Both the position numbers and the translations under genes were made by a program. DNA of 31,119 nt from a virus. The notes under the pieces were generated by a model, which worked only from the letters and a program-made list of their open reading frames with translations, searched no databases and was not told where the DNA came from. Every line of letters starts with the position of its first letter. Position 1 is the first letter of the stretch. Below are positions 1 through 31,119 of this stretch, piece by piece. The stretch covers positions 1 to 31,119 of the IMG/VR virus record IMGVR_UViG_3300005294_000062; one strand, 5' to 3'.

Positions 1-654
1 AGCGGCGTTGTACCAAGTTGGACGTGAGCCAGGGCTTTGAGATGCGGCGGTTTGGTTGTGCCCGTTGCCAGTGATATCAGCCCATGAAGTGAAGTCGGTG
101 GTGATTTCTTGACCGTTAGATGGAGTAGAGCTTCCGCCATTGTTTAGGGGGTCATCGGCTGCCCACCATGCAACAGGGTTGAGGTCTTCAACTTCCGCTT
201 GCCCTACGCCAGGGTTGCGTATAGTAGCCCACGCATCGAGGGAGGTGGGGGCTTGCAGAGCAAAGCGGCCTTCGTCATCTACCTCCAAAAATTTAGCACC
301 ATCGTTGTCGGTGATGTTGAAGAGGTTGCTGAGTTGGCCGCTGGCGAGTTTGATTGTGAGGGGGACTTCGCCGATGTTTGCGGCACGAAGTTGGTGCAAG
401 ATATCGTCTTGCCACGTCATTGGGTAGTAACCGAGGTCATCGTTACCACCGCGTGCGTGGGTGAAGGCGTGTTTGGTGAGCGCCCCACCCCCTTGGTCGG
501 TGATGTTGATCGAGAGCGATGTATCGCCGCTCATCATCGACACTTTATCGTCGATAGCTCTAAGCCATCTTTCTAGCTCGATAAGGTCGTTCTTGAGAGG
601 AAGCCCCACATCCGGTTGACGGATGGACATGAAGCCCCTAAAGCGGCGGGACAT
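1..654 (-). CDS. Tail fibre-like protein with LamG-like segment, N-terminal 218 residues (partial)
   Basis: The frame is open from an ATG at 654 to the left edge of the window, so the C-terminus is missing. The first 40 residues contain a charged, probably helical stretch (LKNDLIELERWLRAIDDKV). A beta-rich stretch follows, with HAFTHARGG at about residue 62, a motif seen in phage fibre and tail proteins. From about residue 160 the sequence has AWWAADDP, then SWADITGNGHNQT and SRPTWYN, a pattern typical of concanavalin/LamG-like domains that bind carbohydrate. Its place at the end of the tail genes fits a host-recognition fibre or appendage. The LamG-like assignment is from pattern only. Confidence 0.7.
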   Translation of the reverse strand, partial: MSRRFRGFMSIRQPDVGLPLKNDLIELERWLRAIDDKVSMMSGDTSLSINITDQGGGALTKHAFTHARGGNDDLGYYPMTWQDDILHQLRAANIGEVPLTIKLASGQLSNLFNITDNDGAKFLEVDDEGRFALQAPTSLDAWATIRNPGVGQAEVEDLNPVAWWAADDPLNNGGSSTPSNGQEITTDFTSWADITGNGHNQTAASQSPGSRPTWYNAA

Positions 655-660
655 GGCTAG

Positions 661-828
661 TTATTCCTCAGGGTCGGTTGCCGTAGGTTTGGTGGCGCGT
701 GCAAGCTCAAGCTCTTTACCCAACTCCTTCACTTTGGTTTGAAGCTGGCGGATGAGGTCTTGAAGTTGCTCGCGCTCGATTTCAGCGCGGGTGATGGTTT
801 TAACGAGGGCCAAGATTTCGTTCTGCAT
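661..828 (-). CDS. Small coiled-coil protein, 55 aa
   Basis: The ATG at 828 follows GGAG at about 8 bases; this ribosome binding site overlaps the stop codon of the 936-aa tail gene, so the two are probably translationally coupled. The protein is almost entirely a charged heptad-like helix (EIEREQLQDLIRQLQTKVKE) with an acidic tail ending DPEE. It lies between the nozzle-like protein and the fibre gene. A virion linker or assembly chaperone is possible, but no family is recognised. Confidence 0.75.
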   Translation of the reverse strand: MQNEILALVKTITRAEIEREQLQDLIRQLQTKVKELGKELELARATKPTATDPEE

Positions 829-830
829 AC

Positions 831-3641
831 TTACTCTCCTCTCACTCCTCCCTTACCCCCTAGCTCGCGCACCATTATTTCGGCTGCGACGAGGCCGGGG
901 AGGGAAGTAGCACTTATGTCTTGGATACGTAGTCTAAAACGGTCTGCGAAGCGTCGCATTAACTTCTTTTTGGATGTCTGGAGGTTGAAGCTCTTTGTGA
1001 TGGTTGTGGTTTTGTTGCGGGAGGTCGTGCGGCCGTCGATGACGTAGCTGCCTACGAGGGTGACGTTTTTGTCATCGGCATCGCTGTTGTCGTCGAATTT
1101 GGGGTAGATGAAGGAAATGATACCGCTTGATTTGAGGCTGTAGGGGTAGATATCTCCCGTCTCGGCATCGAAGGGGATGTCGCCAGCAGTGTTGTAGCCG
1201 TCAGCGAGATCTTCATTGCCGACGCGTTCATTGAAGATGTACCCGCCGCTTGATTTATCACCTGTCCAACCCTGCCACTCGCCATCGACGTTAGCGTAGG
1301 CAGCGCAACGGAAGCCAATGGGGTCGGGGCCAAGCCATTTGGGCTGGCCGTTTTGTTTTACCTCGCCGTAGTAGATGCGGAATTGCTTCCACGTCCCCGC
1401 GCCGTCGCTATTGAATATCAATTCTAGGCGGCGGAGTTGTGGGTCATCAACGAGGATCGCGGTAGTGAGGTCGGCGTTGCCGAAGTTGCCTTCCCAGTCG
1501 ATATCACGTGACCAGTCTTGTAAGCCACCGATGCCTTCCGTCACCCACAGGCCGAGGTCATCGACGGCAGCGGACATGACAGTGTAGCCTTCGTTGGGGC
1601 TGAAGGTGGTAGATGCCAAGCGACCGACGCATCCGCGCTTATCACTCACAAACTCCCTCACACGTTGATCGAAGCGGTCACTGTCGCTTGCCTGAGGGAG
1701 GTAGTTGACAATCATGGCGTAGGCGTTGAAGTACACCACGAGGGTTTTACCGCCGTTGGTGACTTGCATCGAGATGGGGGAGTCGTTTTGTTTCGTTTCA
1801 AACGTAAGGTAGTAAGGGGTTGGTACAGCCTCGCCCCACGCGGGGAAGTTGGCTGTAGGGAGACTATACCATACGTGAGGGCCTTTGGTAGGGATGTAGA
1901 CCATCGCACCACTGAAGAAGGCAGCGAGAGTTGAGCGCGGAGGTGGGGTGAAGGCCTCAACATCTGCCACGGTGCCATCACCATATACCAACGTGAGGTA
2001 TTGATATGATGCAGTTTTATCGAGAGCGTTTGTTAGTGATTTGCTATAATCATCCACCCACGTCGTGGTGCCAATTTCGATCTCGGTGATGAGGTACATG
2101 AAGGGGTAGCCACCTGTCTCGGTGTCGAGAGAGCGGTAGATGGCGATGGATTGGGCGAAGGGGTTTTGGGGGATGGCAGGTAAAGTTAAAGTTGCTCCAT
2201 AGGTATTGGTAGCGCCGTTGTCGTTGTTCAGTAACTCAGAGCTGATGGGCGAGATAGCGCTCTCGTGCCTCGCTCCTTGGCTATCGACGTAGACTTCGGT
2301 GTAGCCGTATGTGATGCCGTAAAGGATGTCAGCAGGGGTGTTGCGACCACTGAAGACGTATGCTTCGAAGAGGTTGAATTGGTTGCTTGAGCCGTAAGGG
2401 TTGCCAGCAGCGGTAGTGATTGTTACACGAAGGATGAGGTTGGTAGAGCTGAAGTTAACGGCGTCGTCGATGCTGATAGCGTATTGGAGTTTATCGATCT
2501 TGTTAACCGCTGTCCACTCGCGCACGGTGATGAAGTCGGTGAAGCCGCTACGGGCGTTCTTTACTTCGATCTTGTAGCTGGCAACGGCAGCGGGGGTGAT
2601 GGTGGTAGCACCTTGCGGGGGGCGAGGGCGTCCTTCACCAAATTGAGTTTCGCGTTGATCATCGTAGACAGTGGAGATTTCACTATCGCTACCGAGAGCG
2701 CTGAAGAGCACCACTAATTTGCGGTTGGAGGCGGCAAGGTTGGTTGACCACGTGAAGGTGTGGGTGGAGGTACCGGGGGAGGTTGATACACGCTGCATGT
2801 AGCCATAAGTGAGGGAGTTGTCGTCGATGGCCAGGGAGGGTGAGGTCATGTCGCCGGTGTTGCTACCGGGGTAGGTAGCGCCTGCGCCTGGTGAGGCAAC
2901 GTTGGCGACGGTGGGTTGTGTGAGGGGGCGTTGCATGCCAAGGGGGCGCCACGGCGAGCCTGTGCCTGGGCAAACATCGGGCTCACGGATGAATGGCATC
3001 TCTACGCCATTGATCATCACCCATCGATCACGGAAGGAAGTGAATTGCGGTTGGGCGGAGGTGTTGAAGGCGGGGATGGCTGTGAGGGACCACGTGTTGC
3101 CAAGGGTGTGGCCAGTGGTGGCAGCGAAGGTGATGGTGATACCGTCAGCGAGGGTTTGGGCGCTGCCGGTGATTGAAACGAGTGTGGTCCACGCGCCACG
3201 GTTTTTGCGCCACCTAAATTTGTCAGGTGTGCCAGTGGTGTCGATTTGTACATCAAAGGTGGTGTAGTTGGTGCCACTAAATGTGCCACCGATGGTCGCG
3301 TCATCCAAGCCACTGCCGCTGCTCATATCAATGCCCTTCATCTTGTTGGTGAAGGTCATCGAAGTGCCAGGGGTGGCTTCGTAGATGTTGCCATCCGCGC
3401 CAAGCACAACAAAGACATCTGCCGCTTCCTCGTATTGGAAGCGCTCTAGGCCAAGGATTGCCACACCAAGCCCACTGCTGTTTGCGCGGGTTCTTCCTGG
3501 TAGCTTATATAGCTCGGGCGAGCCGACGCGATATTCGCATCCGGTGGCGATGCTCAACTCACCAGGGGTGAGGGTTGAGCGGTCGGGATTGTCCACGAGC
3601 CCACCATCGAAGGTGAGTTGAGTTGCTTGTTCAGGAGGCAT
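831..3641 (-). CDS. Large tail protein, probable tail nozzle / stabilisation protein, 936 aa
   Basis: This is the largest gene in the window. The protein is rich in beta-strand, Gly, Thr and Ser, with no transmembrane segment or signal peptide. It starts with TQLTFDGGLVDNPDRSTL, resembling N-termini of podoviral tail-tube proteins that begin by listing constant segments. The central part has propeller-like stretches such as PPPRSTLAAFFSGAMVYIP. It follows the head-tail adaptor and precedes the fibre gene, the position of the gp12-type nozzle (T7-like) or gp10 (P22-like). Length is comparable with the larger members. The exact family is inferred from order and composition, not a clear motif. 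Confidence 0.65.
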   Translation of the reverse strand: MPPEQATQLTFDGGLVDNPDRSTLTPGELSIATGCEYRVGSPELYKLPGRTRANSSGLGVAILGLERFQYEEAADVFVVLGADGNIYEATPGTSMTFTNKMKGIDMSSGSGLDDATIGGTFSGTNYTTFDVQIDTTGTPDKFRWRKNRGAWTTLVSITGSAQTLADGITITFAATTGHTLGNTWSLTAIPAFNTSAQPQFTSFRDRWVMINGVEMPFIREPDVCPGTGSPWRPLGMQRPLTQPTVANVASPGAGATYPGSNTGDMTSPSLAIDDNSLTYGYMQRVSTSPGTSTHTFTWSTNLAASNRKLVVLFSALGSDSEISTVYDDQRETQFGEGRPRPPQGATTITPAAVASYKIEVKNARSGFTDFITVREWTAVNKIDKLQYAISIDDAVNFSSTNLILRVTITTAAGNPYGSSNQFNLFEAYVFSGRNTPADILYGITYGYTEVYVDSQGARHESAISPISSELLNNDNGATNTYGATLTLPAIPQNPFAQSIAIYRSLDTETGGYPFMYLITEIEIGTTTWVDDYSKSLTNALDKTASYQYLTLVYGDGTVADVEAFTPPPRSTLAAFFSGAMVYIPTKGPHVWYSLPTANFPAWGEAVPTPYYLTFETKQNDSPISMQVTNGGKTLVVYFNAYAMIVNYLPQASDSDRFDQRVREFVSDKRGCVGRLASTTFSPNEGYTVMSAAVDDLGLWVTEGIGGLQDWSRDIDWEGNFGNADLTTAILVDDPQLRRLELIFNSDGAGTWKQFRIYYGEVKQNGQPKWLGPDPIGFRCAAYANVDGEWQGWTGDKSSGGYIFNERVGNEDLADGYNTAGDIPFDAETGDIYPYSLKSSGIISFIYPKFDDNSDADDKNVTLVGSYVIDGRTTSRNKTTTITKSFNLQTSKKKLMRRFADRFRLRIQDISATSLPGLVAAEIMVRELGGKGGVRGE

Positions 3642-3644
3642 TAG

Positions 3645-4370
3645 TTAGGGCTCCGAGGTGCTATTGGTCCAGATAGACGGGTTTGTAGCTCCCGATAATT
3701 CCATGTATCTATATCTTATCGTACCGCCATCGTTGAACCTCACTACCAACTTGGTGCCTTTGAGGTAGATTTGGGCTTCGCTACTTGAGACAGGGGTGCC
3801 TGTGGGGCCAGCAGCAATAGTTACGAACTTCAACACATCTTCAAGTCGAGCGAGGGCGATGTCACGAATGATGGTATCGGGGTCGCCGTTGCCATCTAGC
3901 ACTAGCTCCCACACAAACATCTCAGTTGACCAGTATTCGTACTTGCCAGCGCTTGAGGTGGTGCGGGTAGATGGGGTGAGGGCGCTGGAGTTGGCGAAGT
4001 TAGCATAGATAGGGGTAGTGGTGGTGTCGTAGTTGGGGGAGGTGGTGCCACTGTCGTTGCCCAAGTTGAGCAACACATCACCATCACTTACCGTAGCGGT
4101 GCCACTAGCAAGGGGGATGGAGGTAGTGGTGACGCTCAACCCAGCGGTGTAGAACTTAGCCTCGTCGGTACCGACCATGAACTTTTGCCCGCTGACGATG
4201 TTGTGGCCGGGGCGGACGGTGATGGCCGCTACGTTGCTTTGCGCACCATTAACCACCGCACCACGCGGCAACACCACGACGGTGCGGCTTGCACCTGGCG
4301 TAAGGTTAGACCCGCTGAGCACATCCACCGCACCTTGGCGATGATAAAAAGGAGTTGCAGCTACACCCAT
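3645..4370 (-). CDS. Predicted beta-rich virion protein, 241 aa
   Basis: Family not recognised. The protein is Thr/Ser/Gly-rich. It has HNIVSGQKFMVGTDEAKFY near residue 55, which reads as a small barrel-like repeat, then a low-complexity linker (SGTTSPNYDTTTTPIYANF) and a final domain with ELVLDGNGDPDTIIRD. Its start lies 1 base after the adaptor stop and its stop 3 bases before the 936-aa gene, so it is tightly packed in the tail module. A head decoration, head-fibre or tail accessory protein would all fit. The absence of cysteine and of membrane segments agrees with a virion role. Confidence 0.6.
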   Translation of the reverse strand: MGVAATPFYHRQGAVDVLSGSNLTPGASRTVVVLPRGAVVNGAQSNVAAITVRPGHNIVSGQKFMVGTDEAKFYTAGLSVTTTSIPLASGTATVSDGDVLLNLGNDSGTTSPNYDTTTTPIYANFANSSALTPSTRTTSSAGKYEYWSTEMFVWELVLDGNGDPDTIIRDIALARLEDVLKFVTIAAGPTGTPVSSSEAQIYLKGTKLVVRFNDGGTIRYRYMELSGATNPSIWTNSTSEP

Positions 4371-4371
4371 G

Positions 4372-5121
4372 TTAACGTATCCTTATGAAAAGATCGCCGC
4401 GTGCGGGTTGAGAGGCGTAAGGGTAAAGGCGGAAGCGAGTAGCCTCGTCGGGGTGACGACGGTCGATTGCTTGAAGCTTCTCCAACACGTCGGTTTCGAG
4501 TAAGTGGAGGCGCGCAACGGAGGGGCTATCTGGTCCTTCGATCATTATTGCAAAACGCTTCTTAGCACCGTAGAGAATGACGTTCTCCACCTCTTCGGGC
4601 ACAACGAGTTGTTGGGCTTGTGAAGGGATTTCGATGCGGCGGTAGTATTGGAGGGTGAGAGTTTTGTCAGCAGCGGTGCCAGCATCAGGTGTGGGGCCAA
4701 GATAAACGAGGCCTTCACGATGTTGGTTTTTAACGCTGTACGCGCGAGGGGTGTCGGGGGAGACGGGGTGGTCTTCGGAGGCGTAGAGGCGTTCGAACGT
4801 AGCCCAGTCAACATAAACGAGCGGGGAGTCCTTGGAGCCGTCAGAACTCACTAAATAACCGATCTTTTCTTTGTAAAAAAGCGTGGGGAGGGTGATGGAG
4901 CGGGTGTTGGCAACGACGGTCAAACCTGAGGTAGTTACGATATTAAACTCCCACAGGTGCATGTTAAGCTCCTTGACCACCTCATCGAGGCAGTCGAGGG
5001 CTTGTTGCGAGGCTTCGTCATCACCGCTGAGGCCGTAGAGGTCGGCTACCTTCGCCACGAGGGTGTTGGTGGCTACGGGTTGGGCGGATTTCCAAGTTGA
5101 GCTTATTGTAACTTCGGCCAT
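4372..5121 (-). CDS. Head-tail adaptor (gp4/gp11-like tail tubular A type), 249 aa
   Basis: Proteins of this type form a dodecameric ring under the portal and join the head to the short tail. The N-terminal half is helical, with TLVAKVADLYGLSGDDEASQ near residue 20 and a helix ending VVKELNMHLWEFN, the pattern seen in P22 gp4/T7 gp11-like adaptors. A beta domain follows (TRSITLPTLFYKEKIGYLV, then LVYLGPTPDAG and LTLQYYRR). The C-terminal helix contains ENVILYGAKKRFAIM. It precedes the tail proteins in the transcript. The adaptor class is well supported by pattern and context; the subfamily is not. Confidence 0.72.
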   Translation of the reverse strand: MAEVTISSTWKSAQPVATNTLVAKVADLYGLSGDDEASQQALDCLDEVVKELNMHLWEFNIVTTSGLTVVANTRSITLPTLFYKEKIGYLVSSDGSKDSPLVYVDWATFERLYASEDHPVSPDTPRAYSVKNQHREGLVYLGPTPDAGTAADKTLTLQYYRRIEIPSQAQQLVVPEEVENVILYGAKKRFAIMIEGPDSPSVARLHLLETDVLEKLQAIDRRHPDEATRFRLYPYASQPARGDLFIRIR

Positions 5122-5130
5122 TTAGGCCCC

Positions 5131-6318
5131 TTATTGCACCTCGCGTATGATGCGTGGGCGGATGATATCGCTAATGTCCTTGATAACTGGACGGGAGAGG
5201 GCTTGTTGATACACTTCCTCCCACTTATAAGTATAATTGTTGATGTTTCTTGTGTCAAATACCCATTGCTTGAGGTTAGCGGCTTTCTTGGCACGCATGG
5301 CTGGGTCAAGCGCCAGGGCTTTGAGGGTTTCGTACCACTGTACGTCGCCACGTACCTTCCAGCACCCCTCGGTGGGTACTTCGCCGTATGTGGCCCAGTC
5401 GGTGCAAACGAAGGCGCTCCCACCAATAACGGCGTCGTAGGCTTTGATGAGAGATTTGCTTTCGTTGAATTGGTTCATCTCCACAGGGGCGATGAGAATG
5501 TCAGGGTTGAGCCACTTGATAGCTTGCCAGTAGACGCTGTAGTGGCAAGGTTGGATGTAGAAAGCGCGGTTAGCATGGGGGTCGGTGGAGTTGGGCATCC
5601 ACTGGGCGGCCCACGGCGGCGTACAACCAAGGAAAAAGAGGCGAAGCAAAGGTCTGCCTTCCTTACCATCCATCTCTCCCATTAATTGGGTGAGGGGTTG
5701 CTCGACCTGTGCTAAGTCACCTAAGTGCCCATAACCGCCACAGAACATCAACCTCACAGCTTTGTCATCGCTGCGGCGAGGGTCGTGGGGGTAGTGAGTC
5801 CAATCACCAGGGTTGCAGTAGTTGGGGAGGACGCTGAAGTTGCGACTTTCAGTCTTTAGCACACCCTCGATCTGAGGGGTAGAGATGGTGCAGGCGTCGG
5901 CGCTGCGTAGGTGCATCAAAAGGGCGCGACGGGCTTGCGCTGTGCGGGTGTAGTTCTTGTAAGCAGTGTTGTAGGAAGGGACGTTGAAAGGGTCATCGTC
6001 GATATCAACAATGATAGGGAGTTCTTTATCGTACTTCTCCAGGGCCATGTTGCGGATGGCGGCGGCGGTGGCGACGTGCGCTATCGTTGTAGTGTAACCC
6101 ATATGCACAACATCGTAGTCGGCGGCGTAGTGGTAGAGCCACTCGTCAACCGGCTTACCCAACAAGCCCGCGAGGTCATTGAAAAAGTCCGTATCGCCTT
6201 TGAGGCACATCACGTTGTGACCGGCGCGCTTGAGGGCGTCCATTGGTAAGAAGTGGCGGTAGTACCCCACCCCGCCACCTTGGGTGTGGATTGCAAGTAT
6301 TTTTAGCTTATCGCTCAT
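5131..6318 (-). CDS. GT-B fold glycosyltransferase, 395 aa
   Basis: The predicted role is transfer of a sugar from a nucleotide-sugar donor. The N-terminal Rossmann domain begins KILAIHTQGGGVGYYRHFLP, the glycine-rich acceptor-side loop common in GT4-like enzymes. VDIDDDPF lies near residue 125. The C-terminal domain has LMFCGGYGHLGDL and then FNESKSLIKAYDAVIGG, which corresponds to the donor-binding region with its conserved acidic residue. I chose the ATG at 6318 over an in-frame start 63 bases upstream because it begins directly at the fold and gives an 11-base overlap with the deacetylase gene. It is the last gene of the sugar cassette. Substrate is unknown. Confidence 0.8.
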   Translation of the reverse strand: MSDKLKILAIHTQGGGVGYYRHFLPMDALKRAGHNVMCLKGDTDFFNDLAGLLGKPVDEWLYHYAADYDVVHMGYTTTIAHVATAAAIRNMALEKYDKELPIIVDIDDDPFNVPSYNTAYKNYTRTAQARRALLMHLRSADACTISTPQIEGVLKTESRNFSVLPNYCNPGDWTHYPHDPRRSDDKAVRLMFCGGYGHLGDLAQVEQPLTQLMGEMDGKEGRPLLRLFFLGCTPPWAAQWMPNSTDPHANRAFYIQPCHYSVYWQAIKWLNPDILIAPVEMNQFNESKSLIKAYDAVIGGSAFVCTDWATYGEVPTEGCWKVRGDVQWYETLKALALDPAMRAKKAANLKQWVFDTRNINNYTYKWEEVYQQALSRPVIKDISDIIRPRIIREVQ

Positions 6319-6907
6319 GTTGGGTAATGTAAACTCCTTCCTCCCAGGGGAATGAGAATGTGCGGCGCTTAGCCTCGCCAAATGTCAACTTCCCGTTGCG
6401 GTCCATATCTCGGATGAAGTTGCCACTGACGGGGGTGAGGTGGCCGTGGATGGCGCGGGTGCCTTTGCCACGCAACGTCACATCATTATAAACGTACTCC
6501 TTCACCCCTGTTTTAGGGATGCGGTAGATGGCGTGGCTGCAGATGGTGTAGTCAAGCTCGCGGCAAGCTACATATACATCACCATCGAGTAACCAGCCAG
6601 GGGCGCGGAAGGCGGGTGCGTCGATGCCACGTTGCTTGGCGGCAGCGATCTTCTCAACCGCTTCCTCACTCGACCAGCTATAACACTCGCCACGGGTGTG
6701 CCACCAACCGTGAGGGGCGATTTGGCACCACTCACCGAGGGCTTTAGCGGCAGCGATGGTGGTGTCGGAGGTACGTTGAGGGATGGTGAAGAGCGTTACT
6801 TTGAAGTCGTTGTACTGAGCTTTGATTTGCTTCAGAACTTCAAGCTCGCCCACTGTTGCGTCACAAAGGTCATCGAAATCAACGACGAAGTTTTTTACTT
6901 TGGACAT
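6308..6907 (-). CDS. NodB-type polysaccharide deacetylase-like protein, 199 aa
   Basis: Enzymes of this family remove N- or O-acetyl groups from sugars using a metal bound by Asp-His-His. The motifs are visible in order: VVDFDDLCD (Asp 12/13, motif 1), APHGWWHTRGE (His 66 and His 70, motif 2), and FRAPGWLLDGD (Arg 101, motif 3). A late histidine occurs in AIHGHLTP. The length is close to a minimal deacetylase barrel. There is no signal peptide, so it acts in the cytoplasm, unlike most wall-targeting relatives. It overlaps the dehydratase gene by 13 bases and the next glycosyltransferase by 11, indicating one operon. The substrate may be an acetylated sugar made by the cassette. Confidence 0.8.
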   Translation of the reverse strand: MSKVKNFVVDFDDLCDATVGELEVLKQIKAQYNDFKVTLFTIPQRTSDTTIAAAKALGEWCQIAPHGWWHTRGECYSWSSEEAVEKIAAAKQRGIDAPAFRAPGWLLDGDVYVACRELDYTICSHAIYRIPKTGVKEYVYNDVTLRGKGTRAIHGHLTPVSGNFIRDMDRNGKLTFGEAKRRTFSFPWEEGVYITQHER

Positions 6908-7842
6908 TCACACACATCCTTTACTAAAGCTTGGAAGTCGTATTCCCTTTCCCAACCAAGTACGACCTCAGCTTCAAAATTATTACCACGGAGGCATTCA
7001 ACATCCCATGGGCGTTTTTCGACCTTCTTCCACTCAATCGCATCATCCACTTCTTCAACGTCGTAGAGATCACACACGGCGCGAGCGAAGTCCATGACGC
7101 TGTGAGAGGTGCCGCTACAGAAGGTGTAGTCTTGTGCGGCGAAGTGTTGGAGGCTGAGCCACGCACCGCGCATGGTGTCTTTGGCGTGGTGCCAGTCGCG
7201 CTTAGCGGTGGGGTTGCCCATCTCCACGGGCACGCCTGTCTCGATGTAGTTGCGTACACCAAGCGCTAATTTACGTGTAACGAAGTTAGGCCCACGACGG
7301 CGACTCTCGTGGTTGAAAGAGATGCCACTGACAGCAAACATGCTGTAAGCTTTGCGGTAGATCTTAACCAGCTCTTGTGAGGCCATCTTGCTTACGGCGT
7401 AGGGGGAGTAGGCACTAAAGGGGGAAGTATGGTCAGCGTTTTGGCCGTCCTTGCACGCCTCAGCCAACGTCTCACTACTACCAGCAAAGTAAAACTTTGT
7501 CGATGTGTCCTTTAGCCTATCAAGGAGGCGTTGCGTTGAGAGGAAGTTAGTTTGGTGCGTTAGCATGGGGTGGTTGAAGCTGTCACCTACGTGGCTAAGG
7601 GCAGCGAGGTGGTAAAACTCGTCTGGTTTGATATCAATGAGGCGGTTTGTGGTGTCGATGCTGTTAATATCCCCTTTGATGATGTGAAAATCGGGGTGGG
7701 TGATGGTGTCAGGGGTGAGGTTTTTGAGAGGGTGCGTACCGGGGCGCACGAGCGCATGTACCTCGTATCTCTTGGAGATAAGCAGCTCAGCAAGGTATGA
7801 ACCATCTTGACCATCTGCACCTGTTATGACTGCTCGCTTCAC
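6895..7842 (-). CDS. gmd: GDP-mannose 4,6-dehydratase-like SDR enzyme, 315 aa
   Basis: GMD converts GDP-mannose to GDP-4-keto-6-deoxymannose, the precursor of fucose, rhamnose and perosamine-type sugars. The NADP-binding signature GADGQDGSYLAELL (residues 8-21) is very characteristic of GMD. AGSSET (from 120) carries the active-site Ser/Glu, Y148-AVS-K152 is the catalytic YxxxK, and NHESRRRGPNFVTRK (177-191) matches the GMD substrate and tetramer segment. The start is GTG preceded by GGAG. It shares GTGA with the upstream glycosyltransferase stop. At 315 residues it is slightly shorter than typical GMD (about 340-370), so a related nucleotide-sugar dehydratase or epimerase remains possible. 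Confidence 0.85.
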   Translation of the reverse strand: MKRAVITGADGQDGSYLAELLISKRYEVHALVRPGTHPLKNLTPDTITHPDFHIIKGDINSIDTTNRLIDIKPDEFYHLAALSHVGDSFNHPMLTHQTNFLSTQRLLDRLKDTSTKFYFAGSSETLAEACKDGQNADHTSPFSAYSPYAVSKMASQELVKIYRKAYSMFAVSGISFNHESRRRGPNFVTRKLALGVRNYIETGVPVEMGNPTAKRDWHHAKDTMRGAWLSLQHFAAQDYTFCSGTSHSVMDFARAVCDLYDVEEVDDAIEWKKVEKRPWDVECLRGNNFEAEVVLGWEREYDFQALVKDVCECPK

Positions 7843-8402
7843 ATCCTACTCCTAATATGATTAAGGGTGTCGGAGCTTTGGCGCAAGTGGTAATAGATGA
7901 TTTGATCACTTTGATGGATGCTTTCGGCGTTCTTCATCACCAATTCAGCCATCGTGCTGTCTTGCTTATAGCTCATCGCTCTTGACTCATCCCATATGGT
8001 GTACTTGCGCACTAGCTCGGTTTTGGCAGGGATAACGTTCTCCATCCTGTTAATGGTTGTGCGATGCATATAGTTTTCAGGCCCTTGCATACCATTTACA
8101 TACCCCGACCAGAAGGGAAAAAACAAAACATCAGCATCGCTCTTGGCGGCATCGAGGATAAGATCGAGGTAGTTGGAAGGAACGAGGTCGTCATCGTTCA
8201 GCGCTGCCACATACTTACCTGTGGCCATCGCATAGAGCCTGTTCATCTTTTGCCCGATGGTCATTTCCCCACCGTCGCTGAGGATGATGTGCTCTACCTC
8301 ACCGCCATAGAGTGCCATTTGTGGGGCAAGGCAATCCAACATCCTATTGAGGAAAGGCCTTCTTTCATGCGTAGTGGCAGTTAACATGGTATAGGTTTTC
8401 AC
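7839..8402 (-). CDS. Small GT-A (family 2-like) glycosyltransferase, 187 aa
   Basis: The protein has the core of a GT-A sugar transferase. A donor-binding strand begins TYTMLTATTHERRPFLNRML, then VEHIILSDGGEMTIGQKMNR, then ATGKYVAALNDDDLVP. Asp 70-72 form the metal-binding DxD. It is short for the family (usually above 230 residues) and ends soon after the catalytic half with YYHLRQSSDTLNH, so it may be a minimal enzyme or need a partner. The start is GTG, sharing GTGA with the upstream gene's stop. Donor and acceptor are unknown. Confidence 0.75.
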   Translation of the reverse strand: MKTYTMLTATTHERRPFLNRMLDCLAPQMALYGGEVEHIILSDGGEMTIGQKMNRLYAMATGKYVAALNDDDLVPSNYLDLILDAAKSDADVLFFPFWSGYVNGMQGPENYMHRTTINRMENVIPAKTELVRKYTIWDESRAMSYKQDSTMAELVMKNAESIHQSDQIIYYHLRQSSDTLNHIRSRM

Positions 8403-9292
8403 TCTTCATCTTCCAAGATGCGCTTAAAGACCTTTTCGTACTCGCGGGCAGTAGCTTCAACCTGAGGTAGGATGGTGTAATTTGCCACGCCGTGCTTGAA
8501 AGCATTGAAGTTGAACTTCATGAACTTCAGTTGCTCCGCAAGCTCGGTAGCACTGCCATCAAAAAATAAACCATTGATATGGTCTTTGATCACCATAGGC
8601 ATCATGCCTACGCGCGTGCTGATAACGGGCCTGCCGCACAACAACGCCTCTTGTGGAGGTAGAGGGCCGCCGTCATTAAACCCCGCCACGACGTAACAAC
8701 TGATCTGGCTATAGAAGTTGAGTATATCTTCGTCGGGCTTATATCCTTCTTCTTCATTCCTCGTATTACGATCCATACCAACACACTTCACACCAGCTAA
8801 CTTACACGCCTCCTCGATGATGTGGAAGCGCTTGCCGCTGCTGTCACACCCCAAATAACCTACCGCGAACTCCTCGGGGAAAGGCATTTTGTGGAAGCGT
8901 GAGTGGTCGAAGGCGTAAGGGATGATCTTGCAGTTGGTGATGTTAAAATGTCCAAGTTGGCGCGCAGGGTGGGGTTCGGGGACGATGATCGCGCGGGGGC
9001 TGACGATACGCAATAAATTAGCATCCCGCTCCAGCGCGTGCTCCGCAATATGGTGTACACCCACTGTAAACGGGACTTCGATAGCACGAGCGAAAAATTG
9101 GATATTTGCGAAGTAGTTGAAATGCACTAAATCGTACTTATCCATTGATTTGTCGAATGATGGATCGAGGTCGATCTGGCGCATGGTGAGGTAGTCAACC
9201 TCGTGGCCCATGTCGCGTAGGGCGTTGGCGATGGGGAAGGAGATGTGATGCACTCCTCCGCCAAACCAGGTGTTGATGAATGCTAACTTCAT
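8399..9292 (-). CDS. GT-B fold (GT4-like) glycosyltransferase, 297 aa
   Basis: The protein opens with KLAFINTWFGGGVHHISFP, the glycine-rich loop of the first Rossmann domain. It has FAVGYLGCDSSGKRF at the start of the second domain, and the C-terminal donor site FNDGGPLPPQEALLCGRPVI. The last resembles the GT4 EX7E region, with one clear Glu. The ATG at 9292 is preferred over an in-frame ATG 12 bases upstream because GGAGG sits 5 bases before it and its ATGA overlaps the stop of the preceding gene. At 297 residues it is a compact GT-B enzyme. The target sugar is not predictable. Confidence 0.82.
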   Translation of the reverse strand: MKLAFINTWFGGGVHHISFPIANALRDMGHEVDYLTMRQIDLDPSFDKSMDKYDLVHFNYFANIQFFARAIEVPFTVGVHHIAEHALERDANLLRIVSPRAIIVPEPHPARQLGHFNITNCKIIPYAFDHSRFHKMPFPEEFAVGYLGCDSSGKRFHIIEEACKLAGVKCVGMDRNTRNEEEGYKPDEDILNFYSQISCYVVAGFNDGGPLPPQEALLCGRPVISTRVGMMPMVIKDHINGLFFDGSATELAEQLKFMKFNFNAFKHGVANYTILPQVEATAREYEKVFKRILEDEE

Positions 9293-10020
9293 TCCCCCCT
9301 CCATGCCGGTATATAAGGCATCACTTGAAATAGTCCATGCACCGAGTGATACTTTGGGTCTTCCATTATTTGCCCTTGTGTGCCAAGGGCGTGCTTCACG
9401 CGCACATTAGCCAAATAAACCATCCAGCAATGCTCACCCGCTGCTTGCCGGGCGTGCGCCCACTTCGCTATGCCCGTCGCATCCCCACTTCCAAGCGGGA
9501 GGCGTACGTCACTGACGTAGGCCATTGTGGGGTCAGTTAGCGTTTTAACGTCATGGAGGCGACATATGCCACCGATAGCACTCACCAACACCCTTATGGC
9601 TATGCCATCCTTCTCCACCACCTCGGTTGCCTCGGGTGGGTTGCCCAACCCCAGCACTGTAGGGGAGATGATGAACGTTGGCCCTAACTTGTCAGCGGCG
9701 TCGAGCATCTTCACCAACCAGCGCTTGGTGAGGAATTTGATATCGTCGTCAACGCGCAACAGGTAATCGTAGCCGTTATCCTCGGCGTACTTGATCATCT
9801 CATTGGTAATGACGTGTTGGCCGACGTTTTCTAAGTGTTGGACTATAACCCAATCACCCTTAGGTAAAACTACCTCATGAGCTTCCTTAGTAAGGGTGTG
9901 GATGGTTAGGTCAAATGCGCAACCAGCGGTGGCGTACATCTGCTCTACTGTTGAGCGAAATAGCGCTAGGCGTTGAGGGGTGCTGGCGCGCGTGATCATA
10001 AATGCGAGGACTTTTTTCAT
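9289..10020 (-). CDS. GT-A glycosyltransferase, 243 aa
   Basis: This is a family 2-like sugar transferase. KKVLAFMITRASTPQRLALF forms the first nucleotide-binding strand and helix, and NGYDYLLRVDDDIKFL (Asp 91-93) is the metal-binding DxD. LVSAIGGICRLHDV follows in the acceptor half. The start ATG overlaps the upstream stop as ATGA, and the end overlaps the next gene the same way, so expression is coupled. There is no membrane segment. It may act in a chain of additions with the neighbouring transferases; the substrate is unknown. Confidence 0.8.
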   Translation of the reverse strand: MKKVLAFMITRASTPQRLALFRSTVEQMYATAGCAFDLTIHTLTKEAHEVVLPKGDWVIVQHLENVGQHVITNEMIKYAEDNGYDYLLRVDDDIKFLTKRWLVKMLDAADKLGPTFIISPTVLGLGNPPEATEVVEKDGIAIRVLVSAIGGICRLHDVKTLTDPTMAYVSDVRLPLGSGDATGIAKWAHARQAAGEHCWMVYLANVRVKHALGTQGQIMEDPKYHSVHGLFQVMPYIPAWRGE

Positions 10021-10847
10021 AGCACACTCTTCTTTTGGGGCTCTTCGGTGGCAGCCCTTGTCAGTTGCACATTATCACCGTGCCAGTGGTAGATTTGCAC
10101 TACCGCATCCACAGCCTTCCCCCTCAGCCCCGCAAAGTGAGCACCCCGCGTTATCAACTCCCAATCAGCAAACCTCCTCATCTCCTCATTCCACAAACGT
10201 CCCGTAGCGACTTGCAAGCGCCACAATGCCCCCCTGGCGATCATGAAGTCGGATGTATCGACGAAGTTGTACATCGGGCCGTGGGCAAGCATTTGCACTG
10301 CTTCGTTGGTCCACTCAATCAACGGTGTCTCGCGTTCAGCGAGGGTGACTTCTTGCCCGCCAGGTAATTTGACAGTACTATCGCACTCACCGTCAACAAC
10401 GTACTTACGCCTACCGTACGTAAAATCAGGCCACACCACACCCTCAATCATCGCATCGTAAAGAACTTGGAGATGTTGAGGCGTCCACTCGTTATCATAA
10501 TCAAGAAAGGAAATATACTCCCCCTTACTTTGATGTACAATAGCGGTGTTCTTGGGGTAACATTGGTAGCCAGAGGCTTCATCCGTTCCAAAAAAGGTAA
10601 GGTGAGGACGGGTGCCACTGGCTACAACAAAATTATCATCTTCATCACTAAAGCCCTTCACAACCTCCACGATGGCGTCGTCAGGCTTGCCATCGCACAC
10701 CACGACCACTTCCCAACGCAGGTCGGGGTTGAGCTGTTGTGCCGCAATGCTGTCGAGGGCACGCTTCAAAAGTCTAGGGGTTTTGGGATGGTTGTGGCAA
10801 TTGACGATAGCTGAGATGTGCGGATATTTCTCATTCAAACTTAACAC
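10017..10847 (-). CDS. Family 2 glycosyltransferase, 276 aa
   Basis: This is the clearest GT2 enzyme of the set. PHISAIVNCHNHPKTPRLLK (from residue 9) is the classical first strand with its helix. WEVVVVCDGKPDD is the second, YISFLDYDNEW (residues 111-121) holds the DxD metal site, and MRRFADWELITRGA lies where the ED catalytic motif is usually found. The start is GTG, preceded by a GGAGGA site inside the end of the upstream gene, with a TAGTG overlap. It is the most promoter-proximal of the seven sugar genes. Confidence 0.85.
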   Translation of the reverse strand: MLSLNEKYPHISAIVNCHNHPKTPRLLKRALDSIAAQQLNPDLRWEVVVVCDGKPDDAIVEVVKGFSDEDDNFVVASGTRPHLTFFGTDEASGYQCYPKNTAIVHQSKGEYISFLDYDNEWTPQHLQVLYDAMIEGVVWPDFTYGRRKYVVDGECDSTVKLPGGQEVTLAERETPLIEWTNEAVQMLAHGPMYNFVDTSDFMIARGALWRLQVATGRLWNEEMRRFADWELITRGAHFAGLRGKAVDAVVQIYHWHGDNVQLTRAATEEPQKKSVL

Positions 10848-11275
10848 TATCTCCTCCTCAGCTCAAGTAGTTGCTTAACGTCAATATCTTCAACATCTAT
10901 TATACCATCATTTGCTAAAATTTCAAGTGCGTTAATGACGCCGCGCGCAGGCCTTACCTTGGGTACCTCAATACCGTTGACTTTAACGATGTCGCCCCCC
11001 GCCCATCCAAATAGGGGTACTTCACCTTCCAACCATGCAACGTTCACCACAACACTATCACGGCCCCAATCAAGCCAATACTCGTGGGCGGTATTCGTCC
11101 TGCCTTTGCGTAAAGGTTGATTGTAATCCATCACTGTGCAAACATCAGGGAGTGAGTTGACGGGGCCAGCAAAGCGCACGGCGGTGTGGGGGAGGGCAGC
11201 ACGCTTAACTAGGTGGGCGAAGTCGCTCCAAATAAATGAGCCTTGATAACGATATAAGTTAGGCAGTGGATACAT
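10847..11275 (-). CDS. Unknown protein, 142 aa
   Basis: No family is recognised. The sequence is Trp/Tyr-rich at the start (YRYQGSFIWSDFAHLVK) and has DYNQPLRKGRTNTAHEYWLDWGRD in the middle. It ends with two acidic, probably helical turns (ILANDGIIDVEDIDVKQLLE) and a RRR terminus. No signal peptide or membrane segment is seen. It overlaps both neighbours by one base (TAATG and TAGTG), so it belongs to the glycosylation operon and may be a small partner of that cassette or a virion protein. Confidence 0.65.
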   Translation of the reverse strand: MYPLPNLYRYQGSFIWSDFAHLVKRAALPHTAVRFAGPVNSLPDVCTVMDYNQPLRKGRTNTAHEYWLDWGRDSVVVNVAWLEGEVPLFGWAGGDIVKVNGIEVPKVRPARGVINALEILANDGIIDVEDIDVKQLLELRRR

Positions 11276-11511
11276 TAGAACGTGCCATCTTTATGGATGG
11301 TGATAACGAGCCTTCGAGGATCGTCTCTCATAATCGACACGGTGTCGTGGATACGAAAGGCAAACTTAGTTATCTCTTCGGCCACGATTTTGCTTAGATT
11401 TTCCTCAACCAAAGTCTTTACCCGCAGCTCAATATCCTTCTGGATTTGAAGGCACCATTGTTGAAGCATCAACGACTCAGGTGAAGGCTTTCCCTCATAA
11501 ACAAGTGACAT
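11275..11511 (-). CDS. Unknown protein, 78 aa
   Basis: The ATG follows GGAGGAAAG closely. The protein is mostly one long amphipathic helix (KDIELRVKTLVEENLSKIVA) followed by a beta-like tail with RRLVITIHKDGTF. Function is unknown. It is the first gene after the tRNA array in the direction of transcription, lying only 13 bases past the 3' end of tRNA-Trp. It is the head of the coupled chain that continues through the glycosyltransferases. Confidence 0.65.
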   Translation of the reverse strand: MSLVYEGKPSPESLMLQQWCLQIQKDIELRVKTLVEENLSKIVAEEITKFAFRIHDTVSIMRDDPRRLVITIHKDGTF

Positions 11512-11524
11512 CTTTCCTCCTCAA

Positions 11525-11595
11525 TGGCACACCCCTAAGGAATCGAACCCTACTTGGCGGTTTTGGAGACCGCTTAACGCCCAGCGTCGGGGTGC
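11525..11595 (-). tRNA. tRNA-Trp (anticodon CCA)
   Basis: The acceptor stem GCACCCC pairs with GGGGTGT, then G73 and an encoded CCA. The anticodon arm is GCGGT-CTCCAAA-ACCGC and the T-loop is TTCGATT. The D-arm is unusually small: a 4-bp stem closed by a 3-base TGG loop (ACGC-TGG-GCGT). This is the last tRNA of the array. Confidence 0.88.
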
Positions 11596-11608
11596 GCGCG
11601 CAACAACC

Positions 11609-11974
11609 TTACTTCGATAGAAATCTTTGCTTAAACTGCCAAAGAGCGTCAATTAGTAGTTCAACTTCTTGGCGGGTTTTTAGGGGGATGGGGGAATAGT
11701 AGGCGTAGCTGCTAGCCGTATGTTGTGGGCTTATATACTGTATGGTCAAGTTCTTTGCCCTGTCACCAATGATATCCCCATCCGAACGTTTAACAAATAA
11801 ATCACGCCCCTTTATAATAATCTGGCCATCCTTGACCTCAATCACCCTCTCTTTCACTTGATCTACTATATCAACTGTAAGATCTTTGTAGATGGGAGGA
11901 GGGGTAGCGGGAACATTAGCCTCAACCACTTCCCCCTCCTTCGACACCAACTTAACTTTCTTTTTCTTAAACAT
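11609..11974 (-). CDS. Unknown protein, 121 aa, between tRNA genes
   Basis: The ATG is preceded by AAGGAGGAGATGAGGG, a strong ribosome binding site. The N-terminus is very basic (MFKKKKVKLVSKEG), followed by a proline-containing linker (PATPPPIYKDL) and a beta-like stretch with KDGQIIIKGRDLFVKRSDGD. The C-terminal helix (KTRQEVELLIDALWQFKQRF) resembles the end of many phage accessory proteins. Function is unknown. It ends 13 bases before tRNA-Trp, so it is embedded in the tRNA transcript. Confidence 0.65.
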   Translation of the reverse strand: MFKKKKVKLVSKEGEVVEANVPATPPPIYKDLTVDIVDQVKERVIEVKDGQIIIKGRDLFVKRSDGDIIGDRAKNLTIQYISPQHTASSYAYYSPIPLKTRQEVELLIDALWQFKQRFLSK

Positions 11975-11995
11975 CCCTCATCTCCTCCTTTTATG

Positions 11996-12071
11996 TGGTA
12001 CCCCCTAGAGGAATCGAACCTCTATTCCAGCGTTAGAAGCGCTGTGCCTTAGTCCGTTAGACGAAGGGGGC
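11996..12071 (-). tRNA. tRNA-Arg (anticodon UCU)
   Basis: The acceptor GCCCCCT pairs with AGGGGGT, A73 and an encoded CCA follow. The anticodon arm is CAGCG-CTTCTAA-CGCTG and the T-arm AGAGG-TTCGATT-CCTCT. It reads AGA and, by wobble, AGG. Confidence 0.93.
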
Positions 12072-12074
12072 ATT

Positions 12075-12149
12075 TGGGGCGATGGGCGAGAATCGAACTC
12101 GCGTGAAGCGGTTCACAGCCGCCGACTTTACCACTAAGCTACCAACGCC
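12075..12149 (-). tRNA. tRNA-His (anticodon GUG)
   Basis: The anticodon arm has loop CTGTGAA. The extra G at position -1 faces C73, the hallmark of bacterial tRNA-His, followed by an encoded CCA. The acceptor stem GCGTTGG/CCATCGC has one T-T mismatch at the fourth pair. The T-arm is GCGAG-TTCGATT-CTCGC. Confidence 0.93.
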
Positions 12150-12152
12150 ATG

Positions 12153-12221
12153 TGGAGCTACGCGACGTAATTGAAACGTCCTGACCAGCGTTACGAGTGC
12201 CGGTCGCCGCCTGGGCGCAGC
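12153..12221 (-). tRNA. tRNA-Thr (anticodon CGU), overlaps a coding sequence
   Basis: The acceptor GCTGCGC pairs with GCGTAGC (one G-U), then T73 and CCA. The T-arm is perfect, GACGT-TTCAATT-ACGTC. The anticodon loop is CTCGTAA on a stem with an A-C mismatch at its base next to the loop. Only 12 bases separate the acceptor and anticodon stems, so the D-arm is nearly absent. The 5' 31 bases overlap the end of the methyltransferase gene, whose TAA stop lies in the anticodon loop. Less certain than its neighbours. Confidence 0.7.
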
Positions 12222-12709
12222 CAGATCGCTAACAACGCTCCATATTTCCCGCTATGAAACATGGGGAGTTCTACTACTTCAAATCCAAAATTTTCAAGCT
12301 CTTCCTTCGTCCACCCACTGAGGTGCTCCTGGTAGCTATTACCACTGTGGGCAGCTTGGGCTACAAAACCTGATGGTGTAAAGATCAAGATCTTGTTGAA
12401 ACTTCGCTGCAAAGATCTCAACAACGCCTCGCCATCGGCTTTGTTGACATGCTCCAACGTATCGATCAACATCGCTACATCACACTCACTGTCACCAACC
12501 GCCTCCCACCAAGAGCGCATATCCATCCTGTGCGCTTCGATGTCAGGTGATGCGTTACTAACTGCATCGGGGTAAATGTCGAGGCCAATCTTGCGCGCCT
12601 GGGGATAAGCGTTAGCGAGCATATCCCCTGGCCCAAAACCGAGGTCAACAATCACCCTCGCCCCCCAAGTATTCACCCTCACCCACTCCTGTATCGCGCT
12701 CCTGCTCAA
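12191..12709 (-). CDS. Class I SAM-dependent methyltransferase, 172 aa
   Basis: The protein has the Rossmann-type methyltransferase core. VIVDLGFGPGDML (residues 19-31) is the SAM-binding motif I. IGLDIYPDA carries the acidic residue at the end of strand 2, DVAMLIDTLEHV (77-88) is motif IV/post-IV, and KILIFTPSGF is strand 5. The substrate is unknown; the ubiE/bioC-like layout suits a small molecule, sugar or other acceptor. The longest frame begins at TTG only 5 bases after tRNA-Arg(CCU). In-frame GTG codons at 12679 and 12673 come just before the fold and could be the true start. The end overlaps tRNA-Thr(CGU). Confidence 0.8.
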   Translation of the reverse strand: MSRSAIQEWVRVNTWGARVIVDLGFGPGDMLANAYPQARKIGLDIYPDAVSNASPDIEAHRMDMRSWWEAVGDSECDVAMLIDTLEHVNKADGEALLRSLQRSFNKILIFTPSGFVAQAAHSGNSYQEHLSGWTKEELENFGFEVVELPMFHSGKYGALLAIWLRPGGDRHS

Positions 12710-12714
12710 TCTAT

Positions 12715-12789
12715 TGGTCCCCCTGCAAGGAATTGAACCTTGATCTCAAGTTTAGGAAACTAGTGCGTTGTCCATTACACCACAAGGGG
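12715..12789 (-). tRNA. tRNA-Arg (anticodon CCU)
   Basis: The acceptor CCCCTTG pairs with CAGGGGG; A73 and an encoded CCA follow. The anticodon arm CTAGT-TTCCTAA-ACTTG has one T-T mismatch at the second pair. The T-arm is CAAGG-TTCAATT-CCTTG. It reads AGG. Confidence 0.88.
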
Positions 12790-12799
12790 ATGTCGGTGA

Positions 12800-12873
12800 T
12801 GGTGCTCCTACAGGGAATCGAACCCTGACTTCATCCTTACCAAAGATGCAGTCTACCATTAGCTTACAGGAGC
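12800..12873 (-). tRNA. tRNA-Thr (anticodon GGU)
   Basis: The acceptor GCTCCTG pairs with TAGGAGC; A73 and CCA follow. The anticodon loop is TTGGTAA on a CATCT/GGATG stem. The T-arm is CAGGG-TTCGATT-CCCTG. It reads ACC and ACU. Confidence 0.92.
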
Positions 12874-12885
12874 GTCAAGTTTTGG

Positions 12886-12959
12886 TGGAGCCACACAGTG
12901 GATTCGAACCACTACACCCTCCTTACAAGGGAGGTGCGCTACCGTTACGCGAGTGCGGC
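12886..12959 (-). tRNA. tRNA-Thr (anticodon UGU)
   Basis: The acceptor GCCGCAC pairs with GTGTGGC; T73 follows. The anticodon arm is CCTCC-CTTGTAA-GGAGG and the T-arm AGTGG-TTCGAAT-CCACT. The genome encodes CCACCA after T73; the second CCA lies at 12883-12885. Confidence 0.93.
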
Positions 12960-12964
12960 ACCGG

Positions 12965-13026
12965 CGGGGGAGCTAATCCAGGATTTATGCGACTTCTTTA
13001 GGCCGCCACCTTGAATAACTCCCCCG
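12965..13026 (-). ncRNA. Structured non-tRNA RNA element between tRNA genes
   Basis: The minus strand can form a stem of about 14 bp starting CGGGGGAG and closing CTCCCCCG. It contains a T-G wobble that would be a C-A mismatch on the other strand, so the minus-strand RNA is favoured. Inside it, GCGGC can pair with GTCGC around an 8-base loop, and AATC with GATT. It has no T-loop motif and no CCA, so it is not a normal tRNA. It may be a decayed tRNA, a processing signal or a small RNA. Confidence 0.5.
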
Positions 13027-13035
13027 TTTAGTTTG

Positions 13036-13107
13036 TGGTGAGCCCACAGTGAGTCGAACACTGCCTTTGGGGTTAAAAGCCCCAAGCCAGCCCGGCTGGA
13101 CAGGCCC
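13036..13107 (-). tRNA. tRNA-Lys (anticodon UUU)
   Basis: The acceptor GGGCCTG pairs with TGGGCTC using three G-U pairs; A73 and CCA follow. The anticodon arm is TGGGG-CTTTTAA-CCCCA and the T-arm CAGTG-TTCGACT-CACTG. The D-arm is a tight hairpin, CAGC-CGG-GCTG, with a 3-base loop. Confidence 0.9.
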
Positions 13108-13112
13108 ACATT

Positions 13113-13649
13113 TTAAGCAATCCTCTTAGCCCCACGCCTATAAGCCCTACGTTCGCGCCCACTGAGGTGCTTGTTCTTCACCAGGTGGTCAGCGGCGTGT
13201 GAACTTACCCACGCGTTAGGTTTAAGCACAGCCCTAAACCCTTGCCCCATAATCATCCCCGCAATTTGCCTCACAAAATTATTAGATGCATATTGCGAGT
13301 CAGGGTTAGCATCTGCATGAACTTCAATCTGATCTTTGCCAAACGGCACCACACCCTCAAGCGCCATCGCAGTTTCGAGGCTGTACCATGTTTCATGACT
13401 TAACTTCTCCCACAACGTCAAGTCGGTCCGTGATGCTCGTGTACGGCAGTAGAACATCCTCCCGCCCTTACGCTCCTTGTAAACCACTACCACCGTTACG
13501 AAGTCAACGCCCCGGCCAATGCGCTGCGCATCAGTGCCAATCCTGACCATCTGATCGCTGTCAGTGACGAGTGAGGCCACCATCGCTTGGATATCGTCAA
13601 TCGGCTTGGCATTACCGTCGTACCATTGACGATCTATGATGGTGTCCAT
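13113..13649 (-). CDS. YkuK/DUF458-like RNase H-fold protein, 178 aa
   Basis: The sequence follows the YkuK/DUF458 pattern. RIGTDAQRIG (from residue 36) contains an Asp at the first RNase H-fold position, and VDFVTVVVVYKERKGGRMFY is a beta hairpin. LWEKLSHETWYSLETAMAL forms the central helix, DQIEVHADANPDSQYASN carries two more acidic residues, and IAGMIMGQGFRAVLKPNAWV is near the end. YkuK proteins are predicted RNase H-like, with no firmly established substrate. The C-terminus is basic (KNKHLSGRERRAYRRGAKR), suggesting nucleic acid binding. It has its own strong site (AAGGAGAAGGTAATG), follows tRNA-Lys(CUU) and ends 5 bases before tRNA-Lys(UUU), so a role in tRNA or RNA handling is plausible but unproved. 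Confidence 0.8.
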   Translation of the reverse strand: MDTIIDRQWYDGNAKPIDDIQAMVASLVTDSDQMVRIGTDAQRIGRGVDFVTVVVVYKERKGGRMFYCRTRASRTDLTLWEKLSHETWYSLETAMALEGVVPFGKDQIEVHADANPDSQYASNNFVRQIAGMIMGQGFRAVLKPNAWVSSHAADHLVKNKHLSGRERRAYRRGAKRIA

Positions 13650-13662
13650 TACCTTCTCCTTG

Positions 13663-13737
13663 TGGTGAACCCCTAGGGAATCGAACCCTATGCGAGTTGG
13701 TTAAGAGCCAACTGCCTCTCCATCCGGCCCGAGGTCC
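13663..13737 (-). tRNA. tRNA-Lys (anticodon CUU)
   Basis: The acceptor GGACCTC pairs with GGGGTTC using two G-U pairs; A73 and CCA follow. The anticodon arm is GTTGG-CTCTTAA-CCAAC and the T-arm TAGGG-TTCGATT-CCCTA. Position 8 is G rather than the usual T. It reads AAG. Confidence 0.92.
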
Positions 13738-13741
13738 ACGT

Positions 13742-13819
13742 TGGTCGCCACTACTGGATTCGAACCAGTATAATCTACACTCTCAATGTAGCACGTCTAC
13801 CTGTTTGCGTCAAGTGGCG
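13742..13819 (-). tRNA. tRNA-Leu (anticodon GAG), short variable arm
   Basis: The acceptor CGCCACT pairs fully with AGTGGCG; A73 and CCA follow. The anticodon arm is CTACA-TTGAGAG-TGTAG. The D-arm has the leucine-type CAAACAGGTAGACG sequence, but the variable region is only ATTAT, where a bacterial tRNA-Leu should have a long arm. Confidence 0.85.
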
Positions 13820-13833
13820 ACAGCTAAATTTTG

Positions 13834-13909
13834 TGGTACACCACCGAGGAATCGAACCCCGCTCAAGCACTTTGTAAGAATGCCGCCTGCCCAGTCGGAC
13901 CTGTGGTGC
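13834..13909 (-). tRNA. tRNA-Val (anticodon UAC)
   Basis: The acceptor GCACCAC pairs with GTGGTGT; A73 and CCA follow. The anticodon arm is GCATT-CTTACAA-AGTGC and the T-arm CGGGG-TTCGATT-CCTCG. It is the only valine tRNA in the set and could read all four GUN codons if U34 is suitably modified. Confidence 0.92.
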
Positions 13910-13912
13910 ATG

Positions 13913-14002
13913 TGGTACTCGCCCAGGGTATCGATCCCTGCCGTGAACGCTAATCTGGCGCAAGGGCTTATAAGGCCCTCCTGCACACCTGTGCTGGCGA
14001 GC
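13913..14002 (-). tRNA. tRNA with UAU anticodon (Ile by anticodon) and long variable arm
   Basis: The acceptor GCTCGCC pairs with GGCGAGT; A73 and CCA follow. The anticodon arm is perfect, AGGGC-CTTATAA-GCCCT. About 22 bases separate it from the T-stem and can form CGC-CAGATTA-GCG. That is class II architecture, normally restricted to Leu, Ser and Tyr in bacteria. The T-loop is ATCGATA instead of TTCGATT. The D-arm is compact, GCAC-AGGT-GTGC. The amino acid actually carried is uncertain. Confidence 0.8.
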
Positions 14003-14005
14003 GTG

Positions 14006-14073
14006 TGGAAGCCCTGGTGGGAGTCGAACCCACGTTTGAGGTTTTGCAGACCTCACTATTGCCGTACAGGGCC
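14006..14073 (-). tRNA. tRNA-Cys (anticodon GCA)
   Basis: The acceptor GGCCCTG pairs with CAGGGCT; T73 and CCA follow. The anticodon arm is GAGGT-CTGCAAA-ACCTC and the T-arm GTGGG-TTCGACT-CCCAC. Only 12 bases lie between the acceptor and anticodon stems, leaving at most a 2-bp D-stem. Confidence 0.88.
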
Positions 14074-14078
14074 TTGTG

Positions 14079-14154
14079 TGGCGCTACCTCAAGGAGTCGA
14101 ACCTTGCTATCATCGCTTAACAGGCGGTTGCCTACACCGGTTTGCTTAGGTAGC
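14079..14154 (-). tRNA. tRNA-Asn (anticodon GUU)
   Basis: The acceptor GCTACCT pairs fully with AGGTAGC; the discriminator is G73, as usual for Asn, then CCA. The anticodon loop is CTGTTAA on a stem with one C-A mismatch. The T-arm is CAAGG-TTCGACT-CCTTG. Confidence 0.92.
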
Positions 14155-14168
14155 ACGTTATCAATATG

Positions 14169-14247
14169 TGGTAGCCAGGGTGGGGATCGAACCCACATAC
14201 ACCGCATTTTAAGTGCGGTAGGTCTACCTAATTGCCGTCACCTGGCC
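14169..14247 (-). tRNA. tRNA-Leu (anticodon UAA), short variable arm
   Basis: The acceptor GGCCAGG pairs with CCTGGCT; A73 and CCA follow. The anticodon arm is CCGCA-CTTAAAA-TGCGG and the T-arm GTGGG-TTCGATC-CCCAC. The D-arm is leucine-like (GGCAATTAGGTAGACC), but the variable region is only TGTAT, so the class II arm is missing. Confidence 0.87.
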
Positions 14248-14251
14248 ACGT

Positions 14252-14340
14252 TGGCAGAAGGTGGAGGAATCGAACCCCTACGATTCATCACCGTACCACG
14301 GTTTTCAAGACCGTTCGACCGCCGTTGGTCGGCACCTTCT
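14252..14340 (-). tRNA. tRNA-Ser (anticodon UGA)
   Basis: The acceptor AGAAGGT pairs fully with ACCTTCT; G73 is the expected serine discriminator, then CCA. The anticodon arm is ACGGT-CTTGAAA-ACCGT, followed by a long class II variable arm (GGTACGGTGATGAATCGT). The T-loop is TTCGATT. Confidence 0.93.
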
Positions 14341-14466
14341 ACTTACAAACAAAATGTTATGCCTACGATCTGCGCCCCAAATATACCACTCTTGGCCGTT
14401 GGTGTCAACAAAATACTTGCCCGTGACACCTGTACAGACGGGGTAAGGGATGGGGAAGTTAACGTG
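14341..14466 (-). pseudogene. Possible remnant of a small gene between two serine tRNAs
   Basis: This 126-base gap is much longer than most spacers in the array. One minus-strand frame reads protein-like, PYPVCTGVTGKYFVDTNGQE followed by WYIWGADRRHNILFV. It has no credible start: the nearest start codon, a GTG at 14505, lies inside tRNA-Ser(GCU), and the stop at 14305 lies inside tRNA-Ser(UGA). It could be a fragment of a displaced gene, or chance. Confidence 0.3.
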
Positions 14467-14468
14467 GG

Positions 14469-14552
14469 TGGCGGAGAGCCGCAGAATCGAACTGCTACCT
14501 TTCACAGTAGTCCCATTTAGCAGACGGGATGAAGCCCAGCTTCAGACTCTCC
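14469..14552 (-). tRNA. tRNA-Ser (anticodon GCU)
   Basis: The acceptor GGAGAGT pairs with GCTCTCC; G73 and CCA follow. The anticodon arm is CCCGT-CTGCTAA-ATGGG. A class II variable arm forms CTAC-TGTGAAAG-GTAG. The D-arm is a 5-bp hairpin with a 3-base loop, GAAGC-TGG-GCTTC. The T-loop is TTCGATT with one mismatch in its stem. Confidence 0.9.
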
Positions 14553-14566
14553 CCAAATTGTCTTAG

Positions 14567-14640
14567 TGGTCGCGCACGTCGGAATCGAACCGCTCCCCAT
14601 GCTCCCAAGGCACGTGTGCATCCACTACACCTCGCGCGCG
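14567..14640 (-). tRNA. tRNA-Pro (anticodon UGG)
   Basis: The acceptor CGCGCGC pairs with GTGCGCG; A73 and CCA follow. The anticodon arm is CGTGC-CTTGGGA-GCATG. The T-loop is TTCGATT but the T-stem AGCGG/CCGAC has two outer mismatches. It is the only proline tRNA. Confidence 0.87.
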
Positions 14641-14650
14641 TTAAATTTTG

Positions 14651-14724
14651 TGGCAGGGCGTGTAGGAATCGAACCCACGTAGCAAGATCCAAAGTCTTGC
14701 GTTCTACCATTGAACTAACGCCCA
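14651..14724 (-). tRNA. tRNA-Gln (anticodon UUG)
   Basis: The acceptor TGGGCGT pairs with ACGCCCT except for an open first pair (T-T), which suits the weak 1-72 pair favoured by glutaminyl-tRNA synthetase. G73 and CCA follow. The anticodon arm is CAAGA-CTTTGGA-TCTTG and the T-arm GTGGG-TTCGATT-CCTAC. Confidence 0.92.
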
Positions 14725-14727
14725 ATG

Positions 14728-14801
14728 TGGTCCTCGATAAACGACTTGAACGCTTACTAAGCGGTGATCGGCCGCTCGTGCTGCCATTACACCAATCGAG
14801 G
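14728..14801 (-). tRNA. tRNA-Ile (anticodon GAU), C at position 33
   Basis: The acceptor CCTCGAT pairs fully with ATCGAGG; A73 and CCA follow. The T-arm is AAGCG-TTCAAGT-CGTTT. The anticodon arm is AGCGG-CCGATCA-CCGCT, which places GAU at 34-36 but with C33 instead of the nearly universal U33 and C37 instead of a purine. Either an unusual isoleucine tRNA or a decaying gene. Its 5' end abuts the next tRNA's CCA with no spacer. Confidence 0.75.
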
Positions 14802-14875
14802 TGGAGCTTCCAGCGAGACTCGAACTCGCATCGTGACGTTGGCAACGTCGCCGTCTACCTTTGACATATGGAAGC
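14802..14875 (-). tRNA. tRNA-Gly (anticodon GCC)
   Basis: The acceptor GCTTCCA pairs fully with TGGAAGC; T73, normal for glycine, and CCA follow. The anticodon loop is TTGCCAA and the T-arm GCGAG-TTCGAGT-CTCGC. Its CCA directly touches the 5' end of tRNA-Ile(GAU). Confidence 0.92.
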
Positions 14876-14880
14876 ACTAA

Positions 14881-15129
14881 TTACTTCGAAGCAACATCTT
14901 CACATGAAGCAACTGCTTTACAGCCAGTGTGTACAATACAAATCCACCCTCTACTTGTTGCCATGCTGCTGAAGGTGGTAGTGCAGACAATCCACTCGCC
15001 GCCTTGGCAACTCCCACTCTCTTGGATGTGAGCAAACCCGCAGTAGCCATTTGTAATACTCTCACCCCACGCCGTGGTTGCTCCAACAATAGCCACTACC
15101 AACGCTATCGCTACAACTAACTTCCTCAC
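14881..15129 (-). CDS. Secreted cysteine-rich small protein, 82 aa
   Basis: The start is GTG with AAGGAGG 5 bases upstream. The first 24 residues form a clear signal peptide: basic start MRKL, then a hydrophobic core VVAIALVVAIVGATTAWG, with probable cleavage after AWG. The mature part of about 60 residues has six cysteines (NGYCGF, GSCQGG, IVCTTT, ICIVHTGC, SCED), so it is probably disulphide-bonded outside the cytoplasm. No family is recognised. It is embedded between tRNA-Gln(CUG) and tRNA-Gly(GCC). An exported effect on the host envelope or on superinfection is possible but speculative. Confidence 0.75.
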   Translation of the reverse strand: MRKLVVAIALVVAIVGATTAWGESITNGYCGFAHIQESGSCQGGEWIVCTTTFSSMATSRGWICIVHTGCKAVASCEDVASK

Positions 15130-15143
15130 TTCAACCTCCTTGG

Positions 15144-15217
15144 TGGCAAGGGCGCAAGGATTCGAACCTTGGCTAACTGGGTCAGAGCCAGTTATGCTAC
15201 CGTTACATCACACCCTT
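15144..15217 (-). tRNA. tRNA-Gln (anticodon CUG)
   Basis: The acceptor AAGGGTG pairs with CGCCCTT, with a weak A1-U72 pair as favoured for Gln; G73 follows. The anticodon arm is ACTGG-CTCTGAC-CCAGT and the T-arm CAAGG-TTCGAAT-CCTTG. The 3' end encodes CCACCA (second copy at 15141-15143). Confidence 0.92.
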
Positions 15218-15220
15218 GTG

Positions 15221-15310
15221 TGGTGGCGTGCTAGGGAATCGAACCCTAACGCTCCCTTGTGGAAGGCTTGGGTTACAGCCAAGCCCACATCCATAGTGGT
15301 CTAACACGCC
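15221..15310 (-). tRNA. tRNA-Tyr (anticodon GUA)
   Basis: The acceptor GGCGTGT pairs with GCACGCC; A73 and CCA follow. The anticodon arm is CTTGG-CTGTAAC-CCAAG. A long class II variable arm follows, as expected for bacterial tRNA-Tyr. The T-arm is TAGGG-TTCGATT-CCCTA. Confidence 0.94.
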
Positions 15311-15378
15311 TTTTTAATCTTCGTGACACCAACACCCACATCCCCCTACCTCACACCTATCATGGTCACAAGGTGGGG

Positions 15379-15456
15379 TGGTACGCCTGGTAGGACTCGA
15401 ACCCACAACTTCAACGTTCGTAGCGTTGCGTGATATTTCCATTTCACCACAGGCGC
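15379..15456 (-). tRNA. tRNA-Arg (anticodon ACG)
   Basis: The acceptor GCGCCTG pairs with CAGGCGT; A73 and CCA follow. The anticodon arm is CAACG-CTACGAA-CGTTG and the T-arm GTGGG-TTCGAGT-CCTAC. If A34 is deaminated to inosine by the host, it reads CGU, CGC and CGA. Confidence 0.93.
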
Positions 15457-15463
15457 ATCTAGG

Positions 15464-15539
15464 TGGCGGTACCGAAGAGACTTGAACTCTCACCTTTCAC
15501 AGTGACAGTGTGATGCTCTACCAATTAAGCTACGGTACC
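15464..15539 (-). tRNA. tRNA-Asp (anticodon GUC)
   Basis: The acceptor GGTACCG pairs fully with CGGTACC; G73, typical for Asp, and CCA follow. The anticodon arm is TCACA-CTGTCAC-TGTGA and the T-arm GAGAG-TTCAAGT-CTCTT. Confidence 0.94.
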
Positions 15540-15545
15540 GTGATT

Positions 15546-16094
15546 TTAAGCAATACGCATCTTGTCTTTAGCAGTCTTCTTAGCCTTAGGTTTGGTTTCA
15601 ATGCGCTTGATCTTACCAAACTTCACCGTGCCTTTAGGACTTTCTTTACCGCCGTCGGGCTCGATCTTCTTTTTCACAGCAACTCCTTTATATTCCATAA
15701 ATTCTAGTAAAACTTTTGTAGCCTTCTCCCTTCTACGCTTATTTAACCCTCCCCATAAAAGGGCTATTAATGCTTGTACTTTCTCAAATCCGCCGACATA
15801 CCACACATACATCTTTTTGTAACCGGCCTTACGATCAGAGTCTACTCTTCTATTACCAAAACCAACGATTCTTTCAAAGCGATCTACACTGTCCTTGTCT
15901 GACATTTTAAGAGCGGCTCTAGGATACGGATATTCTTTGCCCCTCTTTAAACAACGTTGTGTAAAAATCGACCCCTCTCCATCAAAAAGTCCCGCAGCCC
16001 AAAAAATCTCTTCTCTAAAAGTGGTGGGAGCAGAAGGACTTGAACCTTCAAACCCTTTTGGGGCAACAGTTTCTAAGACTGCCGTGTCTGCCAT
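15546..16094 (-). CDS. LAGLIDADG homing endonuclease-like protein, 182 aa
   Basis: FREEIFWAAGLFDGEGSI (residues 26-43 from the chosen start) is a single LAGLIDADG motif, with the catalytic acidic residue in the FDGEG part. The following fold (PYPRAALKMSDKDSVDRFER, then MYVWYVGGFEKVQALIALLW) matches one domain of this family; such proteins act as dimers and cut specific DNA sites. The C-terminus is very basic (KPKAKKTAKDKMRIA). No ATG, GTG or TTG lies between the motif and the tRNA-Leu(UAG) gene, so the nearest ATG is at 16094, inside the tRNA. A rare start such as ATT near the motif is the alternative. Confidence 0.75.
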   Translation of the reverse strand: MADTAVLETVAPKGFEGSSPSAPTTFREEIFWAAGLFDGEGSIFTQRCLKRGKEYPYPRAALKMSDKDSVDRFERIVGFGNRRVDSDRKAGYKKMYVWYVGGFEKVQALIALLWGGLNKRRREKATKVLLEFMEYKGVAVKKKIEPDGGKESPKGTVKFGKIKRIETKPKAKKTAKDKMRIA

Positions 16095-16108
16095 TTCACC
16101 ATACTCCC
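16022..16108 (-). tRNA. tRNA-Leu (anticodon UAG), normal class II
   Basis: The acceptor GGGAGTA pairs with TGCTCCC; A73 and CCA follow. The anticodon arm is GCAGT-CTTAGAA-ACTGT, followed by a long variable arm (GCCCCAAAAGGGT). The T-arm is GAAGG-TTCAAGT-CCTTC. This is the only leucine tRNA here with the expected variable arm. The likely start of the LAGLIDADG gene lies in its D-arm. Confidence 0.94.
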
Positions 16109-16128
16109 ATTCTAACACATCATCGCGG

Positions 16129-16205
16129 TGGTCGCCAAGGTGAGACTCGAACTCACAAGAGCTAAGGTTTGAGCTTAGCATGTCTGCCAATTGCATCACT
16201 TGGCG
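16129..16205 (-). tRNA. tRNA-Leu (anticodon CAA), short variable arm
   Basis: The acceptor CGCCAAG pairs fully with CTTGGCG; A73 and CCA follow. The anticodon arm is CTAAG-CTCAAAC-CTTAG and the T-arm GTGAG-TTCGAGT-CTCAC. The D-arm has the leucine-type GCAATTGGCAGAC, but at most about seven bases (GCTCTT region) fill the variable position. Confidence 0.88.
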
Positions 16206-16216
16206 ATCTAAACTTG

Positions 16217-16292
16217 TGGTCGGCAAGTACGAACTCGAATCGTACCCTCCACATCTTCAGTGTGGCGTGCTACCTACTAACACCACTTGCCG
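16217..16292 (-). tRNA. tRNA-Phe (anticodon GAA)
   Basis: The acceptor CGGCAAG pairs fully with CTTGCCG; A73 and CCA follow. The anticodon arm is CCACA-CTGAAGA-TGTGG and the T-arm TACGA-TTCGAGT-TCGTA. Its first 23 bases form the last codons and stop of the HNH gene. Confidence 0.93.
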
Positions 16293-16611
16293 ATCTTCTA
16301 GCATATGTTCTGCGTCTATGGCAGTTAGAACAAACTACCTCACAGTTTCTCAATTCTTTCTTTATTCTATCGAACCCCCAACCAACATTCACTATGCTAG
16401 CCGGGTTAATCGTTTTAGCTCCAATATGATCGAAGTCTAAAACTATCGGATCTTTAATACTGCAATCCGCACATCCCGCGTTATGCTTGACTCTTCTAAG
16501 AAATTTAATAATCCTAAGCTTACGTTTCTTTGCTCTACACTTATAATCATCGGCATTACGTTCATAATGCGTCTTACCGTAAATCTCATATTGTGATCCA
16601 CCTGTAACCAT
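16270..16611 (-). CDS. HNH homing endonuclease-like protein, 113 aa
   Basis: The protein has the HNH nuclease layout. GCADCSIKDP supplies the first CxxC (Cys 47/50), VLDFDHIGAKT carries the D-H of the first HNH strand (Asp 61, His 62), and CEVVCSNCHRRRTY supplies the second zinc pair (Cys 94/97) and the final His. The N-terminus is basic, with KCRAKKRKLRIIKFLRRVK for DNA contact. The ATG follows AGGAG at 5 bases. The last eight codons and the TAG stop lie inside tRNA-Phe. It is probably a free-standing mobile endonuclease settled between tRNA genes; an intron-encoded form is not indicated. Confidence 0.85.
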   Translation of the reverse strand: MVTGGSQYEIYGKTHYERNADDYKCRAKKRKLRIIKFLRRVKHNAGCADCSIKDPIVLDFDHIGAKTINPASIVNVGWGFDRIKKELRNCEVVCSNCHRRRTYARRSASGVSR

Positions 16612-16621
16612 AGCGCTCCTG

Positions 16622-16695
16622 TGGAGCGGGCAGAGAGAATCGAACTCTCATCACAAGGGTGGAAGCCTAGTGCTCTACCATTGAGCTATGCCCGC
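16622..16695 (-). tRNA. tRNA-Gly (anticodon UCC)
   Basis: The acceptor GCGGGCA pairs fully with TGCCCGC; T73 and CCA follow. The anticodon arm CTAGG-CTTCCAC-CCTTG has one T-T mismatch. The T-arm is GAGAG-TTCGATT-CTCTC. Confidence 0.92.
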
Positions 16696-16728
16696 TTACC
16701 AGTTACGTCTTGACCGCTCAAATCTTTG

Positions 16729-16802
16729 TGGTGGAAAAGGAGAGAATCGAACTCTCATCGCTCGGGTGCAAACCGAGGGTAATCCCGTTATACTACTTCC
16801 CC
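16729..16802 (-). tRNA. tRNA-Ala (anticodon UGC)
   Basis: The acceptor GGGGAAG pairs with CTTTTCC and contains G3-U70, the main identity element for alanine. A73 and CCA follow. The anticodon arm is CTCGG-TTTGCAC-CCGAG and the T-arm GAGAG-TTCGATT-CTCTC. Its first ten bases overlap the end of the 61-aa gene. Confidence 0.94.
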
Positions 16803-16978
16803 ACTGTCAAATATTGCCTATCTCTAGTATCTTTCCAGCTCTTGCGAGGTCTGTACGTGGCATTCTCGTTGCGGTGATACTTGCACCAGCCACAACGTAT
16901 CTTACCCGTGTGCTCCAGCTCTCTTTTGTACAACCTATTATACAACGTTCTGTTGGAGGTCGTAGTTAGCTCTCTCAC
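16793..16978 (-). CDS. Small CxxC protein of a common phage type, 61 aa
   Basis: I place the start at a GTG at 16978 with AGAGG 5 bases upstream; a longer frame runs back through tRNA-Glu and is rejected. The protein reads ELTTTSNRTLYNRLYKRELE, then GKIRCGWCKYHRNENATYRP, then a basic KSWKDTRD tail. The CGWCKYHRNEN segment with flanking basic residues resembles small phage proteins of unknown function that may bind zinc or RNA. Its TAG stop is the U8-A9-G10 of tRNA-Ala, so the gene and tRNA overlap by ten bases. Confidence 0.65.
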   Translation of the reverse strand: MRELTTTSNRTLYNRLYKRELEHTGKIRCGWCKYHRNENATYRPRKSWKDTRDRQYLTVGK

Positions 16979-17003
16979 GTCAACCTCTCGTGCGTGCGTG
17001 CGT

Positions 17004-17078
17004 TGGTAGCGCGCCGGGGAGTCGAACCCCGCATCTCCACGTTGAAAGCGTGGCAACTCACCGCATGTATCGCGCGCC
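17004..17078 (-). tRNA. tRNA-Glu (anticodon UUC)
   Basis: The acceptor GGCGCGC pairs with GCGCGCT; A73 and CCA follow. The anticodon arm is CCACG-CTTTCAA-CGTGG and the T-arm CGGGG-TTCGACT-CCCCG. It reads GAA and GAG. Confidence 0.93.
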
Positions 17079-17108
17079 ACTCCTAATTAGTTCATCTATC
17101 TGCAATGT

Positions 17109-17184
17109 TGGTAGCGGCCGTGGGAATCAAACCCACCATGTCACGGTTATGAGCCGTGCGTGTCCACCAGTTCACCTGGCCGCA
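17109..17184 (-). tRNA. tRNA with CAU anticodon (Met, type unresolved)
   Basis: This is the first tRNA after the array promoter. The stem GCGGCC pairs with GGCCGC, and the first acceptor pair is an open T-T. A73 and CCA follow. The anticodon arm is CACGG-CTCATAA-CCGTG. The open 1-72 pair recalls initiator tRNA, but the three G-C pairs of the initiator anticodon stem are not present. The T-loop is TTTGATT, with U in place of the conserved C56. Elongator Met is the simplest reading; a lysidine-type Ile tRNA cannot be excluded. Confidence 0.85.
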
Positions 17185-17193
17185 TCGTGTGTG

Positions 17194-17220
17194 CAGGGGG
17201 TAATATACCACTACCCCCTG
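17194..17220. promoter_or_regulatory. Inverted repeat around the -10 of the tRNA promoter (candidate operator)
   Basis: CAGGGGG and CCCCCTG are perfect 7-base arms separated by 13 bases that contain the -10 TATATT. There is no T-run, so a terminator is unlikely. A repressor site or a transcript-start hairpin are both possible. Confidence 0.5.
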
Positions 17221-17230
17221 CTCGTGTCAA
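17202..17230 (-). promoter_or_regulatory. Promoter of the tRNA array
   Basis: TTGACA (17230-17225) and TATATT (17207-17202) are separated by 17 bp and read leftward into tRNA-Met. The TGA stop of the 92-aa gene lies inside the -35. An inverted repeat CAGGGGG/CCCCCTG (17194-17220) encloses the -10 and could bind a regulator. Confidence 0.85.
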
Positions 17231-17505
17231 GTACCTGGCTCAGGAACAACGGCGTCGATGGCCTTTGCTTCATCCACGATGGTCTGAAGTTCAGCCAAAA
17301 GCTCCGTTTCCTCAGCAGCGCTCATCCCGCCACCGTCTTGCGCATCCAACACGCGCTGGATGTCGGCAAGGATTTTTGCGTTCGTAGCACGCAATTCAAT
17401 GAACGCATCCCTAAATTCCTGTGCTGTAGCCATGAGCCACCTCTCAAGCGCTTTGACAGCGCAAAAAACATCTGTGGTTGTTGCTTTGCGGGTGAACCAA
17501 CGCAT
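17227..17505 (-). CDS. Small helical protein, 92 aa (or 68 aa from an internal start)
   Basis: The main part reads ATAQEFRDAFIELRATNAKI, then QRVLDAQDGGGMSAAEETEL, then a helix and the tail AVVPEPGT. This helix, Gly-rich turn with GMSAAEE, helix layout is common in small phage proteins of unknown role. Two starts are possible. The ATG at 17505 has GGAGG 9 bases upstream. The ATG at 17433 has AGAGG 6 bases upstream and removes a basic, less helix-like leader. It has its own promoter (17541-17569), just beyond the capsid-unit terminator, and its stop sits in the next promoter. Confidence 0.7.
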   Translation of the reverse strand: MRWFTRKATTTDVFCAVKALERWLMATAQEFRDAFIELRATNAKILADIQRVLDAQDGGGMSAAEETELLAELQTIVDEAKAIDAVVPEPGT

Positions 17506-17540
17506 ATGTTGGCACCTCCGTTAGTTAGGACTCATGATTG

Positions 17541-17569
17541 AGTATAACACTATGCATCGGGGGTGTCAA
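17541..17569 (-). promoter_or_regulatory. Promoter for the 92-aa gene
   Basis: TTGACA (17569-17564), a 17-bp spacer and TATACT (17546-17541) read leftward. It lies directly after the intrinsic terminator at 17577-17615, so it opens a new transcription unit. Confidence 0.87.
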
Positions 17570-17576
17570 GTGCTAC

Positions 17577-17615
17577 AAAAAAAAAGAAGGGGTGACAAGT
17601 TGCCCTGCCACCCCT
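17577..17615 (-). terminator. Intrinsic terminator after the capsid unit
   Basis: The minus strand forms a 10-bp stem (AGGGGTGGCA paired with TGTCACCCCT, one G-U) with an 8-base loop. It is followed by TC and a run of nine or more T residues. It lies about 30 bases after the stop of the 50-aa gene and is the clearest terminator in the window. Confidence 0.92.
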
Positions 17616-17643
17616 GCTCAGCAAATAAAGCTAGTGAATGGCG

Positions 17644-17796
17644 TTAGCAGCCAGCTCCAGGGGCTTCGCCAGCCCCATTCTTAGGCGTAACGTTCGGTTG
17701 GTTATCAACCGTGCCCGTGCTCATCGCCGGGACGTTTACACTAGCCACCGGGTAGTCGTTAACAATCGGCTTACCGGGAAGTCTTAGTCCAGCCAT
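17644..17796 (-). CDS. Small protein downstream of the capsid gene, 50 aa
   Basis: The ATG follows GGAG at 7 bases. The protein begins MAGLRLPGKPIVNDYPVASV and ends NGAGEAPGAGC. It is rich in Pro, Gly and Val, with little predicted helix and a lone C-terminal cysteine. It lies between the major capsid gene and the terminator, so it belongs to the head transcript. A minor capsid or decoration peptide is possible; no family is recognised. Confidence 0.65.
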   Translation of the reverse strand: MAGLRLPGKPIVNDYPVASVNVPAMSTGTVDNQPNVTPKNGAGEAPGAGC

Positions 17797-17820
17797 AGTA
17801 GTTCTCCTTCTAAGCTATGG

Positions 17821-18786
17821 TTAGCTTACGCTGCTTCCGTGAACGATGCGTGCGATCCTGTTTTCAGGGCCACCGCTCGGCACAGAAGAGAAAGCAGTGA
17901 AGAAGACCTTAGCACCAACGGTTGCAAACTGGTTCACGGGGTCTGCTGCTCCCGCACTACCAAGTTGCTTCACGAAGGTCTTAGCGGTCATGTCACTGAT
18001 TTCAGTTACATAAAACGCATCAGGGGCGAACATGAAGGAACGATAACCGCTAGCTTGAGCGCTCATTCCACCAATTGCCACGAGGCGCTTTGCGTTGCTT
18101 GACGTTATGACGCGGGCACCAAAAAATCTACCCATCTCACCACGGTAGATATTACCCACCGTCTGAGCATCACCGTACTTATTTACTTCCAACCAGCTAT
18201 TGCCGGTGAGCGAGGCTTGGAGGTCGTAAACAGCAAGGGGGTGCGTGAGCACCGGGTAAAGGCCGTCGGGAGGACGGGGGTTGTCAAAGCTATCAAGAAG
18301 CACTGCCGCACGAAGTATGTCACTGCCCTTGAGGATAGAGGCTGTAGCGACGGAACCGCTAGCAGCGCGACCACCACCAACGAACACGCCCGCGCCACTG
18401 ATCTGGTCGCGGATGTGGGTGTCCATCCTACGAGCGATGTCACGTGCGATGTCCCGTAGAGACAACTCAATCACATCGCTGAGGGCGGTCATAACCACAA
18501 CGTCGGAGTGCTTGTAAGCGCCCGCAAATTGCTTGAGGACGCCGCTCACAAACTGAGCGCTAAGAGGGCAGGTGCCGATTGCGACACCTTCACTGGCCAC
18601 GGCCGCTACGATGTTCTGCTTCTTCAAACGCGGAACCTTTACCGACGTGCCGAAATTACGCGGCAACGCTCGCTTGCTGCCGAAGGCATACAAGTACAAG
18701 TTCGGATAGAGGTTTTCGCCGAAGAGCGTGTCCCAATAAGAAGGGATGAACGCTGTAAGGCCGGTAGTAATAGTAGGACTCGCCAT
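17821..18786 (-). CDS. Major capsid protein, HK97-type fold expected, 321 aa
   Basis: Its place after portal and scaffold, its length and a strong ribosome site (AAAGGAGAAATAGTATG) fit the most abundant head protein. It begins PTITTGLTAFIPSYWDTLFG, has TSVKVPRLKKQNIVAAVASE near residue 50 and ISLRDIARDIARRMD-type helix sequence near 110-125 (seen as IELSLRDIARDIARR). LYPVLTHPLAVYDLQAS follows near 180. These features resemble the N4-gp56/P22-like capsid group, where a long spine helix is followed by a P-domain. The family call is from pattern and order. Confidence 0.85.
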   Translation of the reverse strand: MASPTITTGLTAFIPSYWDTLFGENLYPNLYLYAFGSKRALPRNFGTSVKVPRLKKQNIVAAVASEGVAIGTCPLSAQFVSGVLKQFAGAYKHSDVVVMTALSDVIELSLRDIARDIARRMDTHIRDQISGAGVFVGGGRAASGSVATASILKGSDILRAAVLLDSFDNPRPPDGLYPVLTHPLAVYDLQASLTGNSWLEVNKYGDAQTVGNIYRGEMGRFFGARVITSSNAKRLVAIGGMSAQASGYRSFMFAPDAFYVTEISDMTAKTFVKQLGSAGAADPVNQFATVGAKVFFTAFSSVPSGGPENRIARIVHGSSVS

Positions 18787-18818
18787 ACTATTTCTCCTTT
18801 ACAAAATCAAACGATCAA

Positions 18819-19922
18819 TTAACGTGAAAGGATACTAGGGTCTCTGTATCCACTTACTTGATTCATTCCACGCATTTCGAGCAACTGCTTCTGGCGCACA
18901 CTGCGCTCTGGCGACCCGTAAGGCATCGCGAGCGACTTGGCCCATTCAGCTTGCCACATCTGCTCGGCACTTCGGCTGTTTTGCTCAGGCTGGGCACTAC
19001 CACCGCGCTCAATAAATGTGCGACGACGCAACGCTTGTTGGGCAACGTTTGGTTGCTGCGGCGTTGGGGGTGCGAAGTGCTGCTGAGCTTCAGCTTGTGC
19101 TTGAGCTTGCTGGACCGCTTTCAGCGCGTTAACTTCTGCTTGCATCGCCCCTAAGTAACTTGAGGGATCTTGTACATTTCTCAACCACGGCTTCGAGGCA
19201 AGAACTTGCATCTCTACTTGAGGCGTGAGGCCCATCGAAAGCTTTTGACTCTCAAAAAGGCGTTGGTGTACAGCGAGCGCTTGCGCTTCAGCTTGTTGGG
19301 CTTTCCACGCTACAGCCTCAAGGTAAGGTGCAACCTTTTCCTTGATGGCCTTGTCTACGTCGCTTGCAAGCAGCATCTCGTCATCCCCTTTACCAATAAT
19401 TGATGGGAGGTTGACGAAGGGATTTGGCTGCGCTTGAGCATATCCACCGTTATATTGTGGCTGTTGCTGTTGCTGCTGTGGTTGGACACCGAAGAACTGC
19501 GGTGGAGGGGGCATTGTGGCGAGCTGCGTTGCAAACTGTTGCTGCTGTTCAAGTTGTTGGATGCGTGTGATTGCTTCGTTGAGGTGACGCCTTAGCTCAC
19601 CCTTCTCGTTAGCCTCACGCCCATACAGCTTCTTCCAATCAGCAGCTTCACTTTGCGAGTTCTGCTGCGGCGCAAACATATTCTCCGACTGGCTCAAGTC
19701 ATTCCATTGCTGTTGCTCAACAACGTTTTGTTGCTGCGTAGCAAAGTCTTCACTTGAAAGACCACGCGGATTTAAGTCGTGCCTTCCACCTTCTTGATGC
19801 CGGTTACTGTCGCCGTTCATGAACTCTTGCAGGCCGCCCTGATCCATGTTCCTGAATTGCGCAATGTCGTCATCACTGATGTTCTCAGGGAAGTCGATTC
19901 TCTCGACTTTACTCGTGTCCAT
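18819..19922 (-). CDS. Scaffolding protein, 367 aa
   Basis: The protein is highly charged and glutamine-rich, with an acidic N-terminus (IDFPENISDDDIAQFRNMDQ), a coiled-coil segment (KGELRRHLNEAITRIQQLEQ), polyglutamine tracts near residues 145-165 and a basic, helical C-terminus. These are usual features of scaffolds that guide procapsid assembly and then leave. It lies directly between portal and capsid genes. The coding sequence contains CAG/CAA-type repeats (around 19441-19560) that are prone to length change. The ATG follows AAGGAGG. Confidence 0.82.
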   Translation of the reverse strand: MDTSKVERIDFPENISDDDIAQFRNMDQGGLQEFMNGDSNRHQEGGRHDLNPRGLSSEDFATQQQNVVEQQQWNDLSQSENMFAPQQNSQSEAADWKKLYGREANEKGELRRHLNEAITRIQQLEQQQQFATQLATMPPPPQFFGVQPQQQQQQPQYNGGYAQAQPNPFVNLPSIIGKGDDEMLLASDVDKAIKEKVAPYLEAVAWKAQQAEAQALAVHQRLFESQKLSMGLTPQVEMQVLASKPWLRNVQDPSSYLGAMQAEVNALKAVQQAQAQAEAQQHFAPPTPQQPNVAQQALRRRTFIERGGSAQPEQNSRSAEQMWQAEWAKSLAMPYGSPERSVRQKQLLEMRGMNQVSGYRDPSILSR

Positions 19923-20083
19923 ACTGACCTCCTTGGCTGTTAGACCGTGCCGCTGCCGTTACATTAGCGCCTGCTAGAGCGCCCGCTTGGCGGCGGTGGG
20001 GTTTCCACACTTAGCCGGGTGTGGAGCCGGTAATTCACCCGCACTTAGCTGCTAGACCGCGTGAGGGTTACTGTACAAATGAA
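19923..20083 (-). promoter_or_regulatory. Long structured 5' leader of the scaffold-capsid transcript
   Basis: About 155 bases separate the promoter at 20084-20112 from the scaffold ATG, in a genome with very little spacing elsewhere. The leader holds a perfect 7-bp hairpin (TCCACAC/GTGTGGA, 20004-20025). It also holds a 16-base near-repeat, CTTAGCTGCTAGACCG at 20044-20059 and CTTGGCTGTTAGACCG at 19932-19947, differing at two positions (written on the plus strand). A third partial copy is near 19970. No T-run follows, so it is not an intrinsic terminator. Confidence 0.55.
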
Positions 20084-20112
20084 AGTATTGTAAGTTTTTA
20101 CGTTATTGTCAA
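20084..20112 (-). promoter_or_regulatory. Promoter for scaffold and capsid
   Basis: TTGACA (20112-20107), a 17-bp spacer and AATACT (20089-20084). The TGA stop of the 126-aa gene lies inside the -35. The first bases of the spacer (ATAACG) match those of the promoter at 23463-23491. Confidence 0.8.
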
Positions 20113-20489
20113 GCTCTCCACATCGCGGGGGGCGTTGGGAGCTTGTTTTGTTGTTGTTCGAGGAGTTTTTCTTGGCGCTCGAACTCCGCATGTATAGCTG
20201 GAACGTGGCCCAAAATAACATCTAAGGTGTGGATGACGGCGCGCAGCTCATCACTATGATCTCGCCCTTCCTTATCCATCCCACCACTACGTATAAGGTT
20301 GTTTTGCATCCCCAAGCGCACCTGGGCGATGGTATGCATAAAGTCCTTCCACGCGCCGAGGTGCTCTAAATCACGATATTGGGTGCTTTTGTAAGCTATA
20401 TCGGCAAACTTCCCCCACTCATTGTTTTTAGACAGCAGCGGATGGAGTTTGGCCGCTTGCAAGTGGCGATCCAACCACGCTAGCCGCAT
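20109..20489 (-). CDS. Unknown helical protein overlapping the portal gene, 126 aa
   Basis: I start it at the ATG at 20489, 61 bases before the portal stop and in a different frame. A longer frame upstream is a shadow of the portal C-terminus. The protein is helical: LAWLDRHLQAAKLHPLLSKN, then EWGKFADIAYKSTQYRDLEH, then a last helix with HAEFERQEKLLEQQQNKLP. The family is unknown. Overlap with portal and the promoter at its end put it in the portal transcript; an internal virion or assembly helper is a fair guess. Confidence 0.65.
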   Translation of the reverse strand: MRLAWLDRHLQAAKLHPLLSKNNEWGKFADIAYKSTQYRDLEHLGAWKDFMHTIAQVRLGMQNNLIRSGGMDKEGRDHSDELRAVIHTLDVILGHVPAIHAEFERQEKLLEQQQNKLPTPPAMWRA

Positions 20490-22584
20490 TCCCTGGATAC
20501 GGCATCTCGGGCATCCCTGGTTTTGACGCGCCGTTTGGCGGGCCACCTTGGCCTTGCGCACCTTCAGCTTGTGGCGCCCCACCCTCGCCTGGCGCACCTG
20601 CTCCCGCCTGTGGTGCCATTGCGCCACCAGCGCTTGCAAAGTCCTGCTGGGCAAACTGACTAGCTGCTTGAGCCATCCCAAGAGCGTAGTTTTGAGCATA
20701 CATATCCTCCTGCGTGATCAAGTAGCTTTCGGGGTGCTTCCATCCTCTATCAACCATCCACTTCTTGAGCACCGCATCTACTTTGAACCATTGCTTTAGC
20801 TCGGGGTCACGAAGCATCTCTACAAGCTCCATGTCCATCTGTACACGGTTTTCTTTACTTAGAGCAAATATCCCGCCGCCAACAGTGATATCGACGGGCA
20901 TCTGGATGTCTTGCAGCGTGATCTCACCGTACTCATCACCATAGATCTTGGTCATCTTTGGCGCGGTGAGGCGCATTTGCAGCAACTTAAAGGTGCGCGT
21001 CAACACTTCCTTCAACACCGTATAATCGTTCCACATCACTTGGAGGATGTGGCGCGCGTTGCCTTGTTGGAGTTGACGTTCAATTTCGGTAGCGGTAGTC
21101 CTATCACCGCTGCCAACGCCTTGGATGATGTCAGTAGCGGCTGCAACGTGCTCGGCTTGCGTTTGCCTATAGGTGTCTTCTTGCCACACGCTAGGCAATA
21201 CATCCCTGCGCGGAAGGACCATGAAGGTGTCAGTGATGCTTTGCGTTGGCTCGGGGTTCACTTCAATCGCCCCACCCGGTTGCATCAACATTGCGTTGTC
21301 GCTCACAACACTATTCTTACGGAAGAGATATTGCTGCCACACACCAAGGTAAACTTCATCCAAACGCATGTTAGCGAGGCGAGTTTGTTGATCAGCTAGC
21401 GGCCCTACATAACGTAGAATGCTATCACCGTAAAGCACGCCGGGCAGAGCAATGGACTTGATAGGGAAGTAAGGTGGGCGGCCGTCAGGCGTAGGTGCGG
21501 GGTCATCCCTCAACACCCACTTACCTTCAGCTATCACCGTCAAGCGCCACGCAGCACTGTCGTTGGTGCGTAAGTGTGGCGGCACCCATCCCCAACATTG
21601 CCACAACTTCACCCCTACGCCTTCGCGCATGTTGGACGTTATCCAATCCGGTATACCTTCTGTGCTTTCGGGCTCACGGCTATATTCGACGCTAACACCG
21701 GCCGAGGTGCCACTGCGCGCATCACCCAAGTTATCCAACCCCCCATACATCCCTTTCATGTAGTTGTTGGATGTAGCGATGTCATAACTCAGCGCATCAA
21801 TTGCAGTTTGATCATAGACCTTCATCTGGTCTTGAATTTCGCGCAGCTCCTCAATGGTAGTGTCGATCTCTTCTATCACCCACCTCATACGGCCGGTGGG
21901 GTCAGGGAAGATGCGGTCGAGTGTACGCCAGTCGAAATCGGGGCCGTTGAAATCTTCTTCCTCTCTAATCGTAGCGCGCAGTCCCATCTGCCCCGAAGGC
22001 TGATCGAGCATCTCAGGCCCGTACATATCTGTAACTTCAGCCAACCCCTCATCCCCAAACATCTCTTGCGCAGCCTCACGAATGGTCAATTCGACGGGCT
22101 CCATCACCTGACGTTCACTGTACTCCTCGCGCCAAGTCATCTTACCCCAAGCATGGCCCATCACTGTTGCATAACGCATCGCTTCATACAACTTCGGAAA
22201 TATAGCCATCTCTTCCATCACTTGGCGCAAAAGATTATAGATGAGATGCTCGTACATCTCATTACGCCTATTACGGCTTTCAACAGTAAAATAATCAGGG
22301 CTATCGAACATGCCCATGATATAGCGGGGAAGGAGTGTCTCGACGATCTTAAACGGCGTTGGCACGGCTTCATTACTGCGCCACCAATCAGCCGGATCAT
22401 TCATCCTCTCTACTTCATTCCTATACCACTTCCAATACTGCACCCACGTTGCTTCATATAAGTTCTTAAGTTCTTGCGCACGCTGCCTGCGCGACATCCA
22501 CAAACGCACCCGTAGATCCCAGCTCCTATCGCTAGGCGTACCAACGGGTTCTTTAATTGGAAGCATTTCTTGAAAAGTTGACAT
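20428..22584 (-). CDS. Portal protein, 718 aa
   Basis: The portal is the dodecameric ring through which DNA enters the head. The N-terminal part has ATWVQYWKWYRNEVERMNDP and PTPFKIVETLLPRYIMGMFD, typical of podoviral portals, followed by YEHLIYNLLRQVMEEMAIFP. The centre has DWRTLDRIFPDPTGRMRWVI. The region around 470-500 has ADQQTRLANMRLDEVYLGVW and then TDIIQGVGSGDRTTATEIER, another portal hallmark. The final 100 residues are Gly/Pro/Gln-rich and disordered. The length is close to P22- or N4-like portals. The ATG has only a weak GAGAG site. Confidence 0.92.
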   Translation of the reverse strand: MSTFQEMLPIKEPVGTPSDRSWDLRVRLWMSRRQRAQELKNLYEATWVQYWKWYRNEVERMNDPADWWRSNEAVPTPFKIVETLLPRYIMGMFDSPDYFTVESRNRRNEMYEHLIYNLLRQVMEEMAIFPKLYEAMRYATVMGHAWGKMTWREEYSERQVMEPVELTIREAAQEMFGDEGLAEVTDMYGPEMLDQPSGQMGLRATIREEEDFNGPDFDWRTLDRIFPDPTGRMRWVIEEIDTTIEELREIQDQMKVYDQTAIDALSYDIATSNNYMKGMYGGLDNLGDARSGTSAGVSVEYSREPESTEGIPDWITSNMREGVGVKLWQCWGWVPPHLRTNDSAAWRLTVIAEGKWVLRDDPAPTPDGRPPYFPIKSIALPGVLYGDSILRYVGPLADQQTRLANMRLDEVYLGVWQQYLFRKNSVVSDNAMLMQPGGAIEVNPEPTQSITDTFMVLPRRDVLPSVWQEDTYRQTQAEHVAAATDIIQGVGSGDRTTATEIERQLQQGNARHILQVMWNDYTVLKEVLTRTFKLLQMRLTAPKMTKIYGDEYGEITLQDIQMPVDITVGGGIFALSKENRVQMDMELVEMLRDPELKQWFKVDAVLKKWMVDRGWKHPESYLITQEDMYAQNYALGMAQAASQFAQQDFASAGGAMAPQAGAGAPGEGGAPQAEGAQGQGGPPNGASKPGMPEMPYPGNAASVVGSPLASGQTPSAAV

Positions 22585-22684
22585 TCAACTCTCTATATGT
22601 GAGGTGGGGGGCGGTGGGAGGTACAACGCCGAGGGAAGCGTTGCAGGAGGAGGAGTTTGCCGCCCCCCATAAACTCCTCCAAGC
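22585..22684 (-). other. Leader with two hairpins before the portal gene
   Basis: This 100-base gap holds a perfect 10-bp inverted repeat (GGAGGAGTTT/AAACTCCTCC, 22649-22680) and a second one (CAACGC/GCGTTG, near 22624-22643). Neither is followed by a T-run. They could set mRNA processing or stability ahead of the portal, whose own ribosome site is weak. Confidence 0.5.
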
Positions 22685-22831
22685 TTACTTGGCGCGCTTC
22701 TTCCCTGAGGGATGCACACCTTTGATAGTGCCTTTGTTGGCGCTGGCGTAAAAAACCTGCTTACCCTTCTTAGCCCCATACTCCTTCGACATCGCTGCAA
22801 GGACTTTGGTGCCTTTCTTTGTAAGGGGCAT
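22685..22831 (-). CDS. Small basic protein common in phage packaging modules, 48 aa
   Basis: The sequence MPLTKKGTKVLAAMSKEYG, then KKGKQVFYASANKGTIKGV, matches a short, widespread phage protein type found near terminase and portal genes. It is very basic, ending SGKKRAK, so nucleic acid binding is likely. The start overlaps the previous stop as TAATG. Function is unknown. Confidence 0.8.
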   Translation of the reverse strand: MPLTKKGTKVLAAMSKEYGAKKGKQVFYASANKGTIKGVHPSGKKRAK

Positions 22832-23043
22832 TACTTGCCCCCGCGCCTTAGCCCGGCGTCTTTACGCAGCTTCTTTTCCTGATCAATGCGATCTTCTATC
22901 GCTGCAGCGCTTGCACTCTTACCACGGCGTTCCTTGGTAATTGTACCGCCGAAGTACTTACGCTTTTCCTTGGCACTGAAGGCGCTATAGAGCTTCTCAA
23001 TACGATCTTCCCTCTCTTTACGTGGTGCTAACTTCTTAGCCAT
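22831..23043 (-). CDS. Small basic protein, 70 aa
   Basis: The ATG follows AAGGAGGTAAGG. The protein is almost wholly charged: LAPRKEREDRIEKLYSAFSA, then KRKYFGGTITKERRGKSA, and a helix AIEDRIDQEKKLRKDAG. The composition suggests an RNA- or DNA-associated helical protein. It is translationally coupled to the 48-aa gene. No family is recognised. Confidence 0.7.
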   Translation of the reverse strand: MAKKLAPRKEREDRIEKLYSAFSAKEKRKYFGGTITKERRGKSASAAAIEDRIDQEKKLRKDAGLRRGGK

Positions 23044-23055
23044 TCCCTTACCTCC

Positions 23056-23268
23056 TTACGTATTCGGACCGTTGCAAGTGCCATCGCTCTTGCTTACAAC
23101 CTTAACTGTGTCACCACCGGCAATCCCCTTATCAACATGCACGCCCTTCTTGATCCACTTCGTCAACTCTCCATTACCGAGGGGATTATCATCATCTGGC
23201 CCGCCGACGCGGAAGCCACAATTCGACACGTTCTTCATACCAATTTTGTAACCGTCGTTCTTAGGCAT
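23056..23268 (-). CDS. Unknown protein, 70 aa
   Basis: The protein begins MPKNDGYKIGMKNVSNCGF, contains GGPDDDNPLGNGELTKWIKK, and ends DTVKVVSKSDGTCNGPNT. It has two cysteines, no membrane segment and a moderately charged, Gly/Asn-rich composition. Its start overlaps the preceding stop as TAATG. It is part of the four-gene run of small proteins between large terminase and portal; the role is unknown. Confidence 0.65.
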   Translation of the reverse strand: MPKNDGYKIGMKNVSNCGFRVGGPDDDNPLGNGELTKWIKKGVHVDKGIAGGDTVKVVSKSDGTCNGPNT

Positions 23269-23441
23269 TAGTATTTCACCTTCTTGAGGGCTGCCGAAGC
23301 CATCTTTCCCATCCTGGACTTGGGCTTAGCTGCCGTCGCTACTGCCGGTCGCGTCACCGTTGCACCGCGAAAAGCTTTCTTACGCTTGGGGGAAGTAACC
23401 GCCCCACCGGCCGTTGTACTAAACGTTGCTCTTATTGCCAT
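23268..23441 (-). CDS. Small lysine/alanine-rich protein, 57 aa
   Basis: Two adjacent ATG codons (23444 and 23441) are possible. I use the second, which gives GGAG a 6-base spacing. The protein reads MAIRATFSTTAGGAVTSPKR, then KKAFRGATVTRPAVATAAKP, and ends ALKKVKY. The composition resembles histone-like or DNA-condensing tails. It is the first gene of a transcript starting at the promoter 23463-23491. Confidence 0.65.
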   Translation of the reverse strand: MAIRATFSTTAGGAVTSPKRKKAFRGATVTRPAVATAAKPKSRMGKMASAALKKVKY

Positions 23442-23462
23442 CATTTGCTCCTTTCAACTTAA

Positions 23463-23491
23463 AGTATATTGGTTTTTGGCGTTATTGTCAA
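23463..23491 (-). promoter_or_regulatory. Promoter for the small-protein and portal unit
   Basis: TTGACA (23491-23486), a 17-bp spacer and TATACT (23468-23463), close to consensus. The TAA stop of the large terminase directly abuts the -35. A leader of only about 15 bases carries the AAGGAG site. Confidence 0.9.
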
Positions 23492-25300
23492 TTAGAACTT
23501 CCTACCAACCTTACGGTCAGCGATGAATTGCCTCAAATTCCCCACCGCAACATCCTCACTCTTACCGATCTGCCCTACAAATGGATCATCACGCAATGTC
23601 CCGTCCGCACTCCCTGCCACATGTGGCATCCCCGTTTTCCATCGCGCCATCGGATTTGTGGTGCGAGCTGACGGCTGTTGGAGGCGTGTATTACGCACTT
23701 CCCACGTCTGCGCCCCAAAACCCGCCGGTCGCACCCTCACATCCTTATGAAAAAACAACGATAGGGCGTCCGCGAGGTCATCATGCGCCCACTGGCCGAT
23801 GTGCATTAATTGATCTCTAATGATATTGAAAATCGACATCGGGAAGCCTTGAACGAAGTGTATCTGCCGGGCCATGAAAGGAGCTTGCAACGCTTCAGTG
23901 ATACGCACAACTTTCTTCCCCTGCCCCCTCACAGTGCAAGGGTAAGTTGTGCAAGGGAGTTGGTGTTGCGTAAACCACGATCTCACCATCCCAAAGAACA
24001 TCTCCTCCCCTACCTTTTCCTTTACAATATTCGTTACGGGCGTGGTGCCTGGGATGGCAGTAGCCGCGACCACCAACTGATTCATCAACTCGGGTGACTT
24101 GAGATCATCCCTATTCATCCCCCAAGTGAGATATAGGTGGCCGTAAGCGTCAAAATGCCCAACCAACGTAGCAGTGAAGTCGCCGGTCATCACTATCTGC
24201 TCATCCTTCGTTGCACTGTCAATCGCTATCCCCGACCACACAATGTTTGAGGGCAACCTATCTACCCAAATATTATTAAACCACTGCTCCTCGAACTTCC
24301 GCCCCTTAGGACTTTGGCAGACGTTCATCATCTGCTTCCACCAGTCCTCTTCACCCTTTTTAGGATCGATCTTGTAATCCTCTAACATCTGCAACAAGGA
24401 CGCGCGGGTGAATACTTTATGAAAAATAGGCTTACCATTGTCAAAATCAGGCTCACCCGCAGCATTCTCCAAGCAATGCCTTACATACTTCTCATATGCC
24501 GTGGTCGAACTTACCTCTGCCTGCGCCTCATCGCCCCTATTCTCACCAAGCAATGCCCCATATAGATCATTAAAAGCCCACCTCGTGCCAATCACGAAGA
24601 TCATATCATAACGGGGGTTTTTGTCCACGATGGGAATAAGGTCGTTGAAGAAGTAAATCGCCTTGTCAGCCTGCTCAATCGTCGTCACGTGCTTCTTTTC
24701 AATGGGGTCATCACAAATAAGTATATCGCAACGACCCGACGCCAACGGGGCACCCATGTACGTAGCCCTCACTGTAGGGTCAAGCAAGTCCTTTTTTGTT
24801 CGTAGGGGGTGGGTGAATTCGGTCTGATCGCCGAATTGCACGCTTGGATCGACGTGAAATTCGGGAAAATACTTCTTAATTCCCTCGTTGTACTGAAATA
24901 TACGCTTAATTACACCCAAAAACCTCTTAGCACTACTATCGAGCGCTGAAACGATCAAAATCCTGATATTTGGGTCATTAAGTATACGCCAAACAACGTG
25001 CGCCACGGTCATAACGTAGCTTTTACGATGCAACCTGGGCATTAAGACCAATTTTCGACAACCCGGAGCTGCTTTCGACGTTACCATCTCTGCCAGCGGC
25101 TTATGGAGGTCTTCCTGATAATGAAACTGCGCCTCAGTTATCTCCATCCCCGGGTAAGGTGTAGCCCACAACACTTCATTAATCAAAAACCACAGATCAT
25201 TAAGGGCCATCGAGCGCACCAACTGGCGCTCCTCATCCCAAATTTCACTAATCTCACGTTCTTGCTGAGGCGTCAGTGGTTGGTTTGCCGTAGCTGCCAT
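23492..25300 (-). CDS. terL: Terminase large subunit, 602 aa
   Basis: This is the ATPase-nuclease motor that packages DNA through the portal. A variant Walker A lies in MPRLHRKSYVMT (about residues 87-98), and Walker B is CDILICDDPIE (191-201). IFVIGTRWAFNDLYG (234-248) follows the ATPase coupling motif. The RNase H-like nuclease begins GIAIDSATKDEQIVMTGDFT, with its first catalytic Asp at 361, and has the late acidic cluster HDDLADALSLF. The size is normal for the family. The first 47 bases overlap the end of the two-helix membrane protein gene. Confidence 0.95.
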   Translation of the reverse strand: MAATANQPLTPQQEREISEIWDEERQLVRSMALNDLWFLINEVLWATPYPGMEITEAQFHYQEDLHKPLAEMVTSKAAPGCRKLVLMPRLHRKSYVMTVAHVVWRILNDPNIRILIVSALDSSAKRFLGVIKRIFQYNEGIKKYFPEFHVDPSVQFGDQTEFTHPLRTKKDLLDPTVRATYMGAPLASGRCDILICDDPIEKKHVTTIEQADKAIYFFNDLIPIVDKNPRYDMIFVIGTRWAFNDLYGALLGENRGDEAQAEVSSTTAYEKYVRHCLENAAGEPDFDNGKPIFHKVFTRASLLQMLEDYKIDPKKGEEDWWKQMMNVCQSPKGRKFEEQWFNNIWVDRLPSNIVWSGIAIDSATKDEQIVMTGDFTATLVGHFDAYGHLYLTWGMNRDDLKSPELMNQLVVAATAIPGTTPVTNIVKEKVGEEMFFGMVRSWFTQHQLPCTTYPCTVRGQGKKVVRITEALQAPFMARQIHFVQGFPMSIFNIIRDQLMHIGQWAHDDLADALSLFFHKDVRVRPAGFGAQTWEVRNTRLQQPSARTTNPMARWKTGMPHVAGSADGTLRDDPFVGQIGKSEDVAVGNLRQFIADRKVGRKF

Positions 25301-25487
25301 TGGCGATCTTCCTCTCCCAAATATTAGCTGTCAAGTACGCTATCTGTGACGCACTCACCGCCCCCACAAACACCGCCGCATTGCTCAAATCCACACCCTT
25401 GTGCGCACACCACACTCCAAACCCAAAGCTCGCTACCATAAAAGCCACACTCAACCACAACTTCCTCGAAGCAAACCCGTCATTCAT
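25254..25487 (-). CDS. Two-helix membrane protein, holin-like candidate, 77 aa
   Basis: Two hydrophobic segments are visible, LWLSVAFMVASFGFGVWCA (about residues 10-28) and a second covering AAVFVGAVSASQIAYLTANI (37-56). They are separated by a short polar loop and followed by a charged C-terminus. Size and topology fit small phage holins or holin-like membrane proteins, which release the lysis enzyme. No endolysin is seen next to it, so the call rests on topology only. It sits between the putative small terminase and the large terminase, and overlaps the latter by 47 bases. Confidence 0.65.
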   Translation of the reverse strand: MNDGFASRKLWLSVAFMVASFGFGVWCAHKGVDLSNAAVFVGAVSASQIAYLTANIWERKIANGSYGKPTTDASART

Positions 25488-25492
25488 GTCTA

Positions 25493-26116
25493 TTAAGCCT
25501 CGCCAATCTCGCCTGTGGTGAGCTGGCGCTCAGCTTCCACCACCTGCGTGGCGTTGTCATTAAGCTCTTTGGTGTGTGCTGGGTACTTTTTGAGCAGCTC
25601 GACCATCCTCCGCTCACTTGCCTCCTTTGCCTTGAAGAACTCGGCTTGCGAGCGTGGCAATTTCTCATCCTTCTCCTTCGTGACCCAAATATTACTCTTA
25701 GACCCTTCAAGTATACGGATGGCGTTGACGGCAGCATCGTACCTCTCTTTTTTGGTCATGCCGCGTGCATCCCACAACGTACTCTCCATGATGAGGCGAG
25801 CTAGCAGAGTGATACGACGTTCTGTGCTTAAAACCTGCTTGTCCATGTTAGGATCTTCAGTATAAGCCAAAAAATTGTCGTACTTATCTGCTAGCTCATC
25901 CAACTTAGGCAGGCCTTGGTCCAGCACTGATGGCGGGACACCTTCGGGAGGGCGCGCTTTAAGGCCTACCGGTGGGGCAATCGAGGCAGGGACGTTCGTT
26001 GACGAGACGACGGTACTTTTACATTGAGCACAAAACTGCGCAGGACGCCCCTTACCGTTGTAAGGGATGTCGCCAGCACAACTCAAGCATTTAGCTTTGC
26101 CAAAGGTTTTTGCCAT
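25493..26116 (-). CDS. Putative terminase small subunit with N-terminal zinc ribbon, 207 aa
   Basis: The N-terminus KAKCLSCAGDIPYNGKGRP, then AQFCAQCKST, forms a Cys4 zinc ribbon. A proline-rich linker follows. The rest is helical, with RRITLLARLIMESTLWDARG, KKERYDAAVNAIRILEGSKS and a final coiled-coil-like helix. A DNA-recognition module followed by an oligomerising helical body, and its position near the large terminase, suggest the packaging small subunit. A different DNA-binding protein is possible. No ribosome site is present: the ATG lies 8 bases after a TATACT -10 box, so the mRNA is probably leaderless. Confidence 0.6.
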   Translation of the reverse strand: MAKTFGKAKCLSCAGDIPYNGKGRPAQFCAQCKSTVVSSTNVPASIAPPVGLKARPPEGVPPSVLDQGLPKLDELADKYDNFLAYTEDPNMDKQVLSTERRITLLARLIMESTLWDARGMTKKERYDAAVNAIRILEGSKSNIWVTKEKDEKLPRSQAEFFKAKEASERRMVELLKKYPAHTKELNDNATQVVEAERQLTTGEIGEA

Positions 26117-26124
26117 ACACTAAA

Positions 26125-26153
26125 AGTATAGCATTTAGAACTTTGGGTGTCAA
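26125..26153 (-). promoter_or_regulatory. Promoter for the packaging genes, predicted leaderless
   Basis: TTGACA (26153-26148), a 17-bp spacer and TATACT (26130-26125). The TGA stop of the upstream 177-aa gene lies inside the -35. The ATG of the next gene is only 8 bases beyond the -10, where transcription should start. Confidence 0.88.
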
Positions 26154-26683
26154 TGCCCCAATAAGCTATTAAATAACTTAGTATCCTCACAAGCCACACA
26201 ATCACACACCTCCTGCATCCCTATCCACGTGTAATCGCGGTGTTTGAGGCCCCATTCAGTACCCAAGGGGCGTTGCTTCAACCTCGCCCTGTCGCGCGGG
26301 TTACGCCAACACCTATTGACAAACCTCCACTTCCCCCCTTCCTCCACCATCGCGATATGCGCCCGCTTCCGCCATCTCCCTACACTCACCGCATACTGCT
26401 TCGTCCTATGCCCCACATAAATAGTAAAATCATACTGCTTAGGCGTCCACCACCCCGAATGCTTTCCATTGATATCTCTCTGATGCTGGGACATCTTTTT
26501 ATACGTCAACCCCCCAGCTTTGGCCAACGCCTCCTCGGCCCTCACAAGCCTCAACACCTGCGCAGCCTCCTTACCAGCCTTAATCGCACCCCTCTTGGGC
26601 AACGTTGCTACCTTACACTTGAGGCATCTGATCTCTCGCAGTGCCTGTTGAAAGGCCTTTCCACATGCGGCACACTCCTTCAT
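26150..26683 (-). CDS. Zinc-ribbon protein of unknown role, 177 aa
   Basis: I start it at the ATG at 26683, whose ATGA overlaps the stop of the preceding gene. The N-terminus KECAACGKAFQQALREIRCL has a CxxC, with a second pair in CLKCKVATLP, forming a small zinc ribbon. The central part is basic, with HQRDINGKHSGWWTPKQYDF and KRAHIAMVEEGGKWRFVNRC. A further CDCVACED lies at the C-terminus. The composition suggests DNA or RNA binding, perhaps HNH-like or regulatory, but no catalytic signature is clear. Confidence 0.65.
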   Translation of the reverse strand: MKECAACGKAFQQALREIRCLKCKVATLPKRGAIKAGKEAAQVLRLVRAEEALAKAGGLTYKKMSQHQRDINGKHSGWWTPKQYDFTIYVGHRTKQYAVSVGRWRKRAHIAMVEEGGKWRFVNRCWRNPRDRARLKQRPLGTEWGLKHRDYTWIGMQEVCDCVACEDTKLFNSLLGH

Positions 26684-26997
26684 CTGCTCACCCCATCCAA
26701 ATAATCTGCCGCCTTCCACAACAAATCAGGCTTGTTCTTGAACAAATGCATCCCTACATAACACTCCACACAAGTGTGCCCCAACAATGTCGTGTCTCTT
26801 CTACAAACAATACAGCTCCCTTCAACTCCCGGCATCCTCGCCGCGACCTTCTCCACGGCCGTAGCTACCTCCACCAACAAAAACTCCTGGTTATTGCTCC
26901 TAAGCTTCTTATACCCCTTAAAACACTCCTTACACCATCTTTGTCCCACGCTAAACGCTGCCTCTTCCTTATCGCCTCGACATCTAGAACATCTCAT
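26680..26997 (-). CDS. Double zinc-ribbon protein, 105 aa
   Basis: Two Cys4 ribbons are visible: MRCSRCRGDKEEAAFSVGQR with WCKECFKGYKK at the start, and GSCIVCRRDTTLLGHTCVEC in the second half. The first resembles the short zinc modules found in phage HNH or RNA-binding proteins. A strong site (AGGAGGAAACAATG) precedes the start. It is the first leftward gene after the divergent region and probably starts the late or packaging transcript; a regulatory role is conceivable. Confidence 0.7.
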   Translation of the reverse strand: MRCSRCRGDKEEAAFSVGQRWCKECFKGYKKLRSNNQEFLLVEVATAVEKVAARMPGVEGSCIVCRRDTTLLGHTCVECYVGMHLFKNKPDLLWKAADYLDGVSR

Positions 26998-27020
26998 TGT
27001 TTCCTCCTGTTAGTGTAAAC

Positions 27021-27049
27021 AATATACAAACAACCGCCCTTTTTGTCAA
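27021..27049 (-). promoter_or_regulatory. First leftward promoter, at the divergent region
   Basis: TTGACA (27049-27044), a 17-bp spacer and TATATT (27026-27021). A short leader with AGGAGG leads into the double zinc-ribbon gene. Confidence 0.88.
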
Positions 27050-27599
27050 GTGCGAAACCCTAACTCTCACAATCTAAACCTTCTACCGAGCAAATTGACC
27101 ATCTTCACCCCCCTAACCTAGATCTCTCTCCAAAAATCACTGCCTCCCTAATAGCGTACTCTCGCCGTGTGTGTGTAGTAGTAGTATTATATTAAAAAAA
27201 ATATAAGAGATATACCCCTTACTAATCAACAACTTAGCGTTATAAAAATAGAGGAAAATGGAGTTGAACGGCGTTGAACGTAAATTTGGGAACTTTAGAG
27301 ATAATATGTGTCCTCGCGCATAATTTGAAAAAATTTGATAGTGTTATCTATATCTATAGCTCTTCCGCGCGGGGGGCTCCCCCACCCCTCACTCCCTCGT
27401 GTGTGTGTGCTGCGTGCGTTGATGTGCGCAGCGGTGTAAGAATTATAAGATGATGTGACATGATGCAATTGTTGTGCCACATGGTGGGCGTTGCTACCTG
27501 GCAGCGTTGGACGGTGGCATGGTGGGGCGGACGGTCGTTTGGTCTTGAGCACCGTTAAGAGATGATGCAATGTCGCGCCCCAACGCGCTCCACAGTGAG

Positions 27600-27616
27600 C
27601 TATAGGTATTGTAACT
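27600..27616 (+). repeat. Iteron-like repeat copy 1
   Basis: The sequence is CTATAGGTATTGTAACT. It matches copy 2 (27670) at 14 of 17 positions and the reverse complement of copy 3 (27701). Confidence 0.55.
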
Positions 27617-27669
27617 ATTCCTGGCATGGCAATTGCTACACCATAAAAGGGCGTTAAGTTACAAAGTCA

Positions 27670-27686
27670 CTATAAGTATTGCAATT
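27670..27686 (+). repeat. Iteron-like repeat copy 2
   Basis: The sequence is CTATAAGTATTGCAATT, 70 bases after copy 1 in the same direction, about seven helical turns apart. Confidence 0.55.
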
Positions 27687-27700
27687 GTGCCTAGGGGTTT

Positions 27701-27716
27701 ATTACAATTCCTATAG
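27701..27716 (-). repeat. Iteron-like repeat copy 3, inverted
   Basis: On the minus strand this reads CTATAGGAATTGTAAT, an inverted copy of the other two. Confidence 0.5.
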
Positions 27717-27891
27717 ACGTTAACACCGTTCCAAACACGCTACGTTGGTCTAGGTTGGACGCAAGGACGCGGACGTCCCAGGGTATGGACTAGGGTCTGA
27801 TCGTCGATCCTGGGCGAAATCCAATTTTTTGGATATTTAAATAGTTATATCTAAGTGTATCATTATCTTATGCATGCGCGAGCTTTTGATA

Positions 27892-27906
27892 TGACACTTT
27901 TTGTCA
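27892..27906. promoter_or_regulatory. Operator 1 (TGACA-N5-TGTCA)
   Basis: The sequence is TGACACTTTTTGTCA, a dyad with 5-base arms. It is the first of three sites spaced 21 and 23 bp start to start, so all face the same side of the helix. Confidence 0.7.
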
Positions 27907-27912
27907 GTGAGG

Positions 27913-27927
27913 TGACAATGATTGTCA
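27913..27927. promoter_or_regulatory. Operator 2 (TGACA-N5-TGTCA)
   Basis: The sequence is TGACAATGATTGTCA, a perfect dyad with 7-base arms around a central G. It is the most symmetrical of the three sites and lies at the centre of a larger inverted repeat. Confidence 0.75.
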
Positions 27928-27935
27928 AATTGATG

Positions 27936-27950
27936 TGACAAAAAGTGGCA
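27936..27950. promoter_or_regulatory. Operator 3 (TGACA-N5-TGGCA)
   Basis: The sequence is TGACAAAAAGTGGCA, with one change in the right arm. Its complement mirrors operator 1. It ends 12 bases before the -35 of the rightward promoter. Confidence 0.68.
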
Positions 27951-27961
27951 TAAGAAAGATG

Positions 27962-27990
27962 TTGCAAAAGGTAGCTTGATGGGGTAGATT
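27962..27990 (+). promoter_or_regulatory. Rightward promoter of the early-type genes
   Basis: TTGCAA (27962-27967), a 17-bp spacer and TAGATT (27985-27990). It is weaker than the others and placed right after the three operators, which suggests activation or control by the operator-binding protein. Confidence 0.6.
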
Positions 27991-28020
27991 GGTTGTGTTA
28001 GTTGAATGGAGGATAAGGAA

Positions 28021-28182
28021 ATGACGGTAGCCCAAGTTAGCGCGGCCCTGGAATTGTTGGATCTGGCCGAGAGAGAAATCGTAGCTTCCTCTAGTGAGGA
28101 GCGACGCGCTAGGTTTGAAAGCGCGGCACGCGGACTGCGCGCCATGTTGACAGCGCATAATGTCTTTCACGCGCGGAGGTAA
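28021..28182 (+). CDS. Small helical protein, 53 aa, first rightward gene
   Basis: The ATG follows GGAGGATAAGGAA. The protein is helical, alanine- and arginine-rich: MTVAQVSAALELLDLAERE, then SSSEERRARFESAARGLRA, ending NVFHARR. It has no cysteine or membrane segment. No family is recognised. As the first gene behind the operator-promoter region it could be a regulator, but it is short for a helix-turn-helix protein. Confidence 0.65.
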   Translation: MTVAQVSAALELLDLAEREIVASSSEERRARFESAARGLRAMLTAHNVFHARR

Positions 28183-28187
28183 AGGCA

Positions 28188-28340
28188 ATGAACAAAGAAA
28201 CCGAGCGCGCTCTGGTGATTCCGTTTTGCGATTGCTGCGACGAAAAGCCTGCTATTACCGCCCGCATTGACCCTATTGACGGGCTTTTCTTTTTGTGCGC
28301 ATTCTGCGATGCGGAATTCATTCCATCGTTAGAGGAGTAA
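28188..28340 (+). CDS. Small zinc-binding protein, 50 aa
   Basis: The ATG follows GGAGGTAAAGGCA, part of which is the end of the previous gene. PFCDCCDEKPAITARI and FLCAFCDAEF give two cysteine pairs in a single compact zinc ribbon. It ends EFIPSLEE. The size leaves room for one zinc site only; RNA or protein binding is likely but no partner is known. Confidence 0.7.
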   Translation: MNKETERALVIPFCDCCDEKPAITARIDPIDGLFFLCAFCDAEFIPSLEE

Positions 28341-28345
28341 AGGCA

Positions 28346-28498
28346 ATGCATAACGAGGTAGAGTGTCCTAGATGTGAGGGGTTAGGGTTTGTACCCTATC
28401 GTTACCTCGGATCGCACATTCCGATTGATTGTCCGCAATGTAACGGGACGGGCAGTATTCAGAAGGAAAAGGACAATGCAACTTCTAACACTGAGTAA
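28346..28498 (+). CDS. DnaJ-type zinc finger mini-protein, 50 aa
   Basis: CPRCEGLGFVPYRYLGSH and CPQCNGTGSIQKEK are the two CxxCxGxG motifs of a DnaJ cysteine-rich finger, here forming the entire protein with no J domain. Such single fingers occur in many phage and bacterial small proteins. I start it at the ATG at 28346, after GAGGAGTAAAGGCA; a longer upstream frame is an overlap with the previous gene. Its end overlaps the GP88-like gene by 23 bases. Confidence 0.8.
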   Translation: MHNEVECPRCEGLGFVPYRYLGSHIPIDCPQCNGTGSIQKEKDNATSNTE

Positions 28499-29171
28499 TC
28501 CAAAGGTAGCTAAGGGTGCGCTGCGCGGAGTGTTGACGGCGATCTTGCATCTAGCGCCCTTCACGCTGTCAGGAAGGAATGTATGCCCATGGGCGAGCGC
28601 TGGATGCGCTGCGGCGTGTCTTAACACCGCTGGGCGTGGTGCTATGTCAAAGATTCAGGAAGCACGCGTGAGAAAGACGCGCGCGTTCTATAGCGATAGG
28701 GAGGGATTTGTTACCGGGGTAATGGACGATATTTCACGTCTAGTGCGTAAGGCTGACGGAAGGGTGCAAGTTGCGGTAAGGTTGAATGGGACTAGTGATT
28801 TGCCGTGGTTTGAATTGGCGCCGCGCATATTTCACACATTCGAAGATGTGCAATTCTACGATTACACAAAGAGTTATAGACGGATGTGCGAGAGTTTGGG
28901 TAATGCGTGGCCAATGAATTACCATCTAACTTTCTCGCGCAGTGAGACGAACGAGCGCGAATGCTTGGATGTGTTGGCGCGCGGCGGAAATGTTGCGGTC
29001 GTGTTTGATACGCGCAAGGGCGCGCCATTGCCAGAGGAATGGAATGGGTTTCCGGTGATTGACGGCGATGTGGATGATGTAAGGTTTCATGATGGAAGAG
29101 GTGTTGTGGTAGGTCTGCGGGCGAAAGGCAAGGCAAAGAAAGATAACTCTGGGTTCGTGGTGAAGGGGTGA
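28476..29171 (+). CDS. GP88-like protein (phage gene 88 family), 231 aa
   Basis: The N-terminus MQLLTLSNPKVAKG, then NVCPWASAGCAAACLNTAGR, then EARVRKTRAFYSDREGF, matches the pattern of phage gene-88 proteins, in which a serine-rich start is followed by a CxxxxxxCxxxC cluster. The central part has VQVAVRLNGTSDLPWFELAP and VQFYDYTKSYRRM, and the end has FPVIDGDVDDVRFHDGRGVV. Its biochemical role is not established. I chose the ATG at 28476 (AAGGACAATG) because a frame further upstream duplicates the finger gene. Confidence 0.8.
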   Translation: MQLLTLSNPKVAKGALRGVLTAILHLAPFTLSGRNVCPWASAGCAAACLNTAGRGAMSKIQEARVRKTRAFYSDREGFVTGVMDDISRLVRKADGRVQVAVRLNGTSDLPWFELAPRIFHTFEDVQFYDYTKSYRRMCESLGNAWPMNYHLTFSRSETNERECLDVLARGGNVAVVFDTRKGAPLPEEWNGFPVIDGDVDDVRFHDGRGVVVGLRAKGKAKKDNSGFVVKG

Positions 29172-29174
29172 GAT

Positions 29175-29399
29175 ATGATTAGGTTGCATGTTTCGAAAGA
29201 GCGTTTCTTGTCGGCTGATAAGCATGAGGATCCGAGAGTACCTACTCCGGCATGCGGTGCAACGGATGGAGTGCATGTAATCAAGTTCGGATATGGTGAT
29301 GGATTGGTGAGGTATCCGGCGCTTAGCCCAGAGTTTCATTGTTCGGATTGTGTGCGTATCAAGCGCGACGAAGCGTACGGCATAAAGGGAAGGGGGTAG
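29175..29399 (+). CDS. Unknown protein with a CxxC, 74 aa
   Basis: The ATG lies 3 bases after the GP88-like stop. The sequence begins MIRLHVSKERFLSADKHED, has PACGATDGVHVIKFGYGDG in the middle and HCSDCVRIKRDEAYG near the end. The later CSDC with the earlier Cys and nearby His residues could bind zinc. No family is recognised. Confidence 0.6.
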   Translation: MIRLHVSKERFLSADKHEDPRVPTPACGATDGVHVIKFGYGDGLVRYPALSPEFHCSDCVRIKRDEAYGIKGRG

Positions 29400-29402
29400 A
29401 AC

Positions 29403-29600
29403 ATGTCTAAACATTGGTCGAATTACCTTATGTCACCTTTGGATGACAGCGACAAAGCCGATGTGAGGGAGGAGCTAGCTGCATTGCGCGCTGAGTATGC
29501 CGCGATGGGGTTTGATAAGAGGAAGGGTTTGGGCAGGGGTTATGATGTGTGGCACGCTATCAGGGCGCTTGAGAGGTTTGAGGAGGAAGCGAATAGCTGA
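29403..29600 (+). CDS. Unknown small protein, 65 aa
   Basis: The ATG follows GGGGG close to the previous stop. The protein has SPLDDSDKADVREELAALRA, then YAAMGFDKRKGLGRGYDVWH, and ends with an acidic helix RALERFEEEANS. It is helical and soluble, with no recognised domain. It ends just before the DUF932 promoter. Confidence 0.6.
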   Translation: MSKHWSNYLMSPLDDSDKADVREELAALRAEYAAMGFDKRKGLGRGYDVWHAIRALERFEEEANS

Positions 29601-29609
29601 AAATAAATC

Positions 29610-29638
29610 TTGACATCATGGTTGAGTGAGTGTAGTAT
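29610..29638 (+). promoter_or_regulatory. Promoter of the DUF932 gene
   Basis: TTGACA (29610-29615), a 17-bp spacer and TAGTAT (29633-29638). It is followed by a leader of about 45 bases ending in GGAGGATAAGGCA. Confidence 0.85.
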
Positions 29639-29685
29639 GGTGATAGGTGAGAGTTACTTAACGTCTGAATGTGGAGGATAAGGCA

Positions 29686-30693
29686 ATGAAGGTAAGCAAT
29701 AGTGACCGGCTCGCGTTTCGACATCAGGCGCCGTGGATGCAGGTCGGAAAGCAAATGACAGCGGGCGCGACAACGGAGGAATGGGTGAAGGACAGCGGGT
29801 TTGATTTCTCAATTCTTAGCGCACCGGTAAGGTATAGTGCGCGGGGAATTGAGCGCACGATGGGCAATGCTAACGTGCTGTATCGTTCTGATAATGGGGT
29901 AGCGCTGTCTACTGTGGCTGACAAATATAAGGTTGTACAGCCGCGCACCGTCCTTGAGTTCTTTCGCGAAATGAGCGGTAAGGCTGGGCTTGAGATTGAA
30001 AGCGCGGGGACGCTTAAAGGTGGGGCGATCTATTGGGCGCTGGCCAATACGGGCGATGCTTTCGAGCCTATCAAGGGGGATAAGCATCTTAGCTATGTGC
30101 TGCTTTATAGCAGCGCTAACAAGTCACTGGCGACGACCGCGAAGTTTATTGCAGTGCGGGTGTTTTGCTATAACACGTTCGCGAATGCATTTCGGCGTAA
30201 GAGCGCGAATGAGTATAGGGTGAATCATTCGGCGGTGTTTGATATCGCTGCGCAGGATCGGGTGCGGACGCATCTCGGGCTCAAGACGTATGCGAGGGAA
30301 TGGGCAGAGCTTCAGGCAAGGATGACCTGGATTGCAGAGCGACAGCTTGAGACAGATCAGGCTGAGGCTTACTTTCGCCTGCTGCTCAAGACTGAGCGCG
30401 ATGACCGGGCGGAGGTGATTGTGGCGAGCGTGGATGATAGTCGAGCGTTTATCAAGGACGAAAGCAAGGATGATGCCAGGATGCCGAGAGGGCTGGATAT
30501 GCTGATGGCGGCATACAATAAGGCACCGGGCGCTGTGCCGGGGACGCTGTACGGGGCGTTCAATGCGGTTACGTACTATGTGGATCATATGCGAGGGACG
30601 GATGCGTCGAATAGGATGTACTCGGCGCAGTTTAGCCAGGGGAATGCGCTCAAGGATCGGGCTATGAGACTGGCTGAGGGTGTGGTAGCGTAA
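29686..30693 (+). CDS. DUF932 / phage-plasmid-like protein (TIGR03299 type), 335 aa
   Basis: FDFSILSAPVRYSARGIERT, then NVLYRSDNGVALSTVADKYK, VVQPRTVLEFFREM, and YVLLYSSANKSLATTAKFIA follow the conserved DUF932 pattern. The later CYNTFANAFRRKSANEYRVN and HSAVFDIAAQDRV also match. These proteins are common on phages and plasmids; no catalytic activity is established. The ATG at 29686 has GGAGG 8 bases upstream; an in-frame GTG 15 bases earlier lies on the ribosome site and is rejected. The length is normal for the family. Confidence 0.88.
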   Translation: MKVSNSDRLAFRHQAPWMQVGKQMTAGATTEEWVKDSGFDFSILSAPVRYSARGIERTMGNANVLYRSDNGVALSTVADKYKVVQPRTVLEFFREMSGKAGLEIESAGTLKGGAIYWALANTGDAFEPIKGDKHLSYVLLYSSANKSLATTAKFIAVRVFCYNTFANAFRRKSANEYRVNHSAVFDIAAQDRVRTHLGLKTYAREWAELQARMTWIAERQLETDQAEAYFRLLLKTERDDRAEVIVASVDDSRAFIKDESKDDARMPRGLDMLMAAYNKAPGAVPGTLYGAFNAVTYYVDHMRGTDASNRMYSAQFSQGNALKDRAMRLAEGVVA

Positions 30694-30700
30694 ATAAGGG

Positions 30701-30729
30701 TTGACAATCGCTAGGCGGGGGCGTATGCT
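30701..30729 (+). promoter_or_regulatory. Promoter of the last two rightward genes
   Basis: TTGACA (30701-30706), a 17-bp spacer and TATGCT (30724-30729). An inverted repeat CTAGGCG/CGCCTAG (30711-30738) encloses the -10. Confidence 0.82.
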
Positions 30730-30738
30730 CTCGCCTAG
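30711..30738. promoter_or_regulatory. Inverted repeat around a -10 box (candidate operator)
   Basis: Perfect 7-base arms CTAGGCG and CGCCTAG are separated by 14 bases containing TATGCT. The layout is like the repeat at 17194-17220. No T-run follows, so it is not an intrinsic terminator. Confidence 0.5.
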
Positions 30739-30752
30739 CATGGGAGGTTGAG

Positions 30753-30932
30753 ATGGACTACGAACGAGAGGATCGAATCGCTCTGTACAACGCCCTACTC
30801 GCTACGGGCGTTTGCCCGAACAACCGATGCCACCGTCCCGATCTACTGCCCGTTGCGTTGTGCAAGGACGTTTACGGCTGTCCCGAGTGTCACGAAACCT
30901 GGCATCTACCAAAAGCGGAGGGGAAATCATGA
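30753..30932 (+). CDS. Small zinc-binding protein, 59 aa
   Basis: The ATG follows GGGAGGTTGAG. The sequence MDYEREDRIALYNALLATG is followed by CPNNRCHRPDLLP and GCPECHETWHLPK, giving two cysteine pairs with histidines in a compact zinc ribbon. It overlaps the next gene by 4 bases (ATGA). Confidence 0.75.
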   Translation: MDYEREDRIALYNALLATGVCPNNRCHRPDLLPVALCKDVYGCPECHETWHLPKAEGKS

Positions 30933-31119
30933 GCTGGGCGTATCCGTCTAACTGGTTTGCTACTGACAACGGACCCAAGTGTAAGAGATGTGGAGGGACG
31001 ATATATCAGTATGAAGTAAATGGCGAGATGGTAGATGTTAAGTGTTGGAGTTGCGGGGCGAAGAGTTGGCTAAGGGTAGAGGGTGTGGTCGAGACAGCGG
31101 CGCAATTGAGCGCCGCGCA
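30929..31119 (+). CDS. Zinc-ribbon protein, partial at the right edge
   Basis: The frame starts as ATGA overlapping the previous stop and is still open at the window end (63 codons visible). It has PKCKRCGGTIYQYEVNG and VDVKCWSCGAKSWLRVEG, a clear CxxC-CxxC zinc ribbon, with aromatic residues at the N-terminus (SWAYPSNWFATDNG). The C-terminus and true length are unknown. Confidence 0.7.
   Translation, partial: MSWAYPSNWFATDNGPKCKRCGGTIYQYEVNGEMVDVKCWSCGAKSWLRVEGVVETAAQLSAA

Follow-up and report, generated by a model that had tools for sequence, protein, structure and literature searches.

Clusters of 15-37 tRNA genes, delimited as at least 15 tRNA genes at a density of at least two per kb, were described by Morgado and Vicente in 2019 (PMC6409571). 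Eight published phage clusters contain all 20 isotypes, podoviruses make up about 4% of the cluster-bearing genomes, and these genomes span 72-617 kb, an observed range rather than a definition (PMC6409571). Phages facing defences that deplete tRNAs are rescued by phage-encoded tRNAs that strong promoters drive (PMC11555353). Phage tRNA-Tyr is amplified by the homing endonuclease SegB (PMC13096335).

Here we describe an array of 32 tRNA-shaped genes in a window of 31,119 nt, a 31-kb fragment of a phage genome that makes up the entire record IMGVR_UViG_3300005294_000062. With 32 genes in 5660 bp (5.65 per kb), it falls within the above definition and resembles the clusters of PMC6409571 in tRNA number, density and possession of all 20 isotypes; it would differ from them in genome size, as the apparently complete relative G002 has about 46.0 kb and the genome of this phage is estimated at near 50 kb, below the 72-617 kb range. 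The tRNA arrays of mycobacterial phages and plasmids are likewise composed of 26-32 tRNAs for 19-20 amino acids, with an HNH gene among them and changes in the D and variable arms, but belong to a different vehicle (PMC5966550, PMC12803027). Phage T5 shares the tRNA-rich block and strong promoter, whereas its function was shown by experiment and its core genes are unrelated to those of the phage studied here (PMC11555353); a T5-family Providencia phage, PSTCR5 (Demerecviridae), has a tRNA-Leu (UAA) with a short variable loop, as found here. Xanthomonas phage XacN1 also encodes tRNAs for all 20 amino acids, but it is a jumbo myovirus of 385 kb and has genes for tRNA processing (PMC5852040); no such gene was recognised in this window. 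A search of a phage collection with the array matched individual tRNA genes only.

All 28 tRNA genes that ARAGORN predicted in the window lie on the minus strand between positions 11525 and 17184. Rfam (RF00005) contributed two further genes above its cut-off, Leu-UAA and Cys-GCA, and a cloverleaf-plus-CCA scan added a UAU tRNA and a Thr-CGU candidate. The count of 32 proposed in the first-pass annotation was thus reproduced, with 30 firm genes, found by ARAGORN or Rfam, and two weaker ones from the scan. The latter gave 29 matches on the array strand of the window and none on the opposite strand, against a mean of 0.35 matches per 62 kb in shuffled sequence, which rules out chance or misread tRNAs; about 0.03 matches would be expected by chance within the array stretch for the two weaker genes. 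The other readings of the array in the first-pass annotation also held: CCA is encoded at the 3' end of all 32 genes, the anticodons cover all 20 amino acids, no stop-codon (suppressor) anticodon is present, and CGG is the codon without an evident reader. An alternative code or suppressor tRNAs were ruled out, as stop anticodons are lacking and the standard code gives uninterrupted frames for the head genes. Selenocysteine tRNAs were also rejected: Rfam tRNA-Sec matches were below cut-off and fell on Ser, Tyr and Trp genes with ordinary anticodons.

The features described below lie on the minus strand, apart from one inverted repeat given without strand. An intrinsic-terminator-like hairpin with a U tract (17588-17615; 12-bp stem, TCTTTTTTTT tail) lies between the capsid genes and the array unit, setting them apart. 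Upstream of that unit lies a near-consensus sigma-70 promoter-like sequence, TTGACA-N17-TATACT (17541-17569), and a second one, TTGACA-N17-TATATT (17202-17230), stands immediately ahead of tRNA-Met; an ORF of 92 aa without family match or assigned function (17227-17505) occupies the space between them. A perfect 10-bp inverted repeat (17193-17221) overlaps the -10 region and may be an operator or leader hairpin. The motif TTGACA-N17-TATA(C/T)T occurs twice ahead of the array and once inside it (TTGACA-N17-TATATT, 14380-14408), with no such promoter in 100 shuffles. A strong promoter ahead of the tRNAs, as in T5, has its counterpart in near-consensus sigma-70-type sites, as judged from their sequence. 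Because the terminator-like hairpin and the promoter-like sequences precede it, the array looks like a transcription unit of its own that reads on into the downstream genes; its proposed placement within the head-tail operon therefore needs amending, as it is not simply embedded there.

The array begins with the genes for tRNA-Met (CAU; 17109-17184), with an unpaired U1xU72, and tRNA-Glu (UUC; 17004-17078), followed by a small ORF without assigned function (16811-16978, within the open frame 16793-17080). Next come tRNA-Ala (UGC; 16729-16802) and tRNA-Gly (UCC; 16622-16695), an HNH homing-endonuclease-like ORF (16270-16611; PF01844; phrog_2255, 1.9e-19), tRNA-Phe (GAA; 16217-16292), tRNA-Leu (CAA; 16129-16205) with a short variable loop of 5 nt, and tRNA-Leu (UAG; 16022-16108) with a long variable arm. 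A LAGLIDADG-like homing-endonuclease ORF (15546-16020; phrog_5046, 5e-14; PADLOC HEase, 3e-4) has a frame open into tRNA-Leu (UAG), the only in-frame ATG near the domain lying inside that tRNA gene; its motif AAGLFDGEGSI was spotted by eye. It is followed by tRNA-Asp (GUC; 15464-15539), tRNA-Arg (ACG; 15379-15456), tRNA-Tyr (GUA; 15221-15310) with a long variable arm, and tRNA-Gln (CUG; 15144-15217).

Beyond an 82-aa ORF without assigned function (14881-15129), the array continues with tRNA-Gly (GCC; 14802-14875), tRNA-Ile (GAU; 14728-14801), tRNA-Gln (UUG; 14651-14724), tRNA-Pro (UGG; 14567-14640), tRNA-Ser (GCU; 14469-14552) and, past the internal promoter-like site, tRNA-Ser (UGA; 14252-14340). 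The short-looped tRNA-Leu (UAA; 14169-14247), missed by ARAGORN, was matched by Rfam at 14172-14247 (45.7 bits); tRNA-Asn (GUU; 14079-14154) separates it from a tRNA-Cys (GCA; 14006-14073) of 68 nt with an almost absent D arm (Rfam, 14009-14073, 42.9 bits). The UAU-anticodon tRNA (13913-14002), an AUA reader with a long variable arm, has relatives in three viral contigs. Further along are tRNA-Val (UAC; 13834-13909), tRNA-Leu (GAG; 13742-13819) with a short variable loop, tRNA-Lys (CUU; 13663-13737), an RNase H-like protein gene (PF04308; 13113-13649; 2.2e-26; phrog_11311), for whose product sequence search found no solved relative, tRNA-Lys (UUU; 13036-13107), tRNA-Thr (UGU; 12886-12959), tRNA-Thr (GGU; 12800-12873) and tRNA-Arg (CCU; 12715-12789). 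The weak tRNA-Thr (CGU) candidate with a truncated D arm (12153-12221), found by the cloverleaf scan only, overlaps the end of a class I SAM methyltransferase-like ORF (12191-12709; PF13489, 6.5e-7). The array closes with tRNA-His (GUG; 12075-12148), tRNA-Arg (UCU; 11996-12071), a 121-aa ORF (11609-11974), again without assigned function, and tRNA-Trp (CCA; 11525-11595), whose 5' end ARAGORN put at 11597 instead of the true 11595. The Glu, Tyr, Ile, Val and Trp genes and both Ser and both Lys genes were called by ARAGORN, the other ARAGORN genes by ARAGORN and Rfam.

In these genes, G73 is limited to the Asp, Asn, Gln, Ser and Trp tRNAs, C73 to the His tRNA, and U73 to the Gly, Cys and Thr tRNAs; the Ala tRNA possesses G3:U70 and the His tRNA G-1:C73. 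Since the discriminators and these two identity elements follow bacterial charging rules, the array tRNAs look chargeable. U33 and the T-loop bases C56 and A58 are kept in all of them, and 27-29 of the 32 retain intact stems in the acceptor, anticodon and T arms. Cloverleaf, CCA and bacterial identity bases were found together, several genes having a weak or truncated D arm; about a third (Cys, Thr-CGU and others) have degenerate or truncated D arms, which may lower tRNA function.

The first-pass annotation had proposed near-independence from host tRNAs. A near-full, chargeable-looking set is indeed present, but this proposal overreaches: CGG (18 of 6230 codons) has no clear reader, and the single CAU-anticodon tRNA, combining an initiator-like U1xU72 mismatch with an elongator-like U11:A24, leaves no separate initiator and elongator pair; the set is therefore near-complete, not host-independent. 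A self-sufficient complement, with a reader for every sense codon and both Met tRNAs, is not encoded, and host tRNAs are still necessary for the phage. Nor did the window proteins searched include an aminoacyl-tRNA synthetase, tRNA ligase or CCA-adding enzyme, and no tRNA repair gene or host tRNA-cleaving gene was identified. The ORF at 28926-29414 was not counted as a synthetase, its MetG match being weak (E 0.0047) and far under the curated cut-off. The share of CGG among Arg codons is 5% here versus 14% and 8% in two relatives, but avoidance of CGG is not convincing, since CGA is equally low.

Matches to TerL, portal and major head protein in the window identify a dsDNA tailed phage. An SU10-type adaptor, a portal/head-tail adaptor match and partial synteny with Podoviridae ctQWt234 point to a short-tailed one, which it probably is; its earlier description as podovirus-like agrees with this gene content, which falls short of proof in an incomplete genome. 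The gap between the capsid gene and the next gene is about 240-265 bp in relatives versus 6545 bp here. The relative G002, apparently complete at about 46.0 kb with an exact 80-bp end repeat, has no tRNA genes, and another has one Trp-like tRNA gene. Compared with these near tRNA-free relatives, the array is a discrete cassette and a clear insertion, and the view that a full set is unusual in a podovirus-like genome is borne out by its placement in a small-phage lineage otherwise without tRNAs. Identity with the tRNA-poor relatives is only about 40-50% in core proteins, and they may infect other hosts. No close relative was found among named phage records (best identity 20-29%) or in viral contigs scanned with the capsid and PF04308 proteins singly, and no relative in bacterial genomes scanned with the portal; the terminase gave only distant matches there (~20-32%), chiefly to Alphaproteobacteria, and these do not point to a particular host.

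The best explanation, to which we give somewhat more credence than doubt, is a gained tRNA cassette that replaces or supplements a depleted host tRNA pool in a small tailed phage. It would have been gained just downstream of the capsid gene, in a lineage with nearly tRNA-free relatives; host-type RNA polymerase would transcribe it from the strong promoters, and host enzymes would cut, modify and charge its tRNAs. For nearly every codon, these would then stand in for host tRNAs or add to them, and virion protein synthesis could proceed when host tRNAs are short. Such a shortage might arise when the host defends itself with anticodon nucleases or other tRNA-cleaving systems, when it is shut off, or when phage and host are mismatched; that the array makes up for cleaved host tRNAs, as the first reading had suggested, is plausible by analogy with published phages. 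The homing-endonuclease-type genes in the array probably aid the spread and variation of such segments.

Alternatively, the tRNAs might serve codons used more by the phage than by its host, raising translation speed or host range, an idea supported in XacN1 (PMC5852040); in its favour, readers of often-rare codons (AUA, AGA/AGG, CUA) are present. We consider this unlikely, as isotypes are encoded regardless of codon frequency, all 20 rather than a rare-codon subset, and CGG, without a reader, is uncommon yet still used. Moreover, relative synonymous codon usage (RSCU) of TerL, portal and capsid genes correlated at 0.41 and 0.50 with two array-free relatives, slightly more distant than these are from one another (0.54), so no clear special codon bias accompanies the array. 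The HNH and LAGLIDADG-like ORFs, the truncated D arms, the absence of the cassette from relatives and the M. avium arrays, in which an HNH gene and changed D arms likewise occur (PMC12803027), would also fit a segment spread mainly by homing endonucleases, with many tRNAs decaying or neutral. Under neutral decay, however, nearly all genes would not have conserved their discriminators, identity elements, CCA, anticodon arms and T arms, nor would strong promoter-like sequences persist ahead of the array, and we regard this origin as improbable. That the tRNAs act mainly as decoys, sacrificed to host anticodon nucleases instead of taking part in translation, seems very improbable: the anticodon arms are better preserved than the D arms, but the acceptor stems, discriminators and CCA, which charging requires and cleavage does not, are preserved equally well.

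Arrays covering all 20 isotypes have precedents among phages; what is unusual here is the setting in a small-phage lineage. Tentatively, and with more doubt than confidence, we propose that a phage near 50 kb acquired one promoter-driven, insertable cassette whose tRNAs are broad enough in range to sustain nearly all of the late protein synthesis of the phage. As relatives show the corresponding site without the cassette, its cost and benefit are directly testable, which bears on the long-standing question of why phages carry tRNAs. If the genome is about 50 kb, the likely genome-size floor for full-set arrays is lowered, and, if the proposal is true, near-complete tRNA replacement would not be confined to phages larger than 70 kb and could be acquired as a module.

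ARAGORN predicted 28 tRNA genes in the whole window, every one on the minus strand between 11525 and 17184, and none in the window outside this stretch. Extra genes for tRNA-Leu(UAA) and tRNA-Cys(GCA) scored above the cut-off of the Rfam tRNA model. A cloverleaf scan of the window, which required a 7-bp acceptor stem, a U33-containing anticodon arm, a C56/A58-containing T arm and CCA, gave 29 matches on the array strand and none on the other, against a background of 0.35 matches per 62 kb in dinucleotide shuffles; it also yielded a tRNA with anticodon UAU (13913-14002, minus strand) and a Thr-CGU candidate (12153-12221, minus strand). The total is thus 32, the number reported in the first-pass annotation, whose statements that the array covers all 20 amino acids and that every gene encodes CCA were likewise borne out (every isotype is present; 32/32 end in encoded CCA).

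The UAU tRNA and the Thr-CGU candidate are the least secure of the 32. In the latter the D arm is missing, and the candidate gene runs across the stop codon of a methyltransferase ORF. Support for the UAU tRNA comes from its relatives in three further viral contigs (L258, 1147-1238; L259, 4616-4707; L260, near 8772-8867), which have an identical 19-nt anticodon arm and share motifs in the variable arm. ARAGORN labels the gene tRNA-Ile(UAU) in two of the contigs, near-identical to each other, where a tRNA-Arg(UCU) lies nearby; this is consistent with AUA decoding by the UAU tRNA. The UAU tRNA is thus a conserved phage tRNA with a long variable arm, its anticodon arm being the same in contigs that have otherwise diverged, and its T loop is unusual in having A as its first base.

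Bacterial discriminator rules are kept throughout the array: the base 5' of CCA is G in the Asp, Asn, Gln, Ser and Trp tRNAs, C in His only (which also has G at -1), U in Gly, Cys and Thr only, and A in the remainder; the Ala tRNA carries G3:U70. Pairing is complete in 29/32 acceptor stems, 29/32 T stems and 27/32 anticodon stems. The D arm is less strictly kept: a clear D stem is missing from seven genes, and the D loops of several are three to five bases long. Three of the four Leu tRNAs (CAA, 16129-16205; UAA, 14169-14247; GAG, 13742-13819; all minus strand) have a five-base variable loop, not the usual bacterial long arm. Because the Leu-UAA tRNA of the T5-family Providencia phage PSTCR5 (L184, 2997-3074) has the same short loop, we regard it as a phage trait and not an error.

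The terminase large subunit (TerL), portal and major head proteins of the window match phage families, and an SU10-type adaptor is encoded. The 31,119-base record, a whole IMG/VR entry, is probably a fragment, and the genome of this phage would be small, as judged from the incomplete record. Relatives were found with the same gene order and core proteins 40-50% identical in alignments. In two of them, G005 and L088, a single small gene separates the capsid gene from a homologue of window 10847-11275, which lies about 240-265 bp from the capsid stop, versus 6545 bp in the window. Judged from this comparison of matching sites, the window phage has the array unit as a cassette that G005 and L088 lack, and the simpler reading is that it was gained in the window-phage lineage. 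A further relative, G002, is 46,085 bases long with an exact 80-base repeat at its ends and so appears to be complete at about 46.0 kb; ARAGORN and a covariance search found no tRNA genes in it. G005 has one Trp-like tRNA (L102, 17793-17865) without encoded CCA, distant from the array site; it was found by a genome covariance search, ARAGORN and the fast Rfam scan both being negative. An array was absent from all 52 capsid- or portal-bearing loci that were scanned, three of which carried one or two tRNAs; a scan of 19 terminase loci gave one with a single tRNA. Another cassette between capsid and tail genes (window 5131-10847), with glycosyltransferases and a GDP-mannose 4,6-dehydratase-like gene, is partly conserved in relatives.

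Upstream of the array, on the minus strand, a strong terminator-like hairpin (17615-17588) is followed by a promoter-like TTGACA-N17-TATACT (17569-17541), placed before a 92-aa ORF, and by TTGACA-N17-TATATT (17230-17202), which ends 17 bases before tRNA-Met and whose -10 region is overlapped by a perfect 10-bp inverted repeat. Another near-consensus sigma-70 site lies inside the array (14408-14380, minus strand). The window holds seven predicted sites of the form TTGACA-N16-18-TATA(C/T)T, each on the minus strand (5230, 14380, 17202, 17541, 23463, 26125 and 27021); 100 shuffles gave none. No terminator-like site was found after the array, so transcription probably runs on into the downstream genes. 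ORFs between the tRNAs encode an HNH endonuclease, a LAGLIDADG-like endonuclease, an RNase H-like PF04308 protein, a methyltransferase and small unassigned products. The PF04308 gene (13113-13649) is flanked by both Lys tRNA genes. Past tRNA-Leu(UAG), the LAGLIDADG-like frame (15546-16108) lacks its own start codon; its nearest in-frame ATG (~16094) lies within that tRNA gene.

The array is a striking example of already described phage tRNA clusters. A 2019 survey listed 228 genomes of 72-617 kb with 15-37 genes per cluster, eight clusters having all 20 isotypes and podoviruses making up about 4% (PMC6409571); the tRNAs of XacN1 cover all 20 amino acids (PMC5852040), and mycobacterial array units have 26-32 tRNAs, altered D arms and an HNH gene lying among the tRNA genes (PMC5966550, PMC12803027). 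The present array differs in its small-genome lineage and clear insertion. At the DNA level, the phage collection gave matches to single tRNA genes only and no similar array.

Coverage is wide, yet the set is not self-sufficient. CGG has no evident reader among the array anticodons. Decoding by Arg-ACG depends on inosine formation by the host. The CAU tRNA is single-copy, with an initiator-like unpaired U1xU72 but an elongator-like U11:A24. The observations of the first-pass annotation stood, and its interpretation in part: the tRNA set is broad, but near-independence from host tRNAs was not upheld. CGG accounts for 5% of Arg codons in the window versus 14% in G005 and 8% in G002; avoidance was not shown, CGG still being used and CGA being as rare.

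Compensation for a codon usage unlike that of the host is the less favoured function, since all isotypes are present and the core-gene codon usage of the window is only slightly more distant from that of array-free relatives than these are from each other. The reading with most support is a promoter-driven cassette of chargeable tRNAs, whose gene structure, charging signals and predicted promoters are backed by the sequence; its tRNAs would be transcribed, processed and charged by host enzymes and would supplement or replace the host pool during infection. In published phages, tRNA-Tyr of T5 and SP15, driven by a strong promoter, overcomes retron-Eco7 (PMC11555353), SegB-driven tRNA-Tyr amplification defeats Septu (PMC13096335), and phage tRNAs have been proposed to allow escape from anticodon nucleases (PMC10264068). 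By analogy, we infer that depletion of host tRNAs may be the driver for the array.
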